This document shows positions 1 through 64,000 of a stretch of DNA of 64,000 nucleotides, piece after piece; position 1 is the first letter of the stretch; every line of letters starts with the position of its first letter. The position numbers and the translations under genes were made by a program. This DNA comes from an uncultured Dongia sp. GTDB taxonomy: Bacteria > Pseudomonadota > Alphaproteobacteria > Dongiales > Dongiaceae. The notes below the pieces were generated by a model. That model searched no databases. It was not told the origin of the DNA and saw only the letters and a list, made by a program, of their open reading frames with translations. The stretch spans positions 62,001-126,000 of the forward strand of contig NZ_CAKZGO010000003.1 in assembly GCF_936916975.1 (NCBI RefSeq). Reading direction: 5' to 3'.

Positions 1-1728
1 CTCCGGCCGCCAAGCCACCAGTGCCAAGCGTTTTGCCAATCCGTCGCGCACGCGCGCAACCTGCTTGTTCTCGCTCGCAATGCGATGCTGGAGCAAGGGG
101 TCCTTGGTGCCGGTTGGCTCAAGGCAGTTGTTGATGACCCAGGCGAATGGCTCGATCTCGGCTCGCCGTAGGTCCTCCTGCAGGGCAGCGGCCTCTGAGA
201 CGGGTGTCGTCTCCGGCAATGCTACCAGCAGAATCTTGGTGTAGGCCGGATCCTGCAACCGCATGAGGGGTGTCACCAGGCGCCCACCTCTCTCAGGTTG
301 CAGATAGTCCCGCATCACCTGACGATGATAGGCGCCTGTTGCATCCAGCAACAGAAAGGTATGACCGGTCGGCGCGGTGTCGATGACCACGAACCCGCTG
401 CGCCCTTCATTTACCACGCGTGAAAAGGCATGGAACACAGCGACTTCTTCCGTGCAGGGCGACCGCAGATCCTCTAGAAGCAACGCCTTACCGTCGGTGT
501 CCAGCTCCGCACCACGGGTCGTCATGATCTGGTCGATATATTTCTGCGTCTCGACGGCGGGATCGATGCGATCGACCTTGAGGTTGGGCAGTGTCTCGCT
601 TGCCAACGTCCAGCTGACATGCGCGGCGGGGTCCGTTGTCGTCAGGTGGACTTGATGTCCTCGCGTGGCAAGCTCCACTGCAACGGCGGCGGCAATGGTC
701 GTCTTGCCGACGCCTCCCTTTCCCATGACCATCACCAATCCATGACCTGCGGCTTCAATTTGGTTTATGATGCCACTCAATGTCGGTAGCGAAGCTTGAC
801 TCGTTTGTGGTTGCGTCGGGAATGCGTCCTGCTCCAGCAAGAGGAAGCGACGCAGGGCCGAAAGCCCGACCATGTCATAGGGTCGCATTGGAATTTCGTC
901 GCGTGGCAGCCGAGCGAGCGCTGGCGGCATCTGCGCCAAGGCCTGTTGGCATCGCTTCGCCATCGCTTGTGCAATCGCATCGTCTGGGACTGTGGCCTGA
1001 AACATGGCGTTGACGAGCAGCCTCTGATTGGCAAGGCCAAGCTCATTCAATTCGGCAGCTGACCGCCCTGCTTCCCGCAGGGCCGATACCTCGGGGCGCG
1101 TCACCAGCGCGATGGTGGTGAGTTTGGGGTCGGTGAGCGCCTTCAAGGCACCTTCGAACATCGCCAACTGCATCTGCAGGCCGGAATGCGGACCAAGACA
1201 GGATGCGCCATGTTCGTTGGTCTCCAGGAATGACGACCACGCCTTGGGGAGGCTGAGGAGTCGCAGAGTATGCCCCGTCGGGGCGGTGTCAAAGATGATG
1301 TGGTCGTAGTCATGACTGATGCCACCCTCGTCAGCCAATAATCCGGCGAACTCGTCAAACGCCGCAATTTCAACAGTGCAGGCCCCTGCAAGTTGCTCGC
1401 GGACCTTGGAGATCTCTCCTGCGGCGGCTGGTCCCATAGCCGCAATGACACGTGCCCGATAGGCCTCGGCGGCAGCCTCCGGGTCGATATTGAGGGCCCA
1501 AAGGCGCTCTACCGCGGGCACTGGCTTAGCCAATCGACCGAGTTCAACGCCGAGCATCTCGTCGAGATTCGAGGCCGGGTCGGTACTGAGAAGCAGCACC
1601 TTCTTCCCCATATCAGCCAACGCCAAAGCAACGGCGCAAGATAAGGCGGTCTTGCCGACACCGCCTTTGCCGGTAAAGAAGATGAAGCGCGTGGGCGAGG
1701 CGAGGATCTTTAGAGGAAGGAGGGTCAT
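1..1728 (-). CDS. arsA: Arsenite-transporting ATPase ArsA (3' end cut by window edge)
   Basis: ArsA is the soluble ATPase that energises arsenite/antimonite export through a membrane partner, here most likely the divergent Acr3. The reading frame opens at ATG 1728 and stays open to base 1, giving 576 residues; the last residues resemble the end of the family, so little is missing. It has the duplicated architecture of ArsA. P-loops GKGGVGKT lie near residues 20-27 and 336-343, and two copies of the DTAPTGHT signature are visible, one in each half. The three metalloid-binding cysteines of the family are all present: Cys117 (ACTVEI), Cys177 (GASCLG) and Cys425 (SPCTEE), matching Cys113/172/422 of the E. 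coli plasmid R773 protein. No ArsD chaperone gene is visible. It is the last gene seen of the minus-strand ars operon. Confidence 0.95.
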   Translation of the reverse strand, partial: MTLLPLKILASPTRFIFFTGKGGVGKTALSCAVALALADMGKKVLLLSTDPASNLDEMLGVELGRLAKPVPAVERLWALNIDPEAAAEAYRARVIAAMGPAAAGEISKVREQLAGACTVEIAAFDEFAGLLADEGGISHDYDHIIFDTAPTGHTLRLLSLPKAWSSFLETNEHGASCLGPHSGLQMQLAMFEGALKALTDPKLTTIALVTRPEVSALREAGRSAAELNELGLANQRLLVNAMFQATVPDDAIAQAMAKRCQQALAQMPPALARLPRDEIPMRPYDMVGLSALRRFLLLEQDAFPTQPQTSQASLPTLSGIINQIEAAGHGLVMVMGKGGVGKTTIAAAVAVELATRGHQVHLTTTDPAAHVSWTLASETLPNLKVDRIDPAVETQKYIDQIMTTRGAELDTDGKALLLEDLRSPCTEEVAVFHAFSRVVNEGRSGFVVIDTAPTGHTFLLLDATGAYHRQVMRDYLQPERGGRLVTPLMRLQDPAYTKILLVALPETTPVSEAAALQEDLRRAEIEPFAWVINNCLEPTGTKDPLLQHRIASENKQVARVRDGLAKRLALVAWRPE

Positions 1729-1802
1729 GAAGCGCAAATCCCGCGATGCTGAGTCTAATAGTCTAACGCCCATCGGCCGGAGGCTATTTGATCTGCATCA
1801 AA

Positions 1803-3017
1803 CTAATTCGGGCGAATTGACCGCGTGTAGTGGAACAGCATCAACGCGATCAGCATGTTGATGACAGCCACAGCGACGACCACCCCAAGAGCCGTATCCG
1901 TGCCCCAGATTTCGATCATGATCGCACCGATCGACGGCGCCGCGGCCTGGGCGATCAGGCTGGGGCGGGCCAATTTTCCCATGATCGGGGCATAGTCATC
2001 AGGACGGAAGAGGACGAGAGGCAGCGTGGCGCGCGCAATCGATTCCAACCCGATCCCGGCGCCGTAGAAGATCAGCGTGAGATAGGTGAGGGGCAGATTC
2101 CCCCAGAGCAATCCAAGGCCGAGTGCCACCGATGAGACGGACGCCAGTTTCGTCCAGATCGGGTGATGGTAGCGCCCGATCAACATCTCTATGAAGCGGG
2201 CACCAACCTGGGAGGGGCCGACCAGCGCGCCGAGCGCTACCGCCGCGGCGAGCGGAATGTCGCGCGCCTGCAGGATCGTGAGGAGGTGTACCGAGATGAC
2301 GGTCGAGACCATCGAGCCGATCATGATCGTGACGGCGAGGAGGACGAAGACCGCAGGTGCCGGGTTTACCGTGGCCGTGACGGCATCCGTTCCCGGTACA
2401 ATCTCTTTCTGAAGGCGGCGCGCGGATCCATGCGGCAAAGCAAACGCATAGAGCGGCAGACAAATACAGAGATGAATGATGGCGTAAGCGGCGCAGGCGC
2501 CGCGCCATCCCAGTTCAGAAACCAGAAAGGCGGAGAGCGGCCAGCAGGCGGTGCTCGCAAACCCACCGAAGAGCGTCAGGCTGGTGATATAGGGCCGTGC
2601 GCCGCGCCCATAGATATGGCCTAGGGTCGAGAAGGCCGGGTCATAGAGGCCTGTTCCCATGCCGAGGCCGATTATGATCCAGGCGAGAAGGAAGAGCGGC
2701 AGGCTCGGTGCCAGTGCAAGCCCCAGCAGGCCCGCCGCCAGCAGGGCGGCGCTGGCCACCAGGACCGGACGCCCGCCATGCTGCCGGATCTTGCGGCCGA
2801 TTGACGGTGACGCCAACCCGGCGGTCAGCAGGCCGAGCGACAGGCCGCCCACGACCCAGGACAAGGACCATCCGGTATCGGCGGCGATCGGCTGCGCCAG
2901 GACCGCAGGCAGATAATAGGAGGAACCCCAGGCGAGAATCTGCGTCACACCCAGAACCGGAACGACGAGGCGCGGTGAGGTTTTGACACCCACCGCGCCA
3001 TCGGTGACAGATGTCAC
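1803..3017 (-). CDS. MFS exporter in the ars operon (ArsK-like candidate)
   Basis: A 404-residue integral membrane protein with about 12 hydrophobic segments, the size and pattern of the major facilitator superfamily. An MFS-like basic loop (SIGRKIRQHGGRP, near residues 72-84) follows the second or third helix. The start ATG overlaps the stop of the preceding flavoprotein gene by 4 bp (ATGA), so the two are translationally coupled. Position between the flavoprotein and arsA implies export of an arsenic species. The MFS arsenite/organoarsenical exporter ArsK is the closest functional precedent I know of, but assignment to that family is inference, and a generic MFS drug exporter cannot be excluded. 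ArsJ is less likely because its usual partner, a glyceraldehyde-3-phosphate dehydrogenase, is absent. Confidence 0.8.
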   Translation of the reverse strand: MTSVTDGAVGVKTSPRLVVPVLGVTQILAWGSSYYLPAVLAQPIAADTGWSLSWVVGGLSLGLLTAGLASPSIGRKIRQHGGRPVLVASAALLAAGLLGLALAPSLPLFLLAWIIIGLGMGTGLYDPAFSTLGHIYGRGARPYITSLTLFGGFASTACWPLSAFLVSELGWRGACAAYAIIHLCICLPLYAFALPHGSARRLQKEIVPGTDAVTATVNPAPAVFVLLAVTIMIGSMVSTVISVHLLTILQARDIPLAAAVALGALVGPSQVGARFIEMLIGRYHHPIWTKLASVSSVALGLGLLWGNLPLTYLTLIFYGAGIGLESIARATLPLVLFRPDDYAPIMGKLARPSLIAQAAAPSIGAIMIEIWGTDTALGVVVAVAVINMLIALMLFHYTRSIRPN

Positions 3018-4396
3018 GCAGCGGCACCGCAGCCGCAGCCCGCCTTGCCCGCATCCTTCGCCACGACATCGGCGACACAGCAGGCATTGCTATCGACTGG
3101 CGCCGGACCGCCGCAGCATCCTTCAGCATCCGCGGCACTGTCAGTCGAGCAGATGCCTGTTTCGGGCAGAACGAGATGCACGTTATCGGCCGCTTCCGTG
3201 TCGCCGGCGATGGCTGCAGCGACCGAACGTGCCTGCTCATATCCCGTCAGCAGCAGGAAGGTCGGCGCCCGGCCATAGCTCTTGACACCGATCGTGTAGA
3301 AGCCGGGCTCCGGGTGCGATGTCTCGCGATGGCCATGAGGGGGCACCGAGCCGCAGGAATGCAGATTGGGATCGATAAGCGGTCCCAGCGCCTTGACGCC
3401 TTCCAGCCAGGGGTCGAGTTCCAGCCGCAGTTCCCGCGTCATCGCGAGATCGGGCCGCTGGCCGGTCGCGACGATGATCCGGTCAACCGCCGGCAAGCTC
3501 AGTTCGCCATTGGTCGTCGCTCCGATCAGGTGCAGGCCATCATCCATTTCCTTGATTTCGGTCGTGGAGAATCCGGTGACGAGCTGGATCCGGCCCTGGT
3601 CCACCAGCCGCTTCAGGCTCGTACCCAGCGCGCCGCGCGCTTCCAATTGGTCGGCGGAGCCGCCGCCATAGATGCGGTTCATGTTGGTCCCGCGCACGAC
3701 CCAGATGGCTTTGGTCTGCGGCGCGCCCTGTGCGGCACGGACCAGATCCAGCAGCACGTTGATGGCCGAGTAACCGCCGCCCACCACGGCGATCCGCTGA
3801 TTGGCATAGGCTGCGCATTGCGACCCCAGCACGTCCGGCATGCCATAGGCGATACGACCGACCACACGATCCTCGCCTTGTGCCGGAAGGCCTGCCGCAC
3901 CGATCGGGTTCGGATTCTGCCAGGTACCGGAAGCATCGATCACGGCCCGGGCGTAGGCGATCTGCTGTTGACCGTCCTTGCCGGCGATCCGAATCTCGAA
4001 GGGCTTGGCTGCGCGATCCTTGCTGGTGACCTTGTCGAGACCCATGCGCGAGATGGCGATGACCTTGGCATCCGTCTGAATGCTGTCTTTCAGTTCCGGG
4101 ATCTGCGCCAGCGGTTGCAGGTACTGCCGATAGATTTCATCGCCCGTGGGAAGCTTGTCGGCTTGCGGCAAGGTCCAGCCGTGGCGCTCCAGCAGACGGC
4201 GCGACGCCGTGTCGACGTTCTGATCCCAGGTCGTAAAAACGCGGACATGACCCCAATCGCGGATGTTGGCGCCGACGGTGTCACCTGCCTCAAAGACTTT
4301 CACCTTCACACCGCGCTCGGCCAGATGAGCGGCGGCGGCCAGACCGATCGGCCCGGCACCGATCACGGCAACCGGCAAGTCGTTCAGTGCATCCAT
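3014..4396 (-). CDS. FAD/NAD(P)-dependent flavoprotein monooxygenase-like with Cys-rich C-terminal tail (ArsO-like)
   Basis: 460 residues. An N-terminal FAD-binding Rossmann motif (VIGAGPIGLAAAAHL, near 10-24) and a second nucleotide-binding motif (VVGGGYSAINVLLDL, near 204-218) give the layout of flavin-containing monooxygenase/thioredoxin-reductase-like oxidoreductases. A third conserved segment (IIVATGQRPDL) is typical of the family. The last ~45 residues are unusual for the fold: they carry CC, CC and CGCG clusters, well placed to bind trivalent arsenic. Flavoproteins of this kind (called ArsO in some ars operons) are known neighbours of arsR and exporters, but their substrate is not firmly established. 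The start at ATG 4396 is supported by an AGGAGAG Shine-Dalgarno. A predicted ArsR operator lies directly upstream. Confidence 0.82.
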   Translation of the reverse strand: MDALNDLPVAVIGAGPIGLAAAAHLAERGVKVKVFEAGDTVGANIRDWGHVRVFTTWDQNVDTASRRLLERHGWTLPQADKLPTGDEIYRQYLQPLAQIPELKDSIQTDAKVIAISRMGLDKVTSKDRAAKPFEIRIAGKDGQQQIAYARAVIDASGTWQNPNPIGAAGLPAQGEDRVVGRIAYGMPDVLGSQCAAYANQRIAVVGGGYSAINVLLDLVRAAQGAPQTKAIWVVRGTNMNRIYGGGSADQLEARGALGTSLKRLVDQGRIQLVTGFSTTEIKEMDDGLHLIGATTNGELSLPAVDRIIVATGQRPDLAMTRELRLELDPWLEGVKALGPLIDPNLHSCGSVPPHGHRETSHPEPGFYTIGVKSYGRAPTFLLLTGYEQARSVAAAIAGDTEAADNVHLVLPETGICSTDSAADAEGCCGGPAPVDSNACCVADVVAKDAGKAGCGCGAAA

Positions 4397-4410
4397 CTCG
4401 GCTCTCCTAT

Positions 4411-4430
4411 ATTTCCAACTATGTCGAAAT
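4411..4430. promoter_or_regulatory. Candidate ArsR operator 1 (ATTTC-N10-GAAAT)
   Basis: A 20-bp inverted repeat, ATTTCCAACTATGTCGAAAT, lies between arsR and the flavoprotein gene. The reverse complement starts ATTTCGAC, as do the other two copies at 4758-4777 and 4814-4833. Arm sequence and 10-bp spacing are identical in all three. Placement just before the flavoprotein start suggests an internal ArsR-controlled promoter. Binding by ArsR is inferred. Confidence 0.6.
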
Positions 4431-4453
4431 AGCTAAGCAAAAAGGGGGCAGAC

Positions 4454-4771
4454 TCAGGCCGCGCGGTCCTTGGCGGTCCCACACGCCGCATCCTGGCAGC
4501 ATTCGTCGACCAGGAAACCCACCAGCTTATCCATCGAGGGATAATTGGCGTGGCAGATGAGCGTCGTTCCCTGCCGTTCCTGATAGATCAGGCCCGTCTC
4601 CATCAATTGCTTGATGTGATGTGAGAGGGTCGACGCGGCAATGCCGAGCTTGTCCTGCAGAGTGCCGCAGGGAAGCCCCTCATGCCCCGCCCGTACCAAA
4701 GCCCGGTAGAGCTTGAGCCGGATCGGCTTGCCGAGGGATGCCAGTTGCAGGGCCGCTATTTCGACTTTCAT
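4454..4771 (-). CDS. arsR: ArsR-family arsenite-responsive repressor
   Basis: A 105-residue winged-helix protein. The recognition helix region (AASTLSHHIKQLMETGLI, near 45-62) fits the SmtB/ArsR family. It lacks the ELCVCD cysteine motif of the E. coli type; instead a C-terminal cluster, Cys91-Cys92 and Cys97 (DECCQDAACG), resembles the As(III) site described for the Acidithiobacillus ferrooxidans ArsR. It heads the minus-strand operon flavoprotein-MFS-arsA and faces acr3. No clear Shine-Dalgarno precedes ATG 4771, and one predicted operator overlaps the start codon itself, so the transcript may be leaderless or nearly so. Confidence 0.94.
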   Translation of the reverse strand: MKVEIAALQLASLGKPIRLKLYRALVRAGHEGLPCGTLQDKLGIAASTLSHHIKQLMETGLIYQERQGTTLICHANYPSMDKLVGFLVDECCQDAACGTAKDRAA

Positions 4772-4777
4772 AGAAAT
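4758..4777. promoter_or_regulatory. Candidate ArsR operator 2, overlapping the arsR start codon
   Basis: An inverted repeat, ATTTCGACTTTCATAGAAAT, spans the arsR initiation codon (4769-4771). It differs from copy 3 at only a few central positions. A repressor bound here would block transcription start or early elongation of arsR. Confidence 0.62.
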
Positions 4778-4813
4778 AGAATATGCTCAGATCAAATTCT
4801 TCCGTCAAGGCAT

Positions 4814-4833
4814 ATTTCGACTACTATAGAAAT
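4814..4833. promoter_or_regulatory. Candidate ArsR operator 3 in the arsR-acr3 intergenic region
   Basis: An inverted repeat, ATTTCGACTACTATAGAAAT, lies between the divergent arsR and acr3 genes. Its start is 56 bp from that of copy 2. It is well placed to control acr3 and arsR together. The role is inferred from repetition and position. Confidence 0.62.
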
Positions 4834-4899
4834 AACTGCGGTCCATGATGGCAAGAGACAAGCAGTCTGAAGCGACCACCCTGGCTCGGAGTTTAATAC

Positions 4900-5970
4900 G
4901 TGAACCTGTTCGAACGTTATCTTACCCTCTGGGTCGCCCTCTGCATCGTGGTGGGCATCGCGTTGGGCCATTTCTTCCCGTCAGTCTTCCAGGCGATCGG
5001 CGCCGCAGAAATCGCCAAGGTCAATCTGCCGGTCGCCCTCCTTATCTGGCTGATGATCGTACCCATGTTGATGAAGATCGATTTCGCCGCCCTGGGTCGC
5101 GTGAAGGAACATTGGCGGGGGATCGGCGTCACCCTCTTCATCAACTGGGCGGTGAAGCCCTTCTCGATGGCGGCCCTGGGCTGGCTCTTTATCGGCTGGC
5201 TGTTCCGGTCCTATCTGCCGGAAGCCCAGATCGACAGCTATATCGCCGGCCTCATCCTGCTGGCTGCCGCCCCCTGCACCGCCATGGTGTTCGTCTGGAG
5301 CAATCTGTCGGATGGCGAGCCGCATTTCACGCTGAGCCAGGTGGCGCTCAACGACACCATCATGATTTTCGCCTTTGCGCCGATCGTGGGTCTCCTGCTC
5401 GGCCTGTCGGCCATCACGGTGCCCTGGGACACGCTGCTGCTGTCGGTCGGGCTCTACATCGTCGTTCCGGTCGCCATCGCCCAGATCCTGCGTCGTACTC
5501 TTCTGGCCGGCAGCGGGAACGCAGCTCTCCAGCGTATGCTGGGTCGGCTGCAGCCCTTGTCACTGGTTGCCCTTCTCACCACGTTGATCCTGCTGTTCGG
5601 ATTCCAGGGCGAGCAAATCATTGCTCAGCCGATCATCATCGCGCTGCTTGCGGTGCCGATTCTCATCCAGGTCTATTTCAATTCGGGCCTTGCCTATATC
5701 CTCAACCGCTGGAGTGGTGAGCAGCATTGCGTTGCTGCACCCTCGGCCCTGATTGGTGCCAGCAATTTCTTCGAACTCGCCGTCGCCGCCGCAATCAGCC
5801 TGTTCGGCTTTCATTCGGGTGCCGCACTTGCCACCGTGGTCGGCGTCCTCATCGAGGTGCCGGTCATGCTGTCCGTGGTGAAGATCGTGAATGCCAGCAA
5901 GGGTTGGTACGAAAATGGCGCAGCCGTGCGCCGGAACCGGAATAGGCTGTCACCCACGGTCAAGCGATAG
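4900..5970 (+). CDS. acr3: Acr3-family arsenite efflux permease
   Basis: 356 residues with about ten membrane segments. It is the inner-membrane carrier that exports As(III) with the proton-motive force or, when paired, with ArsA. The essential cysteine of the Acr3 family is visible in LAAAPCTAMVFVWS (Cys126). The conserved acidic residue of the later helix is in NFFELAVAAAISLFG (near 285-300). Length and these motifs separate it from the unrelated 12-helix ArsB family. The start is GTG 4900 with GGAG 8 bases upstream. It is divergent from arsR and shares the operator region with it. Confidence 0.95.
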   Translation: MNLFERYLTLWVALCIVVGIALGHFFPSVFQAIGAAEIAKVNLPVALLIWLMIVPMLMKIDFAALGRVKEHWRGIGVTLFINWAVKPFSMAALGWLFIGWLFRSYLPEAQIDSYIAGLILLAAAPCTAMVFVWSNLSDGEPHFTLSQVALNDTIMIFAFAPIVGLLLGLSAITVPWDTLLLSVGLYIVVPVAIAQILRRTLLAGSGNAALQRMLGRLQPLSLVALLTTLILLFGFQGEQIIAQPIIIALLAVPILIQVYFNSGLAYILNRWSGEQHCVAAPSALIGASNFFELAVAAAISLFGFHSGAALATVVGVLIEVPVMLSVVKIVNASKGWYENGAAVRRNRNRLSPTVKR

Positions 5971-6110
5971 CGTGGCAGGACGCAGACTAAAGTAGTCCGA
6001 CGTGCTGCATGTAGTCCCGTGCTGACGGTCCGCTTGCAATGAAACGGCCAACTGAGAAGCGACACCTTCGCCCCAGTTCTCCTGACGAAGCCACCTCATC
6101 TTCCGCAGCC

Positions 6111-6147
6111 AATCGGCAAGTGAAATAAATTTCACTTGCCGATTTTT
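6111..6147. terminator. Intrinsic terminator, probably for acr3
   Basis: Perfect inverted repeat with 13-bp arms (TCGGCAAGTGAAA, 6113-6125, and its complement 6130-6142) and a TAAA loop. AA precedes it and a TTTTT run follows, extending the stem to 15 bp and giving the form of a rho-independent, possibly bidirectional, terminator. The central TGAAATAAATTTCA could also serve as a regulator site, a less likely reading. Confidence 0.75.
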
Positions 6148-6196
6148 ATGTCATTTTCATTGACAGCTGTTTGCTGCGCCCGTTAGAGCTAGTCCC

Positions 6197-6214
6197 GCGC
6201 AATAAAAATTGCGC
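6197..6214. promoter_or_regulatory. Candidate SorC-type operator upstream of the importer operon
   Basis: A perfect inverted repeat GCGCAAT-AAAA-ATTGCGC lies about 80 bases before the first gene. The SorC-family regulator gene inside the operon (9965-10951) is the natural candidate to bind it. This is inference from symmetry and position. Confidence 0.45.
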
Positions 6215-6295
6215 CATGAAAAATATTGCATCCCCGGGACGGGGTTGAGACACTCGACACCAAAAGCAAACAAAAAGCTTATTCAGGAGGACACC

Positions 6296-7315
6296 ATGAG
6301 ACCGCTACGATTTGCCGGGGTGCTAGCCTCGGTGGTGACGGCTGCGATGCTGGCGACGACAAATGGCGCTGCGGCTGACAGCAAGTTCCAATGCGAACCG
6401 GGCGAAACCTACATCATGAACGTGATGGTTTCTGCGCACCCCTATTGGGTCCCGGTTTACCAGGGCTTCAAGCAGGCGGCCGCAGCCATGGGCTGTAAAA
6501 CCGTTTTCTCGGGCACACCGGATTACGACATCACCAAGCAGATCGCATCCTTTGAGCAGGATCTGGTGAAGCAGCCGGCCGGAATTCTGCTGCATCCGAT
6601 GCAATCGGATCCTTTCATCGACCCCATCAACCGGGCGATCGAGAGCGGCGTCGACGTCGTGACCTTCGCGGCGGATTCGCCGAAATCGAAGCGCACCGCC
6701 TATGTCACCTCCGACAATCTGGCCGAAGCCAAGTTTGCCGCCGAGGAAATTGTGAAGCAGATCGGCGACAGCGCCGAATATGCGGTTCTGGAAAACCCCG
6801 GCCAGAGTAACCACGATTTGCGCGTGACAGCGCTGATTTCCTATATGGAACAGCATTATCCGAACATGAAGCTGGTGGGTCGCCAGGCGACCAACCAGGA
6901 CAGCAATGCCGCGTACCGGGCGACCGCGGCGATCCTGCAGGCCAATCCGAAACTCGGTGCCTTGTGGATTCCCGAGGCTGGGTCGGCCGAAGGTGCGGTC
7001 ACGGCCGTGCTGGAGGCCAAGGCCAAGGTCCTCATCATGCATGCCGATATCACGCCGACGACGCTGGAGCATATCAAGGCCGGCAACATCCACATGGCGC
7101 TGAGCCCCAACCAGGGTATGCAGGGCTTCATGGGTTTCATGGCCACCTTCCTCGCGGCACATCCCGACATGTTCGACCCGTTCAACGACTACAAGGTGTC
7201 GGGTTATAATCCGATGCAGATTCCCTTTATCGACAATGGATTCGCGGTCATCACCAAGGAGAACGCGGATTCGTTTGACCTCAACGCCTACATGAAGGAC
7301 CGGGACCCGAGCTGA
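6296..7315 (+). CDS. ABC sugar/polyol importer, periplasmic substrate-binding protein
   Basis: 339 residues. An N-terminal signal peptide (hydrophobic stretch to about residue 25, ending GAAADSK) precedes a type I periplasmic binding fold of the ribose/xylose-binding group (Peripla_BP_4-like). Start ATG 6296 is chosen because AGGAGG lies 5 bases upstream; an in-frame ATG at 6209 has no such support and would put the signal peptide in the interior. It is followed by the ATPase and permease genes of the same importer. A stable hairpin between it and the ATPase gene suggests higher expression of the binding protein. The ligand is not readable from sequence; the operon suggests a sugar alcohol. 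Confidence 0.92.
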   Translation: MRPLRFAGVLASVVTAAMLATTNGAAADSKFQCEPGETYIMNVMVSAHPYWVPVYQGFKQAAAAMGCKTVFSGTPDYDITKQIASFEQDLVKQPAGILLHPMQSDPFIDPINRAIESGVDVVTFAADSPKSKRTAYVTSDNLAEAKFAAEEIVKQIGDSAEYAVLENPGQSNHDLRVTALISYMEQHYPNMKLVGRQATNQDSNAAYRATAAILQANPKLGALWIPEAGSAEGAVTAVLEAKAKVLIMHADITPTTLEHIKAGNIHMALSPNQGMQGFMGFMATFLAAHPDMFDPFNDYKVSGYNPMQIPFIDNGFAVITKENADSFDLNAYMKDRDPS

Positions 7316-7332
7316 GGTCCCGCCGCAATGAT

Positions 7333-7376
7333 TTCGGTGCCGCCCGGGGTTCCTCTTTCAACCGGGTGGCACCGAA
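7333..7376 (+). terminator. Hairpin after the binding-protein gene (attenuator/mRNA stabiliser)
   Basis: Two 15-base arms (TTCGGTGCCGCCCGG, 7333-7347, and CCGGGTGGCACCGAA, 7362-7376) pair at all positions, one as G-U, around a 14-base loop. No U-run follows. In ABC operons such structures after the binding-protein gene reduce readthrough and protect the upstream mRNA. Confidence 0.65.
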
Positions 7377-7390
7377 GCGGAATCGGATGA

Positions 7391-8923
7391 ATGAGCACCG
7401 CCATGGAAAACGATCTGGTCCTGAAGCTCGCGAAGGTCAGCAAATCCTTCGGGCCGGTCCGCGCCCTGCGCGCGGTCGATTTCGAGCTGCGCAAGGGCGA
7501 GATCCACGCCATCGCAGGCGAGAATGGTGCCGGCAAATCCACCCTCATGAAAATCATCGATGGCATCGTCAGGCCGGATAGCGGCCAGATCTTTTTCCAG
7601 GGCGAACTGGTCGAGATCACCTCGCCGGCCATGGCGCAGCGTTTGGGGATCGGCCTCGTGCATCAGGAAATTGCGCTGTGCCCGGATGTGTCCGTGGCGG
7701 AGAACATCTTCATGGGCAACACCAGCGTCAGCAAAACGGTGTTCATGGATTATAAGGCGATCGAAGCCCGCGCGAAGGTGGCGCTGAGCGCGCTCTGCAA
7801 TGTCTCACCCACCATGCTGGTGCGCGACCTGTCGATCTCGCAGCAGCAGCTGATCGAGATTGCCAAGGCGCTGACCCTGGACTGCCGCGTGCTGATCCTG
7901 GATGAGCCGACCGCCGCCTTGACCGAAAAGGAAGCCCTGATCCTGTTCGGCATCATGCGCAAACTGGCCGACCAGGGGATATCGATCATCTATATCTCGC
8001 ACCGCATGGCGGAGATCTTCGACAATTGCGACCGGGTGACGGTGTTCCGCGACGGGCAGTATGTCATGACGCGGGATATCACGGATATCACCCCATCGGA
8101 TGTCGTCGCTGCCATGGTCGGGCGCGTCATCGAGAATCTGTATCCTGACAAGCAGGCCGATCACGAGCGTTCCGACGAGGTCATTCTGGCCGTCCGGGAT
8201 TTGACCGAAGCCAGCCGCTTTCGCAACGTGACCTTCGAGTTGAAACGCGGCGAGATATTGGGCCTTGCCGGCCTCATCGGCGCCGGGCGCAGCGAGATCG
8301 CCAAGGGTATCTGCCGCCTGGAAGGCCAGGTCAGCGGCGAGGTGCTGCTGTATGGCAAGCCGCTGCGGCTGCGCCACTATCGTGACAGCATCGATCACGG
8401 CATCGTCTATCTGTCGGAAGATCGTAAGGGCGACGGCATCTTCCTGGACATGCCGATTGCCGCCAATATTTCTGCCTTGGCGGTCGAGCAGGTCGCCACG
8501 CGCCTTGGCATTGTCGACGATGCGCGCGAATTAGAGCAGGCGAGACGCCTTGGCCACTCGCTCAACCTAAGATACGACGATATCCGCCAGCCCGCCTCGT
8601 CTCTCTCCGGCGGCAATCAGCAGAAAGTTGCCATCGCCAAGATGCTGTCCGTCCGCCCGAAGGTGATCCTCCTTGACGAGCCCACGCGCGGTGTGGATGT
8701 GGGCGCGAAGGCGGAAATTCACCGCATTCTGCGCGCGCTGTCGCGGGACGGCGTTGGCATCCTAGTCATCTCATCCGAATTGCCGGAACTTATCGGGGTG
8801 TGCGACCGTGTATTGGTGGTGCGGGAAGGTGAAATCACCGGCGAGGTTGCCGGCGACCGGATGACCGAGGAGAACATCATGTATCTCGCCTCCATTGAAC
8901 CGGCGCGGGCAGGAGCGGCATGA
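7391..8923 (+). CDS. ABC sugar importer ATPase, two nucleotide-binding domains (RbsA/MglA type)
   Basis: 510 residues, the usual length for tandem-domain sugar ATPases. Domain 1 has a canonical Walker A (GENGAGKST, near 44-52), signature [15 protein letters not shown] and Walker [11 protein letters not shown]. Domain 2 has the degenerate P-loop typical of this family (GLIGAGRSE) with signature [14 protein letters not shown] and Walker [13 protein letters not shown]. It powers the importer whose binding protein precedes it and whose permease follows with an ATGA overlap. ATG 7391 is used; ATG 7403 is possible. Confidence 0.95.
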
Positions 8924-9948
8924 GGATGGAAACGCAAACCCAAGAGGCAGGCATGTCGGAAGCACAACGGCCCAGGCCGACCGGTGTCGCGGGCGTGCTG
9001 CGGCAGATGCTGGGCGCCCGGGAGGTTGGGCTGATTGCCATCATCCTCATCCTGTTCATCGTCATGTCCTTCGCCTCGCCCTACTTTCTGACCTGGGTGA
9101 ACATGCGGGCGATGACCATGGCCTTCGCCGTCGAAGGCATCGTCGTCGTCGGCATGACGATCCTGCTGATTTCGGGCGGCATCGATCTTTCCGTAGGCTC
9201 TGTCACGGCACTGGCCATGGTGATCGCCGGGCTGCTGTTCCTGGCGGGCGTCGATCCCTGGACGGCATCAGCGATTGCCATTCTGGCTTGCGTCGCCATC
9301 GGTGCCATCATGGGTTTCTTCGTGACCCAGATCGGCCTTCATCATTTCATCGTCTCCCTGGCGGTCATGGTGATCGCGCGCGGCATCTGCTTGCTGGGGA
9401 CTGGCGGGCGACCACTTGGCCTCTTTACCCTGCCGCCCGAATTCAAATTCATCGGGCAGGGCTCTATCGGCGTCATTCCACTGGTGATTATCATCTTTGT
9501 CGTGGTCGTTATCGCCTTCGATTTCATGCTGCGCAGGACCACGATGTTCCGAAAGGTCTTTTACACCGGCAGCAATGAGAAGGCCGCCGCCTATTCCGGC
9601 ATCCGCACCAAGAAGGTTGTGTTCCTGACCACCACGCTTTGCTCTGGTCTGTGCGGCGTGGCTGGCATCATCTACATGGCGCGCTTCGGATCGGCGCAGC
9701 CGACTTTCGGGCTCGGCATGGAGTTGAATGTCATCGCCGCCGCGGTGATCGGCGGGGCGAGCCTCTCCGGGGGCGTCGGCACCATCTTCGGCGCGATCCT
9801 GGGAACCATCCTGCTCTCCGTCGTTTCGAGCTCGCTTGCCCTGCTGGATGTCTCAGTCTACTGGCAGGACATCATTCGCGGGTCGATCCTGCTCACCGCC
9901 GTCACCATCGATCACTTCATCAACAAGAGGCGAAAGCAAAGGGTGTGA
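8920..9948 (+). CDS. ABC sugar importer permease (RbsC/BPD_transp_2 family)
   Basis: 342 residues, mostly hydrophobic, with 8-10 predicted membrane segments and the family motif [16 protein letters not shown] (near 86-101). It forms the membrane channel as a homodimer. The start overlaps the ATPase stop by 4 bp with GGAG upstream, so the two are coupled. ATG 8926 and 8953 are weaker alternatives. The N-terminal ~25 residues are polar and cytoplasmic. Confidence 0.93.
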
Positions 9949-9964
9949 TGCACCTTTGCGAGAG

Positions 9965-10951
9965 ATGAACATGGCCGCAAAGAAAGAAGATTTCGAGCTG
10001 ATCCGCCAAGTCCATACGGTGCTGGTTCTGCACTTCATCGAAGGCATGAAGCAGTCGGATATTGCGAGCAAGCTCAACCTGTCGACCTCCAAGGTGAACC
10101 GCCTGATTACCCAGGGCCGCTCCCTCGGCATGGTGAAGATTGCCGTCGAGAGCCCGTATCAAGGGCTGGTCGATTTGGAGCGCGATCTGATCGATGCGGC
10201 GCAGCTAACGAACGCGATCGTCTCGCCAACCGTCTCGGGCAGCCCGGATACAACACTGCAGCAGGTCGGTCGCGCTGCCGCAAATCACCTCCTCGAGACC
10301 ATCCGCGATGGCGACGTGATCGCCATCACCGGCGGCAAGGCGGTTAGTGCGGTCGCGGAGAACCTGCAGCCGGAGCGCAGCTTCAAGGTGACGGTGGTGC
10401 CGCTCACTGGCGGTGTGCAGGGAAAATACTATACCGACGTGAATCATCTGGCGACGCGGATCGCCGAGCGGCTGGGTGGCAAGGCGATGCTGATTCACGC
10501 GCCCCTGTTCGCCGAAAGTCGCGAACAGCGAGACATGCTGATGGGCATGGGCTCGATCAAGGAAGTTTTCGACCTGGCGCGGCAGGCAGCTGTCGCCCTG
10601 GTCGGCATCGGCTCGATCTTTGCACCCGGATCAAGTTATTTCGACCTGCATCCGATGCCCAATCCCGACCGCAAGCAGCTCGTGAAGAGCGGGGTGATCG
10701 GGGAGTTTCTCGCCCATCTGATTCGGCGTGACGGAACCCTGGCGGATTATCCGCTCAATTCCCGGCTGGTGGCGCTGGACCCTTCGCACCTGAAGAACTG
10801 CCCGCGGACCATCGGCGTCGCGGCCGGCAAGGAAAAAGTCGAACCGATTCAGGCCGTACTGAACGGCCGGCTGGTGAAATCATTGGTCGTCGATGAGGAC
10901 ACCGCCGGCAAGGTGCTTAAAACCATTGGAGAGTCCAGAAATGTTGCATGA
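9965..10951 (+). CDS. SorC-family sugar-binding transcriptional regulator
   Basis: 328 residues. An N-terminal helix-turn-helix (MKQSDIASKLNLSTSKVNRL, near 30-49) is followed by a SorC-type effector domain with an isomerase-like fold, which binds a phosphorylated sugar. Conserved stretches AITGGKAVSAVAE and VVPLTGGVQG fit the family. Start ATG 9965 is preferred; an upstream in-frame ATG would run far into the permease gene. Regulators of this family control erythritol and sorbitol/sorbose operons, which fits a polyol role. The inverted repeat at 6197-6214 is a possible target. Confidence 0.88.
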   Translation: MNMAAKKEDFELIRQVHTVLVLHFIEGMKQSDIASKLNLSTSKVNRLITQGRSLGMVKIAVESPYQGLVDLERDLIDAAQLTNAIVSPTVSGSPDTTLQQVGRAAANHLLETIRDGDVIAITGGKAVSAVAENLQPERSFKVTVVPLTGGVQGKYYTDVNHLATRIAERLGGKAMLIHAPLFAESREQRDMLMGMGSIKEVFDLARQAAVALVGIGSIFAPGSSYFDLHPMPNPDRKQLVKSGVIGEFLAHLIRRDGTLADYPLNSRLVALDPSHLKNCPRTIGVAAGKEKVEPIQAVLNGRLVKSLVVDEDTAGKVLKTIGESRNVA

Positions 10952-11936
10952 CATGCTGACCCGCAAGATCGGCGCATCCGGGATCGACGCCTCCGTCGTC
11001 GGGCTCGGCACCTGGGCGATCGGCGGCTGGATGTGGGGCGGCACCAACGAAGCCGAGTCCATCGACGCGATCAGAGCATCGATTGACGAAGGAATCTCCC
11101 TCATTGATACCGCCCCCGCTTACGGCCAGGGCGTCTCGGAGGAGATCGTCGGTAAGGCGATCAAGGGGCGTCGCGACCGTGTCGTGCTCGCGACCAAATG
11201 CGGCCTGGTCTGGCATACGCAGAAGGGGAATCACTTCTTCAATTATGACAGCGGGCCGGTGCATCGCTATCTCGGCAAGGACTCGATCATCCACGAGGTC
11301 GAGCAGAGCCTCACCCGGCTGGGCACGGATTACATCGACCTCTACATCACCCACTGGCAGGATTCGACCACGCCCATTGCGGAGACCATGGCGGCCCTGG
11401 AAAGCCTGAAGCAGCAGGGAAAGATCCGGGCGATCGGCGCCAGCAATGCTTCGATCGACGACCTCAACTTCTATCTTGCCGCCGGGCAACTGGACGCCGT
11501 GCAGGAAGAATATTCCATGGTCAAGCGTAGCCTGGAACAGACGCTGCTGCCGACCTGCATCGCAAGGAATGTCGCGACCCTTAGCTATTCCTCGCTGGCA
11601 CTGGGATTGCTGTCCGGCAAGATCGGGCCGGAGCGCGTTTTCACGGGCGACGACCTGCGCAAGGACAATCCGCGCTTTTCGACCGGCAACCGGCAGAAGG
11701 TCGCGCGCCTGATGGACGCCATATCGCCGATCGCCGCGGCCCATGGAGCGACGCTGGCGCAGATCGTGATCGCCTGGACGCTGCAGCAGCCGGGCATCAC
11801 CTTCGCGCTCTGCGGCGCACGGAATGCCGACCAGGCGCGGGAAAACGCGAAAGCCGGGCGGCTTCGCCTGTCGACCGCGGAGATGAATGCCATTAGCGAG
11901 GCGGCGAGAACGCATCTGACCAATCTCGACGCCTGA
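10941..11936 (+). CDS. Aldo/keto reductase
   Basis: 331 residues, TIM-barrel NAD(P)H oxidoreductase. Family landmarks are LIDTAPAYGQGVSEEIVGKAI (catalytic Asp and Tyr), VVLATKCGL (Lys) and DLYITHWQD (His). The start is placed at ATG 10941 behind GGAGAG, overlapping the SorC gene by 11 bp; a start at 10893 would be buried in that gene. In context it likely interconverts a polyol and an aldose/ketose or acts on an aldehyde intermediate. The true substrate is not deducible. Confidence 0.9.
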   Translation: MLHDMLTRKIGASGIDASVVGLGTWAIGGWMWGGTNEAESIDAIRASIDEGISLIDTAPAYGQGVSEEIVGKAIKGRRDRVVLATKCGLVWHTQKGNHFFNYDSGPVHRYLGKDSIIHEVEQSLTRLGTDYIDLYITHWQDSTTPIAETMAALESLKQQGKIRAIGASNASIDDLNFYLAAGQLDAVQEEYSMVKRSLEQTLLPTCIARNVATLSYSSLALGLLSGKIGPERVFTGDDLRKDNPRFSTGNRQKVARLMDAISPIAAAHGATLAQIVIAWTLQQPGITFALCGARNADQARENAKAGRLRLSTAEMNAISEAARTHLTNLDA

Positions 11937-12023
11937 CCTCGACCTCGCGTCCCGACGTCTGCGAGGACATGACAGTGAAATGTGACTGGAACGCCGCCAA
12001 TGATGGCGACGAACGGGAAAGCT

Positions 12024-13745
12024 ATGTCTGAACAGCGGAGCGCCAATCTAGCCAGGATGCGGGATGCCGGAACCTTCGACGCCATCGTCGTGGGTGGCGG
12101 CATCAACGGCATCGGCGTGTTCCGCGAGCTTGCGCTGCAGGGCCTCTCGGTCCTGCTGGTCGAGCGGGACGATTTCTGCTCAGGCTGCAGCGCGGCGCCA
12201 TCCCGCATGATCCATGGCGGGTTGCGGTATCTGGAAAACGGTGAATTCGGGCTTGTGAGGGAATCTCTCCGGGAGCGGGACGCGCTGCTGGTCAATGCGC
12301 CCCATATGGTGCGGCCGCTGCCTACCACGATCCCGATCAAATCGATCTTCTCCGGCACGATGAATGCGGCGATCGGTTTCCTGGGTGGCAAGAGCCGCCC
12401 GGCGGAACGCGGCGTCTTTCCAGTGAAACTGGGCCTGCTGCTCTATGACTGGGTAACAAGGCACCGGCGCCTGACGCCGCGGCACCTGCTGAGAAATGCG
12501 GCCGAGACCGCGCGGCAATGGCCGCACCTGACCCGGGATCTGCGCTATTCGGCCACCTATTATGACGCCTGGATCAGCCATCCGGAGCGGCTGGGCGTCG
12601 AACTGATTCTCGACGCCCAACGCGAGGCCCCCGCAGCCGTCGCGCTCAACCATGCCGAGATCGACCGCGATAGCGACACATTTACCGTTCGCGACAGGCT
12701 GACCGACGAACGCTTCACCGTTTCGACGCGCCTCATCATCAACGCGACGGGCGCCTGGTTGGATGAAACCAACCGGCGGCTTGCCGGCCCGGCCCTCCCC
12801 GATGAGCCGTTCGTTTCGGGAACCAAGGGCTCGCATCTCATCATCGACAACCCGGCCCTGTACGATGCCCTCAACGGCCACATGATTTTCTTCGAGAATT
12901 CGGACGGCCGTATCTGCATCGTGTTCCCCTATCTCGGCAAGGTTCTGGCGGGATCGACCGACATCCGCATTGCCGCGGTGACGCGGGTTCGCTGCGAGGT
13001 GGAGGAACGGGATTACATCCTGGAATCGCTGCGCCTCGTCTTCCCGGACATCCATGTGACGATCGCCGAAGTGGTCTTCAGCTTCAGCGGCATCCGGCCG
13101 CTGCCAAGGAGCGATCACGATTTCACCGGGCGCATCTCGCGCGGCCATTCCATTGAGCGGCTGGACGGTACGCCACCACAGCTTTGCATGGTGGGCGGTA
13201 AATGGACGACTTTTCGGGCCTTCGCCGAAGAGACGGCAAATGTCGCCCTGAAGGAGCTTGGTCGCCGGCGCCTCGCGGATACATTGTCACTGCCGATCGG
13301 TGGTGGCGCGGATTTCCCGGCCGACCCGGCCGCATTCGCGGCTGAAATTGCGGCGGGTTACGGCATTTCGCCAGATCAAGCAGCGCATCTCGTCACGACC
13401 TATGGCACTCGAGCCGGTGCCGTCGCAGAATTCTGTGGGTCCTACCCGGATGACGCCGCGCTGGATGCCCGCACCGTGGTGTCAACCGGCGAGATTGCCT
13501 TTCTGATCCGGCAGGAATTTGCTGCGTCGCTCGGCGATTTGGTGCTGCGCCGAACAACGCTGGCCATCCAGGGGCTGGTCACCACAACGAGCATTCGTCG
13601 TATTGCCGCGATCGCGGCTGCCGAATTGGGCTGGGGCGAGAACCGGCGCGACCGGGAAATCAGTGATTTGGTTGCCGAGCTCGAGGCCTATTATGGCGTC
13701 AGCCCAGCAATGCTCGATGATAGAAGCAGGCAAGGGAGAACATGA
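12024..13745 (+). CDS. FAD-dependent glycerol-3-phosphate dehydrogenase family protein (GlpD/EryB-like)
   Basis: 573 residues. A dinucleotide-binding motif (VVGGGINGIGVFRELA, near 23-38) is followed by the GlpD-type segment around SRMIHGGLRYLENGEF and the C-terminal GlpD domain. Members oxidise glycerol 3-phosphate or, in the erythritol pathway, a tetritol phosphate, passing electrons to quinone at the membrane. The neighbouring FGGY kinase would supply such a phosphate. Start ATG 12024 is used; in-frame ATGs at 11982 and 12000 add a short tail with no homology landmark. The aldolase gene overlaps its stop by 4 bp. Confidence 0.88.
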   Translation: MSEQRSANLARMRDAGTFDAIVVGGGINGIGVFRELALQGLSVLLVERDDFCSGCSAAPSRMIHGGLRYLENGEFGLVRESLRERDALLVNAPHMVRPLPTTIPIKSIFSGTMNAAIGFLGGKSRPAERGVFPVKLGLLLYDWVTRHRRLTPRHLLRNAAETARQWPHLTRDLRYSATYYDAWISHPERLGVELILDAQREAPAAVALNHAEIDRDSDTFTVRDRLTDERFTVSTRLIINATGAWLDETNRRLAGPALPDEPFVSGTKGSHLIIDNPALYDALNGHMIFFENSDGRICIVFPYLGKVLAGSTDIRIAAVTRVRCEVEERDYILESLRLVFPDIHVTIAEVVFSFSGIRPLPRSDHDFTGRISRGHSIERLDGTPPQLCMVGGKWTTFRAFAEETANVALKELGRRRLADTLSLPIGGGADFPADPAAFAAEIAAGYGISPDQAAHLVTTYGTRAGAVAEFCGSYPDDAALDARTVVSTGEIAFLIRQEFAASLGDLVLRRTTLAIQGLVTTTSIRRIAAIAAAELGWGENRRDREISDLVAELEAYYGVSPAMLDDRSRQGRT

Positions 13746-14587
13746 TGCGCCTGAGTACAAAAGCCCGGATGAACCGGCTGTTCAACAAAGGTGGCTGCCT
13801 TGATGTCGCGGTCGATCATGGCGTTTGCAACGAACCCGGCTTCCTTATCGGCCTTGAGAATATGGCGCGCGTGGTGGACACGCTGGTAGAGGCGAAGCCG
13901 GATGCGATCCAAATGGCCTATGGCCAGGCGGATTTGCTGCAGAACCGTCCGGAGCGAGACAAACCGGCGCTGGTGATGCGCATCGATATGGGGAACCCCT
14001 ACAACGCCCAAAAGCACCGGGTGATGTGGTCCATGCTGCAGAACCACGAGGAGCCTATCATCGGCGCCTTGGAGATGGATGCCGCCTGCGTCGTGGTCAA
14101 TTTGTTCATGCTGCCAGATGAGCCGGAACTGTTCCGTCAGTGCGTTGAGAACATCAGCCGCGTGCGTGCCACCTGCCACAAATACGGCATGCCGCTGATG
14201 ATCGAACCGCTGGTGATGCTGCCCAACGACATTCGCGGCGGCTATCAGGTCGACGGCAATGCCGAGAAAATTGTGACCCTGGTGCGCCTGGCATCCGAAA
14301 TGGGTGCCGACATCATCAAGGCCGATCCGACCGACGACCCGGACGACTTCCATCGGGTGGTCGAGGCTGCCCGCGTGCCGGTTCTTGTCCGCGGTGGCGG
14401 CAAGGAAGATTTGAAAGCCGTTCTCGCAAAATCGGCCAGGCTGATGGCGCAAGGCGCCAAGGGCCTGGTCTATGGCCGCAACATCTACCAGCACGCCAAT
14501 CCCAGTGCAGTGGTGCGGGCGCTGATGGCGATGATCCATGACGGCACCGGCGGCGACGAAGCCTGGGATATCTATCAAAGGGGTTGA
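13742..14587 (+). CDS. Class I aldolase of the FbaB/LsrF (DhnA) family
   Basis: 281 residues, TIM barrel. DVAVDHGVCN near residues 21-30 is the family entry motif. ADIIKADPT places the probable Schiff-base lysine at Lys193, and VLVRGGGK is the phosphate-binding end. Enzymes of this type cleave or form fructose 1,6-bisphosphate, or act as thiolase-like LsrF on phosphorylated signal breakdown products. Here it sits between a polyol-phosphate dehydrogenase and a kinase, so it likely splits a ketose phosphate into glycolytic intermediates. Start at ATG 13742 (or 13745), overlapping the previous stop. Confidence 0.86.
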   Translation: MMRLSTKARMNRLFNKGGCLDVAVDHGVCNEPGFLIGLENMARVVDTLVEAKPDAIQMAYGQADLLQNRPERDKPALVMRIDMGNPYNAQKHRVMWSMLQNHEEPIIGALEMDAACVVVNLFMLPDEPELFRQCVENISRVRATCHKYGMPLMIEPLVMLPNDIRGGYQVDGNAEKIVTLVRLASEMGADIIKADPTDDPDDFHRVVEAARVPVLVRGGGKEDLKAVLAKSARLMAQGAKGLVYGRNIYQHANPSAVVRALMAMIHDGTGGDEAWDIYQRG

Positions 14588-14591
14588 TGCT

Positions 14592-16097
14592 GTGACCTAT
14601 CTTCTCGGTCTCGATGCCGGCAATACGGTCATCAAGGCGGTGCTGTTCGATGGCGAAGGCCGGCAATGCGCGATGCATGCGCTGGACGGGCATTCGTCGG
14701 CGCCACGGCCAGGGTATGTCGAGCGGGACCTCGACGAATTGTGGGCTAATGCCGGTACGGCCATCCGCGCCTGCATCGAGAAGGCCGGGATCGATCCAAG
14801 GCAGATCGATGGCATCGGCTGTGCCGGGCATGGTAACGGCCTTTATCTTCTGGACCGCGACGGTGCACCGGTTCTCGGTGTGCAATCACTGGACAGCCGC
14901 GCTGCTGGCCTGGCCACAGAACTGACGGCGGCAGCGGGCGACTCATTCCAGGACATCTGCCTGCAGAAACCCTGGCCATCGCAGACACCGACCTTGCTTG
15001 CCTGGGTGAAACGGCATGCGCCGGATCTCTATGGCCGAACCGCAACGGCGCTGCTGTGCAAGGACTTCATCACGTTCAGGCTGACCGGCGAGCGTGTCAG
15101 CGACATTTCCGACATGTCCGGCTGCGGCCTGCTGCGTCTGCCGGAAGGTCGCTATGACGATGAATTGCTGGCGCTCTATGGCCTGGCGGATGCCCGGCAC
15201 ATGCTGCCGCGCCTTGCCGACCCGGCGGAAATTGTCGGCTGGGTGACGGCGCAGGCGGCAGCGCAGACCGGCCTTGCGGAAGGCACGCCGGTAGTCGCCG
15301 GCTATTTCGACGTCATCGCCAGCGCCATGGGATCCGGCGTGGTCGCACCGGGCGATGCCTCGATCATCGCCGGGACCTGGTCGATCAATCAGGTCTTTTC
15401 CGACACGGCGGTCAATGATCCGAACATTTTCATGGTTGCGAAGTTCGGCGCTGGCCGCTTCGTCACGATCGAATCAAGTGCTACCTCCGCCGCCAATCTG
15501 GAATGGTATGTGCGCGAGATCGTCGAACGATATGGCGAGGCCGCAGATCCCTTCGCTCTTTGCAATGAGCGCGTCGCCTCGGTCCGCCCGTCGCATGACG
15601 ACCCGCTATTCCACCCCTATCTCTTTGGGTCGCGGCTGGGTGCCGAATGCCGCGCCGGGTTCTATGGCCTGGCGGGCTGGCATGGTGATGGGCATCTGCT
15701 TCGGGCGCTATTCGAGGGTGTCATGTTCGAACACCGCCGGCATATCGACGTGCTGTCGAAAGCTGGACTTTCCATCCGCAAGGCTGTCCTGTCGGGCGGT
15801 GGTTCGCGCAGCCCGCATTGGCCGCAGATTTTCGCCGACGGTATCGGCATCCCTGTCGCGACCGCCGAGGTGCGCGAAACCGGTGCCCTGGGTGCCGCCA
15901 TTGGTGCCGGAATCGGTATCGGCCTGTTTGACACATACGAAACCGGCATTGCCAGGATGACGCGGCCGCGCGGCAATTTTTTGCCCGATGCCGGGATGCG
16001 GATGCATTACGATCGGCGCTATGCCATGTTCGGCAGAGTGAGAGATGCGATGCGCAGCATCTGGATAGACCTGCAGCAAGAGATTCTGGCACGATGA
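14592..16097 (+). CDS. FGGY-family carbohydrate kinase
   Basis: 501 residues. The N-terminal phosphate-1 loop ([18 protein letters not shown]), the mid segment and the C-terminal [18 protein letters not shown] are typical of FGGY kinases. Closest in feel are the erythritol kinase EryA and L-xylulose kinase groups. It would phosphorylate the imported polyol or ketose with ATP. GTG 14592 is chosen as start because AAAGGGG lies 8 bases before it and the protein then begins right at the first strand; an ATG at 14538 would overlap the aldolase by 50 bp and add a non-conserved tail. The stop overlaps the next gene by 4 bp. Confidence 0.9.
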
Positions 16098-17725
16098 CAG
16101 CAGCGGCCGAGGAAGCCACGCTCGACGGCGATTACGACTACATCATCATCGGCGCCGGCACAGCCGGCTGCGTGCTCGCCAACCGGCTGACGGAAGATCC
16201 CCGGGTTCGCGTGCTGCTGCTGGAAGCGGGCGGCAGCGACAACTACCACTGGGTCCATATCCCCGTCGGCTATCTGTTCTGCATCGGCAACCCGCGTACC
16301 GACTGGATGATGAAGACCGAGAGTGAGCCTGGCCTCAACGGCCGCGCCTTGGTCTATCCGCGCGGCAAGCTCCTCGGCGGCTGCACTTCCGTCAACGGCA
16401 TGATCTATATGCGCGGCCAGGCGGCGGATTACGACCATTGGCGCCAGCTCGGCAATGCGGGGTGGAGCTGGGACGATGTGCGGCCCTATTTCCGGAAGTC
16501 CGAAGACCATCACGGCGGCGATAGCGAACACCACCGCAGCGGCGGCGAGTGGAAGGTTGCTCGACAGCGGTTGTCCTGGGACATCCTTCGGGCGTTCCAG
16601 GAAGGGGCGGCGGAGTTCGGCATCGCGCCGCGCGACGATTTCAATGACGGCAACAACGAGGGCTCCGGCTTCTTCGAGGTCAACCAGCACAAGGGAGTCC
16701 GCTGGAACACGGCCAAGGCCTTCCTGCGCCCAGCCATGCGGCGGCCCAATCTTCGGGTCCTCACGCAGGCGCATACCGATCGCCTGATCCTTCAGGAGAA
16801 ACGGATAGCCGGCGCGCGGTTTCGCCGGCTAGGTCGGAGCTTTATCGCGACGGCCCGGGCCGAGATTCTGCTGACGGCCGGTTCGATCAATTCTCCCAAG
16901 TTGCTGGAGCTATCCGGAATCGGCCGCGGCGACCTGCTGCAGAAGCTCGGCATAAATGTCGTACGTGACTGTCCGACCGTCGGCGAGAATCTCCAGGATC
17001 ATCTGCAGATACGGACGGTCTATCAGGTTAGCAATGCCAAGACACTCAACACCGCCGTCCATTCATGGATAGGCAAAGCGGCGATGGCGGCGGAATACGC
17101 CCTCTTCCGGCGCGGCCCCCTCTCCATGGCGCCGAGCCAGTTCGGCATGTTCACCAAATCCGATCCTGCGCTGGCGACGCCGGACCTCGAATACCATGTG
17201 CAGCCATTGTCCACTGACCGGCTGGGCGACCCGCTGCATCGCTTTCCGGCGATCACGGTATCGGTGTGCAACCTGCGTCCGGAGAGCACCGGGTCCTGCC
17301 ACATCACGGGGCCCGACCTCGACTGTCAGCCGTCGATCCGACCCAATTATCTGTCAACCGAAGGTGACCGCGCCGTCGCCCTTCGCTCGGTCCATCAGGT
17401 AAGGCGGATCATGACGGCCAAAGCGCTCGACAAATATCAACCGGCAGAGATTCTACCCGGCCCAAAAGTTGCGGCGGATGCCGATCTGACCAGGGAGATC
17501 GGCAACATCGCGACCACGATCTTCCACCCGGTCGGCACCTGCCGGATGGGACCCGACAAGGATGCCGTGGTTGGTCCGGATTTGCGGGTAAACGGTCTAG
17601 ATGGATTAAGGATCGTGGATGCCTCGATCATGCCCCGCATCGTCTCCGGAAACACAGCGTCGCCGGTCATCATGATCGCGGAAAAAGCTGCCGACATGAT
17701 AAAAGCGGCGAGAGCAGAGAACTGA
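16094..17725 (+). CDS. GMC-family flavin oxidoreductase (choline dehydrogenase-like)
   Basis: 543 residues. The FAD motif ([16 protein letters not shown], near 17-32) and GMC signatures ([33 protein letters not shown]) are clear. The C-terminal HPVGTCRMG gives the catalytic histidine, and [17 protein letters not shown] closes the fold. Such enzymes oxidise alcohol groups of choline, sugars or polyols with FAD. Being the last gene of the polyol operon, it probably oxidises the substrate or a derived alcohol. There is no signal peptide, so it is cytoplasmic. Confidence 0.92.
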
Positions 17726-17763
17726 CGCCTGCTAGGGATCGTTCTAGAGGCGTAAGATGTCCA

Positions 17764-19236
17764 TCATCGTCCGCCCTCTACGAGATGCTTCACGGTCTCT
17801 AGCGCGCCGCGCTCCAATAGCGAGGCGTATTGCTTTAGAAGCTCAGCACGGAACACCTCGCTTTGCGGCAGATCAGCGCCGAAGACCTCATTCATATTCA
17901 AGGCGCGCCCGAGTGCGGCAACGGGGGCTCCCGCCGACAACGCTGCCTTGAGGCGATCAGCCAAGGGATCGCGGACATCAATGTCTTTGCCATGCTCGTC
18001 GATTCCCGAGGCATAGCGAAGCCAAGCCGCAACGCCCAGCGTCGCGCGCGTCGCGGCCAGCCCTCGGGCGAGCCGCTCCCGGATCGTTCCCAGTAGGCGC
18101 TGCGGCAGCTTCTGACTCCCATCCATGGCAATTTGCCAAGTGCGGTGCTTCAAGGCGGTATTGGCGAAACGCCTAAGCAGCAGATCGCGATAAACGGCGA
18201 GATCGCCGAGGCCCACCGGTAAAGTGGCCATCACCTCGTCGGTCATGAAGTCGTGGATCAAGCGACGGAGCAGCGGATTTGCGACTGCCTCAGCGATATG
18301 GACGCAGCCACCGAGGTACCCCAAGTAGGCAAGGATCGAATGGCTGCCGTTGAGCATACGAAGCTTCATCAACTCGAACGGCCGTACATCGGCAACAAGT
18401 TCGGCGCCGACACGTTCCCAAGGCGGCCGGCCGCCGGGAAAACGGTCCTCTACCACCCATTGGGTAAACGGCTCGGTCACGACCGGCCAGGCATCGAGAT
18501 AACCCGCCACCTGCTTCACCAGCGCGCAATCAACTTCAGTCGTCGCCGGCACGATCCTGTCGACCATGGTCGAAGGAAAGGCAATCTCGCGCCGGATATA
18601 CTGGGCAAGATCGTCGTCTCTCATCTCGGCGAATCCGGTGACGACCCGCGCCGTGGTTTCCCCATTTGCCGGCAGATTGTCGCAGGATAACACTGCAAGC
18701 GGGGGCAATGCCGCTGCTCGGCGCATTTCCAGGGCTCTAACGATCAGCCCCGGGACGCTGACTGGCACATGCGGGTTGGCGAGGTCGTGCAGAATGTCCG
18801 GGTGTGCCGGATCAATCCAGCCGGTCGCCGGGTCGTGGCAATAGCCCTTTTCCGTCACAGTAAGAGAGATGATCCGGATACGTGGATCGGCCATCGCCGT
18901 CAGCAGCTCATCCCTTTGAACGGTTGCGTCGAGAAGGTCGAGCAGTGCGCCGACAACGCGCATGTGCGTGGCAACGTCGTCCCGAACGACCAAGGTATAC
19001 AGGAAATCCTGTGGCGCGAGCGCGGCACGCGTATCAGGACGCCGAAGCGAGGCGCCGATGATGCCCCAGGAGGGATCAGCGCCAAGAATATCATCGACGT
19101 ATATGGCCAAATGCGCCCTCTGAAAGGCACCCACACCGAGATGCACGATCCCCGGCGTGACCAGGGAGCGATCGTAAGGAAGGTCCGCGCCGACACTGGT
19201 CGCCGACAATCTCCGGAATTGGCCGTCAGTCGTCAA
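17764..19236 (-). CDS. Mannitol dehydrogenase family protein (long-chain polyol/uronate reductase)
   Basis: 490 residues. An N-terminal Rossmann domain begins GIVHLGVGAFQRAHLAIYVDDIL (near 29-51). The catalytic region KLRMLNGSHSILAYLGYLGG (near 272-291) carries the conserved Lys, Asn and His of the mannitol dehydrogenase/UxuB/MtlK family. The enzyme would interconvert a ketose (fructose or fructuronate type) and a polyol or aldonate with NAD(H). Its start overlaps the end of the Zn-alcohol dehydrogenase gene by 11 bp, so the two are co-expressed. It is convergent with the GMC gene, with a 38-bp gap. Confidence 0.93.
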   Translation of the reverse strand: MTTDGQFRRLSATSVGADLPYDRSLVTPGIVHLGVGAFQRAHLAIYVDDILGADPSWGIIGASLRRPDTRAALAPQDFLYTLVVRDDVATHMRVVGALLDLLDATVQRDELLTAMADPRIRIISLTVTEKGYCHDPATGWIDPAHPDILHDLANPHVPVSVPGLIVRALEMRRAAALPPLAVLSCDNLPANGETTARVVTGFAEMRDDDLAQYIRREIAFPSTMVDRIVPATTEVDCALVKQVAGYLDAWPVVTEPFTQWVVEDRFPGGRPPWERVGAELVADVRPFELMKLRMLNGSHSILAYLGYLGGCVHIAEAVANPLLRRLIHDFMTDEVMATLPVGLGDLAVYRDLLLRRFANTALKHRTWQIAMDGSQKLPQRLLGTIRERLARGLAATRATLGVAAWLRYASGIDEHGKDIDVRDPLADRLKAALSAGAPVAALGRALNMNEVFGADLPQSEVFRAELLKQYASLLERGALETVKHLVEGGR

Positions 19237-20248
19237 TTTCGATGAGCGCCTTTATCAGACCGGATTTCTGGGTCGCCCAGACTGGTATGGAATCGACCGC
19301 GTCGGCAAGACTGGTTCGGTGCGTTACAAGACGGTCGATCGGAATTTGGCCAGAGCTTATCGCTTGTATGACTTGCAGAAAATCGTGGTTGGTTGCGTTC
19401 CGGCTGGCCAGAAGCGTCATCTCCTTCCGATGAAAATCGGGATCGGCGAAGGTGATGGTGTCATTGACCACGCTGATCAGAACGTACCTGCCGCCATGGG
19501 CGACGAAGTTGAATCCTGCTTCCATTGAGGCGCGGTTGCCCGTGGCATCGAGTACGACATCGAAGCCATTGTGGCTGGTGTGATTCGCCATTTCCGACGC
19601 CGGATCGGCAGCGGACACGATAGCGGTCGCACCGGATATCGCCTGAGCTCCGGCGGCCCTTTCGACGTCTCGGTCAAAGACAAAGACATTGGCGCCGGCC
19701 AACCGGGCGAACAGAACCGCGCCAAGCCCGATCGGACCCGCACCCACCACCAACACGTTGTCGGCGCTGGTCACGGCCCCTCGCTTGACCGCATGTGCAC
19801 CGATGGCCAGGAACTCGGTCGAGGCGCAGGCGTCGAGGGATAGTCCCTGTGCCGGAATGAGATTCTTCGTCGGGACCGACAGCATGCCGGTCATGCCACC
19901 ATCCCTGTGCACGCCCAGCACCGAAATGCTGACACAGCAATTCGGCCGGCCCGCACGGCAGGCAATGCAAGTGCCGCAGGAAATGTATGGATTGACGACG
20001 CAGATGTCGCCTGCCCGCAAGTCACTCTCCGTCGGTGCCTCATGGATTTCGACGGCCAACTCATGACCCATAACCCGCGGATATTGCAGGAACGGGTGTT
20101 TGCCCTGATAGATGTGATAGTCCGTGCCGCAGATTCCGATGCGTCGCGGGCGCACCAAGGCATCGCCAGGCACGCAGCGAGGCGCTGGTTGTCGTACCAA
20201 CTGCAACCTGCCGGGCTCGGCGCAGACAAGAGCTTCAATGCTCGGCAT
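19226..20248 (-). CDS. Zinc-dependent alcohol dehydrogenase (MDR family, sugar-acid/polyol type)
   Basis: 340 residues. Catalytic zinc ligands are seen in ICGTDYH and GHELAVEIH. A structural zinc cluster is present as CGTCIACRAGRPNCC (Cys-x2-Cys-x2-Cys-x7-Cys). The NAD motif is VLVVGAGPIGLGAVLFA. The layout resembles sorbitol, threonine and L-gulonate/galactonate 5-dehydrogenases. With the mannitol-dehydrogenase-family gene downstream it could form an oxidation/reduction pair on a hexonate or hexitol. Start ATG 20248 is used (AAGGG 8 bases upstream); GTG 20251 is the alternative. Confidence 0.9.
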   Translation of the reverse strand: MPSIEALVCAEPGRLQLVRQPAPRCVPGDALVRPRRIGICGTDYHIYQGKHPFLQYPRVMGHELAVEIHEAPTESDLRAGDICVVNPYISCGTCIACRAGRPNCCVSISVLGVHRDGGMTGMLSVPTKNLIPAQGLSLDACASTEFLAIGAHAVKRGAVTSADNVLVVGAGPIGLGAVLFARLAGANVFVFDRDVERAAGAQAISGATAIVSAADPASEMANHTSHNGFDVVLDATGNRASMEAGFNFVAHGGRYVLISVVNDTITFADPDFHRKEMTLLASRNATNHDFLQVIQAISSGQIPIDRLVTHRTSLADAVDSIPVWATQKSGLIKALIEIDD

Positions 20249-20291
20249 CACTATTACCCTTCAGAACACAGTTCATCACATCTTGGAGGAA

Positions 20292-20318
20292 CGAGGGCCG
20301 GCCCCGTGCCGGCCCTCG
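20292..20318. terminator. Stem-loop after the second binding-protein gene
   Basis: A perfect 11-bp GC-rich stem (CGAGGGCCGGC, 20292-20302, and GCCGGCCCTCG, 20308-20318) with a 5-base loop lies between the binding-protein gene and the alcohol dehydrogenase gene on the minus strand. There is no U-run, so partial attenuation or mRNA stabilisation is likelier than full termination. Confidence 0.65.
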
Positions 20319-20328
20319 CACTAGGCTA

Positions 20329-21243
20329 TCAGAATTCGGCCATATTATCCTTGGTGACCAAGGCAGCGCCTGAGTCGATCAGGGGTTCGACCTTCTCGCC
20401 GCGAATGGCCTTGACGAGCGCGTCAACACCGAGCTCCGCCATTTTGGCCGGGAACTGGGCAACGGTCGCGTCCTCGATACCTGCCTCGATGGCTTCTTTT
20501 TCACCGCAACAGAAATCGAAGCCAACCAGCACGATCTTATCATTGGGAATGCCCGCCTTCTTGATCGCCTGGGCGGCCCCGGCAGCTGGCGGGCCGCAAG
20601 CTGCGTAGATGGATTTGATCTCGGGATCCTTGATGAGCAGATCTTCGGCAACGCTGATTCCGAGTTCTTCAGTACAATTGGTGGCACCCCGCCCGACGAT
20701 CTTGACGTCAACTCCCTTCAAACCGTCGAGCATGCCGTTAACACGGTCATCCAGCGATGGAACACCGGGGACACCTTCGAGGATACCCAGCGTATCGCCG
20801 TCCTTGAGAACAGTCTTCAGATGCTCGCCGGCAATCTTCCCCGCGTTATAGTTATCGGTGGTGGCAAGAGCCGTGCGCCCGTCCCAGTCCGGGATGTTGT
20901 TGTCCATCAGCACGACCTTCACGCCCGCGGCGATTGCCTTGTCCAGTGCCGGGGCAACAGTGGGGTCGACCGGTGTCAGAGCGATGCCCTGAACACCCTT
21001 GGTTACCATGGACTCAACGAGTGCGATCTGGCCCTCGATATCCGTGGCGGATGTCCCCTGACCGTAGATGATTTCCACGCCCGGATGCGCTTCTGCATAT
21101 GCCTTCGCGGCATTCTCCATTGTGGCAAAGAACGGTACTGGAAACTTGGTGATAAATCCGATCTTGACCGGGTCGTCGGCCAAAGCATGACCCGCGCCTG
21201 CGATGACAAGCGCCAGCCCTCCGAGCAGCAATCTTAGTTTCAT
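20329..21243 (-). CDS. ABC sugar importer substrate-binding protein
   Basis: 304 residues. The signal peptide (MKLRLLLGGLALVIAGAGHA, cleavage near 20-22) leads a type I periplasmic sugar-binding domain. Start ATG 21243 is fixed by GGAGGAGG just upstream; an upstream in-frame ATG at 21300 would bury the signal peptide. Two cysteine-containing segments (TNCTEE; FDFCCGEK) are present in the mature part. It is the third gene of the minus-strand operon permease-ATPase-binding protein-ADH-MDH, and is separated from the enzymes by a stem-loop. Confidence 0.92.
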   Translation of the reverse strand: MKLRLLLGGLALVIAGAGHALADDPVKIGFITKFPVPFFATMENAAKAYAEAHPGVEIIYGQGTSATDIEGQIALVESMVTKGVQGIALTPVDPTVAPALDKAIAAGVKVVLMDNNIPDWDGRTALATTDNYNAGKIAGEHLKTVLKDGDTLGILEGVPGVPSLDDRVNGMLDGLKGVDVKIVGRGATNCTEELGISVAEDLLIKDPEIKSIYAACGPPAAGAAQAIKKAGIPNDKIVLVGFDFCCGEKEAIEAGIEDATVAQFPAKMAELGVDALVKAIRGEKVEPLIDSGAALVTKDNMAEF

Positions 21244-21321
21244 GACACTCCTCCTCCCATCCGGACGGGTTCGGGGTGAACCCATCCATCGCATCGCCAC
21301 CTCTGCGGATGGCGAATTCCG

Positions 21322-22086
21322 TCAGCTCTCGGCCCCCACAATCAGGGAAACCAGTTGCTGCTGGTTGTTCCGGTCGGGCTTGAGTTCTCCAACCTTGCGG
21401 CCCTGACGCAGCACCACAGCCCGGTCGGCAAGCTCAAGTACATGTTCCATGTTGTGTGTGATCAGAATGACGGCGTTACCTTCCACGCGGAGTTGCGCCA
21501 CGAGATCGAGCACTTTGCGCGACTCGCGAAGGCCCAATGCGGCCGTTGGCTCGTCGAGGATCACCAATTTGCGCGCAAACACCGAAGCGCGCGCGACGGC
21601 AATCGCCTGCCGCTGGCCACCCGACATGAGAGCGACGGGGGATTCGAGTTTCGGCAACTTGACCTTGAGACGCTCCAACACCGCCGCCGCCTCGCGATCC
21701 ATCTTGCGGCTGCTCAGGAATCGAAGACCCGCGGGCAGCCAGGACGGAAACGCGATCTCCCGTCCGCAATAGAAGTTCTGCGCCGGCGTCAGATTGTCGA
21801 ACAGGGCGAGATCTTGATAAACCGTTTCGATTCCCGCCCGCCGCGCCGCGGCGGGCGATGGGAGCGAAACCTTCTCGCCTTCCAGGAAGATCTGGCCGGC
21901 ATCAAGTCCGTGAACGCCGCTGATGCATTTCACCAGGGTCGACTTGCCGGCACCGTTATCCCCGAGCAAAGCCAGCACTTCGCCGCGATGCGCCTCAAGA
22001 CTGACCCCCTTCAAGGCATGCACCGCTCCGAACTGCTTTTCCGCGTTGCGAATGGCAAGGACTGGGTTTGACCTGGTTGCTGTCAT
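21322..22086 (-). CDS. ABC sugar importer ATPase, single domain
   Basis: 254 residues. Walker A GDNGAGKST, signature LMSGGQRQAIAVARA and Walker [14 protein letters not shown] are intact. Only one ATPase domain is present, as in the Frc-type importers, so it acts as a homodimer with the RbsC-like permease. ATG 22086 overlaps the permease stop by 4 bp and is the natural start; the frame remains open upstream inside the permease gene without meaning. Confidence 0.93.
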   Translation of the reverse strand: MTATRSNPVLAIRNAEKQFGAVHALKGVSLEAHRGEVLALLGDNGAGKSTLVKCISGVHGLDAGQIFLEGEKVSLPSPAAARRAGIETVYQDLALFDNLTPAQNFYCGREIAFPSWLPAGLRFLSSRKMDREAAAVLERLKVKLPKLESPVALMSGGQRQAIAVARASVFARKLVILDEPTAALGLRESRKVLDLVAQLRVEGNAVILITHNMEHVLELADRAVVLRQGRKVGELKPDRNNQQQLVSLIVGAES

Positions 22087-23135
22087 GACACCCTCGCGGC
22101 CTGCAGGACCCGCGCGCGGCCCTCGAGATGGTTGCGCAGCACATCCGCCTCGACCGCGATGACGATGATCAGACCGATGGCAATCATCTGAAAGAAGACG
22201 TCGACTCCCAGCAGATTGAGCGCGTTGCGAATGACACCGATCATCATGGCGCCCACCAGGGCATGGCCGATATGCCCACGCCCGCCAAGAAAGCTGGCGC
22301 CACCGATGATGACCGCTGCGATCGTGTCGAGTTCGAGTAGATTGCCGTAGAGTGGGGATGCCGCCTCGGTCCGTCCGGCAAGGACGACGGCGCCGATACC
22401 AGCACAGAGGCCGGAAATGACATAAGTCGAAATCAGCACGCCCTTGACCGGGATGCCCATCCTGAGCGCGGCATCGGGCTGACCGCCAACAGAATAGGTC
22501 CAGCGCCCCCACACCATCGCCTTGGCCATCACGAAGATCAGGAGTGCCACACCAAACACGATGAAGAATGAGTTCGGAATTCCGAACGAGGACGCTCCGC
22601 CGATGACGGCAATCGCATCTGGCATCCCACGCATCGTGGTGTGGCCGATGGCCAGTTCCAACGCCAAGCCTCGGCAGATGCTCAGCATGGCCAGGGTGAT
22701 GATAAAGGGATGCGGCAGACGCCCGAAGACATAGGCGATGCCGTTGATTGCACCGACCGCGCCGCCCGCCAGCACCATCGCCAGCATGACCAGGAAGGCA
22801 GAATCCACCTGCCGATAAACCAGGCCACCGATCACCGTCGCAAGCGCAAGATTAGCCCCGACGGAGAGATCAATGCCGCGAGTGAGGATCACCAGATGCT
22901 GGCCAACAGCCACGATCGCGATCACCGCGGTCTGCGACACGATGTTCGCAATGTTGCCGGGCTTCAGGAAATCGGGGGTCAGCGCCGCGATCACGCCCAC
23001 CAGCACTACCAGAATCAGCAGAGGCCCTACCCCCAACAGCCAGAGGCCTAGCGAGATCCAGGACAAGCCATGATGCGCCCGAACCTCGGACGTCATCCCG
23101 GCCTCGACCGGCCGATCTCCCGCGATATTGACCAC
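22083..23135 (-). CDS. ABC sugar importer permease (RbsC/BPD_transp_2 family)
   Basis: 350 residues with about 9-10 hydrophobic segments and the family motif LTRGIDLSVGANLALATVIGGL (near 84-105). It is the first gene of the operon and starts at GTG 23135 behind GGGAG. It is divergent from the GntR regulator at 23246, and the 110-bp gap carries the candidate operators. Confidence 0.92.
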   Translation of the reverse strand: MVNIAGDRPVEAGMTSEVRAHHGLSWISLGLWLLGVGPLLILVVLVGVIAALTPDFLKPGNIANIVSQTAVIAIVAVGQHLVILTRGIDLSVGANLALATVIGGLVYRQVDSAFLVMLAMVLAGGAVGAINGIAYVFGRLPHPFIITLAMLSICRGLALELAIGHTTMRGMPDAIAVIGGASSFGIPNSFFIVFGVALLIFVMAKAMVWGRWTYSVGGQPDAALRMGIPVKGVLISTYVISGLCAGIGAVVLAGRTEAASPLYGNLLELDTIAAVIIGGASFLGGRGHIGHALVGAMMIGVIRNALNLLGVDVFFQMIAIGLIIVIAVEADVLRNHLEGRARVLQAARVS

Positions 23136-23154
23136 GGTTGCTTTCTCCCAGGAT

Positions 23155-23207
23155 TGTTTTTTATTGATAAAAACTTTGTTCTAACGCCTGGTCAATCTGT
23201 TTTTTAT
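23155..23207. promoter_or_regulatory. Repeated AT-rich operator-like sites between permease and GntR gene
   Basis: TGTTTTTTAT occurs twice (23155-23164 and 23198-23207), each followed by an A-rich half that makes an imperfect palindrome. The first contains the perfect inverted repeat TTTTTAT-TG-ATAAAAA (23158-23173). This is where the divergent GntR regulator would be expected to bind. Inference from symmetry and position only. Confidence 0.45.
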
Positions 23208-23245
23208 GTATTAAAATACACCTTTGTCGCAGGAAAGCAGCCGAA

Positions 23246-24199
23246 ATGAAAAGTGATGCGGTCTTCAAGCGTGCGTTCAATGACGCTTTGGATTTGATTG
23301 GCAACCTGCCCGTCGAGGCACCTTTCCCCTCGGAGAACCAGTTGAGCGTGCAGCTCATGGTCAGCCGTACGACCGTGCGCAAAATCCTCTCCGCCATCAG
23401 GGCACAAAGCCTCCCCGCGGCCGGCGACAGCAGACCGTTGATCGGGGCAATTCCGCGCTTTGCCGAGGCCGAGACCATTCCAATTTCGGAACAGGTCGAA
23501 AAGCACTTCATGGAATGGATGCTGCGCGACAACACGCGACCAGGGACCAGCATCAACGAGCTTCAACTGGCACGCCGCTTTGGCTTGGCGACAACGGGTA
23601 TTCGCGAGTTTCTGAACCGGTTTCAGCGCTTCGGGCTGATCGAAAGGCGGCCGAATGCGGGCTGGGTGTTCAAGGGATTCACCGCGAGCTTCGCGCTGGA
23701 GCTGTTCGAGATTCGCGAGATCTTCGAGCTACGTTCAGCCTTGGCCTTCGCGATGCTGCCGGCCACGTCGGCGCTCTGGCAGAAACTGGAGGCGCTTCGC
23801 GACCAGCACACCCAGCTACTGGAGGAGATCGATACCCGCTACCACGATTTTTCGGATCTCGACAGCCGGTTTCACCGGCTGATTAATTCCGCCGCGCCAA
23901 ACCGCTTCATTGAAGACTTCTTCGACATCATCACGCTGATCTTCCACTATCACTACCAGTGGAATAAACGGGACGAGAGACAGCGCAACGAAGTCGCGAT
24001 CAAGGAACACCTCACCTATATCGAGGCGCTGCTCAGCCGGAATCCATCGATTGTGGAGCTCGCGTGCCGAGCACATCTCGCCTCGGCCAAGGAGACGCTG
24101 ATGCGCTCTTCTTCCCGAAAGACGTCCGAATTCGCACGAGCAGATGACGCAAAAGATCCGGTCACGCCGTCCGCAGCAATGCCGTCCGCATCATCTTGA
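23246..24199 (+). CDS. GntR/FCD-family transcriptional regulator with two HTH segments
   Basis: 317 residues, longer than the usual 220-250 of FadR-type regulators. The C-terminal part (about 148-275) fits the all-helical FCD effector domain. Ahead of it is a normal GntR winged helix (TSINELQLARRFGLATTGIREFLNRF, near 101-126). The extra N-terminal ~90 residues contain a second GntR-like helix-turn-helix (FPSENQLSVQLMVSRTTVRKILSAI, near 27-51). It is divergent from the permease operon and is its likely regulator. The 3' end overlaps the convergent START-like gene by 9 bp. Confidence 0.88.
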   Translation: MKSDAVFKRAFNDALDLIGNLPVEAPFPSENQLSVQLMVSRTTVRKILSAIRAQSLPAAGDSRPLIGAIPRFAEAETIPISEQVEKHFMEWMLRDNTRPGTSINELQLARRFGLATTGIREFLNRFQRFGLIERRPNAGWVFKGFTASFALELFEIREIFELRSALAFAMLPATSALWQKLEALRDQHTQLLEEIDTRYHDFSDLDSRFHRLINSAAPNRFIEDFFDIITLIFHYHYQWNKRDERQRNEVAIKEHLTYIEALLSRNPSIVELACRAHLASAKETLMRSSSRKTSEFARADDAKDPVTPSAAMPSASS

Positions 24200-25117
24200 G
24201 CGCGACCGGAGCTTTTTCTCGACCGTGGCGAAAGCCTTCTGATAGACACTCTGCTCGGTTCGCGGCATGAGAATCAGATCGTCCTGCGGGCTCGCATCCC
24301 AATCTCCCGTCCAAACCGCGAATGTCACGTTTCCGGCGGTGACGGGCCAGAGTCGTGCTCCCGAGACATAATTGAGCCACGGAATCTCGCATCTGGTAAT
24401 TCGGTAGGAGAAAGACCGGGTAAGGTCGCACAGATGCAGAAGTTCCTCATTCAGGCGACCATCGCCAAAGTAAAAGTCGCGCACACCGGACACCTTGTCG
24501 GCACGCACGCCGTCCTGCATGCGCATCTCGGTGATATCATCATGCCAGGCACCCATCCCGGCAAAATCGCGCATGGTATGCCAGACCTTTTCAACCGGTG
24601 CGCGGATCACGCGTGACGTCCAGACCTTGTTTGGAGAAAATCCCTTCCACCGAACAGCGCCTTTTGGCGGCTTCGGCGGTTTGCTGGCAATGATCCTGGC
24701 CAGATTGGCCCAGTTCGCGGCAAACACGTCACGCGACACGAGACGTTCATATTTGCCTTCATCGCCTGGCGCCTCGTCGAAACTGGCTTCCCATTCAGCG
24801 AAGGTCCGATCCGTATCCGTGACTGGATAGAGGCGCAGCGTGGCGACGTAGTTCTTCACCGGAAAGGCCGGTTTCTCAAAATTGTAGGCAATGGTGTAGT
24901 TCGCGTCGTCGAGAGTCAGCAATCTCTCGCGCACATGGCCGCCGTCCCGCGTATGGAATGATCGCACGCAACCAACCACGTCGGAATCGAGACCGTCTTC
25001 AATCTTGGACCTCGCGATCGCAGGTGCCCATCGCGGCAGTGCGTTGAAATCGCGCACCAACCCCCAAACGGCTTCCACTGGCGCTTTCAGGATGATTGAG
25101 GCATAGGCGCGGGCCAT
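24191..25117 (-). CDS. Tandem SRPBCC (START/polyketide cyclase-like) protein
   Basis: 308 residues made of two similar halves. Each starts with the domain entry of the SRPBCC fold (ASIILKAPVEAVWGLVRDFNALPRWAP, near 6-32; SRVIRAPVEKVWHTMRDFAGMGAWHDD, near 170-196). The fold binds hydrophobic ligands in a deep cavity; no catalytic residues can be named. It is the last gene of the long minus-strand operon that also encodes the Tm-1-like protein and the MalK-type importer, so it may handle the same unknown substrate. Confidence 0.85.
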   Translation of the reverse strand: MARAYASIILKAPVEAVWGLVRDFNALPRWAPAIARSKIEDGLDSDVVGCVRSFHTRDGGHVRERLLTLDDANYTIAYNFEKPAFPVKNYVATLRLYPVTDTDRTFAEWEASFDEAPGDEGKYERLVSRDVFAANWANLARIIASKPPKPPKGAVRWKGFSPNKVWTSRVIRAPVEKVWHTMRDFAGMGAWHDDITEMRMQDGVRADKVSGVRDFYFGDGRLNEELLHLCDLTRSFSYRITRCEIPWLNYVSGARLWPVTAGNVTFAVWTGDWDASPQDDLILMPRTEQSVYQKAFATVEKKLRSRSR

Positions 25118-25172
25118 GATCGTCTCCGTCTACAGATGAAGCCCCTGCGGGCGCGGGCAATTCCAGGCCGGC

Positions 25173-26369
25173 TCACCCGGCGATATCGCGGAACGCGGCT
25201 ATGGCCGCGGCAGCGAAGGCCTGATCGTTGATGTGATGATCCAGTTCGACGAGCTTGCGGTTCGGGGCCGTCTGCCATCCGGTCCGAATGCTCTCGAACA
25301 GCGCCGCGTCCGCGACCGGGTCGTGAAATGGCTGGCCGAGCGCATCGATTGCCGAAATGCCCTTGAGCGGCAGCAGGAACCGCACCGGCCCGGTCATCTG
25401 GTTGATGCGCTCTACGATGAAGCTGCCGATCCGGGTATTTTCCTCAGGCGTCGTGCGCATCAGCGTCACATGGGTGTTGTGAACATGCAGGTTCCGGCGG
25501 GCAAACTCCACAGGCACCGCCTGCAGGGCTCCGAAATTCACCATGTCACAGGCGCCGACCGATCCAACATAAGGGATAGGATGGCGGCAGAACGCACGGA
25601 ACCGGCCGGGAGTGCACGGCATGATGCCACCTATCAGATAATCCGCCACTTCGGTCGTCGTGATATCGAAGACGGCATCGAAAAATCCGGATTCCGCGAG
25701 TTTCTCGAAACTCTGGCCACCGGTGCCGGTGGCATGAAAGACGATGCTCTCGCAATCTGGTTCGAGGTGCCGCCTGATCTCGCTCACACAATCCGTGGTC
25801 ACGCCGAACATCGTATAGCCGATCGCGCACTTCGATTTACCGACCTCCGGCACGCGGTTAAGCGCCATTCCGGCAGCGGCATGGGCGGCATTGCCGATCA
25901 CCATGCGGCTGATGTCATTCAGGCCGGCGATATCGGTCACGGCGTGCATCATCATGATATCGGTTGGACCGACGAAGCCGGCCACATTGCCCGATGCCAG
26001 GGTTGAGACCATGACCTTGGGCACACCCACCGGCAGTGCGCGCATCGCTTCGGTCACAATGGCAGTATTACCCGACCCACCAAGACCCAGCACCGCCCCA
26101 ACATCCTTGCGGGACAACAGATATTGCTTCAATGCTTCGGCCATTGCCGTGACCGCTTGGCCACGTTCCGCCCGGCCAAAAACAGCGGCCCTTCCCTTTG
26201 GGTGACAGTCGGCCACGGTTTCCGCGGTGACGTCGACGGATTCGTCGGGTTCTGCGGTCGAGACATCGACGAGGATGGGTGTCGCACCGGCCTTGCGGAT
26301 GCAATCGCATGCGAAGCGGAGCTCTTCGCCTTTCGTATCGCAGGTTCCGGCGACATAGACCTGTGGCAT
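25173..26369 (-). CDS. Tm-1-like ATP-binding protein (UPF0261 family)
   Basis: 398 residues. The start (VYVAGTCDTKGEELRFACDCIRKAG) and GLGGSGNTAIVTEAMRALPVGVPKVMVSTLASGN are hallmarks of UPF0261, the family of the N-terminal half of the tomato virus-resistance protein Tm-1. Bacterial function is unknown; the family binds nucleotide. The stop of the upstream TIM-barrel gene directly abuts its start. The partner resembling the C-terminal half of Tm-1 is encoded four genes upstream in the same operon (28061-28891). Confidence 0.92.
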   Translation of the reverse strand: MPQVYVAGTCDTKGEELRFACDCIRKAGATPILVDVSTAEPDESVDVTAETVADCHPKGRAAVFGRAERGQAVTAMAEALKQYLLSRKDVGAVLGLGGSGNTAIVTEAMRALPVGVPKVMVSTLASGNVAGFVGPTDIMMMHAVTDIAGLNDISRMVIGNAAHAAAGMALNRVPEVGKSKCAIGYTMFGVTTDCVSEIRRHLEPDCESIVFHATGTGGQSFEKLAESGFFDAVFDITTTEVADYLIGGIMPCTPGRFRAFCRHPIPYVGSVGACDMVNFGALQAVPVEFARRNLHVHNTHVTLMRTTPEENTRIGSFIVERINQMTGPVRFLLPLKGISAIDALGQPFHDPVADAALFESIRTGWQTAPNRKLVELDHHINDQAFAAAAIAAFRDIAG

Positions 26370-27221
26370 TCAGCGCCCCGCTTTGGTCCAGCCTTGCTGC
26401 ATGCTCTTCAAGCCAAATTTGTAGACCTCTTCCTTGTTGGGGAAGAAGTCGCGCCACACCCGGGTAGCTGCGGCGAGTGCCGGGACGGCACGGCCAAAGG
26501 CCTCGATAGTCAGCCAGCCATCGTAGCTCGCGGCCCTGAGTGCCTGATACGTGGGCTCCCACGGAACCTGCCCCTTGCCGGGCGTACCGCGGTCATTCTC
26601 TGAAATATGAACGTGGATCATGTGGCGCTTGATAGCCTTGATGGCCGCCGCCGGATCCTTCTCTTCAATATTGGCATGAAATGTGTCGTACATACCCTTG
26701 ACCGCCGGGTGGTCCAGTTCATCGAGATAGTCTGCCAGCTGCGCCATGGTGTTGAGGAAGTAACACTCGAACCGGTTCAACGCCTCGAGTGCAAAACGCA
26801 CACCCTGTCGGTCGGCGTGATCGCCGGCGCGCTTGTGGAACTCGATCGCACGCTTGCGTTCCGTGGCTGTTGGTCCCTGGCCGCTGAAGCGCCCGAGCTC
26901 CGAATGCATCGGTCCTGCAAGAAGGGTGGCACCAAGCGCCTTGGTGCAATCGACGGCCCATTTGGCACGGGTAACAGCCGCCCGCCGCTCTTCCCTGTCG
27001 CTTGACAGCGAATTGTGACCGGCGCCCAGGACACTTACCGTTGTGACGGCCAGGTCCAGCTTGGCAAGGGACGCACCCAACCTCGCATAATAATCAGGCG
27101 TGCCTTCGAAAAGCGGGATCTCCACGCCGTCATAGCCGGTTTTCTTGAGTGTGCGGAACAGGGGCAGGTGTTCATTCGTCACGTGCCCTGTCCAAAGCAA
27201 TAGATTGAACCCGTATCGCAT
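26370..27221 (-). CDS. Sugar phosphate isomerase/epimerase-like TIM-barrel protein
   Basis: 283 residues, AP-endonuclease-2/xylose-isomerase-like fold. Metal-binding residues appear in VSVLGAGHNSL, FALEALNRFECYFLN, MYDTFHANIEE and MIHVHISENDRG, the pattern of D-tagatose/D-psicose 3-epimerase relatives. It likely isomerises a ketose or related acid. Start ATG 27221 sits behind GGGGAGG; a longer frame to 27266 lacks a ribosome site and overlaps the next gene. Confidence 0.9.
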   Translation of the reverse strand: MRYGFNLLLWTGHVTNEHLPLFRTLKKTGYDGVEIPLFEGTPDYYARLGASLAKLDLAVTTVSVLGAGHNSLSSDREERRAAVTRAKWAVDCTKALGATLLAGPMHSELGRFSGQGPTATERKRAIEFHKRAGDHADRQGVRFALEALNRFECYFLNTMAQLADYLDELDHPAVKGMYDTFHANIEEKDPAAAIKAIKRHMIHVHISENDRGTPGKGQVPWEPTYQALRAASYDGWLTIEAFGRAVPALAAATRVWRDFFPNKEEVYKFGLKSMQQGWTKAGR

Positions 27222-27262
27222 ACCGCCCTCCCCTTGCACTGCCGCTCTGCCCGGCCGTGCAA

Positions 27263-28009
27263 TCACGCTTTCGACGGCACCAACTGCTTGACCAGCGCCT
27301 GCACCAGACGCGGCAGGTCGTAGGGAAAGCGAGCGGTGATCAGATTGCCGTCAACCACGCATGGCTCGTCCGATACCATGGCTCCGGCATTCTCAAGATC
27401 GATCTGGATGTTCCAGACGGCAGTCGCACGCTTTCCCTTCAGAATCTTGGCGCTCACCATCACCCATTGGCCGTGACAGATGGCCGTCGTGGGTTTGCCG
27501 GCCTCATACATAGCGCGCACCAGGGCCAAGGCATGCTTGTCCATACGCAGCGCATCCGGATTCCAACAACCGCCGGGCAGCAGGATCGCGTCGTAATCGG
27601 CTGCCTTGGCCTCATCCGTATAGCGATCGATCTTCAGCCAGCCGGCGTTTTCCATGAGCCGGATGGCCAGCACATGCGTGGCGGCCTGTGGTGGAAAGCG
27701 CAGACCAAGGGTAGGCGGGAATTCGCCGATGCGCGGCGAGACGATATGCACCGTCGCGCCATGTTCGGAAAGCCAACGGTGAGCGCCCAGGATCTCCACC
27801 TCCTCGACACCGTTGGTGCAGCAGATGGCAATCTTTTTCCCTTTCAGCAGATTGGGATCGGAAGGCGGATCGAACAGGAAGCTGTTGAGCTCCCGGTTCA
27901 GTTCGCCGTCGGCCGTGGCGAGAAGTTCCGTCGAGATCGACGGCACCGGCGAGGTCGACATCAGCTGCTGCATACGCAGGAAAGCGGCGGCCTGGGTTGA
28001 ATTGCTCAT
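27263..28009 (-). CDS. DJ-1/PfpI family protein
   Basis: 248 residues. The nucleophile elbow AICHGQWV places Cys178 next to His179, and the supporting glutamate lies in GVEEVEILGA (Glu70 or Glu72). ILLPGGCWNP is the second conserved loop. Members include glyoxalase III/deglycase-type enzymes and amidohydrolases. An N-terminal extension of about 55 residues precedes the fold. It sits within the Tm-1/PEP-hydrolase-like operon, so a role in handling a reactive carbonyl intermediate is possible but unproved. Confidence 0.88.
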   Translation of the reverse strand: MSNSTQAAAFLRMQQLMSTSPVPSISTELLATADGELNRELNSFLFDPPSDPNLLKGKKIAICCTNGVEEVEILGAHRWLSEHGATVHIVSPRIGEFPPTLGLRFPPQAATHVLAIRLMENAGWLKIDRYTDEAKAADYDAILLPGGCWNPDALRMDKHALALVRAMYEAGKPTTAICHGQWVMVSAKILKGKRATAVWNIQIDLENAGAMVSDEPCVVDGNLITARFPYDLPRLVQALVKQLVPSKA

Positions 28010-28060
28010 TTTGTCATGCTCCCGAGACAGGTTGATCGGCGATGGTCATTCATTCAAACG

Positions 28061-28891
28061 CTAAAATCTGATTCCCTTGAAGGCACGGACCTGCGCAGTC
28101 AGCGCGGTCTCGATCGGCAGGCGCTCCATCGAACTGGCACCGTAAAAGCCGTGAATGCCGGGCACCTCGGCAAGAATATACGCTGCATCTTCGGGCGACG
28201 AAATCGGACCGCCATGACAGAGGATGATGACGTCCTTGCGTATCTTGCGCGCCGCTTCGGCCATTTCGTCGATGCGCTTCGGGCAATCTTCGAGCCTGAA
28301 AGCGGTCTCGGCGCCGATGCTGCCGCCGGTCGTCAGGCCGAGATGTGCAACGATGATGTCGGCGCCAGCCCTGACCATGGCGGCGGCCTCATCGGCGTTG
28401 AATACATAGGGTGTGGTGAGCATATCTTTCTCGCGGGCCTTGGCGATCAAATCGACCTCCAGGCCATAGCTCATGCCGGTTTCTTCAAGGTTGCGGCGAA
28501 AGACACCGTCGATCAGGCCCACGGTGGGGAAATTCTGGATTCCGGAAAAGCCGAGTGCCTTCAATTCGTCCAGAAAGGAATCGGCCAAAAGAAAGGGATC
28601 GGTGCCGTTCACACCAGCCAGCACGGGCGTATGCCTGACCACGGGCAGGACTTCGCGCGCCATCTCCTTGACGATTTCGTTGGCGTTGCCATAGGCCAGG
28701 ATGCCCGCGAGAGAGCCACGGCCTGCCATCCGGTAGCGACCAGAGTTATAAATGATGATCAAATCGGCGCCGCCGGCTTCCTCGCATTTGGCAGACAGGC
28801 CGGTGCCGGCGCCCGCGCCGATGATTGGTTCCTTCCGGGCGATCATCCCCCGGAAGCGCTCCAGCAATTGACTGCGCTCAATGCGAGGCAT
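28061..28891 (-). CDS. Phosphoenolpyruvate hydrolase-like TIM-barrel protein (Tm-1 C-terminal domain family)
   Basis: 276 residues, barrel related to the PEP mutase/isocitrate lyase superfamily. Landmarks are [31 protein letters not shown] (near 25-55) and [23 protein letters not shown]. This family forms the C-terminal half of plant and fungal Tm-1-like proteins and here is a separate gene. ATG 28891 is preferred although it overlaps the membrane-protein gene by 14 bp; ATG 28909 and 28915 are alternatives with no clearly better ribosome site. Confidence 0.87.
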
Positions 28892-29354
28892 CGTTTGCCC
28901 GCTCCTCATGCCCATTCCCTGCCCGCCCGAGCAGCGCGACCAACCCAGCCAGCATGCAGGCGATCACGGCAATGGTCCATGTGAAGCCGTGCAGGTACCA
29001 CGGCGTCGCATTGATCTGTGCCTTGCCCAACACGGTATTGGGGTTGGGCGGGTTGAGAAAGAAAGCGCCATAGAGATACGCGGCGAAGATCGCGATCAGC
29101 AACGCCAGGCAGAAGATCATCGCGACGATGACCGCCACCTTCACCACCGAGCGTTTCGGCACCCCCGGCTGTGCCAGCGGCAGCAGATTATTGATTAGAC
29201 CGGCCAACACCACCAGGATGCAACCGATCGTGAAGAGCGACATGCTGAACGGCTGGAAGATCAGCAGCAATGCGAGAACCCCGAGCCCGATGATGGCGAA
29301 TTCCAACCTGCGCGCTGAGATTGGCGTCAGCTTCCCGTTGCTGCTCTCGTTCAT
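28878..29354 (-). CDS. Small membrane protein of unknown function in the importer operon
   Basis: 158 residues with four predicted membrane helices (about 19-36, 38-60, 70-95 and 125-143) and a polar loop between helices 3 and 4. I recognise no family. It is locked in the operon between the ATPase gene (4-bp overlap) and the PEP-hydrolase-like gene (overlap), so it is certainly expressed with them. Such small integral proteins sometimes accompany MalK-type glycerol or sugar importers, but a specific role is not supported. Confidence 0.8.
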
Positions 29355-30439
29355 GCGCGCACCGCCCTTCCGTCGTCGGTAAAAATATGGGTTTGCGCGG
29401 GGTCCGGAACGAGATGGAGCGCCTCGCCTGGCTTCACTTTCATCTCGCGCGGGACGACGACCCGGATGTCGCTGCCGGTCACGGTCCGGGCGTGAACCAG
29501 GGTCTCGGCGCCCATCGGCTCGATCAGCTCCGCCATGGCGCCAATGGCATCGACCGTCCCGTTCGGAACCACCGAGAAGGCGCGCGGCCGCACGCCCACG
29601 GTGACCTTTCCGGGGCGCAGCCGGGCGACACCGGGATTGACGCTGATCACAACATCTTGCTGATCGAAGGTAACCGTCGCCTTGCCGCTGCTGTAGTCTT
29701 TGAATTGCACCTCGATCAAATTCATCTGCGGTGTGCCGATGAAACTCGCCACAAAGACGTTATCCGGCTTGGCAAACACCTCGTGCGGGCTTCCAACCTG
29801 CTCAATCAACCCATCACGCATGATGGCGATGCGATCCGCCATGGTGAGGGCCTCAAGCTGATCGTGCGTCACGATGACGGTCGCCTTAGAAAGGTTGGAC
29901 AGCACGGCCTTGATCTGCCCGCGCATGGAATGTCGCAATTCCACATCCAGCCGGGAGAGGGGCTCGTCGAACAGGAAGCAATTGGGATCGCGGATGATCG
30001 CTCGTGCCACGGCGATGCGCTGTTTCTCACCCTCGGAAACCTGGCCCGGCAGGCGTTCCAGAATCTCGCGAAGATGCAAAATCTCGGCCACCCGGCTGAC
30101 GCGCGACGCCATTTCGCTTGAACTCAGCTTCTCGTGGTAAAGCGGCATGGCAATGTTCTCGCGGACGGTCAGGGCCGGATACAATGCGTAGAACTGAAAC
30201 ACCATCGCAATGTCGCGCTTCTGCGGCGACAGATCGTTCATCCGCTGGCCGGCAATGACGACGTCGCCGGACGTTGCCCGCTCCAATCCGGCAATCATGC
30301 GCAGGGTGGTCGTCTTGCCGCAGCCCGACGGGCCTAGCAGGCACACCACCTCACCCGCCGCCACGGAAAGATCGGCATCGCGCACGGCTATGAATTCGCC
30401 GAACGCCTTGGTGACTTTACGGATCTCGATGGTTGACAT
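29351..30439 (-). CDS. ABC importer ATPase, MalK/UgpC type, with altered signature motif
   Basis: 362 residues. Walker A GPSGCGKTTT (near 34-43), Q-loop MVFQFYALYP, Walker B CFLFDEPLSRLD and switch His (VIVTHDQ) are intact, and a C-terminal TOBE-type regulatory domain follows (about 230-360). The ABC signature is odd: QVSEGEKQRIAVARA rather than LSGGQ, with the first glycine replaced by glutamate. The second ATPase of the same operon (34128-35228) has a normal LSGGE signature, so the two may form a heterodimer with one canonical site. Confidence 0.93.
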   Translation of the reverse strand: MSTIEIRKVTKAFGEFIAVRDADLSVAAGEVVCLLGPSGCGKTTTLRMIAGLERATSGDVVIAGQRMNDLSPQKRDIAMVFQFYALYPALTVRENIAMPLYHEKLSSSEMASRVSRVAEILHLREILERLPGQVSEGEKQRIAVARAIIRDPNCFLFDEPLSRLDVELRHSMRGQIKAVLSNLSKATVIVTHDQLEALTMADRIAIMRDGLIEQVGSPHEVFAKPDNVFVASFIGTPQMNLIEVQFKDYSSGKATVTFDQQDVVISVNPGVARLRPGKVTVGVRPRAFSVVPNGTVDAIGAMAELIEPMGAETLVHARTVTGSDIRVVVPREMKVKPGEALHLVPDPAQTHIFTDDGRAVRA

Positions 30440-30440
30440 G

Positions 30441-31385
30441 CTATTTCTTCACCGTACCGAATGTGACGCCGCGCAGCAGATGCTCCTGCAGAAAGAAGGT
30501 CACCAGGAAAACCGGGATAAGGAACAGCGTCTCGATCGCCGCCAGCAATGTCCAATCCGTGCCGCGTCCGCCCGACGACACAGCCTGGTTCATCGCCACG
30601 GGGACCGTGCGCGTATCCGGACCGGTCAAGAGCAGCGCGAACAGGAACTCGTTCCACGTGAGGATGAGGCCGAAAACGAAGGTCGCCGCCAGACCCGCGA
30701 CCACCTGCGGCAGACAGATCTTGAAGAAGACTTTGACTTCAGACGACCCGTCGATCCGGGCTGCATCTTCGACATCGGTCGACAATTCATCGAAGAAGCT
30801 CTTCATCATCCATATCGTGAAGGCCAGGTTGAAAGCCGTGTAGAGCAGGATTATACCGAGATAAGATCCCGACAGCCCCACCGTGCGAAACATGAGAATG
30901 ACCGGAATGACGACCACGATCGCCGGCAGCATGCGGGTCGTCAGGATGATGAAGAGATAGGTGTCGTTGCCCTTCAGCGGATAGCGCGAGAATCCATAGG
31001 CTGCAAGTGTGCCAAAAATCAGCGCCAGCACAACGGAGGCAGTGGCGATCACGATCGAGTTGAGGAAGAATCGATCGAAGCCGGTAGCCTCCGGCTGACT
31101 GCCCGCTGTCATGACGCGCGAGAACACCGATCCAAAATTCTCAAGGGTCGGTGTGAAGACGAACTGCTCCGGAATGAGCCCGAGGAGCGAGGTCGGCGAG
31201 AGTGTCGGTGGCACTGAAAGCGCCAGCCCTTGAGGCTTGATCGCCGTGAAGATGATGAACAGCACCGGCAGAAAATAGATGAAGCTGATCAACGCCACGA
31301 AAGCCGTGTGGCCCCAGCCGGCTTCCGACACGCCGCTGCTCTTGCGAATTCCGAGCCGTTCCCAGATCGAGATGCCATATGCCAT
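30441..31385 (-). CDS. ABC importer permease (MalG/UgpE family)
   Basis: 314 residues, six predicted membrane helices. The cytoplasmic EAA loop is visible as DVEDAARIDGSSEVKVFFKICLPQ (near 194-217), which docks onto the ATPase. It begins 3 bp after the stop of the MalF-type gene and ends one base before the ATPase gene. It works with that partner and the binding protein at 32642. Confidence 0.93.
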   Translation of the reverse strand: MAYGISIWERLGIRKSSGVSEAGWGHTAFVALISFIYFLPVLFIIFTAIKPQGLALSVPPTLSPTSLLGLIPEQFVFTPTLENFGSVFSRVMTAGSQPEATGFDRFFLNSIVIATASVVLALIFGTLAAYGFSRYPLKGNDTYLFIILTTRMLPAIVVVIPVILMFRTVGLSGSYLGIILLYTAFNLAFTIWMMKSFFDELSTDVEDAARIDGSSEVKVFFKICLPQVVAGLAATFVFGLILTWNEFLFALLLTGPDTRTVPVAMNQAVSSGGRGTDWTLLAAIETLFLIPVFLVTFFLQEHLLRGVTFGTVKK

Positions 31386-31388
31386 GGT

Positions 31389-32465
31389 TCAGCTCTCCTG
31401 GTTTCTGCGATTGGCGAGATAGAGATAGAGGTTGGTCAGCACAATCACCATGAACAACATGACATAAGAGATCGCGGCCCCCTCGCTCGTCTTGTTCTGT
31501 TCGTTGGCAATGCGGATAAGATGGTAGGAGATCGTCATCGTGTCGTTGCCGCCCTTGGTCAACAGGATCACGAGGTCGGCCAGCTTGAAAGCTTCTATGG
31601 TGCGGAACAGCAGCGCCAGCATCAGCAATCCACGGATATAGGGGAAGGTGATGCTCCAGAATCGTCGCCAGGCGGAAACCCGGTCGATCGCTGCCGCCTC
31701 ATAGAGATATTTTGGTACTGAGACCAGGCCCGCCAGCACCAGCAACATAACAAAGGGGGACCACATCCAGGCATCGGCAAAAACGATACCGGCGACGGCA
31801 CCCGCCTTGCTGTCCATCAGGATGAATTGGCCACCCGTGATGGCGTTCATCACATAGCTCAGGATGCCGAAGGTCGGGTCGTAATAATAGGTAAAGAACA
31901 CACCCGAGGCGACCACGGACAGCATCATCGGTGTGAGCACCAGGATGAGAAGGTACTTGCGGAGCGGAAACTGCTTGGCAAAGAGCATAGCGAGGAGGAA
32001 TCCGACCATCATCTGCGCTGAGACCGTGAGAACGACGAACAGCGCTGTGTTGACCAGCGCGCTCCAATTGCCCGGCGCAGCGATCTCGTTGGTCAGGACT
32101 TTGATATAGTTGTTGAGGCCGACAAATCGAATGGATTGCTGGTTCGACTGATAGGCGAAGAATGACAGGCCCAGCGACCACAGCAGCGGAAAGATGTTCA
32201 TGACGAACAGCACCGCGATCGCCGGCGCCACCAGTAGGCCGCCGTAATACCGACGTCGATATGCATTCACCACGAAAGCGGCGGCGATCATGGCGGCGGC
32301 AACGCCGACGACCCAGAAGGACACGGACGCCGGCAATGTAAGTGCGGCGAATATGGATAAGGCCAGCCCCGCGACGATCGCGAGGCGCCAGTTGTCGGCA
32401 CGGATCGCCAAAACACCTGGTGGCGGGCTGGTTGGTTCAATTGCAGACATGGCATGCATCGTCAT
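31389..32465 (-). CDS. ABC importer permease (MalF/UgpA family)
   Basis: 358 residues with about eight hydrophobic segments: two or three extra N-terminal helices, then the six-helix transporter core. The EAA loop is YLYEAAAIDRVSAWRRFWSITFPYIR. The start is placed at ATG 32465; nearby ATGs at 32459 and 32450 are equally possible and none has a strong ribosome site. A longer open frame to 32588 overlaps the hairpin behind the binding-protein gene and is unlikely to be coding. Confidence 0.9.
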   Translation of the reverse strand: MTMHAMSAIEPTSPPPGVLAIRADNWRLAIVAGLALSIFAALTLPASVSFWVVGVAAAMIAAAFVVNAYRRRYYGGLLVAPAIAVLFVMNIFPLLWSLGLSFFAYQSNQQSIRFVGLNNYIKVLTNEIAAPGNWSALVNTALFVVLTVSAQMMVGFLLAMLFAKQFPLRKYLLILVLTPMMLSVVASGVFFTYYYDPTFGILSYVMNAITGGQFILMDSKAGAVAGIVFADAWMWSPFVMLLVLAGLVSVPKYLYEAAAIDRVSAWRRFWSITFPYIRGLLMLALLFRTIEAFKLADLVILLTKGGNDTMTISYHLIRIANEQNKTSEGAAISYVMLFMVIVLTNLYLYLANRRNQES

Positions 32466-32593
32466 TCTGTGACATGTACCGTTTCTTGTGGTTGCGGGAC
32501 GGCGCATCCTTGCCGAGCGGCCATCCGCCCCTGCCGCGACGATCGACCGACAGCGAGGCAGAAAGTTCCGCTTCCCGCAAACCGGCATCAGAT

Positions 32594-32631
32594 GCTTCCG
32601 CCATGCGCCCGAAAGGGGCGATGGCGGAAGC
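32594..32631. terminator. Stem-loop after the third binding-protein gene
   Basis: Long inverted repeat: GCTTCCGCCATGCGCCC (32594-32610) against GGGCGATGGCGGAAGC (32616-32631), with one bulge and a GAAAG loop. It lies just past the binding-protein stop (minus strand) and before the permease gene. There is no U-run. It is the third such structure in the window at the same operon position. Confidence 0.65.
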
Positions 32632-32641
32632 CCCGATGACG

Positions 32642-34075
32642 CTATTGGATCAAGCCAGCTTCCGTCAGCAGGCTCTGCTGGAACTTGGCAATATTGTCCA
32701 AGGTCGTCTTTGCATCCTGCTTACCGGTGATGGCGAGGTCGAACTGATCCTGCTGCTGGGTCAGGAGTTCGAAGAACTGCGGCACATGCCACACGTCCTT
32801 CTGCCAGTCCAGCGAGGCAGCCCAGGCCCGGTTCCACGGGCGATAGGTGACATATTTCGGATCCGAGTACACCGACTTGATGGCGGACTGACCGCCACCG
32901 GCCGCAAACTGGTTCTGTATGTCGGCCGACAGCCACCATTTCACGAACTCCACCGCTTCCGCAGTTTGCTGCGGCGTCGTCCAAGTGGTCAGAACGAAGG
33001 GCTGGCCGCCGATATTCGACCAGCGAACCATCTTGCCGTCGGCACCCATTGTGCCCGGCATCATGCCGACCACCAGTTTGTCCGAGACCTTCGAGCTCTT
33101 TGGATCAAGCGAAGCTTCGCCAAGACCGATCCAGTCGATATTCATGGCCACCTTGCCTTCGCGGAACAATTCGTCCGACTTGAAGATGTCCATTGTTCCG
33201 GTCTTCGCCACCGGCGGCATGTAGTCGATCAGGTTGAGATACTTCTCTAGCGCCTTGACCGCTTCCGGTGAATTCACGACACCTTCCGCTTGCCCGTTCG
33301 GCACTTTGGTCTCATCCCAGACATCACCACCCATCTGCCAGATGAAGCCGTTGATCTGCATGGACGAGAAGTCGTATGACTTGCCGGCCTGGAACGCGAT
33401 GCCGTAGAAATCATCATCGGCTGGTTTGCCGGCCAGCATCTCGCCTTTCTTGCGGCGGAAGAATTCACCGACATTATTGAAATCGTCCCAGGTCATGGCA
33501 TCAAGTTCTTCGCCCGTGCAAGGCAGCTTCTTGTTGTACTTCGCCATGTAGCTTGCCTGCTCCGCCTCATGGCAGAGGACGTCCTTGCGCGCGAAGTTCA
33601 CCAGCACGTCCGGGAACTGCGGGAACCCATAGTAATTTGTCGATTTGTGCGGATAGGTGGCGTAGGCGTTGAGGGGGTTCGGATGGATCTCCATGAACGT
33701 TTTCATGAAATCAGGATCAGCGTCGAGAAGATCGTTGATCTGCCGAAAGTAGCCGCCTTCAACGAAGGCTCCCAGCCACTGCGAATCCGAAACGATGAAA
33801 TTGTATTTCTGCTCGCCGGAAGTGAGCGATGCGTTGACGCGGGTGTAGAAATCCGGCCAGGGAATGAAATCCACGTCGAGCTTCACGGTATTGCCGGATT
33901 TCGGCTTGTATTGCTCATCGAAGAATTTCTTCATGATGCGTGTCGGCGGCCAGTCCGGCACGGCCATGGTCAGCGTTACTTCTTCGGCGCGCACAAATGT
34001 CGGGTTCACCGCGACCAGCGAGGCAACGACACCTGCCGCCGTCACAGCGCCTTTGATCTTTCTGCTCATGCTCAT
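32642..34075 (-). CDS. ABC importer substrate-binding protein, family 1 (carbohydrate)
   Basis: 477 residues. The signal peptide occupies about residues 1-30 (hydrophobic AVTAAGVVASLVAV; cleavage near FVRA-EE). The mature protein resembles family 1 solute-binding proteins of MalE/UgpB-type importers. Start ATG 34075 is supported by GGGAGGAG eight bases upstream. The size is above average (usually about 420). The substrate is unknown; the operon's two ATPases, two permeases and carbohydrate-like enzymes suggest a sugar, polyol or sugar acid. Confidence 0.92.
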   Translation of the reverse strand: MSMSRKIKGAVTAAGVVASLVAVNPTFVRAEEVTLTMAVPDWPPTRIMKKFFDEQYKPKSGNTVKLDVDFIPWPDFYTRVNASLTSGEQKYNFIVSDSQWLGAFVEGGYFRQINDLLDADPDFMKTFMEIHPNPLNAYATYPHKSTNYYGFPQFPDVLVNFARKDVLCHEAEQASYMAKYNKKLPCTGEELDAMTWDDFNNVGEFFRRKKGEMLAGKPADDDFYGIAFQAGKSYDFSSMQINGFIWQMGGDVWDETKVPNGQAEGVVNSPEAVKALEKYLNLIDYMPPVAKTGTMDIFKSDELFREGKVAMNIDWIGLGEASLDPKSSKVSDKLVVGMMPGTMGADGKMVRWSNIGGQPFVLTTWTTPQQTAEAVEFVKWWLSADIQNQFAAGGGQSAIKSVYSDPKYVTYRPWNRAWAASLDWQKDVWHVPQFFELLTQQQDQFDLAITGKQDAKTTLDNIAKFQQSLLTEAGLIQ

Positions 34076-34127
34076 CTTCTGGTCTCCTCCCATTTATTGT
34101 TCTTTGTTTTTCTTCAGGCTTCTTGGG

Positions 34128-35228
34128 TCAGGCCATCACCTGCCCGCTCGAAGCTCGGAAGACGTGGAACTTTCTTGGATCGAGAATGATGGACGCCGGT
34201 TGCCCAGGCTGCAGGGATGACGCGGTCGATTCCGGCAGCACCATGCGGATCGTCTCGCCGCGGGTCTCCACTGAGACCACCGTGACATCGCCCAGCGGTT
34301 CGAGCATGGCGATGTTTGCGGCAAGTCCCGTTTCATCGCCCACGGCGAAACGTATGTCATTTGGACGGATACCGACGATGGCGGCCTCGCCGGGCGTCGC
34401 CGCCTGAAATCGTCGGACGAGTGGCAAGGCGCCGATCGGGGATTCCATACTGGCGCCGTCGTCGGCGAGACTTCCCTTGATCATGTTCATGTGGGGCGAG
34501 CCGATCTTGGCAGCCACGTAGAGGTCGCAGGGCGTTTCATAGAGTTCGTCCGGCGTGCCGATTTGTACCACGGCGCCGTCCCGCAGAACGGCGATCTCCT
34601 CGCCCATGGAAAGCGCCTCAAGCTCGTCCGGTGTCGCATAGACGATGGTTAGTCCGAATTGACGATGAAGCCGCTTCAGTTCCGCCCGCATGTCATGGCG
34701 GAGCTTTGCATCAAGATTGGTGAGCGGCTCATCGAGCAACAGAATGCGCGGACGCCGGATCAGAGACCGTCCCAATGCCACGCGCTGCTGCTCGCCCCCC
34801 GAGAGCGTGCCGGGCTTGCGGTCGATTTTCTTGTCAAGCCGCAGCATTGCGGCCGTTTCCTTGACACGACGGTCAATTTCCTCGCGCGCCAAGCCGGCCT
34901 CCACCAAAGGATAGGCGAGGTTGGCATAGACGCTCAAATGCGGATAAAGCGCAAAGGACTGGAACACCATCGAGACATCACGTCCCGCGATAGGTTCGTG
35001 GGTGAAATCCTTGCCGAAGATCTCGACCCGGCCATGGTCGGGGGCAACAAGACCGGCAATCGTGCGAAGCGCCGTGGTCTTGCCGACTGAGCTCGGCCCG
35101 AACAATACGAAAAAGCGGCCTTCCGCAACGGTAAAGGACAGATTCGCAAGCGCCCTGACACTGCCATAGGATTTGCTGACTTTCGTCAGGCTGAGCGCAT
35201 TGCTTTCCATGGCAGTGCCGATCATCAT
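34128..35228 (-). CDS. ABC importer ATPase, MalK/UgpC type
   Basis: 366 residues. Walker A is GPSSVGKTTA (the usual GC replaced by SV), signature GTLSGGEQQRVALGRS, Walker B ILLLDEPLTNLD. In the switch region TIVYATPDELEAL, the position normally occupied by histidine in VTHDQ is alanine or threonine, so this ATPase may lack the catalytic His. A TOBE-type domain ends the protein. The ATG overlaps the GntR stop by 4 bp and follows GGAGG. Together with the ATPase at 29351 it gives one importer two non-identical, complementary ATPases. Confidence 0.93.
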   Translation of the reverse strand: MMIGTAMESNALSLTKVSKSYGSVRALANLSFTVAEGRFFVLFGPSSVGKTTALRTIAGLVAPDHGRVEIFGKDFTHEPIAGRDVSMVFQSFALYPHLSVYANLAYPLVEAGLAREEIDRRVKETAAMLRLDKKIDRKPGTLSGGEQQRVALGRSLIRRPRILLLDEPLTNLDAKLRHDMRAELKRLHRQFGLTIVYATPDELEALSMGEEIAVLRDGAVVQIGTPDELYETPCDLYVAAKIGSPHMNMIKGSLADDGASMESPIGALPLVRRFQAATPGEAAIVGIRPNDIRFAVGDETGLAANIAMLEPLGDVTVVSVETRGETIRMVLPESTASSLQPGQPASIILDPRKFHVFRASSGQVMA

Positions 35229-35878
35229 GCAAAAGCCTCCAGCAAGCGATTGCGCGAGCGCTCGATGTGATCGCGCATCGCCCGTTCGGCGCCGTCTTCG
35301 TCACCCGACGACAATGCCACAAGCAGGGATTCGTGCTCGGTCAGCGCTTCTTCGGTTACCCGCGCCTGGAACATCAGGCGGAAGATATGGAAATGCGTGT
35401 GCAGGTGCTCGAGCGTGTCGCGGATCAACTCATTGCCAGCGATCTCCATGATCTGATCGTGCAGTTCCGCGTCAAGTCGCGCGAACCTGGAATAGCCCAA
35501 TCGCTCCCGGGTGCTATCCAGACTCCGCATCTGTTCGGCTGTGTCAGTCAGTTTGCGCATGCGATCTTCATTCACGCGTCGCGCGGCGCGACGAGCAGCG
35601 TCCGGCTCCAGCAATAGACGAAGCTCGTAGAGTTCCTCAAAGCGCCGCCGCGTGATCTGCGGGGCCGCGCTGTAACCGACCAGATGTGTTTTGACGACCA
35701 GGCCTTCGCCTTCCAGGCGTCCCAGCGCTTCGCGGATAGGTGTGTGAGAGACCTCAAGTTCGCGCACCAGTCCGTCAACCGTGATGCGCGCACCGGGCGC
35801 GATATCCAGCGCCATGAGCTTATTGAAAATCGCCCCGTAGACATCATCGACCAGGCCCTTATGCCGCTGAATCGCCAT
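35225..35878 (-). CDS. GntR/FCD-family transcriptional regulator
   Basis: 217 residues. The winged helix (ARITVDGLVRELEVSHTPIREALGRLEGEGLV, near 30-61) and the FCD effector domain (about 75-205, with metal-type His and Asp positions in RLDAELHDQI and HIFRLMF) define the family. It is the first gene of the long minus-strand operon and divergent from the Fe-alcohol dehydrogenase. The start is ATG 35878 behind GGGAG; an in-frame extension to 35950 lacks support. A GTATAC-centred palindrome in the intergenic region is the likely operator. Confidence 0.9.
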   Translation of the reverse strand: MAIQRHKGLVDDVYGAIFNKLMALDIAPGARITVDGLVRELEVSHTPIREALGRLEGEGLVVKTHLVGYSAAPQITRRRFEELYELRLLLEPDAARRAARRVNEDRMRKLTDTAEQMRSLDSTRERLGYSRFARLDAELHDQIMEIAGNELIRDTLEHLHTHFHIFRLMFQARVTEEALTEHESLLVALSSGDEDGAERAMRDHIERSRNRLLEAFA

Positions 35879-35973
35879 GGAACTCCCGTTAAAACGCGTC
35901 GCGATGGTTCTAGCTTGCGGCCGAACGTTTCCCTCGCCGCAGATGCTCAACGAATTGATCTGTCGTTGGCCAT

Positions 35974-35997
35974 ATCGTATACGATATTATATACGAT
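35974..35997. promoter_or_regulatory. Candidate GntR/FCD operator
   Basis: The perfect palindrome ATCGTATACGAT (35974-35985) is followed five bases later by ATACGAT (35991-35997), a repeated half-site. GTATAC-type palindromes are common operators of FCD-class GntR regulators. It lies between the divergent GntR and Fe-alcohol dehydrogenase genes. Binding is inferred. Confidence 0.6.
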
Positions 35998-36054
35998 CTC
36001 AACTACCATGAAGCGGATTTCTCGATTTTCAATGTTAATCAAGGGATTACTGCC

Positions 36055-37293
36055 ATGTCAGATGATGTGCCCGATTTTTCCGTGATGAGAATGCCGCGAG
36101 AGATTCTGTTCGGCGAAGGTCAGTTGGCTGCCATAGGCCAGGTTGCAGCGCGGCTTGGCGCACGCGCCCTGATCTGCACCGACGGGCGTTTCGCGGCCAC
36201 CGAGGCCTTCGCCCTATTGCTGGGCAATCTGCAAGTGGCCGGCCTCAAATGCCATATCTTCGACGCAGTCGAGCCCGATCTTCCCGCGGAGAATGTCTAT
36301 CGCTGCGCTGAGATGGCACATCACTTCGCGCCGGATCTCGTCATCGGTGTCGGCGGCGGCAGTTGCATCGACCTCGCAAAATGCGCAGCACTCATTCTCA
36401 CGTATGGCGGCAAGCTCGAGGATTATTACGGCGAATTCAAGATTCCCGCGCCCATTCTCCCGGTGATCGCCGTGCCCACTACCTCCGGCACAGGATCCGA
36501 GGTGACGCCCGTCGCCGTGGTGTCCGATTCAGAACGCACGCTCAAGATCGGCATCTCCAGCCCATACATGATTCCGGCCGCCGCAATCTGCGATCCGATC
36601 CTCAGCTGGACTTGCCCGCCTCGGCTGACGGCAATCGCCGGCGCCGACGCGCTCACCCATGCGATTGAAGCTTTCACGGCATACCGGCGCGAGCCGAACG
36701 CCGATTTGGCGCAAAAGCATGTCTTTGTCGGCAAGAACGCATTCAGCGATATCTTCGCGCTGAAAGCCATATCGCTGATCGGCAGGAGCCTGGAGCGGGC
36801 CTGCGCCGACGGATCCGATCGGCGGGCACGATCCGACCTTATGCAAGGCGCCCTCGCCGCCGGCTGTGCCTTTGGTACCGCTGGCACCTCGCTGGCGCAT
36901 GCCGTGCAATACCCGATCGGTGCGGTGACTCATACGCCGCATGGTATCGGCGTCGCAGCCGTCCTCCTTTATGCCATGAGCTACAACCGTACTGCCGCGT
37001 TGGCGGAGATGGCCGAGATCGCGGTGGCGCTCGGCGTGGATCGGGCGGCCCGGTCCATCGAGGAACTTTCTCATATCGCGATCGGGGAAGTCGGCCGGAT
37101 TTTCGCTGCCATCGGCATCCCCACGACGTTGCAAGACCTCGGCCTGCCAAAAGACCGGATCGACTGGACGGCCGATCAAGCCGCTGGGATCGCGCGCCTG
37201 CTGAAGAACAATCCACGGCCCATCGATCGCGACGGGCTGCAGAAATTCCTCGTGGCGGCTTTCGATGGCGATCTTGCCGCCGCTGCCCAATAG
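36055..37293 (+). CDS. Iron-containing alcohol dehydrogenase
   Basis: 412 residues. NAD-binding GVGGGSCIDLAKCAAL (near 98-113), TTSGTGSEVTPVAVV and the metal-binding GADALTHAIEAF plus HTPHGIG segments identify the Fe-ADH family. It would oxidise a primary or secondary alcohol, or reduce an aldehyde, with NAD. It is divergent from the GntR regulator and followed by a ribosome site and an aldehyde dehydrogenase relic, suggesting an alcohol-aldehyde-acid oxidation pair that has been lost. The usual family length is 380-390, so this one has a slightly longer middle. Confidence 0.93.
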   Translation: MSDDVPDFSVMRMPREILFGEGQLAAIGQVAARLGARALICTDGRFAATEAFALLLGNLQVAGLKCHIFDAVEPDLPAENVYRCAEMAHHFAPDLVIGVGGGSCIDLAKCAALILTYGGKLEDYYGEFKIPAPILPVIAVPTTSGTGSEVTPVAVVSDSERTLKIGISSPYMIPAAAICDPILSWTCPPRLTAIAGADALTHAIEAFTAYRREPNADLAQKHVFVGKNAFSDIFALKAISLIGRSLERACADGSDRRARSDLMQGALAAGCAFGTAGTSLAHAVQYPIGAVTHTPHGIGVAAVLLYAMSYNRTAALAEMAEIAVALGVDRAARSIEELSHIAIGEVGRIFAAIGIPTTLQDLGLPKDRIDWTADQAAGIARLLKNNPRPIDRDGLQKFLVAAFDGDLAAAAQ

Positions 37294-37325
37294 CCTCGCT
37301 CGCAAACTCATTGGAGGGCTCTGAC

Positions 37326-37535
37326 ATGTCCGCGACCGGCAACACGCGCGACGTTGTCCGGGGGCTGCGTGTTGCGCGACGCCTTGAATGAGGCATGATT
37401 GCCCTCAATCGCGGCTTGCTCTCGGACCCGACCGTGCCTTTCGGTGGCGTCAACCAAAGCGGCCTCGGGCGCGAAGGCGGACCTCACGGCATTTATGAGG
37501 TCCTGGAGACCAAATACATTGCAGCCACGATCTGA
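37326..37535 (+). pseudogene. Relic of an aldehyde dehydrogenase (succinate-semialdehyde dehydrogenase type), C-terminal end only
   Basis: Read in one frame, the 210 bases give about 69 codons matching the last part of NAD(P)-dependent aldehyde dehydrogenases of the GabD type: TRDVVRGLRVARRLE, then a TGA stop (37389-37391), then [13 protein letters not shown] and [21 protein letters not shown]. In intact enzymes the stop position holds an aromatic residue (LEYGM). About 85% of the gene, including the catalytic Cys and Glu, is missing. An intact GGAGGG ribosome site and ATG stand before it, so a large internal deletion probably fused the original start region to the C-terminus. Confidence 0.8.
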
Positions 37536-37559
37536 CCTTTGCATTGGGGAGCGAGATAA

Positions 37560-38375
37560 TTGACCAAAGATCCTTTTCGCAACCGCGATCACATCGAGAA
37601 TTTCGACACCCTGATCGAAGAGTACAAGATCAGGAGCGCCGCAACCCGCGCCTCGATCAACATGTTGGGCGGTGTGGCTTATGGTGCTGGGGCGGGCGAA
37701 AAACTGGACCTATTCTTCCCGAAAGGCTCCGACGGCAAACATCCTGTGCACCTGTTCATTCACGGCGGCTACTGGCGGATGTTTTCCAAGGAGGATTTCT
37801 CGTTCGTCGCCGCCACGATCACGTCCGCGGGCGCTATCGCCGCCATCATGGATTATGACCTGATGCCGGAAGTGCGAATGGATAGAATCGTCAGCCAGAT
37901 CCGGCAGGCGATCCAATGGCTCGCCGATAACATTGGTATCTACAAAGGGGACACCACACGCTTCTCGATCAGCGGTCATTCGGCCGGCGCCCATCTGGCA
38001 ACTTTCGCGTTCTGCGAAGGTGCCGGCAGTTTCAGGCCCGCCCGTGCACTGCTTCTCAGCGGGATATACGACCTGAAGCCACTGCAATTCTCATTCCTGC
38101 AGCCGCTCATCAATCTGACCGATCAAGAGGTGGCCGTGTTCTCGCCGCTTCACCACCGCCATGAAACAGGCACGCGCGTGACCGCAGCCTTTGGCGAACG
38201 CGAAACATATCCCTTCAAAATCCAAGGAACTGGTTTCGTAGAACACTTGGCACGACAGGGAATTCCTGCGACGGCACATATGCTCGGCGACGCCGACCAC
38301 ATGACCGCCGTGAGAGACCTTGGCACGCCCGAAAGCGAGGCGGGAAAATTGCTTATCCGGACCATTTGCGGCTAG
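37560..38375 (+). CDS. Alpha/beta hydrolase (kynurenine formamidase/esterase-like)
   Basis: 271 residues. The oxyanion motif HGGYW (His68-Trp72) and nucleophile elbow GHSAGAH (Ser141) fit the hormone-sensitive-lipase/arylformamidase group. The catalytic His is probably in GDADHMTAV near residue 252. The start is TTG 37560 with GGGGAG eight bases upstream; no ATG fits as well. It follows the broken aldehyde dehydrogenase and probably belonged to the same operon. The natural substrate (ester, lactone or formamide) cannot be told. Confidence 0.88.
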   Translation: MTKDPFRNRDHIENFDTLIEEYKIRSAATRASINMLGGVAYGAGAGEKLDLFFPKGSDGKHPVHLFIHGGYWRMFSKEDFSFVAATITSAGAIAAIMDYDLMPEVRMDRIVSQIRQAIQWLADNIGIYKGDTTRFSISGHSAGAHLATFAFCEGAGSFRPARALLLSGIYDLKPLQFSFLQPLINLTDQEVAVFSPLHHRHETGTRVTAAFGERETYPFKIQGTGFVEHLARQGIPATAHMLGDADHMTAVRDLGTPESEAGKLLIRTICG

Positions 38376-38760
38376 CCATCGGTACCCGGCGATCATCACC
38401 AAAGGAAAAACAGACAACCGGATGCGACAACCTTCGCCAAGCTGCTCGGTTCAGTCTGTTATCTCTAGGAATCAATAATTTAGGTGGGTTTTTGGCTGGG
38501 GGACTAGGATTCGAACCTAGACTGGCGGAGTCAGAGTCCGAGTTAACCGATTGATTTATTAGAGGGAATTCTCAAACCAAGGCATTTCCCGCCCCTTAAG
38601 CATCAATAGGTTAAGTCGACTTTTCAAACCAATATCCCCTGCAACGTCCACCCTCCGAGCATCAACGGTGCCTGACCAGGACTAAGGTGGATCGAGACCG
38701 GCATGGGGTCAAGGCGCGAACTTGCCGTCACGAACTTCATGTAAGTCCCGACCACCCATC
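38376..38760. other. Gene-free stretch at the island boundary
   Basis: There is no supported protein gene in these 385 bases. The tRNA-Gln 3' fragment lies in its middle. The remainder is of mixed composition and unassigned. It separates the metabolic region on the left from the accessory genes on the right. Confidence 0.6.
38493..38550 (-). other. 3' fragment of tRNA-Gln (CUG anticodon), probable attachment-site scar
   Basis: On the minus strand this is the 3' part of a glutamine tRNA. It holds the anticodon loop CTCTGAC (anticodon CTG), a perfect T-arm (CTAGG-TTCGAAT-CCTAG), the 3' acceptor strand TCCCCCA, the discriminator G and an encoded CCA. The 5' acceptor strand TGGGGGA and most of the D-arm are absent upstream, so it is not a complete gene. 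Integrases of the tyrosine type use tRNA 3' ends and leave such fragments at the far end of an element. By orientation, the element should lie on the higher-coordinate side. No integrase gene is in the window. Confidence 0.72.
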
Positions 38761-39288
38761 TCACAAGTAATTCAGAAGATCGAGCTGCGAAGGACCGCCT
38801 GCCTTGTGGATATCAACATAGTCTTTCCAAGTCTTAGTGCGATGCCCCAGCACAGGTCCATACGACCGTTCAATAGCGATGGCCTGCTTGACCACCCCAT
38901 GGACGGCCAAAGGGAAAATTCCATACGGCACCTTCAATTGGACGGCCCACGGCTGTTTCCATTGGTAGGTGCCGATGAAAGACTTCCCCGAATCGGCTAC
39001 CTCTTCATACTGGCGGAGTAGCTCCCTCACCCCGTCTTCAAACGGCTCGACCCGAAACTCGTCTAGGTATCTGCCGGTGAGGTTATAGCCCGTTGCTTCG
39101 TCGATCCCACTACCGGTCACACGGTATCTTACCCGAAAAGGATCGTGTTCGAATTCGACCAACATGACTTGGGGGAGGAGCGCCTTGATTGCCTCCAGGT
39201 CGAGTGTCGCGCGTTCCGGCGATGCTCCCTGCCCCAGCGCTTCCCAATGTCGGCGAAGTTCGGCGATCTCCGGAATGTCCCTTTCCAT
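38761..39288 (-). CDS. PAS_5-type PAS domain protein
   Basis: 175 residues (from ATG 39288). The sequence AELRRHWEALG, MLVEFEHDPFRVRYRVTGSGIDEATGYNLTGR and FPLAVHGVVKQAI is the pattern of the small single-PAS proteins common in alphaproteobacteria. They have no attached output domain and their ligand is unknown. The start region directly abuts a truncated transposase, so the gene's native upstream DNA may be lost. A longer frame to 39345 runs into transposase sequence and is not believed. A broken paralogue is at 51832-52280. Confidence 0.82.
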   Translation of the reverse strand: MERDIPEIAELRRHWEALGQGASPERATLDLEAIKALLPQVMLVEFEHDPFRVRYRVTGSGIDEATGYNLTGRYLDEFRVEPFEDGVRELLRQYEEVADSGKSFIGTYQWKQPWAVQLKVPYGIFPLAVHGVVKQAIAIERSYGPVLGHRTKTWKDYVDIHKAGGPSQLDLLNYL

Positions 39289-39307
39289 CTCTTCGGGTGT
39301 GACGGCT

Positions 39308-39841
39308 GCAGATCTTGAGAGCCCTGATCCTGATTGCCTCGTCAATGGCTGTGTATTGGAACCGCCGTACGATCGGCCCGGCTTTGCCCTCGAAGGCGAG
39401 GAATTTGACGTCCATCTGGATATGATGGCCAGGCACCTGCTTGTTGTAGCGCTTGGTGTGAATCTTCCGGGCGCGCGTGCCGCGCGGCAGTCTGTTTAGA
39501 TTGTGGCGCCTGAGAACGCGGTAGACGCTGGCGTCAGATATCTTGATGCCATAGTAGCGTGCGGGATACCAGACGATGCGGACTGGGCCGAGGTGATAGG
39601 CTTGGCGCAGATGCAGAACCTTTTCCACAATCCCCGGCGGTGTCTGGTTGGGCGGGTTCTTGGGGATAGGCCTGCCATTGACCAGGGTCGCCTCGCCTCC
39701 GGCCCGGTAGGCCGTCAGCCAGCGGTAGAAGCTGGCCCGCCCAATGCCAAAATAGCGGTATGTCCTGGCGACCTCGCCGGTCGCATCGGCATGGCGCAAG
39801 ATCTTCAGTTTCCTGGCAATTTCCTGTCTATCCCGGTCCAT
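39308..39841 (-). mobile_element. Truncated IS481-family transposase
   Basis: The minus-strand frame from ATG 39841 reads as the N-terminal ~175 residues of an IS481-type integrase. An HTH (RYFGIGRASFYRWLTAYRAGG) is followed by the start of the DDE catalytic core with the first Asp (HIQMDVKFLAF) and second Asp (QYTAIDEAIRIRALK). After KICSRHT the similarity ends, so the catalytic Glu and the C-terminus are missing. The break lies next to the PAS gene start. No terminal inverted repeats were recognised. It is a dead remnant. Confidence 0.85.
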
Positions 39842-40146
39842 CGATCCATTCTTCGTGCCCAGTTCTGGGATTCTACGAAAGATGTCTCGCAAGTCCGGTC
39901 ATTCCTACAGGTGACAGAGAACACTGTCATCTCTAGCTGGTGCCCGTAGGGCCTGAGCGCAGCCATAGCTGCGATACGATGCTGACGCCAGCAACATTGG
40001 ACTTCGAATGGAAAGCAAAACGTCTCCAAACCTTAGTAATGACTAGTCTAACACTTTTTCTACTATATATTCTCACGACTATAAAATATATTATTCAGAC
40101 ACAACATCAACCCTGCAGGGAGTTACTTAGATCGGGAGGCGGACAC
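39842..40146. other. AT-rich region upstream of the subtilase gene
   Basis: 305 bases with no supported gene. The half nearest the subtilase (about 40040-40105) is strikingly AT-rich with ATATATT and ATAAAATATATTATT stretches, unlike the surrounding coding DNA. It most likely holds the promoter of the subtilase-MBL pair. No exact boxes are claimed. Confidence 0.5.
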
Positions 40147-42393
40147 ATGGCCACGAAGCGCATCATCGCCTATTACATGCATGAGTATGAGGAAAGTGCC
40201 GCCAGATCGGCCATGCCAACTGGAGCATCCACGCAGTCCTATGTCGTAGGGGACATAGACGAGACCCTGATCGACGGCTTGAGAGAAAAGGGCCTCATCA
40301 TTCAGGAGATGGTGGAGCCACCACTGTCACCTCTGGTTGGGCTATCGCCACAGCTCACCGCCGTGGTCACGAAGATGGGCGCTGATTTTGCGGCTATGGA
40401 CACCGCCCTAGACTTCGACCCGACTGTCCCCCGCCTTTACACGATAAGCCTTGCTGGTCCCTTGCTGACGGAATGGCGGACACAGCTGACAGCGCTCGAC
40501 GTCAACATCGTCGAATCGATTGGTGCGCAACGTTACGTCGCAGAAATGCAGCTTCATCAGGCGGCGGCTGTTCGGCAGTTACCATTCGTGACGTCCGTAA
40601 GTGTGCATAACGAGCAGGAGCAGGCGCCACCCATTCCCTCGGCACAGGCCGGTCCACCGGTTGACATCGGCATCGACCGCATCCTGCCCTACGACATACG
40701 CCTCAAATCCGCGGACGACGCCAGTACGGTCCTCGCGTTTCTGGAGGGACGGAACGCGCTGGTGGCCGGACATCGGGGCAGAAAGATCCGCGTGCACATG
40801 TCCGAGAACTCGGACGTTCTCCCGGCGCTTGGCACCATGTCGGAAGTCATGCAGGTCATCGAGTTTGTTCCACCCAAGCTCAGCAACGACCGCGCGCGCG
40901 TCCTTGTCGGCGTCGAAGGCCCGACTCCCCCTGTCACAACGCTCATCCACTATGACGGCACCGACCAAATCATTGGCATCGCGGATACTGGCATCGACGA
41001 CAACCATCCCGATCTGCAAGGCCGATTTGTCGGCATATCCGCCCTCGGCCGGACTGGCGATCACTCGGACCCGAATGGCCACGGCACCCATGTAGCCGGT
41101 AGCATCGGCGGCGATGGCAGTGCCTCGCAAGGCGCCATCAAAGGAATCGCGCCTGCCGTCCGTTTCTTCTTCCAGTCGATCCTTGACTCGGACGGCAAGC
41201 TCAGCGGCCTGCCCTGGGATCTCAATGATCTGTTCGACGAAGCCTATCAACGCGGCGTGCGAATTCACAACAACAGCTGGGGCGCTAGTACCGCGTCACG
41301 CTACACATTTAATTCAATCGAGGTGGACGAGTTCGTCGCCGCCCATCGTGACATGGTGATCGTGATTGCCGCCGGCAATGAAGGATCTGCAAGCAATCCC
41401 TTGAACACCTCGCCGGGATCAGTCGACTGGTTGTCTATCGGCTCGCCTGCCACAGCCAAGAACGCCATCACCGTCGGGGCTAGCCAGACGGACCGCACGA
41501 CTGGAGGCTACTCAACCTATACCTGGGGCCAGACCTGGCCACAGCATTTTCCGAAGCCGCCGATCGCTGTCGAGAGGATCTCCGGCAATCCCGATTCCAT
41601 GGCAGCGTTCAGCAGTCGCGGCCCCTGCGACGATCGCCGCATCAAACCGGATGTCGTTGCGCCCGGTACCGACATCGCCTCGACCAAATCCGCACTCGCA
41701 CCGCTGCGCAATTTCTGGGGCAGCTATCCTGGCCACAGCGGTCACTATGCCTATATGGGCGGAACCAGCATGGCGGCGCCTGTCGTCACCGGCTGTCTCG
41801 CCCTCATTCGCCATTACCTGGTCAAGGATCGGCAGCACGAACCCTCGGCGGCCCTTCTCAAAGCCATTCTCATCAACAGTACCCGACACTTGAAGGGGGA
41901 CAGTTCCACCGCCAATTTCAACACGCTACCGAACTTTCACCAGGGATTCGGCTGCGTCCATATGCCCAGCGCGATCCCGACCGCACAGCAGAACGATTTC
42001 AGGTTGGAGTTCCTCGACACCTGGAAGGATCCGACACGGCAATTCACTGCAACCGGCCAGCGCTTCCGTTACCTCGTCTCGGCCAAAGATACACGTCCGT
42101 TGCAGTTCTGCCTTGCCTACACCGATCTGCCCGCGCGCGCCCTGCAGAACGACCTGAATCTTTTCATTCAGCAAGTGCCCAATGGCAGAAAATGGACCGG
42201 CAACGAACAGTTGCCCCTGCGAATCTCTCCGGTAGACGCCGAAAACAATGTCGAGGTCGTCCGTATCGATACGCCAGTGAAGGGTGACTATCTCATTCAG
42301 ATCACCGCCACCAATCTTCTTGGTACTACCGGCCAAGACTTTGCCCTGGTTGTCAGCGGCGATCTCACGAGCGGTTTGACCCTCGTTCCCTGA
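40147..42393 (+). CDS. Subtilisin-like (S8) serine protease, cytoplasmic, with long N-terminal domain
   Basis: 748 residues. The catalytic triad is complete: Asp280 (IADTGIDD), His312 (NGHGTHVAG) and Ser541 (GGTSMAAP), with the oxyanion Asn near 411 (AAGNEG). The ~270 residues before the protease domain are not a normal subtilase prodomain and match nothing I can name; about 150 residues follow it (beta-rich P-domain-like). There is no signal peptide, so it should act inside the cell. Start ATG 40147 follows GGGAGG; the in-frame extension upstream has an unlikely AT-rich translation. It forms a two-gene unit with the MBL-fold gene 46 bases downstream. Confidence 0.9.
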   Translation: MATKRIIAYYMHEYEESAARSAMPTGASTQSYVVGDIDETLIDGLREKGLIIQEMVEPPLSPLVGLSPQLTAVVTKMGADFAAMDTALDFDPTVPRLYTISLAGPLLTEWRTQLTALDVNIVESIGAQRYVAEMQLHQAAAVRQLPFVTSVSVHNEQEQAPPIPSAQAGPPVDIGIDRILPYDIRLKSADDASTVLAFLEGRNALVAGHRGRKIRVHMSENSDVLPALGTMSEVMQVIEFVPPKLSNDRARVLVGVEGPTPPVTTLIHYDGTDQIIGIADTGIDDNHPDLQGRFVGISALGRTGDHSDPNGHGTHVAGSIGGDGSASQGAIKGIAPAVRFFFQSILDSDGKLSGLPWDLNDLFDEAYQRGVRIHNNSWGASTASRYTFNSIEVDEFVAAHRDMVIVIAAGNEGSASNPLNTSPGSVDWLSIGSPATAKNAITVGASQTDRTTGGYSTYTWGQTWPQHFPKPPIAVERISGNPDSMAAFSSRGPCDDRRIKPDVVAPGTDIASTKSALAPLRNFWGSYPGHSGHYAYMGGTSMAAPVVTGCLALIRHYLVKDRQHEPSAALLKAILINSTRHLKGDSSTANFNTLPNFHQGFGCVHMPSAIPTAQQNDFRLEFLDTWKDPTRQFTATGQRFRYLVSAKDTRPLQFCLAYTDLPARALQNDLNLFIQQVPNGRKWTGNEQLPLRISPVDAENNVEVVRIDTPVKGDYLIQITATNLLGTTGQDFALVVSGDLTSGLTLVP

Positions 42394-42439
42394 CTGACGA
42401 GAGGCCATCACCAACCAAACGCCACTTAGGAGCAAAACA

Positions 42440-43543
42440 ATGTTCAAGCTAAGGATCGTGCAGGCGAATTACGGCGATTGTTTCATTTTGGAGTACGGTA
42501 CGCCGGCCGCGCCGCGCTATCTGCTGATCGACGGTGGTCCGCTCAACGTCTTTTCTGATCATCTTGAAAGCGAATTGCAGGCCATCGCCGATTCCGGCGG
42601 CAAGCTTGACTTGGTCGCGGTCAGTCACGTCGATACTGATCACATTGTTGGTGTCATGGATCTCATGGCCTCGCTGCGAGACCAGCGCACCAATGGCACC
42701 GACGAGCTGATCGGGATAAATGCTATCTGGCACAACAGCTTCTCCAGCACGCTGGATTCGGATGGCGAGATTCAATCCCGACTGAACGGCCTGCTTGGCG
42801 CATTCAGTAGTGCGACCCCACAATCGACGGCGGCGGTTGCAGGTATCGGCGAGGGCAATCGGGTCCGCCAGTTCGCCCTCCAGCTCGGCATACCGATCAA
42901 CGATGGCTTCGCTGATAACCTCATCTGCGTCGACGATGCGCCAGACCCGATTCAGTTCGGCAACCTCTCCCTACAGATTGTCGGTCCGACCCGCGCCAAT
43001 CTCGATGAACTACACGACGATTGGGAGGAATGGCTCGATAAGATGGGCGCCGAGCTCGCCAGCAGCGATCCGTCGGCAAAGGCCAACGCCGACATTAGCA
43101 TTCCCAATCTCAGCAGCGTCATGTTTCTGGCGATGGCTCACGGCAAGACGATCCTGCTCACAGGCGACGGCCGCAGCGATCATCTCCTGTCCGGGCTGAT
43201 AGCGAGTGGCTTGCTCAGCGAGGGTGGCACCCTTCACGTCGACATCCTCAAGGTCATGCATCATGGCAGCGACCGCAACGCGACCAAGAAATTCTTCAAG
43301 ACGGTTACGGCCGACACCTATGTCGTATCCGCGAACGGCCATCCGGATAACCCTGATCTCGCTACACTGATCTGGATTGTTGAAGCGGCACAGGCGGCGG
43401 ATCGCAACATCCGTCTAGTCTTCACCAACGAGACCCCAGCGACTAGAAAACTCCGCAACGAATACCCACCTGCAGACTATGGCTACGATCTGGCCATTCT
43501 CGCCCGCAGCAAGCACGCCATGACTCTCTCGCTCGCCGATTAA
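42440..43543 (+). CDS. Metallo-beta-lactamase-fold hydrolase (ComEC-like MBL)
   Basis: 367 residues. The metal motif is SHVDTDHIVG (His63, Asp65, Asp67, His68), with a further conserved loop ILLTGDGRSDHLL and a later His cluster KVMHHGSDRN. This is the arrangement of ComEC/Rec2-type and phosphodiesterase-like MBL enzymes, without any membrane segment. AGGAG sits eight bases before ATG 42440. It pairs with the cytoplasmic subtilase, a combination suggestive of a protease-activated or protease-regulated nuclease. The target, whether nucleic acid or another phosphodiester, is not known. Confidence 0.88.
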   Translation: MFKLRIVQANYGDCFILEYGTPAAPRYLLIDGGPLNVFSDHLESELQAIADSGGKLDLVAVSHVDTDHIVGVMDLMASLRDQRTNGTDELIGINAIWHNSFSSTLDSDGEIQSRLNGLLGAFSSATPQSTAAVAGIGEGNRVRQFALQLGIPINDGFADNLICVDDAPDPIQFGNLSLQIVGPTRANLDELHDDWEEWLDKMGAELASSDPSAKANADISIPNLSSVMFLAMAHGKTILLTGDGRSDHLLSGLIASGLLSEGGTLHVDILKVMHHGSDRNATKKFFKTVTADTYVVSANGHPDNPDLATLIWIVEAAQAADRNIRLVFTNETPATRKLRNEYPPADYGYDLAILARSKHAMTLSLAD

Positions 43544-43556
43544 CCAGCGAGCGAGA
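43527..43556 (+). terminator. Hairpin overlapping the MBL-gene stop codon
   Basis: A perfect 10-bp stem (TCTCGCTCGC, 43527-43536; GCGAGCGAGA, 43547-43556) with a 10-base loop contains the TAA stop. No U-run follows. It may end or stabilise the subtilase-MBL transcript. Confidence 0.45.
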
Positions 43557-43835
43557 CAGCAGAAATTTGCGGCTTGGTTTGGCGTCCCCAACGGGGAGTT
43601 TACATCGTATCGCCACCAACACATTGATTTAACACATTTTTTACTCGGCGAACATGTACGTCAATGTGTACAAATCGCCGATGCTTGTCAACAAATTGGA
43701 CAAATTAGACCCAGGCTTGCAGTCACCAGCCTTTTCCCGCTCCCCTGGTAGTTGTATATACCTTCACATTTCTCGACGATTAAGTAGATTCGTCGAAGAT
43801 ACCAAAACAACACACGCTCTGGGGGACGGCAAGAG

Positions 43836-44609
43836 ATGGGCATCAATTCAAGCCGCGATTTTATAAAAGAACTTAAGGCGCATCCTGAGAACTTTTATAT
43901 CATCCACTATTCATGTCAGAGCCTTTACGACGATAACGCTAGCCTGTCCCCTCGGATCACCTCCATCGCTATCACGCATTTCTCCACGGAACAGACTGTC
44001 AGCTTCTCGACCCACTCCATCGCAGAAGAACTCCACATTGCGCGCGACCAAGTTATCAACCGCTTTGATGATGTGGAAAGGCAGTTGCTTCGCGAATTCT
44101 ATGCGTTCGTTCGTGATAGGCGCGACAAATACTGGGTACACTGGAATATGAGAAACCTAACTTACGGGTTCGAACACTTAGAACACCGTTATAGAGTTCT
44201 CGGCGGAACTGACGCATCCGTCATTCCGGTAGAAAGACGACTGAATCTAAATGACTTACTGGCTAATCGCTATGGTAGCGACTATGCGGCCGATCCAAAG
44301 ATGAAAAATCTGATGGAATCGAACGGAGGAATTCACAGGGATTTCTTAACTGGCCCAGAAGAGGTAGAGGCGTTCGGGAGGAACGAGTTTATTCGAATGC
44401 ACAACTCCACCCTCGCAAAAATCGGCTTCTTTTATCGAGTTATGCATAAGCTCGTCACCGGAAAGCTAAAGACTGCATCGCGAGGCTTTGGCGTAACGCT
44501 CGACAGAATATTCGAAGGCCGTGCCGCCAAAGCCATTGGCTTAGTTGCAACGATAGTTACCATCCCCATCGCCACGTGGCAGGGCTATTTATGGATCTGG
44601 TCCACCTAA
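43836..44609 (+). CDS. Hypothetical protein with C-terminal membrane anchor
   Basis: 257 residues. The N-terminal ~130 residues (YIIHYSCQSLYDDNASLSPRITSIAI and KYWVHWNMRNLTYGFEHLEHRY) have the rhythm of an RNase-H-like DEDD exonuclease, with the usual DxE motif replaced by HYSCQS. This resemblance is only by eye. The protein ends in a single hydrophobic helix (about 232-252), a tail anchor to the inner membrane. Codon use and base composition are more AT-rich than in the metabolic genes, suggesting recent acquisition. It is flanked by non-coding DNA on both sides and seems monocistronic. Function unknown. Confidence 0.75.
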   Translation: MGINSSRDFIKELKAHPENFYIIHYSCQSLYDDNASLSPRITSIAITHFSTEQTVSFSTHSIAEELHIARDQVINRFDDVERQLLREFYAFVRDRRDKYWVHWNMRNLTYGFEHLEHRYRVLGGTDASVIPVERRLNLNDLLANRYGSDYAADPKMKNLMESNGGIHRDFLTGPEEVEAFGRNEFIRMHNSTLAKIGFFYRVMHKLVTGKLKTASRGFGVTLDRIFEGRAAKAIGLVATIVTIPIATWQGYLWIWST

Positions 44610-44729
44610 TATCTCCCCAAGCAGACCATATCAACCAGTGAGCGCGCTTGTTACGCGCGCAAAATAGGCCCGCGCAAGCGCAAACACTCTAATGAGCAGG
44701 CCACGACCAGCGAAACCGAGAGATGGAAA

Positions 44730-45602
44730 ATGACCCTCCCCACTCTTACCCAAGCACACCCACCGCTACCGCTTGCCGATCTAGTGCGTGAGATCAACAG
44801 GTTTGCGACGATGGAAGAGTCGGAAAAGCGCGCGCTAATTAGCCGACTTGTCAAAATACATCCGATGCTGAGTCTTAAATGGGGACCAGGCCATCAGTTT
44901 CGCAGAGTAAGGAAGTTCTCTTCAGGCGTCACACCTCAACACGTCGATGAAATCATATGGCGCCAGGATGCACCAGCGACGCTAGGACGAGCAAACCCGA
45001 AGGGCTTCTCTGTCATGTATGTAGCGGATCGCCAAGATACTGCCCTAAGGGAAGCGCGGATCAATGCCGATTGGGTCACCATTTCTGAATTTCAAATTCG
45101 ACCGGGAAGCTCCATCTTCATCTACCCAATAGGTGAACTCCTCCAAATTGTCCGGACAGGGCGCGGTTTTCTCTCTGGAGATGCGTCCGATGGCATCTCG
45201 GCGATGCTCAATGCCTGTCCCCATGAAGAAGCTCAGTCACTTCTTCTAACCGACGCTTTCCTATTCGAACAACTCGTGGGACATGACGATTATGAGTTAT
45301 CATCCTTCGTCGCGATGGAGATCTTCTCAAAATCGGACCACATAACAGCCATCGCTTATAGCAGCGTGCGTCAACTTGGCGCCATCAATCTTGCAATTAA
45401 GGCAGACACCTTTTGGCACTCATGGGGACTGACCTCCTTGAGGCATGGCTATGCCGAACATTTAGCGCGTGGCTTCTATCAGCTTTCGAGAATCACACGG
45501 GCGAATGGAATCTGCAAATCGGGAAAACTTTCTTGGGAGCCAACATCGGATGACGAGTTATCGACTGCCCCACTCGATCCACCCTACTTCCCTGAAAGCT
45601 GA
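44730..45602 (+). CDS. RES-domain protein
   Basis: 290 residues. The RES fold (ADP-ribosyltransferase-like, named for conserved Arg, Glu, Ser) is recognised by FRRVRKF, then LGRANPKGFSVMYVADRQDTALREAR (near 86-111), and a late LLLTDAFLFEQLV segment. RES proteins are best known as NAD-degrading toxins paired with an Xre/MbcA-type antitoxin; here no such partner gene is adjacent, and the protein is longer than typical toxins (~150-220). The ~60-residue N-terminal addition and the absence of an antitoxin suggest a stand-alone or island-borne effector. Confidence 0.82.
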   Translation: MTLPTLTQAHPPLPLADLVREINRFATMEESEKRALISRLVKIHPMLSLKWGPGHQFRRVRKFSSGVTPQHVDEIIWRQDAPATLGRANPKGFSVMYVADRQDTALREARINADWVTISEFQIRPGSSIFIYPIGELLQIVRTGRGFLSGDASDGISAMLNACPHEEAQSLLLTDAFLFEQLVGHDDYELSSFVAMEIFSKSDHITAIAYSSVRQLGAINLAIKADTFWHSWGLTSLRHGYAEHLARGFYQLSRITRANGICKSGKLSWEPTSDDELSTAPLDPPYFPES

Positions 45603-45679
45603 TTAGCGCTGGCGCAACGTTTCACTTTCTCTAGTCCACTATCCCCTAATACGTTGTGGGCAGGGACGATCAAGAGAGA

Positions 45680-45916
45680 ATGATAAGAAGTCCTTTGGGA
45701 AATTCTAGATTGACCGACAAATTCACATTTCTGGATCGCAACGGCGAATATGAACTCCGCCGATGGGAGAAACGGAAGCCGGACGGCGGATGGATCACGC
45801 TATATCGGGGAGAGCGGTATATCGACTTTGGGAACAGCGTTAGGAAGCGCCACCCGGAAGATCATGTCTTCGAGACCGAGGCTGAAGGGCGAGCTTGGCT
45901 TGCAGCACAGACTTAG
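45680..45916 (+). CDS. Small hypothetical protein
   Basis: 78 residues, charged, with a compact beta-rich look (DKFTFLDRNGEYELRRWEKR, then WITLYRGERYIDF). AGAGAG precedes ATG 45680; a GTG at 45656 would add eight residues. It lies between the RES gene and the zinc-ribbon gene. No family is recognised; it is a candidate small partner of a neighbour, for example an immunity protein, but nothing beyond position supports that. Confidence 0.55.
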   Translation: MIRSPLGNSRLTDKFTFLDRNGEYELRRWEKRKPDGGWITLYRGERYIDFGNSVRKRHPEDHVFETEAEGRAWLAAQT

Positions 45917-46026
45917 GAAACCATGCGCCCCCTCGCTTGGCGGCGGAAAAAAAGCTCGCTTGCGCGGGCCTCTCGGGCGTCACTCGGGCGATAGCTATCG
46001 ATTCGATTGAAGGGACCGGAGACGGT

Positions 46027-46828
46027 ATGGCAACAGGTGACCTTCGATGGCAAGCGCGCCAATGTTTAGATCGCGCTGATAAACTCATCGCGGCTTCTAC
46101 AGAGGCAAGTGCTCGACAGGCATGCCTCGAACTGCGCCTCGCAATCGAGTACATTACATATGAGCTATTTCAGAGCTACTTGGACGAAGTGCCAGATGAG
46201 GCAATGCGCAAGTGGACGCCACGACAGGTGATAAGCCGAAATGCTGGATGTAGATCCCCATGCGGATCGAACTTCCACCATCGCGTATCGTATGCAGCGC
46301 GAAGGCGAGGAGGCACCAGGTTCTAGAAAACTTCTTGGTGAAGATCGTCGATTCAGTCTCAGATGGGCCAACACAAATCATAATGCTCTAGGGAATTATC
46401 TTCACGCACCAACTCTCTTCCAAATCGAGAACAATCAAGCGCCTTCGCAAGAGAAAATACTTCAGAAAGCGCGCGACGTTGCAGAAGTCATCCGTCATAC
46501 CCTTGCAGGGCCGATCATCAATGCGAACTTTGGCAGCTTCTACAAATTCGCATGTCAATGCGGTTCTCAGATAAAGCGTAGGGACGGTAGCTTCAAGTTA
46601 GAAGACGGTATCAAGTGTCCAACCTGCTCGGCAGTCTGGGATGTGACGACAAACGAGGAGAATTCTAAATTTGAAGCGAGGCTAAGAAAGACGAGCTTCG
46701 AATGCCATGTATGCCACGCCTCTAATGAAATCGGCGCGCATGAAATTCGGCTTGGCAACAATCTGACTTGCGCATGTGGCGCACGGTTTACGATCGTCTT
46801 TGGACTAAACGACGCGCCGACCGATTAA
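46027..46828 (+). pseudogene. Double zinc-ribbon protein gene interrupted by a single frameshift
   Basis: Two overlapping frames read as one protein of about 266 residues. Frame 1 (ATG 46027, GGAG upstream) gives a helical N-terminal part ending EAMRKWTPRQVIS. Frame 2 (open from 46235, first ATG 46241) continues with MLDVDPHADRTSTIAY and ends in two zinc-ribbon pairs: CQCG...CPTC and CHVC...CACG. Frame 2 is +1 relative to frame 1, and the switch must fall at 46235-46240, equal to one extra base. It could be a dead gene, a sequencing error, programmed frameshifting, or two separately translated proteins. No classical slippery site is seen. Confidence 0.65.
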
Positions 46829-47012
46829 GCCCTCACATTTCCTCGCAACCAAAAGAGTCTTTGAATATGGCCAGAATATTGATTCACATGGCACTTTTCG
46901 AGCATCGGCAGTCGGAAAAGATGCAACCGAATGAAAATAGACATGCGCGGTCGCGACGCAGTCACGGGAACTATCACCCGCTACTTCGTAACTAGCTCGG
47001 TCGAGGAACACA

Positions 47013-48143
47013 GTGTCGAAGCAGAAATTCAGCCCGGCGCAACGCGAGGCCATTTGGAAAGCACATGATGGAAAATGTGCATATACACGCACCTTGATCG
47101 ACGTAAGTAGCTTTCATATCGATCATATTGTTCCAGAGGGATTAGCTGACGATCCTCAAGCGTTCGCCGAGGCAAGGGCCACGCTCAAGCTACCCGATGA
47201 CTTTGATCTATTTGGCTACAATAATCTTCTACCCTGCGCGCCGGGATCAAATCTGCAGAAAAGCTCTCAGATCTTTGACGAACAGCGCGCGCAATACTTT
47301 CTTGCTATTGCATCCGGCAAGAGACCAAAGATCGAAGAGAATTTGCAGCGCATTGAGAGACGCTTAGCAAGAGGTAAGGGTATTATCCTTCTGCAACAAT
47401 GCCTAGATCGAGGGGATTTAACGCCGGATCAGGTCTCAACATTTCTGCGCGAGACGCCAGATCAGGTGTTTGCACTCTTAGAATCTCTCTCCTTTGTCGA
47501 CATGGAAGAGATAACGCGCATCAAGAATGCGGATATAGACACTCTCCGCGACTTGCCCGTGAAATTAGGAGAAAATGACGACATTACCGGACTTACACTT
47601 ACCTCGGACTCCGGATATCAGTGCGAAGTTCGCTCGTGTCGCGAGTACGACATCGCCATCTCCAAAGGCTACTATCCGCAGACGACTTTTGACATCAAAA
47701 TGTCGGCCTGGTTTGAGCATCAAAGCGGCCTTCTGAAAGCGCTCCAAGCCGCAAGCTTCCCGTTGGAAAGCTATATATCTGATCCACGGGCAGGTATCAT
47801 TGATCTTGATCTGATGCCCTTCTCCATGTTTCCACGAATGGAAGAACCGGAGGATGGTCACCAATCAAATGAAACCTATCAGGACAAAGTCGATGACGGC
47901 ACGCTCGTCGTGAAGCGCATACGGCATAATATGTTGAGAGTCGAAGAGCCGGAGGGCATGGGCCAACAATTGACCGAAGTCGTCAGAGCAGACTTCGATG
48001 GAGATGGCATAGAAGACATACTACTATTTGAATACTGCTATGCCACACGCGGCACTATGGGATTTGGCGGTATTAGAGTTGTGACTCGCTTATCATACGC
48101 GGGTCGTTTCCTAGCAATTGAGTCGCGCCTAGTAGAACCATGA
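47013..48143 (+). CDS. HNH endonuclease-domain protein
   Basis: 376 residues. The N-terminal HNH module is CAYTRTLIDVSSFHIDHIVPE (near 23-43) followed by NNLLPCAPGSNLQKSS, giving the His/Asn/His metal centre. The remaining ~280 residues form an unrecognised C-terminal region; near its end is DFDGDGIEDILLF, resembling an acidic calcium-type or FG-GAP-like loop. Start GTG 47013 is supported by GAGGA. No methyltransferase lies nearby, so it is not an obvious restriction enzyme; a nuclease effector is plausible. Confidence 0.8.
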   Translation: MSKQKFSPAQREAIWKAHDGKCAYTRTLIDVSSFHIDHIVPEGLADDPQAFAEARATLKLPDDFDLFGYNNLLPCAPGSNLQKSSQIFDEQRAQYFLAIASGKRPKIEENLQRIERRLARGKGIILLQQCLDRGDLTPDQVSTFLRETPDQVFALLESLSFVDMEEITRIKNADIDTLRDLPVKLGENDDITGLTLTSDSGYQCEVRSCREYDIAISKGYYPQTTFDIKMSAWFEHQSGLLKALQAASFPLESYISDPRAGIIDLDLMPFSMFPRMEEPEDGHQSNETYQDKVDDGTLVVKRIRHNMLRVEEPEGMGQQLTEVVRADFDGDGIEDILLFEYCYATRGTMGFGGIRVVTRLSYAGRFLAIESRLVEP

Positions 48144-48519
48144 GCGCACGCCGCTTTGGCGTGCAATCCTCATAAGGATAGTGTTGGCGATAATATTTAA
48201 GCGGTGCTCATTTCGGAAAAATGGCTAGAAATAGCCTTTGGCTATTAAAACGTTCAATGCGATGACTTCAGGGGAAGCAAAGTGACTGACGGCACAACTC
48301 GCCGCCGAGAAACGGGCATAGCGCTGAAAATACCCCGATTGGATAATAGCACAATCGCCGGTTGCATGAGATGTATCAAGAAATTATTCTGTCGCGATGA
48401 CGTGGGGTACCAAACAATAGCGCGCGGTCCCGTTACTCAACGGGGTGATAAGATAGCCACGCCCTCTCAATCGCGCCACGAAGGCGGGCAGATTGACGCT
48501 GGCTCCACTGCGGCACCAC
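48144..48519. other. Gene-free stretch after the HNH gene
   Basis: 376 bases without a supported gene. A 7-bp hairpin (GCACGCC-GCTTT-GGCGTGC, 48146-48164) directly follows the HNH stop and may act in termination, although it has no T-run. A nominal frame at 48282-48569 has no recognisable protein character. Confidence 0.5.
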
Positions 48520-49575
48520 CTACTCCCCGTAGTCCAACGCTGCACATCTCAGTGACGTGCCAACCATGAACATGTCGTCCGTCATGACGATTTGGCTAAT
48601 TTTGCCACCGAAGGCCGAATCGAGGTCGGCGTTATTGGGAAACCTCAGGCGTGGCATGTCCTCGGCTGTCATTGGCGTCCAAGTGATGACCTCCCCGTCG
48701 ACGGACCTTCTTCCCTCTACGAGAGTTGGGACCATAATATCTGCCCTCACCGAGCCAGCTCCAATCGTCGCGATAAACGGCAGCGGCACAGCTTCTCCCA
48801 ACTGGCCCATATTCTCGCCATTGAGATAGATGTCAGCCCCTCTGCCGTATTCCCGCGGATCGATCTCAAAAACCTGCTTCATTCTATCGGCGGTTATCGG
48901 GAACTTTCGGCCGTCCGACACTTCTTGGTGGAAAATCGAGAGTGCCTTTCTCATCTCGGAGTTTGCTGTCGAAGAAAAAGTCTCCGGGAGCTGGAAATGC
49001 TTGCACAACGGGTGCCCTGCTGCTTGGCAATAAGCCAGACATTGTGCGGACGCACTTTTGTCTTCATCCGCAAAGAGGCTAGGTGCCCTCGGATAGCGAA
49101 ATCCGGCCGGCCACTGTTCTTCCGGCGGCCGACTGGCGCAGTCATGGGGCAGAGGAAATGAGCGAGATGTGGAACAAATGGGTGCGAAGTAACGGAAGAC
49201 TTTCTGTTTAACTCCTGCGACGGTCTCGCGACCTGTATTACAGGTTATCAGTTGCTTGTTGTGAGGCTCCTGAAGCAGCGCTTTTTGCGACGTGACATAG
49301 AGAACTTCATTTGCCACTGATCGCACTTCGATCTGATAGATGGTTGTAATACTTCCATCCTCGGTCTTGGAGCCGTTCGCTTGCGCAAAAATGCCTTGAG
49401 CCTTGGGATCCTCAACTGTGACGCATTGCGCCTCTATCCCGACCGTCATCGACAGACAGCCAGCACCTTTGCAGTATTGTGGCTCGACCGGATCCGGGTC
49501 CGGCCTTTTGCCGCATGACATCAGCAAGGTCAGTCCAAGTACCGCGGTAACGATGGGCAACAGCCATATACGCAT
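48520..49575 (-). CDS. Secreted lipoprotein of unknown function
   Basis: 351 residues. The signal sequence ends in the lipobox LLMSC (Cys21), predicting an outer-membrane or periplasmic lipoprotein. The mature part begins with an acidic, proline-rich linker (GKRPDPDPVEP) and contains about a dozen cysteines, suggesting disulfides. No enzymatic motif is seen. GAGGAG lies seven bases before ATG 49575. It follows the collagen-like gene by 29 bp in the same operon, so the two are likely parts of one surface structure. Confidence 0.8.
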   Translation of the reverse strand: MRIWLLPIVTAVLGLTLLMSCGKRPDPDPVEPQYCKGAGCLSMTVGIEAQCVTVEDPKAQGIFAQANGSKTEDGSITTIYQIEVRSVANEVLYVTSQKALLQEPHNKQLITCNTGRETVAGVKQKVFRYFAPICSTSRSFPLPHDCASRPPEEQWPAGFRYPRAPSLFADEDKSASAQCLAYCQAAGHPLCKHFQLPETFSSTANSEMRKALSIFHQEVSDGRKFPITADRMKQVFEIDPREYGRGADIYLNGENMGQLGEAVPLPFIATIGAGSVRADIMVPTLVEGRRSVDGEVITWTPMTAEDMPRLRFPNNADLDSAFGGKISQIVMTDDMFMVGTSLRCAALDYGE

Positions 49576-49604
49576 CGCAGTCTCCTCAAATTTTACGCAG
49601 GCGG

Positions 49605-51770
49605 CTATGGGTTCGAAAAGCAGTGCAGGTTGATATCCGGCTGTTTGTACATATCGGCCACGACTTCGGCCGACAGATCAAAGTTGTCTTTCGACCATGA
49701 AAAACCTTCGGTCGCCAAGACGGCTTGGAGGAAGACCAGGCTGTGAAGCTCGGTAATGAGTGATGGAGAGTCCAAGTCTCTCCAGTTTGCGCGCACTTCA
49801 TCGATAAGCTGGTCGAACTGGCCTCCGCATGACATGGGACGATCGAATGTCCAGGCGTCTTCGTTCGAGTATGCGGTACAAAAGCCGCCTTCTCTGAAAC
49901 CAGGTCTACTCGGCCATAACGTAGCCTCGTTGGAGTCTGCGATTTGCATCTCGCCGATGATGGTTTCGGATCTAAAGAATCCGATGGGGAGCACCATGAA
50001 CTCGCTGCGCACAATCGGCCGGTTGAGGGTGACGCCCCGCTTGTCTGAAACGACGAAAAGGTGGGAAACGCCATTCCGCGGTTTTATCACCCCCGTGGTC
50101 GGATTCCTCTCGTAGGTTTTATCTGGCGATGCCAGCCTGCTGAGATTGCGCTGCGTACAATAGAGTGTGGTTCGATCCCTGGGAACATCACTGTCGAGCG
50201 CGTCTCGTAGATGTGGGTAAAGAAGCTGCATTGTCAGAGCCAATCTGACGAAGAGCGATTCTTCGACCTTCAGATAAACTCCGCCGAAATATTGCAGGTA
50301 AAGTTTACGGCCGGTGGGGAGCTTCGCACCTGGAGGGACCACGATCGCCGATTTCGCGGCTTCGATATGAAGTAGGTCGATTACCTTCTTCCGCCAGTTC
50401 TGCCGATCCGCATACCTTTTGAAGCCGTTTTGGTTAGACGCAAACTGCCATTGTGCCGACGCAAGGCAACCGGTCCAGACCGACCCCACGCAGCAGCTCT
50501 CTCCCGTGCACCCTGCAGGAGCGGATGAAGGGATAGCCGGCGGCTTGAGGGCATAGTTGTGAATCTTGAACGGGCTAATGAAGGCGAGCGGATTCGTGTT
50601 CTTTTTCGGGTCAGGGACTACTACGACGGCTGTGTCGCCGTCCGCCGTCTCCACGATTTGATATTCTTCGTCAAAGAGCTTCCTGCCGGCAAGCGCCCAA
50701 AAATCATAGTGCTGGATTTGATCGATAAGTTCCTTTGTGGCTTCATCCAGTCCTTCGATCGGCGCACACGCGTTCTTCAAAACAAGCGGCTTTGCGTGCG
50801 CGACGCCTTGCAAATCGATCGCACCTGGCGATCCGGGCTGGCCCGCGTAGCCGTACAATCCCGAAACCTCGCCGCGGCCGGGAAGACCCTGTAGAACGAT
50901 GGCCTTGGTACCACAGCCGGGACCGCCTCTTCCCCCACACCCCTGAACACCTGGTCTCCCGCCATCACCAGGCCGACCCGGTGCACCAGGGACGCCGGCA
51001 GCAATTGAATACGTTAGGTCGAAGCGATCACTGCTCCGGCCTACGGAGATAGAAATCTTTCCGCCGTTACCAGAGTTGCCACCGTTTCCCCCGTAACTGT
51101 TGCCGACACCGTTCCCGCCATTGCCGCCTGGCAGCCCACACGAATCGATGGCTTGGGCGCGCCGTCCCTGCTCACCGTCGCCTCCTGTCCACCCACGGCC
51201 TCCATCGGCTCCCCGTTGACCGGCACCGCCGTCGGCGACAATCGTCAATACACCTTGGGCGCCTCCGCTAATGTCGATCTTGATAGGTGGTGCGTCGACA
51301 CCGCTCTTTCCTTTCGTCGGTATCGCGGGCTGCCAAATCCCCTGATACTTGCCGCCGTTCCTGCCGGGCCCATTTGGGTTCCCACTAGTATCCGGACCAG
51401 GATCAAAGGTGACGACGTTCATCGGCTTGTCGGGTGATTTCGGTGGTGGAAACGCCGAGAGGCTCAAATCGCGTGGATAATCGAGGGCCGCAATTCGAGC
51501 GCCGTTCTCGGCAACTAGTTCCGCGGCCTCGATATGCAGTGCAAAGCCGTTCATGACGAGCAAGGAATCGCTTTTGAAGATCACGCGGGAGGCGATATAG
51601 CAGGTGTCTTCTTGAAGTAGTTGCACGCCAGTGAAAATCAATTCAGTCGAACCGTCCCCGGAAATGCGGCACGCAGCATGGGAGGTCGAGAGCATGAGCC
51701 CATAAACAGCCCAGACTGCGATAGAAAATAAGGCCGTTCTCCGAAGCAACTGGCGGACTATTGCGGTCAT
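49605..51770 (-). CDS. Secreted collagen-like Gly-rich protein
   Basis: 721 residues. The signal peptide is at residues 1-33 (hydrophobic FSIAVWAVYGLMLSTSHA, cleavage before ACRISG). After a beta-rich N-domain comes a glycine-rich region (about 185-305) with many Gly-X-Y triplets, for example PGAPGRPGDGGRPG and GGRGGPGCG, interspersed with cysteines. The C-terminal ~400 residues are a separate globular part of unknown type, with several Cys. GGGGGAA stands before ATG 51770. It likely forms an extracellular or periplasmic fibre or adhesin with the co-transcribed lipoprotein. Function unknown. Confidence 0.82.
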   Translation of the reverse strand: MTAIVRQLLRRTALFSIAVWAVYGLMLSTSHAACRISGDGSTELIFTGVQLLQEDTCYIASRVIFKSDSLLVMNGFALHIEAAELVAENGARIAALDYPRDLSLSAFPPPKSPDKPMNVVTFDPGPDTSGNPNGPGRNGGKYQGIWQPAIPTKGKSGVDAPPIKIDISGGAQGVLTIVADGGAGQRGADGGRGWTGGDGEQGRRAQAIDSCGLPGGNGGNGVGNSYGGNGGNSGNGGKISISVGRSSDRFDLTYSIAAGVPGAPGRPGDGGRPGVQGCGGRGGPGCGTKAIVLQGLPGRGEVSGLYGYAGQPGSPGAIDLQGVAHAKPLVLKNACAPIEGLDEATKELIDQIQHYDFWALAGRKLFDEEYQIVETADGDTAVVVVPDPKKNTNPLAFISPFKIHNYALKPPAIPSSAPAGCTGESCCVGSVWTGCLASAQWQFASNQNGFKRYADRQNWRKKVIDLLHIEAAKSAIVVPPGAKLPTGRKLYLQYFGGVYLKVEESLFVRLALTMQLLYPHLRDALDSDVPRDRTTLYCTQRNLSRLASPDKTYERNPTTGVIKPRNGVSHLFVVSDKRGVTLNRPIVRSEFMVLPIGFFRSETIIGEMQIADSNEATLWPSRPGFREGGFCTAYSNEDAWTFDRPMSCGGQFDQLIDEVRANWRDLDSPSLITELHSLVFLQAVLATEGFSWSKDNFDLSAEVVADMYKQPDINLHCFSNP

Positions 51771-51831
51771 ATGCTTCCCCCTAGCTGAATACTGCCATTG
51801 GTTAGCCCGTAGTAGTTGTATACTAATTCAG

Positions 51832-52280
51832 AACTGGACTCAACAGTTAAGAGAATTCTAGGAGTCGCTTGGGGGCGGCATGATGCCAGAGCGTCGCCGG
51901 GTGGATCCATGCGCCGTGCGGCAGATATTGCCAACACCATGATCGTGGAATTCAAGACCAACCCATTTCGGGTCCGATATCGACTCACTGGAAGTCATAT
52001 CGACATCGCAACAAGCGTCAATCGCACCGGACACTACCTCGATGAGTACGTTATCGAACCAGTCGCCAATGACATTCGGCGCCAGATGAGCGGATGCATC
52101 GGGGTGCCAGCCCCTTTTATCGGCGAGAACACTTGGGTAGGTAGAGTGCGGACAATGCAGGTTGGCGATGACGTCTTCCCATTGCTGCTTGCTGGCCAGG
52201 TTCTACAAGCGCTGGGGACGGAAGAAGAATGGCCGCCAGACCGGGGCGAGGAGATTCCAACGTGGAATTATGGTTTCTAA
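51832..52280 (+). pseudogene. Broken PAS_5-domain gene, paralogue of 38761-39288
   Basis: The intact PAS protein reads HWEALGQGASPERATLDL then MLVEFEHDPFRVRYRVTG; this region reads F-stop-ESLGGGMMPERRRVDP in one frame and MIVEFKTNPFRVRYRLTG in the next. Thus the conserved Trp codon TGG has become TAG (51859-51861). A frameshift near 51937-51939 then separates LPTP from MIVEF. The rest continues to the stop at 52280 with FPLLLAGQVLQAL matching the intact copy. Two independent lesions mean it is dead. It is on the opposite strand to the intact paralogue. Confidence 0.78.
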
Positions 52281-52909
52281 GCTGGTGCGGCAGTGCCGGT
52301 ATACTGATGGCGCTTTCCACCCTGCTACTTCAGCTACCGTTCACTAAGCGCATCGCAGGAGGCGCATTAGGGAAAAACGAATGGGCGCTAAACATGCGTT
52401 ATGGAAACGCGAGGTTTGACTCGCACCAGCATGATATCGTCTTGAACCATTGTCGCTTAGTGAAGATGGCCTCTCATCCATTCAGGGCGTCACCCGCCGA
52501 AATGGACCCCCGCCACCCGCTCTTAGCCCTAAGTTGGGCAACAGTCCTGACCAGGATCGTCGCCGATTTTGATGTTTCGAGCATGTCGCTTAGCAATACA
52601 CGTATCTGCGACAAGCATCGTGTGTCGCTGCACGCGCAGGGCCAACGGGTGAGTGTCGCCCGCGGCCAGAATGTGCCCAGCCTCGTGGCCTTCAAGCGTC
52701 GGAACCATGGCTCAAAAAACAATCAGATAACGACCGAGCTCTAACCGCACGAATTTTCTAGGCGCAATAAATGAACAACTGTCAGTATTTTATCACTCAT
52801 AAACCTCACGCAAAAAGCTTGATTGGGTTATTTCGTATCGAGTAGACTGTATTCACCTTCCGACTTCCTCACCCCGAGTGTTGCAATAACCTGCAGATGG
52901 TGATCTCCC
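52281..52909. other. Stretch without a supported gene
   Basis: 629 bases between the PAS pseudogene and the nuclease pair. An open frame at 52229-52744 (+) overlaps the pseudogene. Its middle (MRYGNARFDSHQHDIVLNHC, then RICDKHRVSLHAQG) faintly suggests a degraded His-containing enzyme, but there is no start support and nothing I can name. The last ~150 bases are AT-rich and should contain the promoter of the 52910 gene. Confidence 0.4.
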
Positions 52910-54148
52910 ATGCGAATTCTTCACGCGGCAGACATTCATCTGGACAGCCCGCTCGCCGGTCTGCGCCAGCGTGCCGGAGCTAGAGGCGACGAACTTGCTG
53001 ATGCAACCAGGCGCGCCTTCGAGAATTTAGTACAGTATGCCATCGATCAGAAGGTGGACCTCTTGGTTATCGCCGGCGACAACTACGATGGCCGACACCG
53101 CGACTACAGCAGCCTGCAGTTCTTCGCCGCTCAGATGCGCCGCTTGCTGAAAGCCGGGATTCGTATCGTCATGATTCGCGGCAACCATGATGCCGAGAAC
53201 CAGCTTGTGCTGACCCTGCCGGAAGGCGTTCGCCTGCTCTCAGTGACACAGCCCGAAACCATCGAATTCGACGACTTGCGGCTTGCCATCCATGGCCAAA
53301 GCTACCCGAAGCGCGACGTGAAAGATAATCTCGCACAACACTATCCCGATCCAGTCGCCGGGTTCTTCAACCTTGGCGTCCTACACACAGCGGTCGAGGG
53401 CTATGGCGGCACCCACGCTGCCTATGCGCCTTGTTCGGTCAAGGATTTGATCGACAAGCGCTACGACTACTGGGCGCTTGGCCATGTCCATCGGCGGATT
53501 GAGATTAATCGGGCTCCCTGGATCATCTATCCCGGAAACCTTCAGGCGCGGCACGTCAAAGAATCGGGTGCCAAAGGAGCTACGCTAATCACGGTTGACG
53601 GCAGTAGCGTTTCCGAGGTCGCTCACGTGCCGCTCGACGTAGTGCGCTGGTCGGAGATCGAGATAGACGTCTCCGGAGCCGCCGACATCGACGACCTTGC
53701 GCCACTGCTGACGAAAGCCTTGGGCAAGGCTGCCGACGACGCCGAGGACAGGACCTTGGCTGCGCGGGTTAGCCTCGTCGGCGAGACCAAGATACACGGG
53801 CGCCTCAAGAGCGAAACGCTCCGGATCGACGCCGAAGTCGCCGAAGCCGCGGAGGCTGCCGGCGATGTTTGGATCGAGCGGATCGAGGTCGCGACCTCGC
53901 ACCCCGCCAGAGCCGAGGCACCGGACGAGGCAATTGCCGCCCTCGATGACGAGGTGAGGCGCCTGAAGGACGGAACTATCGACCGAGAGAAGTTGCGCGA
54001 GACCGTCTTCGGCATGCCCGGCCGCTTCACGGCGGGTCTGCGGCGGGATGCCGACCTCGAAGCCCTGGACGACGCGGCGCTCGACGCCATCATCGAGGAT
54101 GCCTGCGACCTGCTGAAGGCCAGGCTGCTTCCCGAAGCCAAAATCTAA
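52910..54148 (+). CDS. Mre11/SbcD-like metallophosphoesterase exonuclease (YhaO type)
   Basis: 412 residues. Phosphoesterase motifs are intact: ILHAADIHLDSPL (near 3-15), VIAGDNYDG (near 54-62), IRGNHDAEN (near 85-93), GVLHTAVEG and WALGHVHRR. These coordinate two metal ions for 3'-5' exonuclease and endonuclease action on DNA ends. The C-terminal ~150 residues form a partner-binding region. The gene for its Rad50-like partner starts 3 bp after its stop, so they form a complex like SbcCD or YhaO-YhaN. The size and sequence resemble YhaO rather than E. coli SbcD. Confidence 0.92.
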   Translation: MRILHAADIHLDSPLAGLRQRAGARGDELADATRRAFENLVQYAIDQKVDLLVIAGDNYDGRHRDYSSLQFFAAQMRRLLKAGIRIVMIRGNHDAENQLVLTLPEGVRLLSVTQPETIEFDDLRLAIHGQSYPKRDVKDNLAQHYPDPVAGFFNLGVLHTAVEGYGGTHAAYAPCSVKDLIDKRYDYWALGHVHRRIEINRAPWIIYPGNLQARHVKESGAKGATLITVDGSSVSEVAHVPLDVVRWSEIEIDVSGAADIDDLAPLLTKALGKAADDAEDRTLAARVSLVGETKIHGRLKSETLRIDAEVAEAAEAAGDVWIERIEVATSHPARAEAPDEAIAALDDEVRRLKDGTIDREKLRETVFGMPGRFTAGLRRDADLEALDDAALDAIIEDACDLLKARLLPEAKI

Positions 54149-54151
54149 ATT

Positions 54152-57100
54152 ATGCGCATCGAAGAACTCCGCCTCTGCCGCTATGGGCTCCACCAGGACC
54201 GGGTCCTGAGTTTCCCGTCCGCTTCCCCCGGCAAGCCTGACCTTCATATCGTCGCCGGCCCCAACGCCACCGGCAAGTCGTCCGCTCGGGAAGCCGTGAC
54301 AGATCTTCTCTACGGGTTCCAGAACGTCTCCCCTTGGGCCATCGGATACGAACCGAGGCTCTTGCGCATCGGCGCAGTCATCACCGACCGCGCCGGCCGT
54401 AAGCTTGACTTCGTTCGCCTGAAGGGGCGCAAGGGGACCGTAGTCGATGCAAACGAAACTCCGATCGACGAGAACCTGCTGAAGAGCTTTCTTGGTGTCC
54501 CCGAGCGAGCGCTCTATCGATCTCTCTATTCGCTCGACCAAGCCGCCTTGCGGGACGGCGGAGAGGCGATGCTCAGCGCCGACAGCGATGTCGGGCAGAC
54601 CATCTTCGCGGCCGCGAGTGGCCTTGCCACCCTTTCCGCGGTGCAGGCGACCCTCGCAGAGGAGGCGGACGCAATCGGCTCAATCCGGAAGAGCAGCCAG
54701 AAGCCGGTCTGGCTGGCGGAAAGCACCTATGCCGATGCCATCGCGCGCGCTCAGGAGGCGTCACTTCGGATCGAGGACTGGAACGCGGCTGATCGCGCAC
54801 TCAAGGAGGCAATCGAAGCCGTCGAAGCGCTACAACAACGGCAGATCGAGCTTGAGGCCGAGCGTGATCTCCTGGATCGCCACCTCCGCGTGGTCCCTCT
54901 TCTATCCGACCTCGCCCGGCTCCGTGCAGAGCTCGGGGCCCTCGGCGGTGGACAGCTGCTCGCAGAAGGCTTCGGCGCCCGGTGGAAAGCGGCACGGGAG
55001 GCCCATGACCGTTTGACCGTCATGCTTGACAGCACGAGGACCGCAAAAGAACGCGCCGATGCGGCTCGAAAGGCCCTCCCAATTTCTGCAGGACCCCTTC
55101 CAGGTTTTGCTGGCGAGATCGAATTTCTAAACACCCAGATCGGCAACATTCGAATTCTCATGGAGGACGAAGGGAAGCTCGATGGCGTGGAGTACGGGAT
55201 ACACGACCGTCTCCAGGACCGGGCAAAGAGCCTCGGCGGGAACGCTGAGGACGTCGATCTCTTGATCGAGAAACTTCCGACACCCCAGCTAATTGCCACG
55301 ATACGAGACCTCATCACCAAGCACGAAGTCCTGGCCAGCAGTCTCGAAAATGCGAAAGTGGTCAGGGCGACTGCGGAGCGCGCCGTCAAGGAGACGGAAG
55401 CGGCGCTCGCCGAGCTCGGGAATCCGAAGAGCCCTGGACCGGCGGCGGGTCTGCTCCAAACCATCCTGAGCCTCGGAGCTGACGCCAGGAAGTCGGTTAA
55501 GGATCGCGACGCCTTGGCGGCCGCCAAGGCGGCCGAAGTCGCAAAATTGCAGAACTTGACCGGTTGGAGCGGTAAGCCCGCAGACCTCCCCCATTCGATC
55601 TTCCCGTCCTTGACCACGCTCAGCGCCGCCAAGATTACAATTGAGACCGCGCGCCGGGAAGAGGCGCTTGCTCACGCCAACCTTGAGGCCGCAGAAGCGG
55701 AAGTCGCCCGGATCGAGGCAGAACAAGATACCAGTGCTGTTGCCGCAGTTCCGACAGAGGACGCGGTTGCGGCCGAGCGAATGCACCGGGATCATCGGTG
55801 GGCCGCAATCCGCCAAATGTCGCTGAAGGGAGAAACTTCGGACGAAATCTCCCTCGACGCCTATGAGACCCGCGTCCGGAAAGCCGATCAGCTGATCGAT
55901 CAAAGGCTTGGTGGCGCTGACAAGATAGCGGCTCAGTGCCTGCAGGAAACTGAGCTCCAGCGCCGGAAGGAGGCCAAGGGGCGAGCAGAAAGGACTCTCG
56001 AGCAGGCGACCTCGCGCGTCCTCGAATCGTCCAACGCCGCCGCGGCGCTTTGGCAGGGTACCGGCTATGTAGGTGAAGTCGGCACGCCGGATGCTATGCT
56101 GAACTGGCTTCAGCACAAGGAAAGAGTGGTAGAAGCCGTAAACGCCAGGATTATCACAGAAAGTGATGCGGAAGCGTCCGGGAAAGCCCTCGCCGACAAG
56201 ATCGTGACTCTGCGCCAAGCCGCCGCCCTCCTTCTTGTGGCTCTTCCAGACGCCCTGGAGAGTGCCGCCGTCGTCGAAGTCGCCTTTGCCAAGGTCAATG
56301 CCGCGCTCGTGGAAGCGCAGAACGCCTGGACCAGGTCGCAGCAGCTGGCGGTCGAGCAGAAGAAGCGGAAGACAGAGGCGGAATCCGCGGCAGACGGCGA
56401 CAAAGAGGCGAGAACTGCAATCGAGGCCTGGGCGACGCTTTGGAAGGCGGCTATGCCGGCGATCAACCTCGCAGAGGACATGGCGCCCGCGGCCGCGATA
56501 ACAGCACTCGAGCAATGGGACGCCTTCTCAAGAGATGTACAACTTCTTAAGGAAGCGAGGCGCCGCGCGGACGGTATACGCAACGATCTCTCGGCGCACC
56601 GCACTAGAATCGAGGCCCTGGTCAGCCGCATCTGGCCAGAAGGTGTGCTCGCTGTCGAAGATGCGCCCGACAACGAGCATTGGTATGACTGGCCATCGCT
56701 TCTCTATGGAATGCTCGGCGCGACGAAGAAGACCGCCGACGCAATCGAGCGCGCCGATGGTGCGGTCGAAGAAGCGACGGCTGGACTTACGAAGACGGAG
56801 ACTGCTGAGGCGGCGACCGCCAACGCACTGAAAAAACTCCGGGCCGAAGGGGCACTGAGCGAGGAGGAGGATGTTGACGCGGCGATCGAGACCAGCACGA
56901 AGCGACGCAATCTCGCAGCGGGGATCGAGGATAAGACCAAGGCGCTGCACGAAGCCGGCGACGGCGAAGCTGAAGAAAGTCTGAGAACTGCGCTCGGGGA
57001 GGCTTTGCGTACTGATGTCCAGACCGCCGCTTCTAGGAATTCGGTAGCGAGAATAGATCTTCGGGCAGAGCTCCAGCGGGTAGTCGAACAGCGCCTCAGT

Positions 57101-57691
57101 TGCCGTAACGCGCTCGACGCCCTGGAGAAGAAATCCGGTGCGGGCGTCGCACAGCACCTGGCTTTGAGCCAGGCAGCGAAAGTAGGCGACCTCACCCGGC
57201 GCTGGATGCGCCTCACCGCGGCAAGACAGCTGCTCGATGCCACCATCGAGCGCTATCGCCAGGAGCATGAGGGCGAGTTCATCCGCCGAGCCAATGAGAT
57301 ATTCATTGCGATCGCCGGCAAACAGGCGCCCGACCATTTCGTCCGCCTCGAGGTCGATTATGAGCGGCCGGAGGAACCAGAACTGATCGTAGTCCGCGAC
57401 TCAGGCACTACGGCACGCGTCAGTGCGCTCAGCGAGGGCACCCGGGATCAGCTTTGGCTTGCACTCCGCATTGCAGCTCTTGAGCAGCGGGTCAAAGATG
57501 CCGAGCCAATGCCGTTCCTTGCCGATGACCTCTTCGCATCGTCTGACAAGTCGCGTGCTGAAGCCGGTTTGCTTTACCTTGCCGAGCTTGCGAAGTCGAC
57601 ACAGGTCATACTCTTCACTCATCACGATTACATCGTGTCGGCTGCTAAGGCCATTCTGGGGGACAGCAATGTTCAGAGTCTGACGAAGTAG
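54152..57691 (+). CDS. Rad50/SbcC-like SMC-type ATPase (YhaN type)
   Basis: 1179 residues. Walker A GPNATGKS (36-43) is at the N-terminus. A long, charged, largely helical middle (about 170-1030) forms the coiled coil. The signature (VSALSEGTRDQLWLALRIAALE) and Walker B/D-loop (PFLADDLFASSDKSRAE) are at the C-terminus, followed by the switch His (ILFTHHD). No zinc-hook CxxC is evident in the middle, consistent with YhaN rather than Rad50/SbcC. With YhaO it would process DNA ends. Located in a defence-type island, it may serve anti-phage DNA degradation as well as repair. Confidence 0.92.
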   Translation: MRIEELRLCRYGLHQDRVLSFPSASPGKPDLHIVAGPNATGKSSAREAVTDLLYGFQNVSPWAIGYEPRLLRIGAVITDRAGRKLDFVRLKGRKGTVVDANETPIDENLLKSFLGVPERALYRSLYSLDQAALRDGGEAMLSADSDVGQTIFAAASGLATLSAVQATLAEEADAIGSIRKSSQKPVWLAESTYADAIARAQEASLRIEDWNAADRALKEAIEAVEALQQRQIELEAERDLLDRHLRVVPLLSDLARLRAELGALGGGQLLAEGFGARWKAAREAHDRLTVMLDSTRTAKERADAARKALPISAGPLPGFAGEIEFLNTQIGNIRILMEDEGKLDGVEYGIHDRLQDRAKSLGGNAEDVDLLIEKLPTPQLIATIRDLITKHEVLASSLENAKVVRATAERAVKETEAALAELGNPKSPGPAAGLLQTILSLGADARKSVKDRDALAAAKAAEVAKLQNLTGWSGKPADLPHSIFPSLTTLSAAKITIETARREEALAHANLEAAEAEVARIEAEQDTSAVAAVPTEDAVAAERMHRDHRWAAIRQMSLKGETSDEISLDAYETRVRKADQLIDQRLGGADKIAAQCLQETELQRRKEAKGRAERTLEQATSRVLESSNAAAALWQGTGYVGEVGTPDAMLNWLQHKERVVEAVNARIITESDAEASGKALADKIVTLRQAAALLLVALPDALESAAVVEVAFAKVNAALVEAQNAWTRSQQLAVEQKKRKTEAESAADGDKEARTAIEAWATLWKAAMPAINLAEDMAPAAAITALEQWDAFSRDVQLLKEARRRADGIRNDLSAHRTRIEALVSRIWPEGVLAVEDAPDNEHWYDWPSLLYGMLGATKKTADAIERADGAVEEATAGLTKTETAEAATANALKKLRAEGALSEEEDVDAAIETSTKRRNLAAGIEDKTKALHEAGDGEAEESLRTALGEALRTDVQTAASRNSVARIDLRAELQRVVEQRLSCRNALDALEKKSGAGVAQHLALSQAAKVGDLTRRWMRLTAARQLLDATIERYRQEHEGEFIRRANEIFIAIAGKQAPDHFVRLEVDYERPEEPELIVVRDSGTTARVSALSEGTRDQLWLALRIAALEQRVKDAEPMPFLADDLFASSDKSRAEAGLLYLAELAKSTQVILFTHHDYIVSAAKAILGDSNVQSLTK

Positions 57692-57810
57692 TTGTGTCCC
57701 GACAAATGGGACCAATTGCCACCGATAATCGAATATAGTAGTAATTTTTGCTCTCATAAACACTTAAAACTAGAGCCTCTAGTTGGATTCCAAAAAAAGT
57801 TGCGGCGGGA

Positions 57811-57839
57811 CTTCCGTTTTTTTAGCGCTGCCTTCGCTA
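57811..57839 (+). promoter_or_regulatory. Promoter-like element P1 upstream of the sigma-factor operon
   Basis: The element begins CTTCCGTTTTTTTA (57811-57824) and ends TTCGCTA (57833-57839). It is shared with the region before the ubiquitin-like operon (62516 onwards): 30 of 38 bases are identical, including the first 14. The two hexamers CTTCCG and TTCGCT are 16 bases apart, a spacing typical of extracytoplasmic-function sigma promoters. The second hexamer is about 41 bases before ATG 57881. Recognition by the sigma factor encoded next to it is inferred. Confidence 0.7.
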
Positions 57840-57880
57840 CGTATCCAGAAGCCGTTCGGAGATCAGTCAAGGATCAAGTC

Positions 57881-58525
57881 ATGACAGACGCGGAAAGTGA
57901 AACTGACCCCGCCGATCTTGAGGAATGGCGGCGCCATGTGAAGGACGGCTCATATAAGCAGGCCTCGCATCAGAGCCTGGTCGCCGCCGTCCAGGATCTC
58001 GGACCACTAGCTGATGCCCGAGTGCTTAACCCGTTGATGCTTGAAATCAGCGACCGCATGATGCGCATCTTGCGCAAGCATATCGGCCGGAACCACCGTG
58101 ACGAGGGCGAGGAAGCGATTGCTTTCGCACACGAGAAGCTGCTTCAAGCCGCCCTGAAGCCGGCATCGGCTGACGGGAGGGCGCTGCGCAAGACTTTCGT
58201 AAGCACCGTCAAGTCCCGCGCCGCCGATGCTATTCGTCGGGAGCAGCTCCGGGCCGCACGGTTTGTTGAGTTGGACGACGATGACGCGGCTACTAGTCCC
58301 GGCGGCTGGACGGAGCCCGATGTTGAGGGCCACCTCTACGTCGCGGCCATGTTGAGCCGGATTGAAGACCCAGATAAGCGGTTGGCTTTCCGTCTCTTTG
58401 TGGACGGCGCCACCCGAAAGTCCATTGCCGCTGCGCTTGGCGTCAGCACCAAGACCGCGGAGAAATGGATCGCAGATGCAAAGATTCAACTCAATGCTCT
58501 TCTCAAGGTGGACCATGACGCATGA
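57881..58525 (+). CDS. Sigma-70-family (ECF-like) RNA polymerase sigma factor
   Basis: 214 residues. A region-2-like segment (about 50-122; ISDRMMRILRKHIGRN, GEEAIAFAHEKLLQA, FVSTVKSRAADAIRREQ) and a region-4-like helix-turn-helix (about 155-205; RKSIAAALGVSTKTAEKWIADAKIQL) are separated by an acidic linker (VELDDDDAATS). This is the two-domain form of an ECF sigma factor. Region 2 is divergent, so I rate the call as likely, not certain. Start ATG 57881 follows AAGGA; the frame open further upstream is AT-rich and crosses P1. The next gene overlaps by 11 bp. Confidence 0.72.
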   Translation: MTDAESETDPADLEEWRRHVKDGSYKQASHQSLVAAVQDLGPLADARVLNPLMLEISDRMMRILRKHIGRNHRDEGEEAIAFAHEKLLQAALKPASADGRALRKTFVSTVKSRAADAIRREQLRAARFVELDDDDAATSPGGWTEPDVEGHLYVAAMLSRIEDPDKRLAFRLFVDGATRKSIAAALGVSTKTAEKWIADAKIQLNALLKVDHDA

Positions 58526-59135
58526 AGCCGATGCCGAGCGCCGTGACGCCGTGCTCGCTGAATTCCATCGCGAGTGCACGCTGCCCTCAGCGGAACAAAT
58601 CATCAACTGGACGGCACGCTATCCGGAGTTCGCAGAGGATATTCGCGCGCACGCCGCAATCATTCGAGATTGGGCCGCCGCCGAGGGCGGCAGCGACGAG
58701 GCCGAGGTCGAACAAACGATGATGGAGCGCGCGCGGAGCCGCGCGCTCAATGCGATTTTTAAGGCTCAGAAGGAGGCGCACTCGGAGTCACGTCCCCAGA
58801 TCAAGAAGACGTTTGACGACCTTCTAGCCTCGGCATCGGCAACAACGCAGTCGCTCAGTCGTGAGATCGACATTCCACGAGAAGTCCTGGCGGACTTATT
58901 CCGTGGACGAATGCGACCACCCGTTGGAAGCAGGTTGATAACGGCGCTGCTGCAGAAGCTGCAGGCAACCGCATTGGAGTTTGACGGCGCATTAACACAT
59001 GCGCTGGCCAATCCATCGTTAGGGCATGCGCACGCGACCAAACATCCATCGGTCGTCTCACGAAGTTACGAAGAGATAATTCGATCTACTACTATGCCGG
59101 CAGACCGCAAAGCGTACTGGCTTGAGCGGGACTGA
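58515..59135 (+). CDS. Small HTH protein, putative regulator or anti-sigma partner
   Basis: 206 residues. The N-terminal ~55 residues contain SAEQIINWTARYPEFAEDIRAHAAII, a short helical motif. A helix-turn-helix of Xre character follows (TTQSLSREIDIPREVLADLFRGRM, near 111-133) with a helical C-terminus. It overlaps the sigma gene by 11 bp and is followed 2 bp later by the ImmA/IrrE-UvrD fusion. Xre-like proteins encoded next to ImmA/IrrE peptidases are typically cleaved by them (as in ICEBs1 ImmR-ImmA), so it may be the proteolytic switch that holds the sigma factor. That role is inference. Confidence 0.68.
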   Translation: MTHEADAERRDAVLAEFHRECTLPSAEQIINWTARYPEFAEDIRAHAAIIRDWAAAEGGSDEAEVEQTMMERARSRALNAIFKAQKEAHSESRPQIKKTFDDLLASASATTQSLSREIDIPREVLADLFRGRMRPPVGSRLITALLQKLQATALEFDGALTHALANPSLGHAHATKHPSVVSRSYEEIIRSTTMPADRKAYWLERD

Positions 59136-59137
59136 GA

Positions 59138-62100
59138 TTGGACACTTGGCGGAATGTTCGTCTCAAGGCTCGGCGGTGTCACGAACGAGCCTTGAATAGA
59201 TCCGGAGGAGACCGGACTGGCCGAGCACTTGTAAACGGTGCCTTGGAGTCAGCGGATATTGAGCTGCGCTACTGCAAACCCGGTGAAGTCCTTGGAGAGG
59301 GTGTACAAGCCTCGTTTGAGCGCGCGGACGGCATGATTAACCTGGTTTCTGGTCAGGACCCTAAAGAAGAACTCGTTGTTCTGGCGCATGAGATCGGACA
59401 TTCTGAGCTTCACCACGATCCAAACAGTGAAGTAAAAAGCGTTCTCTCACGCCTCGGTGGAGATCCCATCGACAGTGGCGCCAGCGTTGTCGAGGGCTAC
59501 TCGCCGCGCGAACGCAAGGAACTCCAAGCAGACGTATTCGCAGGCGAGTTCCTATGCCCGTCGGACTGGCTCAGGTCGGAGTTCACAAAAAAAGGACGGC
59601 GTCCGGCCGAGATCGCCGACGAGCTTGGCGTTCCCTATGGACTGGTGATGAACCAGGCAATTCGGGCGCTGTTGTTACCTTCCCTCCGGGAGCCTGTGCC
59701 TCATGAAGCGCCCGCCCCCATCGCACTCGATCTGAGCCAAGAAGCCGCCGCGACATGGACTGGCGGCCCGCTGCTCGTCGATGCAGGACCGGGGACCGGA
59801 AAGACAAGAACGCTGGTGCACCGGATTGGACACATTCTTGGGACAGGCGCCGCGTCCGGCTCGGTGCTCGGCCTCACCTTCTCAAACAAAGCCGCCGAGG
59901 AGATGCGAGAGAGACTCTCCGACAGCCATGGCGACGCGTCCATCGAAATGTGGGTCGGCACTTTCCATGCATTTGGGTTCGAGATGGTTACCAAATGGCC
60001 AGGCCGGATCGGGCGGATGGACACCGTAAGGGTCCTAGACCAAACAGCGCAGCTCGAACTCCTGGAATCCAATCTCCCTAGATTGCCTCTCCGCCACTAT
60101 CAGAACCTCGTGGAGCCGGCCTACGAGCTTGTCTATGTCCTTCAAGCGATTTCACGGTGTAAAGACGAGCTGATCACGCCGAATGAGTACGTCGCTGCAG
60201 CAGAAGCCGCTATGCGCGGTGCACCGCCTGAAAGCCTAGAGGCGGCTGAGAAGGCTATCGAGGTCGGGCAGATTTACAAGGTATATGAGGAGCTGCTCCT
60301 CGAGAACAATGCGGTCGACTTTGGCGATCTCGTGATGCTTGCTGTACAATTGATCGAACAACATGAAAACATTCGCGCAGAGTATCAGGCCCGTTACCAA
60401 CACATCCTTGTTGATGAATATCAAGACGTGAACTTCGCCAGCGCCAGGCTGCTTCAATTGTTGGCGGGTGCCTGCCGAGATGTTTGGGTAGTAGGCGACC
60501 AGCGTCAGTCGATCTATCGCTTCAGGGGCGCTGCTCCGGCCAATGTAGAGCGGTTTCAGGATGATTTCGGTGGGTCGAAACGTTCGCTCGCTAACAATTA
60601 TCGCTCGGGCGAACAGGTGGTTCGTGCTTTTTCCGAGTTCTCCAGGCACATGGCGGCCGATCCAGGTGCGACAGCGAGCTGGGCTGCTTCTCGCGGCGAG
60701 ATAGACGAAGTCACCCTGACCATCGCCCCAACTGTTGTCCACGAGGCTGCGGCAATACGGGACAAGATCGAAGCGCTCAAAATCAAGGGCGTTCCCTACA
60801 GCGAACAGGTTATTCTCGCTCGCAGTCATCTTACCTTGTCCAGGATCACGGACGTCCTGGAGAGACTCGGCGTCCCACTGCTATATCTCGGCGATCTGTT
60901 CGAACGTGATGATGTTCGCGATCTCCTCTCCTTGGTCGCGATCGACGGGGAGTTCGGAGGGATCGGACTCGTGAGGGTGGCCCAGTTGACGGAGTATGGC
61001 GTCCCGAAGGGGGACGCCCTCGCCGTCATTCAGTGGTGCAACGACAAAAAGGTCGATGTGTTTGAAGGCCTTTCCAAGCTTTCCGAGATCGATGGGCTGA
61101 GCTTACCCGGACGCGCTGGTCTCGGGAAACTATCACAGCATCTATCCGGTATGGACCGGCATACGTCCCCGTGGACTTTATTGACAACTTGGCTATTCGA
61201 ACGCAGCGACTATATCCGTCCTCTCATGCAGTCTGGTGATGCGAAATCACAACAGAAGCTCATCGCGATCTACCAGCTTCTGAAGGTATGCAGCGAGCAG
61301 ATTGACGTCGAGGGTCGCCATAATCTTCGCGATCCTGGCCGCCGCGCCTTTCTGGCGAGGATCCGCCGGATCGAGCTTTTAAACCAGGATAGTCGATATC
61401 GAGCAGTCGCTTCCGAGGCGAGCGATTTCGATGCCGTCAGAGTGATGACCATACACGGAAGCAAAGGACTCGAATTCCGCGGCGTCCACCTGCCGGCAAT
61501 GGCCACCCGCTACATGCCTACAGCGCGCCAGTGGAACCGATGCCCGCCGCCGCCGTCACTGGCAAAGCTTGCCATGCAGAAGGAGGATCATGACGCAGAG
61601 GAGGAGTGCCTATTCTTCGTCGGCCTCTCGCGTGCGCGTGACTATCTGTGCCTCAGCCGCGCGGAAAAATACGTCCAGACTAACGTCAGCGCCTCCAAGT
61701 TCCTCGACACCATCGCGCCATACATAAAAGTCAGCAAGTTCACCGGGGCAGTGCCTCTGGAGAGCGAGCTCTCGGCGGCAACAGCGCCCGCCCCGCGTGA
61801 CACGTACGCGGAGAGCGAACTCGAAATCTACTTAAAGTGCCCGGCCCGCTATCGTTACGAAATCATTGAAGGCCTGCGCGGTGGTCAGGGCGCCTCTCCG
61901 TATCTGCGCTTGCATAAATGTGTCTATCGCACCATCAACTGGATTGAGGAGCAGGCGCGGGCCGGATCTCCCGTCACAGCCGACCAGGCAAAGGAAGAAC
62001 TCCACCACCGGTGGGAGGATGATGGGCCTCTTGAACACGGATTCAATCAATACTACCGCACCGCGGCCGACTTGATGGTGAGTTCCGTGGCTACGCTTGT

Positions 62101-62500
62101 GGCCTCCGAGAAAGGCAAATACGACCTTGAGCCTTGGTCGGTCAAGCTTCCCGGGAAAACGATCACCGTGTCGCCCGATCGCGTGATTCTCGAGCAAACT
62201 GGCAGGCTGCGGGTCCAGCGCGTCCGGACAGGGCGTAAGACGAAATCGGAGCATGAGCGCCGGATCTATGCTCTCATCCGTCTGGGCGCCGCGCAGAAGT
62301 ACTCAGGTCGCCCCCTCGATCTGGAAGCCTACTATCCGGCAACATCTGAGTCGGTCCTAATGCCGCCGAAGGACGACCCCAAGCTCATCAAAGAGTATAC
62401 CGGCGCCATCGCGGCGATCGAGCGCGGCGAGTTTCCGGCCAAGCCGGACGAAGCGCGGTTTTGTCCTAGCTGCCCCTACTATTTCGTCTGCGGGGCGTAA
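59138..62500 (+). CDS. ImmA/IrrE metallopeptidase-UvrD helicase-PD-(D/E)XK-like nuclease fusion
   Basis: 1120 residues with three parts. (1) About 1-185: IrrE/ImmA peptidase with zinc motif HEIGH (84-88) and a downstream KELQADVFAGEFLCP. (2) About 200-830: superfamily 1 UvrD-type helicase with Walker A AGPGTGKT (216-223), DEYQ (426-429), GDQRQSIYRFRGA, MTIHGSKGLEF and VGLSRARDY. (3) About 890-1120: AddB-like nuclease domain, with the iron-sulfur cysteines seen as a first Cys in LKCPARY and a final Cys-x2-Cys-x5-Cys (CPSCPYYFVC). The nuclease active site looks altered: where relatives have D-x-K, this reads VQRVRTG. The start is TTG 59138. It is the third gene of the sigma operon. Confidence 0.87.
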   Translation: MDTWRNVRLKARRCHERALNRSGGDRTGRALVNGALESADIELRYCKPGEVLGEGVQASFERADGMINLVSGQDPKEELVVLAHEIGHSELHHDPNSEVKSVLSRLGGDPIDSGASVVEGYSPRERKELQADVFAGEFLCPSDWLRSEFTKKGRRPAEIADELGVPYGLVMNQAIRALLLPSLREPVPHEAPAPIALDLSQEAAATWTGGPLLVDAGPGTGKTRTLVHRIGHILGTGAASGSVLGLTFSNKAAEEMRERLSDSHGDASIEMWVGTFHAFGFEMVTKWPGRIGRMDTVRVLDQTAQLELLESNLPRLPLRHYQNLVEPAYELVYVLQAISRCKDELITPNEYVAAAEAAMRGAPPESLEAAEKAIEVGQIYKVYEELLLENNAVDFGDLVMLAVQLIEQHENIRAEYQARYQHILVDEYQDVNFASARLLQLLAGACRDVWVVGDQRQSIYRFRGAAPANVERFQDDFGGSKRSLANNYRSGEQVVRAFSEFSRHMAADPGATASWAASRGEIDEVTLTIAPTVVHEAAAIRDKIEALKIKGVPYSEQVILARSHLTLSRITDVLERLGVPLLYLGDLFERDDVRDLLSLVAIDGEFGGIGLVRVAQLTEYGVPKGDALAVIQWCNDKKVDVFEGLSKLSEIDGLSLPGRAGLGKLSQHLSGMDRHTSPWTLLTTWLFERSDYIRPLMQSGDAKSQQKLIAIYQLLKVCSEQIDVEGRHNLRDPGRRAFLARIRRIELLNQDSRYRAVASEASDFDAVRVMTIHGSKGLEFRGVHLPAMATRYMPTARQWNRCPPPPSLAKLAMQKEDHDAEEECLFFVGLSRARDYLCLSRAEKYVQTNVSASKFLDTIAPYIKVSKFTGAVPLESELSAATAPAPRDTYAESELEIYLKCPARYRYEIIEGLRGGQGASPYLRLHKCVYRTINWIEEQARAGSPVTADQAKEELHHRWEDDGPLEHGFNQYYRTAADLMVSSVATLVASEKGKYDLEPWSVKLPGKTITVSPDRVILEQTGRLRVQRVRTGRKTKSEHERRIYALIRLGAAQKYSGRPLDLEAYYPATSESVLMPPKDDPKLIKEYTGAIAAIERGEFPAKPDEARFCPSCPYYFVCGA

Positions 62501-62515
62501 AACCGCATCGGTCGG

Positions 62516-62544
62516 CTTCCGTTTTTTTAATCCTGCTTTCGCTT
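62516..62544 (+). promoter_or_regulatory. Promoter-like element P2 upstream of the ubiquitin-like operon
   Basis: Second copy of the element seen at 57811. CTTCCGTTTTTTTA (62516-62529) is followed, after the same 16-base hexamer spacing, by TTCGCT (62538-62543). The second hexamer ends about 41 bases before ATG 62585, the same distance as in P1. Such matched geometry over a diverged background argues for a functional promoter recognised by one sigma factor. Confidence 0.7.
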
Positions 62545-62584
62545 CCTCTTCAGGCGCCACTGAGGCGACCAGGAAAGGAAGATC

Positions 62585-63073
62585 ATGACCACTATCGTTT
62601 TCGTCAACATTCACGGCAAGGATGGCCTCTCAGAAGTCGAATTGCCGGAGGCTGCCAACCATGAGCACCTCTTCACTGTCCTCGCCAAGCTTGGTGTCGA
62701 GGTTGACCAGGAGACCTTCATCTTCATCGACGAAGAGGAAGAGCCCCTGGATCGGACGAAGCCCGGCCCCCTGCCCTCGATCAAACGCGGCAGCCACATC
62801 CATGTAAGCAAGTGCCGCAAGGTCCAGGCCACTGTGCACTATCTCGAGAAGACGAAGGATCACACCTTCGCTCCCGGCGCGCGGGTCAAAAAGGTGAAGG
62901 CCTGGGCGGTCGATAAGTTCAAGCTCGACCAGCACGACGCCGCCGAGCATGTCCTCCAGCTCTGCGGTTCGACCGACCGCCCGCCGACCGACACCCGCCT
63001 CAACAAGCTCACTCAGCCTGGCATTTGCACGGTCTGCTTCGATCTGGTCCCGGAAAAGCGCGTCGAGGGCTAA
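62585..63073 (+). CDS. bilA: Tandem ubiquitin-like (beta-grasp) protein of a Bil-type conjugation system
   Basis: 162 residues. Two similar beta-grasp units are visible. The first (about 1-78) contains FVNIHGKDGLSEVELPE and FIFIDEEEEPLDRTK. The second (about 79-155) contains VHYLEKTKDHTFAPGARVKKVKAWAVDKFKLD. The protein ends RVEG, a free C-terminal glycine suited to activation by an E1 and transfer by an E2. A tandem UBL followed by E2 and JAB genes is the arrangement of the ISG15-like Bil antiphage system (BilA-BilB-BilC-BilD). GGAAAGGA-type ribosome sequence precedes ATG 62585. Expression may be driven from P2. Confidence 0.78.
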   Translation: MTTIVFVNIHGKDGLSEVELPEAANHEHLFTVLAKLGVEVDQETFIFIDEEEEPLDRTKPGPLPSIKRGSHIHVSKCRKVQATVHYLEKTKDHTFAPGARVKKVKAWAVDKFKLDQHDAAEHVLQLCGSTDRPPTDTRLNKLTQPGICTVCFDLVPEKRVEG

Positions 63074-63559
63074 ATGAACATCGCGGTTGCCCCAGATCGG
63101 CTGCTGCTCGAGCATGACCTCGCCGCGCCGGAGTTCCGGTGCGGCGAGATCGAAGGACGCTGGCGGCGTGGAACGATGACCTGGCCCTACCTGAACGTCG
63201 CCGTGGCCGCCGAGCGGCGCCCCGGCGCTCCTGACGAGTACGGCTTCCGTTTCGAGTGTTCCGGATATCGGGACACCCCCGTCACGGCCAGGCCGTGGGA
63301 CGTCGCGGAAGACACCGCACTGCCCTTCCACCGGTGGCCGGCCGGCAAGTTTATCATCCCCTCGATTTTCCGACCTGAATGGAAGGACGGACATTGCCTT
63401 TACTTGCCCTGCGACCGGCTCTCGATCGAAGGGCACGACAACTGGCGCAGCGACCACCCGAGCCGGCTCTGGCAACCGCAGCGGGGGCTCGTCTGCTATT
63501 TGGAGCAACTCTATGATCTCTTTCATCAAGCCGATTATTCGGGCATTCGCGGCGCCTGA
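63074..63559 (+). CDS. bilB: E2-like ubiquitin-conjugating protein of a Bil-type system
   Basis: 161 residues. The latter half has the E2 (UBC fold) landmarks: [16 protein letters not shown], with Cys108 in the position of the catalytic cysteine (G-x-C-L), then [29 protein letters not shown], the tryptophan and last helices of the fold. It begins at the base after the UBL stop, so the two are coupled. It would receive the UBL from an E1 as a thioester and hand it to target proteins. Cys113 is the only nearby alternative for the active site. Confidence 0.75.
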
Positions 63560-64000
63560 ACATCGCGTTAGCTGCCCGCGGCTCCTCTGGGCGGCAACGA
63601 CCGACGAGCTACATCGGCGCGGCAAGCGGATCCATGAGGCTGGTGCCTTTCTGCTTGGCCGAGAGTGTGGGCAGCGCTTCGAAGTGACCAACGTCGTCTT
63701 CTATGACGATCTCGATCCGGAAGCATACTCGACCGGCGTTTGCATTTTGCACGGCCCGGCTTTCGCCAAGCTCTGGGCCATCTGCCGGGAGCATTCATTG
63801 ACCGTGGTTGCCGACGTCCACACGCATCCCGGGCGCGCTCTTCAAAGCGAAGCAGATCGAAGGAACCCCATGATCGCCCGCGCCGGACACGTCGCGGTGA
63901 TTCTGCCGAACTTCGCCACCGCTCCCATTCGATGGGATCAGGTCGGCATCTATGAGTATCGCGGCCGGCATTTATGGCACGACCGTTCGCCCCGGTCCGT
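63513..64000 (+). CDS. bilC: JAB/JAMM metalloprotease of a Bil-type system (3' end cut by window edge)
   Basis: 162 codons are visible, with the frame open to the window edge. The start ATG 63513 has GGAG seven bases upstream and lies 47 bp inside the E2 gene. The JAMM zinc motif is present: Glu42 (HEAGAFLLG), His103 and His105 ([11 protein letters not shown]), Ser112 and Asp115 (SEADRRN), followed by [14 protein letters not shown] as in prokaryotic JAB proteins. The spacing from HTHP to the serine is one residue shorter than in RadC or AMSH. It would process the UBL C-terminus or remove it from targets. An E1 gene is expected next, outside the window. Confidence 0.8.

Follow-up and report, generated by a model that had tools for sequence, protein, structure and literature searches.

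The window, a 64,000-nucleotide stretch of DNA from an uncultured Dongia sp., encodes on its forward strand a cytoplasmic KP-43-type subtilase of the S8 family followed directly by a ComEC-like MBL-fold protein, and the two genes recur together across many bacterial phyla with intact catalytic residues, matching trees and two loops in the MBL protein whose composition changes with the class of the neighboring protease. The pair probably works as an antiviral switch for cell suicide, with the subtilase arming the MBL enzyme. We favor, with reasonable confidence, the reading that it forms a self-contained two-protein abortive-infection module, in which a subtilase activated on infection would cut the loops of a pro-nuclease.

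The subtilase and its N-terminal modules

The subtilase gene (40147..42393, + strand) starts at ATG 40147, with a GGGAGG ribosome site 5' of the start, and ends with the stop at 42393, giving a protein of 748 aa that was assigned from Pfam, solved relatives and a structure model. Residues 271-602 match Pfam Peptidase_S8 (E 4.6e-50), and the closest solved structures are SubHal (5fax) and KP-43 (1wmd; E 5e-74). The model superimposes on 1wmd with Z 42.0 (2.4 A, 369 aligned residues, 41% identity), its catalytic domain being of low confidence (mean pLDDT 68.5). That domain (40897..42018, +) holds the triad D280 (40984-40986, +), H312 (41080-41082, +) and S541 (41767-41769, +) and the oxyanion residue N411, all four of which are unchanged in 13/13 paired S8 proteins in our alignment. 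It is followed by a C-terminal beta-sandwich domain of KP-43 type (42019..42390, +; alignment with 1wmd to residue 738), whose profile is common to this protein and to KP-43-type S8 proteins unlinked to an MBL gene. Both features used to define a KP-43-type subtilase, a catalytic domain with the triad and the C-terminal beta-sandwich, are present. We found no secretion signal at the N-terminus (maximum hydropathy 0.97 vs. 2.0-3.4 in most unpaired relatives), whereas most MBL-unlinked relatives begin with a signal peptide; the first-pass annotation had rightly called the protease complete and without a signal peptide.

The same annotation described an unfamiliar N-domain of 270 residues and held that its reading of the pair would fall if this domain proved to be the known prodomain of a housekeeping protease; this proved half true. 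The region is ~250 aa long and consists, in the structure model, of three predicted beta-alpha-beta-beta-alpha-beta modules, of which two are familiar. N2 (residues 93-160; 40423..40626, +) was placed by profile matches and N3 (residues 175-250; 40669..40896, +) by its relation to N2 (hhalign E 2e-4), and both are propeptide-like. The N2 profile matches 18/18 of the unlinked KP-43-type loci tested, and some unlinked KP-43-type S8 proteins carry N3 as well. Matches of the model to ProN-Tk-SP cover residues 53-745, and those to pro-Tk-subtilisin begin at residue 178. N2 and N3 are the ordinary propeptide type of KP-43-like subtilases, common to secreted relatives.

The remaining module, N1 (residues 1-62; 40147..40332, +), has a profile of its own and was found only in MBL-linked proteins. 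It sits where a signal peptide would be, is predicted to adopt the beta-alpha-beta-beta-alpha-beta arrangement with a mean pLDDT of about 92 over residues 1-50, and has no sequence similarity to N2 or N3 that hhalign could find. The N1 profile was positive in 14/14 MBL-linked KP-43-type S8 proteins vs. 0/18 unlinked ones; since 13 of the 14 were used to build it, only one (L150) is independent, and this one matches with E 1.2e-18.

The MBL-fold partner and its insertions

The MBL gene (42440..43543, +) begins 46 bp past the subtilase stop, behind an AGGAG, and encodes a putative pro-nuclease of ComEC type (367 aa; PADLOC, NCBIfam and model). PADLOC matches are to LmuA (E 1.6e-52) and Avs1a (E 1.9e-43), the NCBIfam Avs1a score of 178.7 bits lies under its cut-off of 420, and the top relatives are the Avs1a/LmuA/RTasMBL nucleases in sequence and ComEC in the PDB. 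The model is well ordered (pLDDT 90.4) and matches the ComEC fold 9ic4 with Z 22.9. No membrane domain was found (maximum hydropathy 1.57, 15-residue window), so that the earlier description of a ComEC-like enzyme without one, 46 bp downstream of the protease, holds in full. The metal motif H63-x-D65-x-D67-H68 (42626..42643, +) and the further metal-site residues D243 (43166-43168, +) and H274/H275 (43259-43264, +) are invariant in 8 diverse and 20 close relatives. Judged by sequence, the protein is an effector of the kind used by AVAST-1, Lamassu and DRT, for which we infer a DNase function, and in the tree it lies on a branch apart from the known gated MBL proteins (support 100/100).

ComEC (266 aa) aligns to 244/367 residues of the window protein, and two insertions of low pLDDT, at residues ~104-150 (42749..42889, +) and ~196-222 (43025..43105, +), are candidate gating loops. 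They contain the only poorly ordered stretches of the protein, residues 121-130 (pLDDT 63) and 211-220 (pLDDT 65). HamM and Avs1a each have an active site gated by a pair of disordered insertions, with cut sites at residues 118/218 and 134/234, and proteolysis there makes the enzyme a DNase (Tuck et al., 2025; PMC12799240); the low-order stretches of the window protein sit about where these cuts fall. The invariant Ile of the HamM and Avs1a type and the Gly of the CanC type are absent from the loop cores of the aligned relatives, and these cut residues, having no counterpart here, point to no exact cut site. A hydrophobic position in loop 1, often Met, recurs among relatives and is missing in the window protein.

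The sequences of the relatives indicate that loop composition changes with the class of the neighboring protease. Seven members of the clade to which the window's MBL protein belongs have no S8 gene; two of them have a caspase neighbor (L030, L035; a C14 gene downstream), one a clostripain (L037) and three C25/C1/CHAT genes (L046, L038, L049), some of these partners being assigned by gene proximity alone, and near the seventh (L047) no protease was identified. Their loops have a median Arg+Lys content of 0.17 vs. 0.05 in S8-paired proteins (p 0.0005), whereas the remainder of the protein is alike in the two groups (p 0.50). Loop 1 is Arg-rich where the neighbors are of cysteine-protease type, and loop 2 follows the same Arg/Lys shift. 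In one further case (L042) the contig breaks off before the upstream gene; the loops of this protein resemble those of S8-paired proteins, and it clusters with one of these. The S8-less proteins form one clade (support 97/94), and the switch in loop Arg/Lys may have been one single evolutionary event.

Pairing, genomic setting and alternative explanations

We gathered 80 MBL relatives without reference to S8 and found a subtilase directly upstream, on the same strand, in 67/80, across many bacterial phyla; the first-pass annotation had asked whether such pairs are conserved in distant genomes, and they are, while the rare co-occurrence that would have told against it is not seen. Nine plasmid loci, one from an actinomycete, also have S8 directly upstream of MBL on the same strand. 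Distances among the S8 proteins and among their MBL partners are correlated (r 0.89), a value reached by 0/5000 permutations. In a tree with generic S8 proteins, a single clade of all paired S8 proteins is rejected (p-AU 1e-60), which means that subtilases were recruited more than once (at least twice); trees lacking unrelated subtilases, or with badly trimmed rows, could not root this question. The best matches to the subtilase alone, plasmid proteins of Azospirillum, Methanohalobium and Indioceanicola, were unpaired KP-43 relatives and were kept as controls. Scanned viral contigs yielded no S8 relative and one marginal MBL relative only, and so give no sign of phages carrying the pair.

The pair lies within an island, as previously proposed: BilA/BilB stand at the end of the window, with BilC, BilD and ZorABCD immediately past its edge, and complete Bil and Zorya systems are ~19 kb away. 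Direct neighbors of pairs elsewhere are defense genes only occasionally (raw occurrence, with no background control). The next gene, at 43836, starts 292 bp past the MBL stop and has no Pfam or PADLOC match, and the gene at 44730 has a RES domain. Scans of the window for tRNA and Rfam families gave no matches to mark an insertion site, and a promoter/terminator scan gave nothing above chance. In the synteny comparison, the matching contig of one relative (G005) ends at the locus.

The catalytic, N2, N3 and C-terminal domains are those of secreted KP-43-type enzymes, as they would be if a housekeeping or secreted protease happened to stand beside an unrelated MBL gene; given the missing signal peptide, the confinement of N1 to MBL-linked copies, and the cross-phyla pairing and correlated trees that contradict it, this explanation is scarcely credible. 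The general notion of a toxin kept in check by a protease is an established one, which counts for an opposite polarity in which the subtilase would destroy the MBL protein like an antitoxin and an infection that blocks the protease would free the nuclease, with the same operon order and coevolution. We nevertheless consider this quite improbable: two kept loops with residues that vary with protease class suit limited cutting over degradation, the presence of propeptide modules points to a protease that stays off by default, and the proven MBL proteins of this kind are all protease-activated, none restrained (PMC12799240).

The MBL protein might instead be a phosphodiesterase or resemble choline esterases, with lipids, wall polymers or a small-molecule signal as its substrate, which would still leave a protease with a gated hydrolase. 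By fold, the phosphorylcholine esterase Pce/CbpE (Z 22.9 and 22.8) ranks level with ComEC (Z 22.9), and phospholipases lie near many relatives (patatin in 13/52 upstream neighbors; Tle1-like genes in 1/52 upstream and 3/46 downstream), but these phospholipases are separate genes, the best sequence relatives are nucleases, and DNase function is proven for the Avs1a-type kind (PMC12799240); we therefore hold this reading to be improbable. Rather unlikely, too, is that the pair is the effector part of a larger system whose sensor would be the 43836 gene, the RES-domain gene or an NTPase as in locus L044. In its favor, the S8 protein of a Myxococcales locus has an extra N-terminal domain and is preceded by two NTPase-like genes, one of which ends at the S8 start, and in the proven systems the protease is joined to a sensor by fusion or in a complex (PMC12799240); yet no recurring third gene was found beside KP-43-type pairs, and the 43836 gene is separated from the pair by the gap given above.

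Proposed action and relation to known systems

Under the two-protein reading that we favor, a ComEC-like DNase would at rest be kept inactive by two loops covering its active site, and the subtilase would wait in the cytoplasm as a zymogen held by its N-terminal propeptide modules. The infection signal would probably be received at the N-terminal region of the subtilase, most likely by N1, upon which the activated protease would cut both loops and the cut MBL protein would degrade DNA, halting the infected cell. The first-pass annotation had likewise supposed that the protease activates a nuclease-like effector; sequence comparison supports the pair well, and the activation itself we infer. 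A bolder version, which we offer tentatively and think possible but doubtful, is a minimal two-protein immunity in which the subtilase is both sensor and switch, a captured secreted protease with N1 in place of its export signal, whose propeptide release would be the trigger that arms a loop-gated DNase, with loops retuned whenever one protease family (subtilase, caspase, clostripain) replaces another, and with at least two independent recruitments of subtilases.

The pair adds subtilases to the partners in protease-gated nuclease immunity, of which trypsin and caspase are the ones proven so far, in that one nuclease family takes up unrelated proteases and its gating loops vary accordingly. 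Should the activation step be confirmed, the two genes would amount to a very small suicide switch, portable and triggered by a protease, and the propeptide and N1 of the subtilase would offer a concrete place to seek infection sensing. The earlier statement that the pair belongs to no established system that could be named is outdated, since trypsin-MBL and caspase-MBL pairs of the same logic, with the protease activating the nuclease, are proven (PMC12799240). That paper was the only result of our literature search for an S8-MBL system; its main text does not name an S8 version, and the clade may figure unnamed among the 'other diverse protease families' of its fig. S2.

Like the gated pairs of Hachiman (HamM), AVAST-1 (Avs1a), Lamassu and DRT, the window pair has a ComEC-like MBL protein with two insertions at similar positions and a neighboring protease gene co-inherited with it; unlike them, its protease is an S8 subtilase rather than trypsin-like, has no sensor fusion and is encoded upstream rather than downstream, and its loops do not have the conserved Ile. 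AVAST type 1 differs further in the trypsin-like Avs1b downstream, which the pair does not have, besides the Avs1a score below cut-off. Lamassu has an LmuB SMC-like gene, whereas the MBL gene here stands between the S8 gene and the 43836 gene, and a weak LmuB match 10 kb off stands beside its own Mre11-like partner. Canu (caspase CanA, CanB and MBL nuclease CanC) shares a stand-alone non-trypsin protease upstream, but the window has a subtilase in place of the caspase, no CanB and no Ig/TPR parts, and the conserved loop Gly of Canu is not seen. IetAS (the subtilase IetS with the ATPase IetA) likewise uses an S8 protease in defense and matches weakly (E 3.9e-20), but the NCBIfam IteS/IetS score is 43.5 bits against a cut-off of 900, no ATPase adjoins, and the partner is an MBL protein. 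The extracellular enzymes KP-43 and SubHal (1wmd, 5fax) share the catalytic and C-terminal domains, and secreted members of their family N2 and N3, with the window subtilase, which differs from them in having no signal peptide, in carrying N1 and in being linked to an MBL gene.

The gene pair and its conservation

The window's S8 gene (40147-42393, + strand; 748 aa), which encodes a subtilase of KP-43 type, and the MBL gene (42440-43543, + strand; 367 aa), which encodes a ComEC-type MBL-fold enzyme, were both complete, with good ribosome sites and intact sites in the proteins, and adjoin on one strand with a 46 bp gap, in agreement with the first-pass annotation. The subtilase matched Pfam Peptidase_S8 (E 4.6e-50), and the MBL protein matched Lactamase_B weakly (5.9e-05) and several defence models strongly (the Lamassu MBL LmuA, 1.6e-52; the AVAST-1 nuclease Avs1a, 1.9e-43; DRT-associated MBL, 4.4e-34). 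Its NCBIfam Avs1a score (178.7 bits vs. a cut-off of 420) makes it kin to Avs1a, not a member.

We searched the genome collection with an alignment of MBL proteins alone, so that the choice of loci was independent of S8, and kept 80 loci of at least 294 MBL relatives. A subtilase lay directly upstream on the same strand in 67 of these 80; one further locus had a subtilase immediately downstream and one was cut by a contig end. Hosts of the pair include Chloroflexota, Bacteroidota, Pseudomonadota, Myxococcota, Acidobacteriota, Actinomycetota, Gemmatimonadota, Verrucomicrobiota and Planctomycetota, and the arrangement also occurs on nine plasmids, mostly conjugative; the conservation in distant genomes that the first reading raised as a question is thus real. 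Tree distances of S8 and MBL were correlated (r 0.89, 0 of 5000 permutations as high; 13 KP-43-type pairs), a correlation to which shared vertical descent adds, yet the hosts cover several phyla.

The pair also sits, as had been proposed, within a defence island: the window holds a Mre11-like nuclease gene followed by a 1179-aa AAA_27/SMC-like ATPase (52910-57691; weak LmuB and PtuA matches), a single-protein fusion of IrrE-like peptidase, UvrD helicase and PD-(D/E)XK nuclease (59138-62500), and BilA/BilB (62585-63559), with BilC, BilD and ZorA-D just outside. The complete ubiquitin-like operon BilABCD spans the window's right end (from 125513 on in the window's own contig; 1514-12193 in locus L174), and a complete type I Zorya (ZorA-D) follows on the other strand. 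The 42-50 kb stretch is lower in GC, at about 0.50-0.55. A 257-aa gene at 43836 with no Pfam or PADLOC match precedes the gene of a RES-domain protein (44730-45602), a candidate NAD-degrading toxin 1.2 kb past the pair. Other pairs have defence genes (Pycsar TIR, Dsr2, dGTPase, SIR2-pAgo) as immediate neighbours only in some cases, and enrichment near such genes is at most suggested.

Subtilase ancestry and N-terminal modules

The KP-43 type comprises the window S8 and 13 other paired S8s (37-52% identity over the whole length), and the remaining paired S8s fall into two other S8 types. The window S8 scored 213-274 bits against unpaired, mostly secreted KP-43-type subtilases vs. 74 bits or less against the other paired types. 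KP-43-type S8s, paired and unpaired, formed one group (100/100) with the paired ones as a clade within it (97/93), and monophyly of the MBL-paired S8s as a whole was rejected (log-likelihood difference 222, p-AU 1e-60, in a tree including unrelated S8s). The MBLs of all three partner kinds shared one branch (100/100), separate from Avs1a, caspase-linked and ABC-three-component MBLs. Together these sequence trees, some of whose S8 joins involve long branches, indicate that one nuclease family recruited subtilases at least twice. Another setting of this family appears in L113, L115 and L117, where a related MBL gene lies directly upstream of ABC-three-component genes. Many loci of the larger non-KP-43 group carry an extra phospholipase gene; near pairs, patatin occurred in 13 of 52 upstream neighbours, and Tle1-like proteins in four neighbours, one upstream and three downstream. 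The order patatin, S8, MBL is found in L028 (6103-10550), from the window's own genus, and in L017 and L020, and patatin is possibly a second effector of a larger S8-MBL system.

AlphaFold predicted three beta-alpha-beta-beta-alpha-beta modules in S8 (residues 3-54, 96-153 and 179-239), the topology of subtilisin propeptides, and the model aligned with ProN-Tk-SP over residues 53-745 and with pro-Tk-subtilisin from residue 178 on. By profile, the second module (N2), and often the third (N3), are present in unpaired KP-43-type S8s, whereas the first (N1) was found in 14/14 MBL-linked vs. 0/18 unlinked ones (Fisher p 2e-9, kinship ignored); as 13 of the 14 linked S8s defined the N1 profile, the informative results are its absence from unlinked S8s and its match in locus L150 (1.2e-18). 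Most unlinked KP-43-type S8s open with a hydrophobic signal-like stretch and linked ones do not, which we read as a secreted protease retained in the cell, its export signal replaced by N1; N1 may act as the sensor. In a Myxococcales locus (L044, 667-7964), a further domain stands ahead of N1 and two NTPase-like genes precede S8, one ending at the S8 start. This fits a signal-receiving N-terminal region, and the extra domain and NTPase-like genes are a possible sensor module.

MBL loops and the neighbouring protease

The MBL model (mean pLDDT 90.4) was weak only at 121-130 and 211-220. The alignment with the ComEC nuclease domain (266 aa) covered 244 residues at Z 22.9 and 2.8 A, leaving about 120 of the 367 MBL residues extra; two insertions, loop 1 (residues about 104-150) and loop 2 (about 196-222), are candidate gating loops. 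Seven members of the window's MBL clade lack S8, and have as neighbours caspase-domain genes (L030, L035), clostripain (L037), or genes of C25, C1 and CHAT type (L046, L038, L049); no protease was identified beside the seventh (L047). The contigs of L047 and L049 come from metagenome bins nominally labelled Nitrososphaerales and Heimdallarchaeota. The loop 1 core contains Arg in 4/7 S8-less MBLs (TRS, KRG, MRA, ARS) at places that are non-basic in S8-paired ones, and loop 2 has gained two to four residues in most S8-less MBLs. Arg+Lys content differed between S8-less and S8-paired MBLs in the loops (p 0.0005) and not in the remainder of the protein (p 0.50). Clostripain and metacaspases cleave after basic residues, so the change goes in the expected direction; because the S8-less MBLs are one clade, it represents few events. 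In L042, where the contig breaks off before the upstream gene, the loops are S8-like and the MBL groups with an S8-paired sequence.

A proposed mechanism and known systems

We consider it fairly probable that the S8 protease activates the MBL nuclease in defence. The subtilase, most likely a zymogen, would be released by an infection signal and would then cleave both MBL loops; the cut MBL would act as a DNase, and the cell would be killed or arrested. Sequence comparison shows the pairing and its conservation, the intact sites in both proteins, the loops, the S8 ancestry and the loop switch; the enzyme activities, the direction of action and the trigger are inferred from these. The exact cut site was not identifiable in the window MBL.

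Protease gating of an MBL nuclease is a known principle: as described in PMC12799240, Hachiman HamM is cleaved after I118 and I218, Avs1a has I134 and I234, and cuts in the proven systems unmask DNase activity. Its main text also refers to MBL nucleases adjacent to proteases of 'other diverse' families, which it does not name. Relative to that main text, the new elements are a KP-43-type subtilase as partner, the pair-specific N1 module, the repeated recruitment of subtilases, and loops that change with the class of the neighbouring protease; the S8-MBL pair is thus a variation on a known theme.
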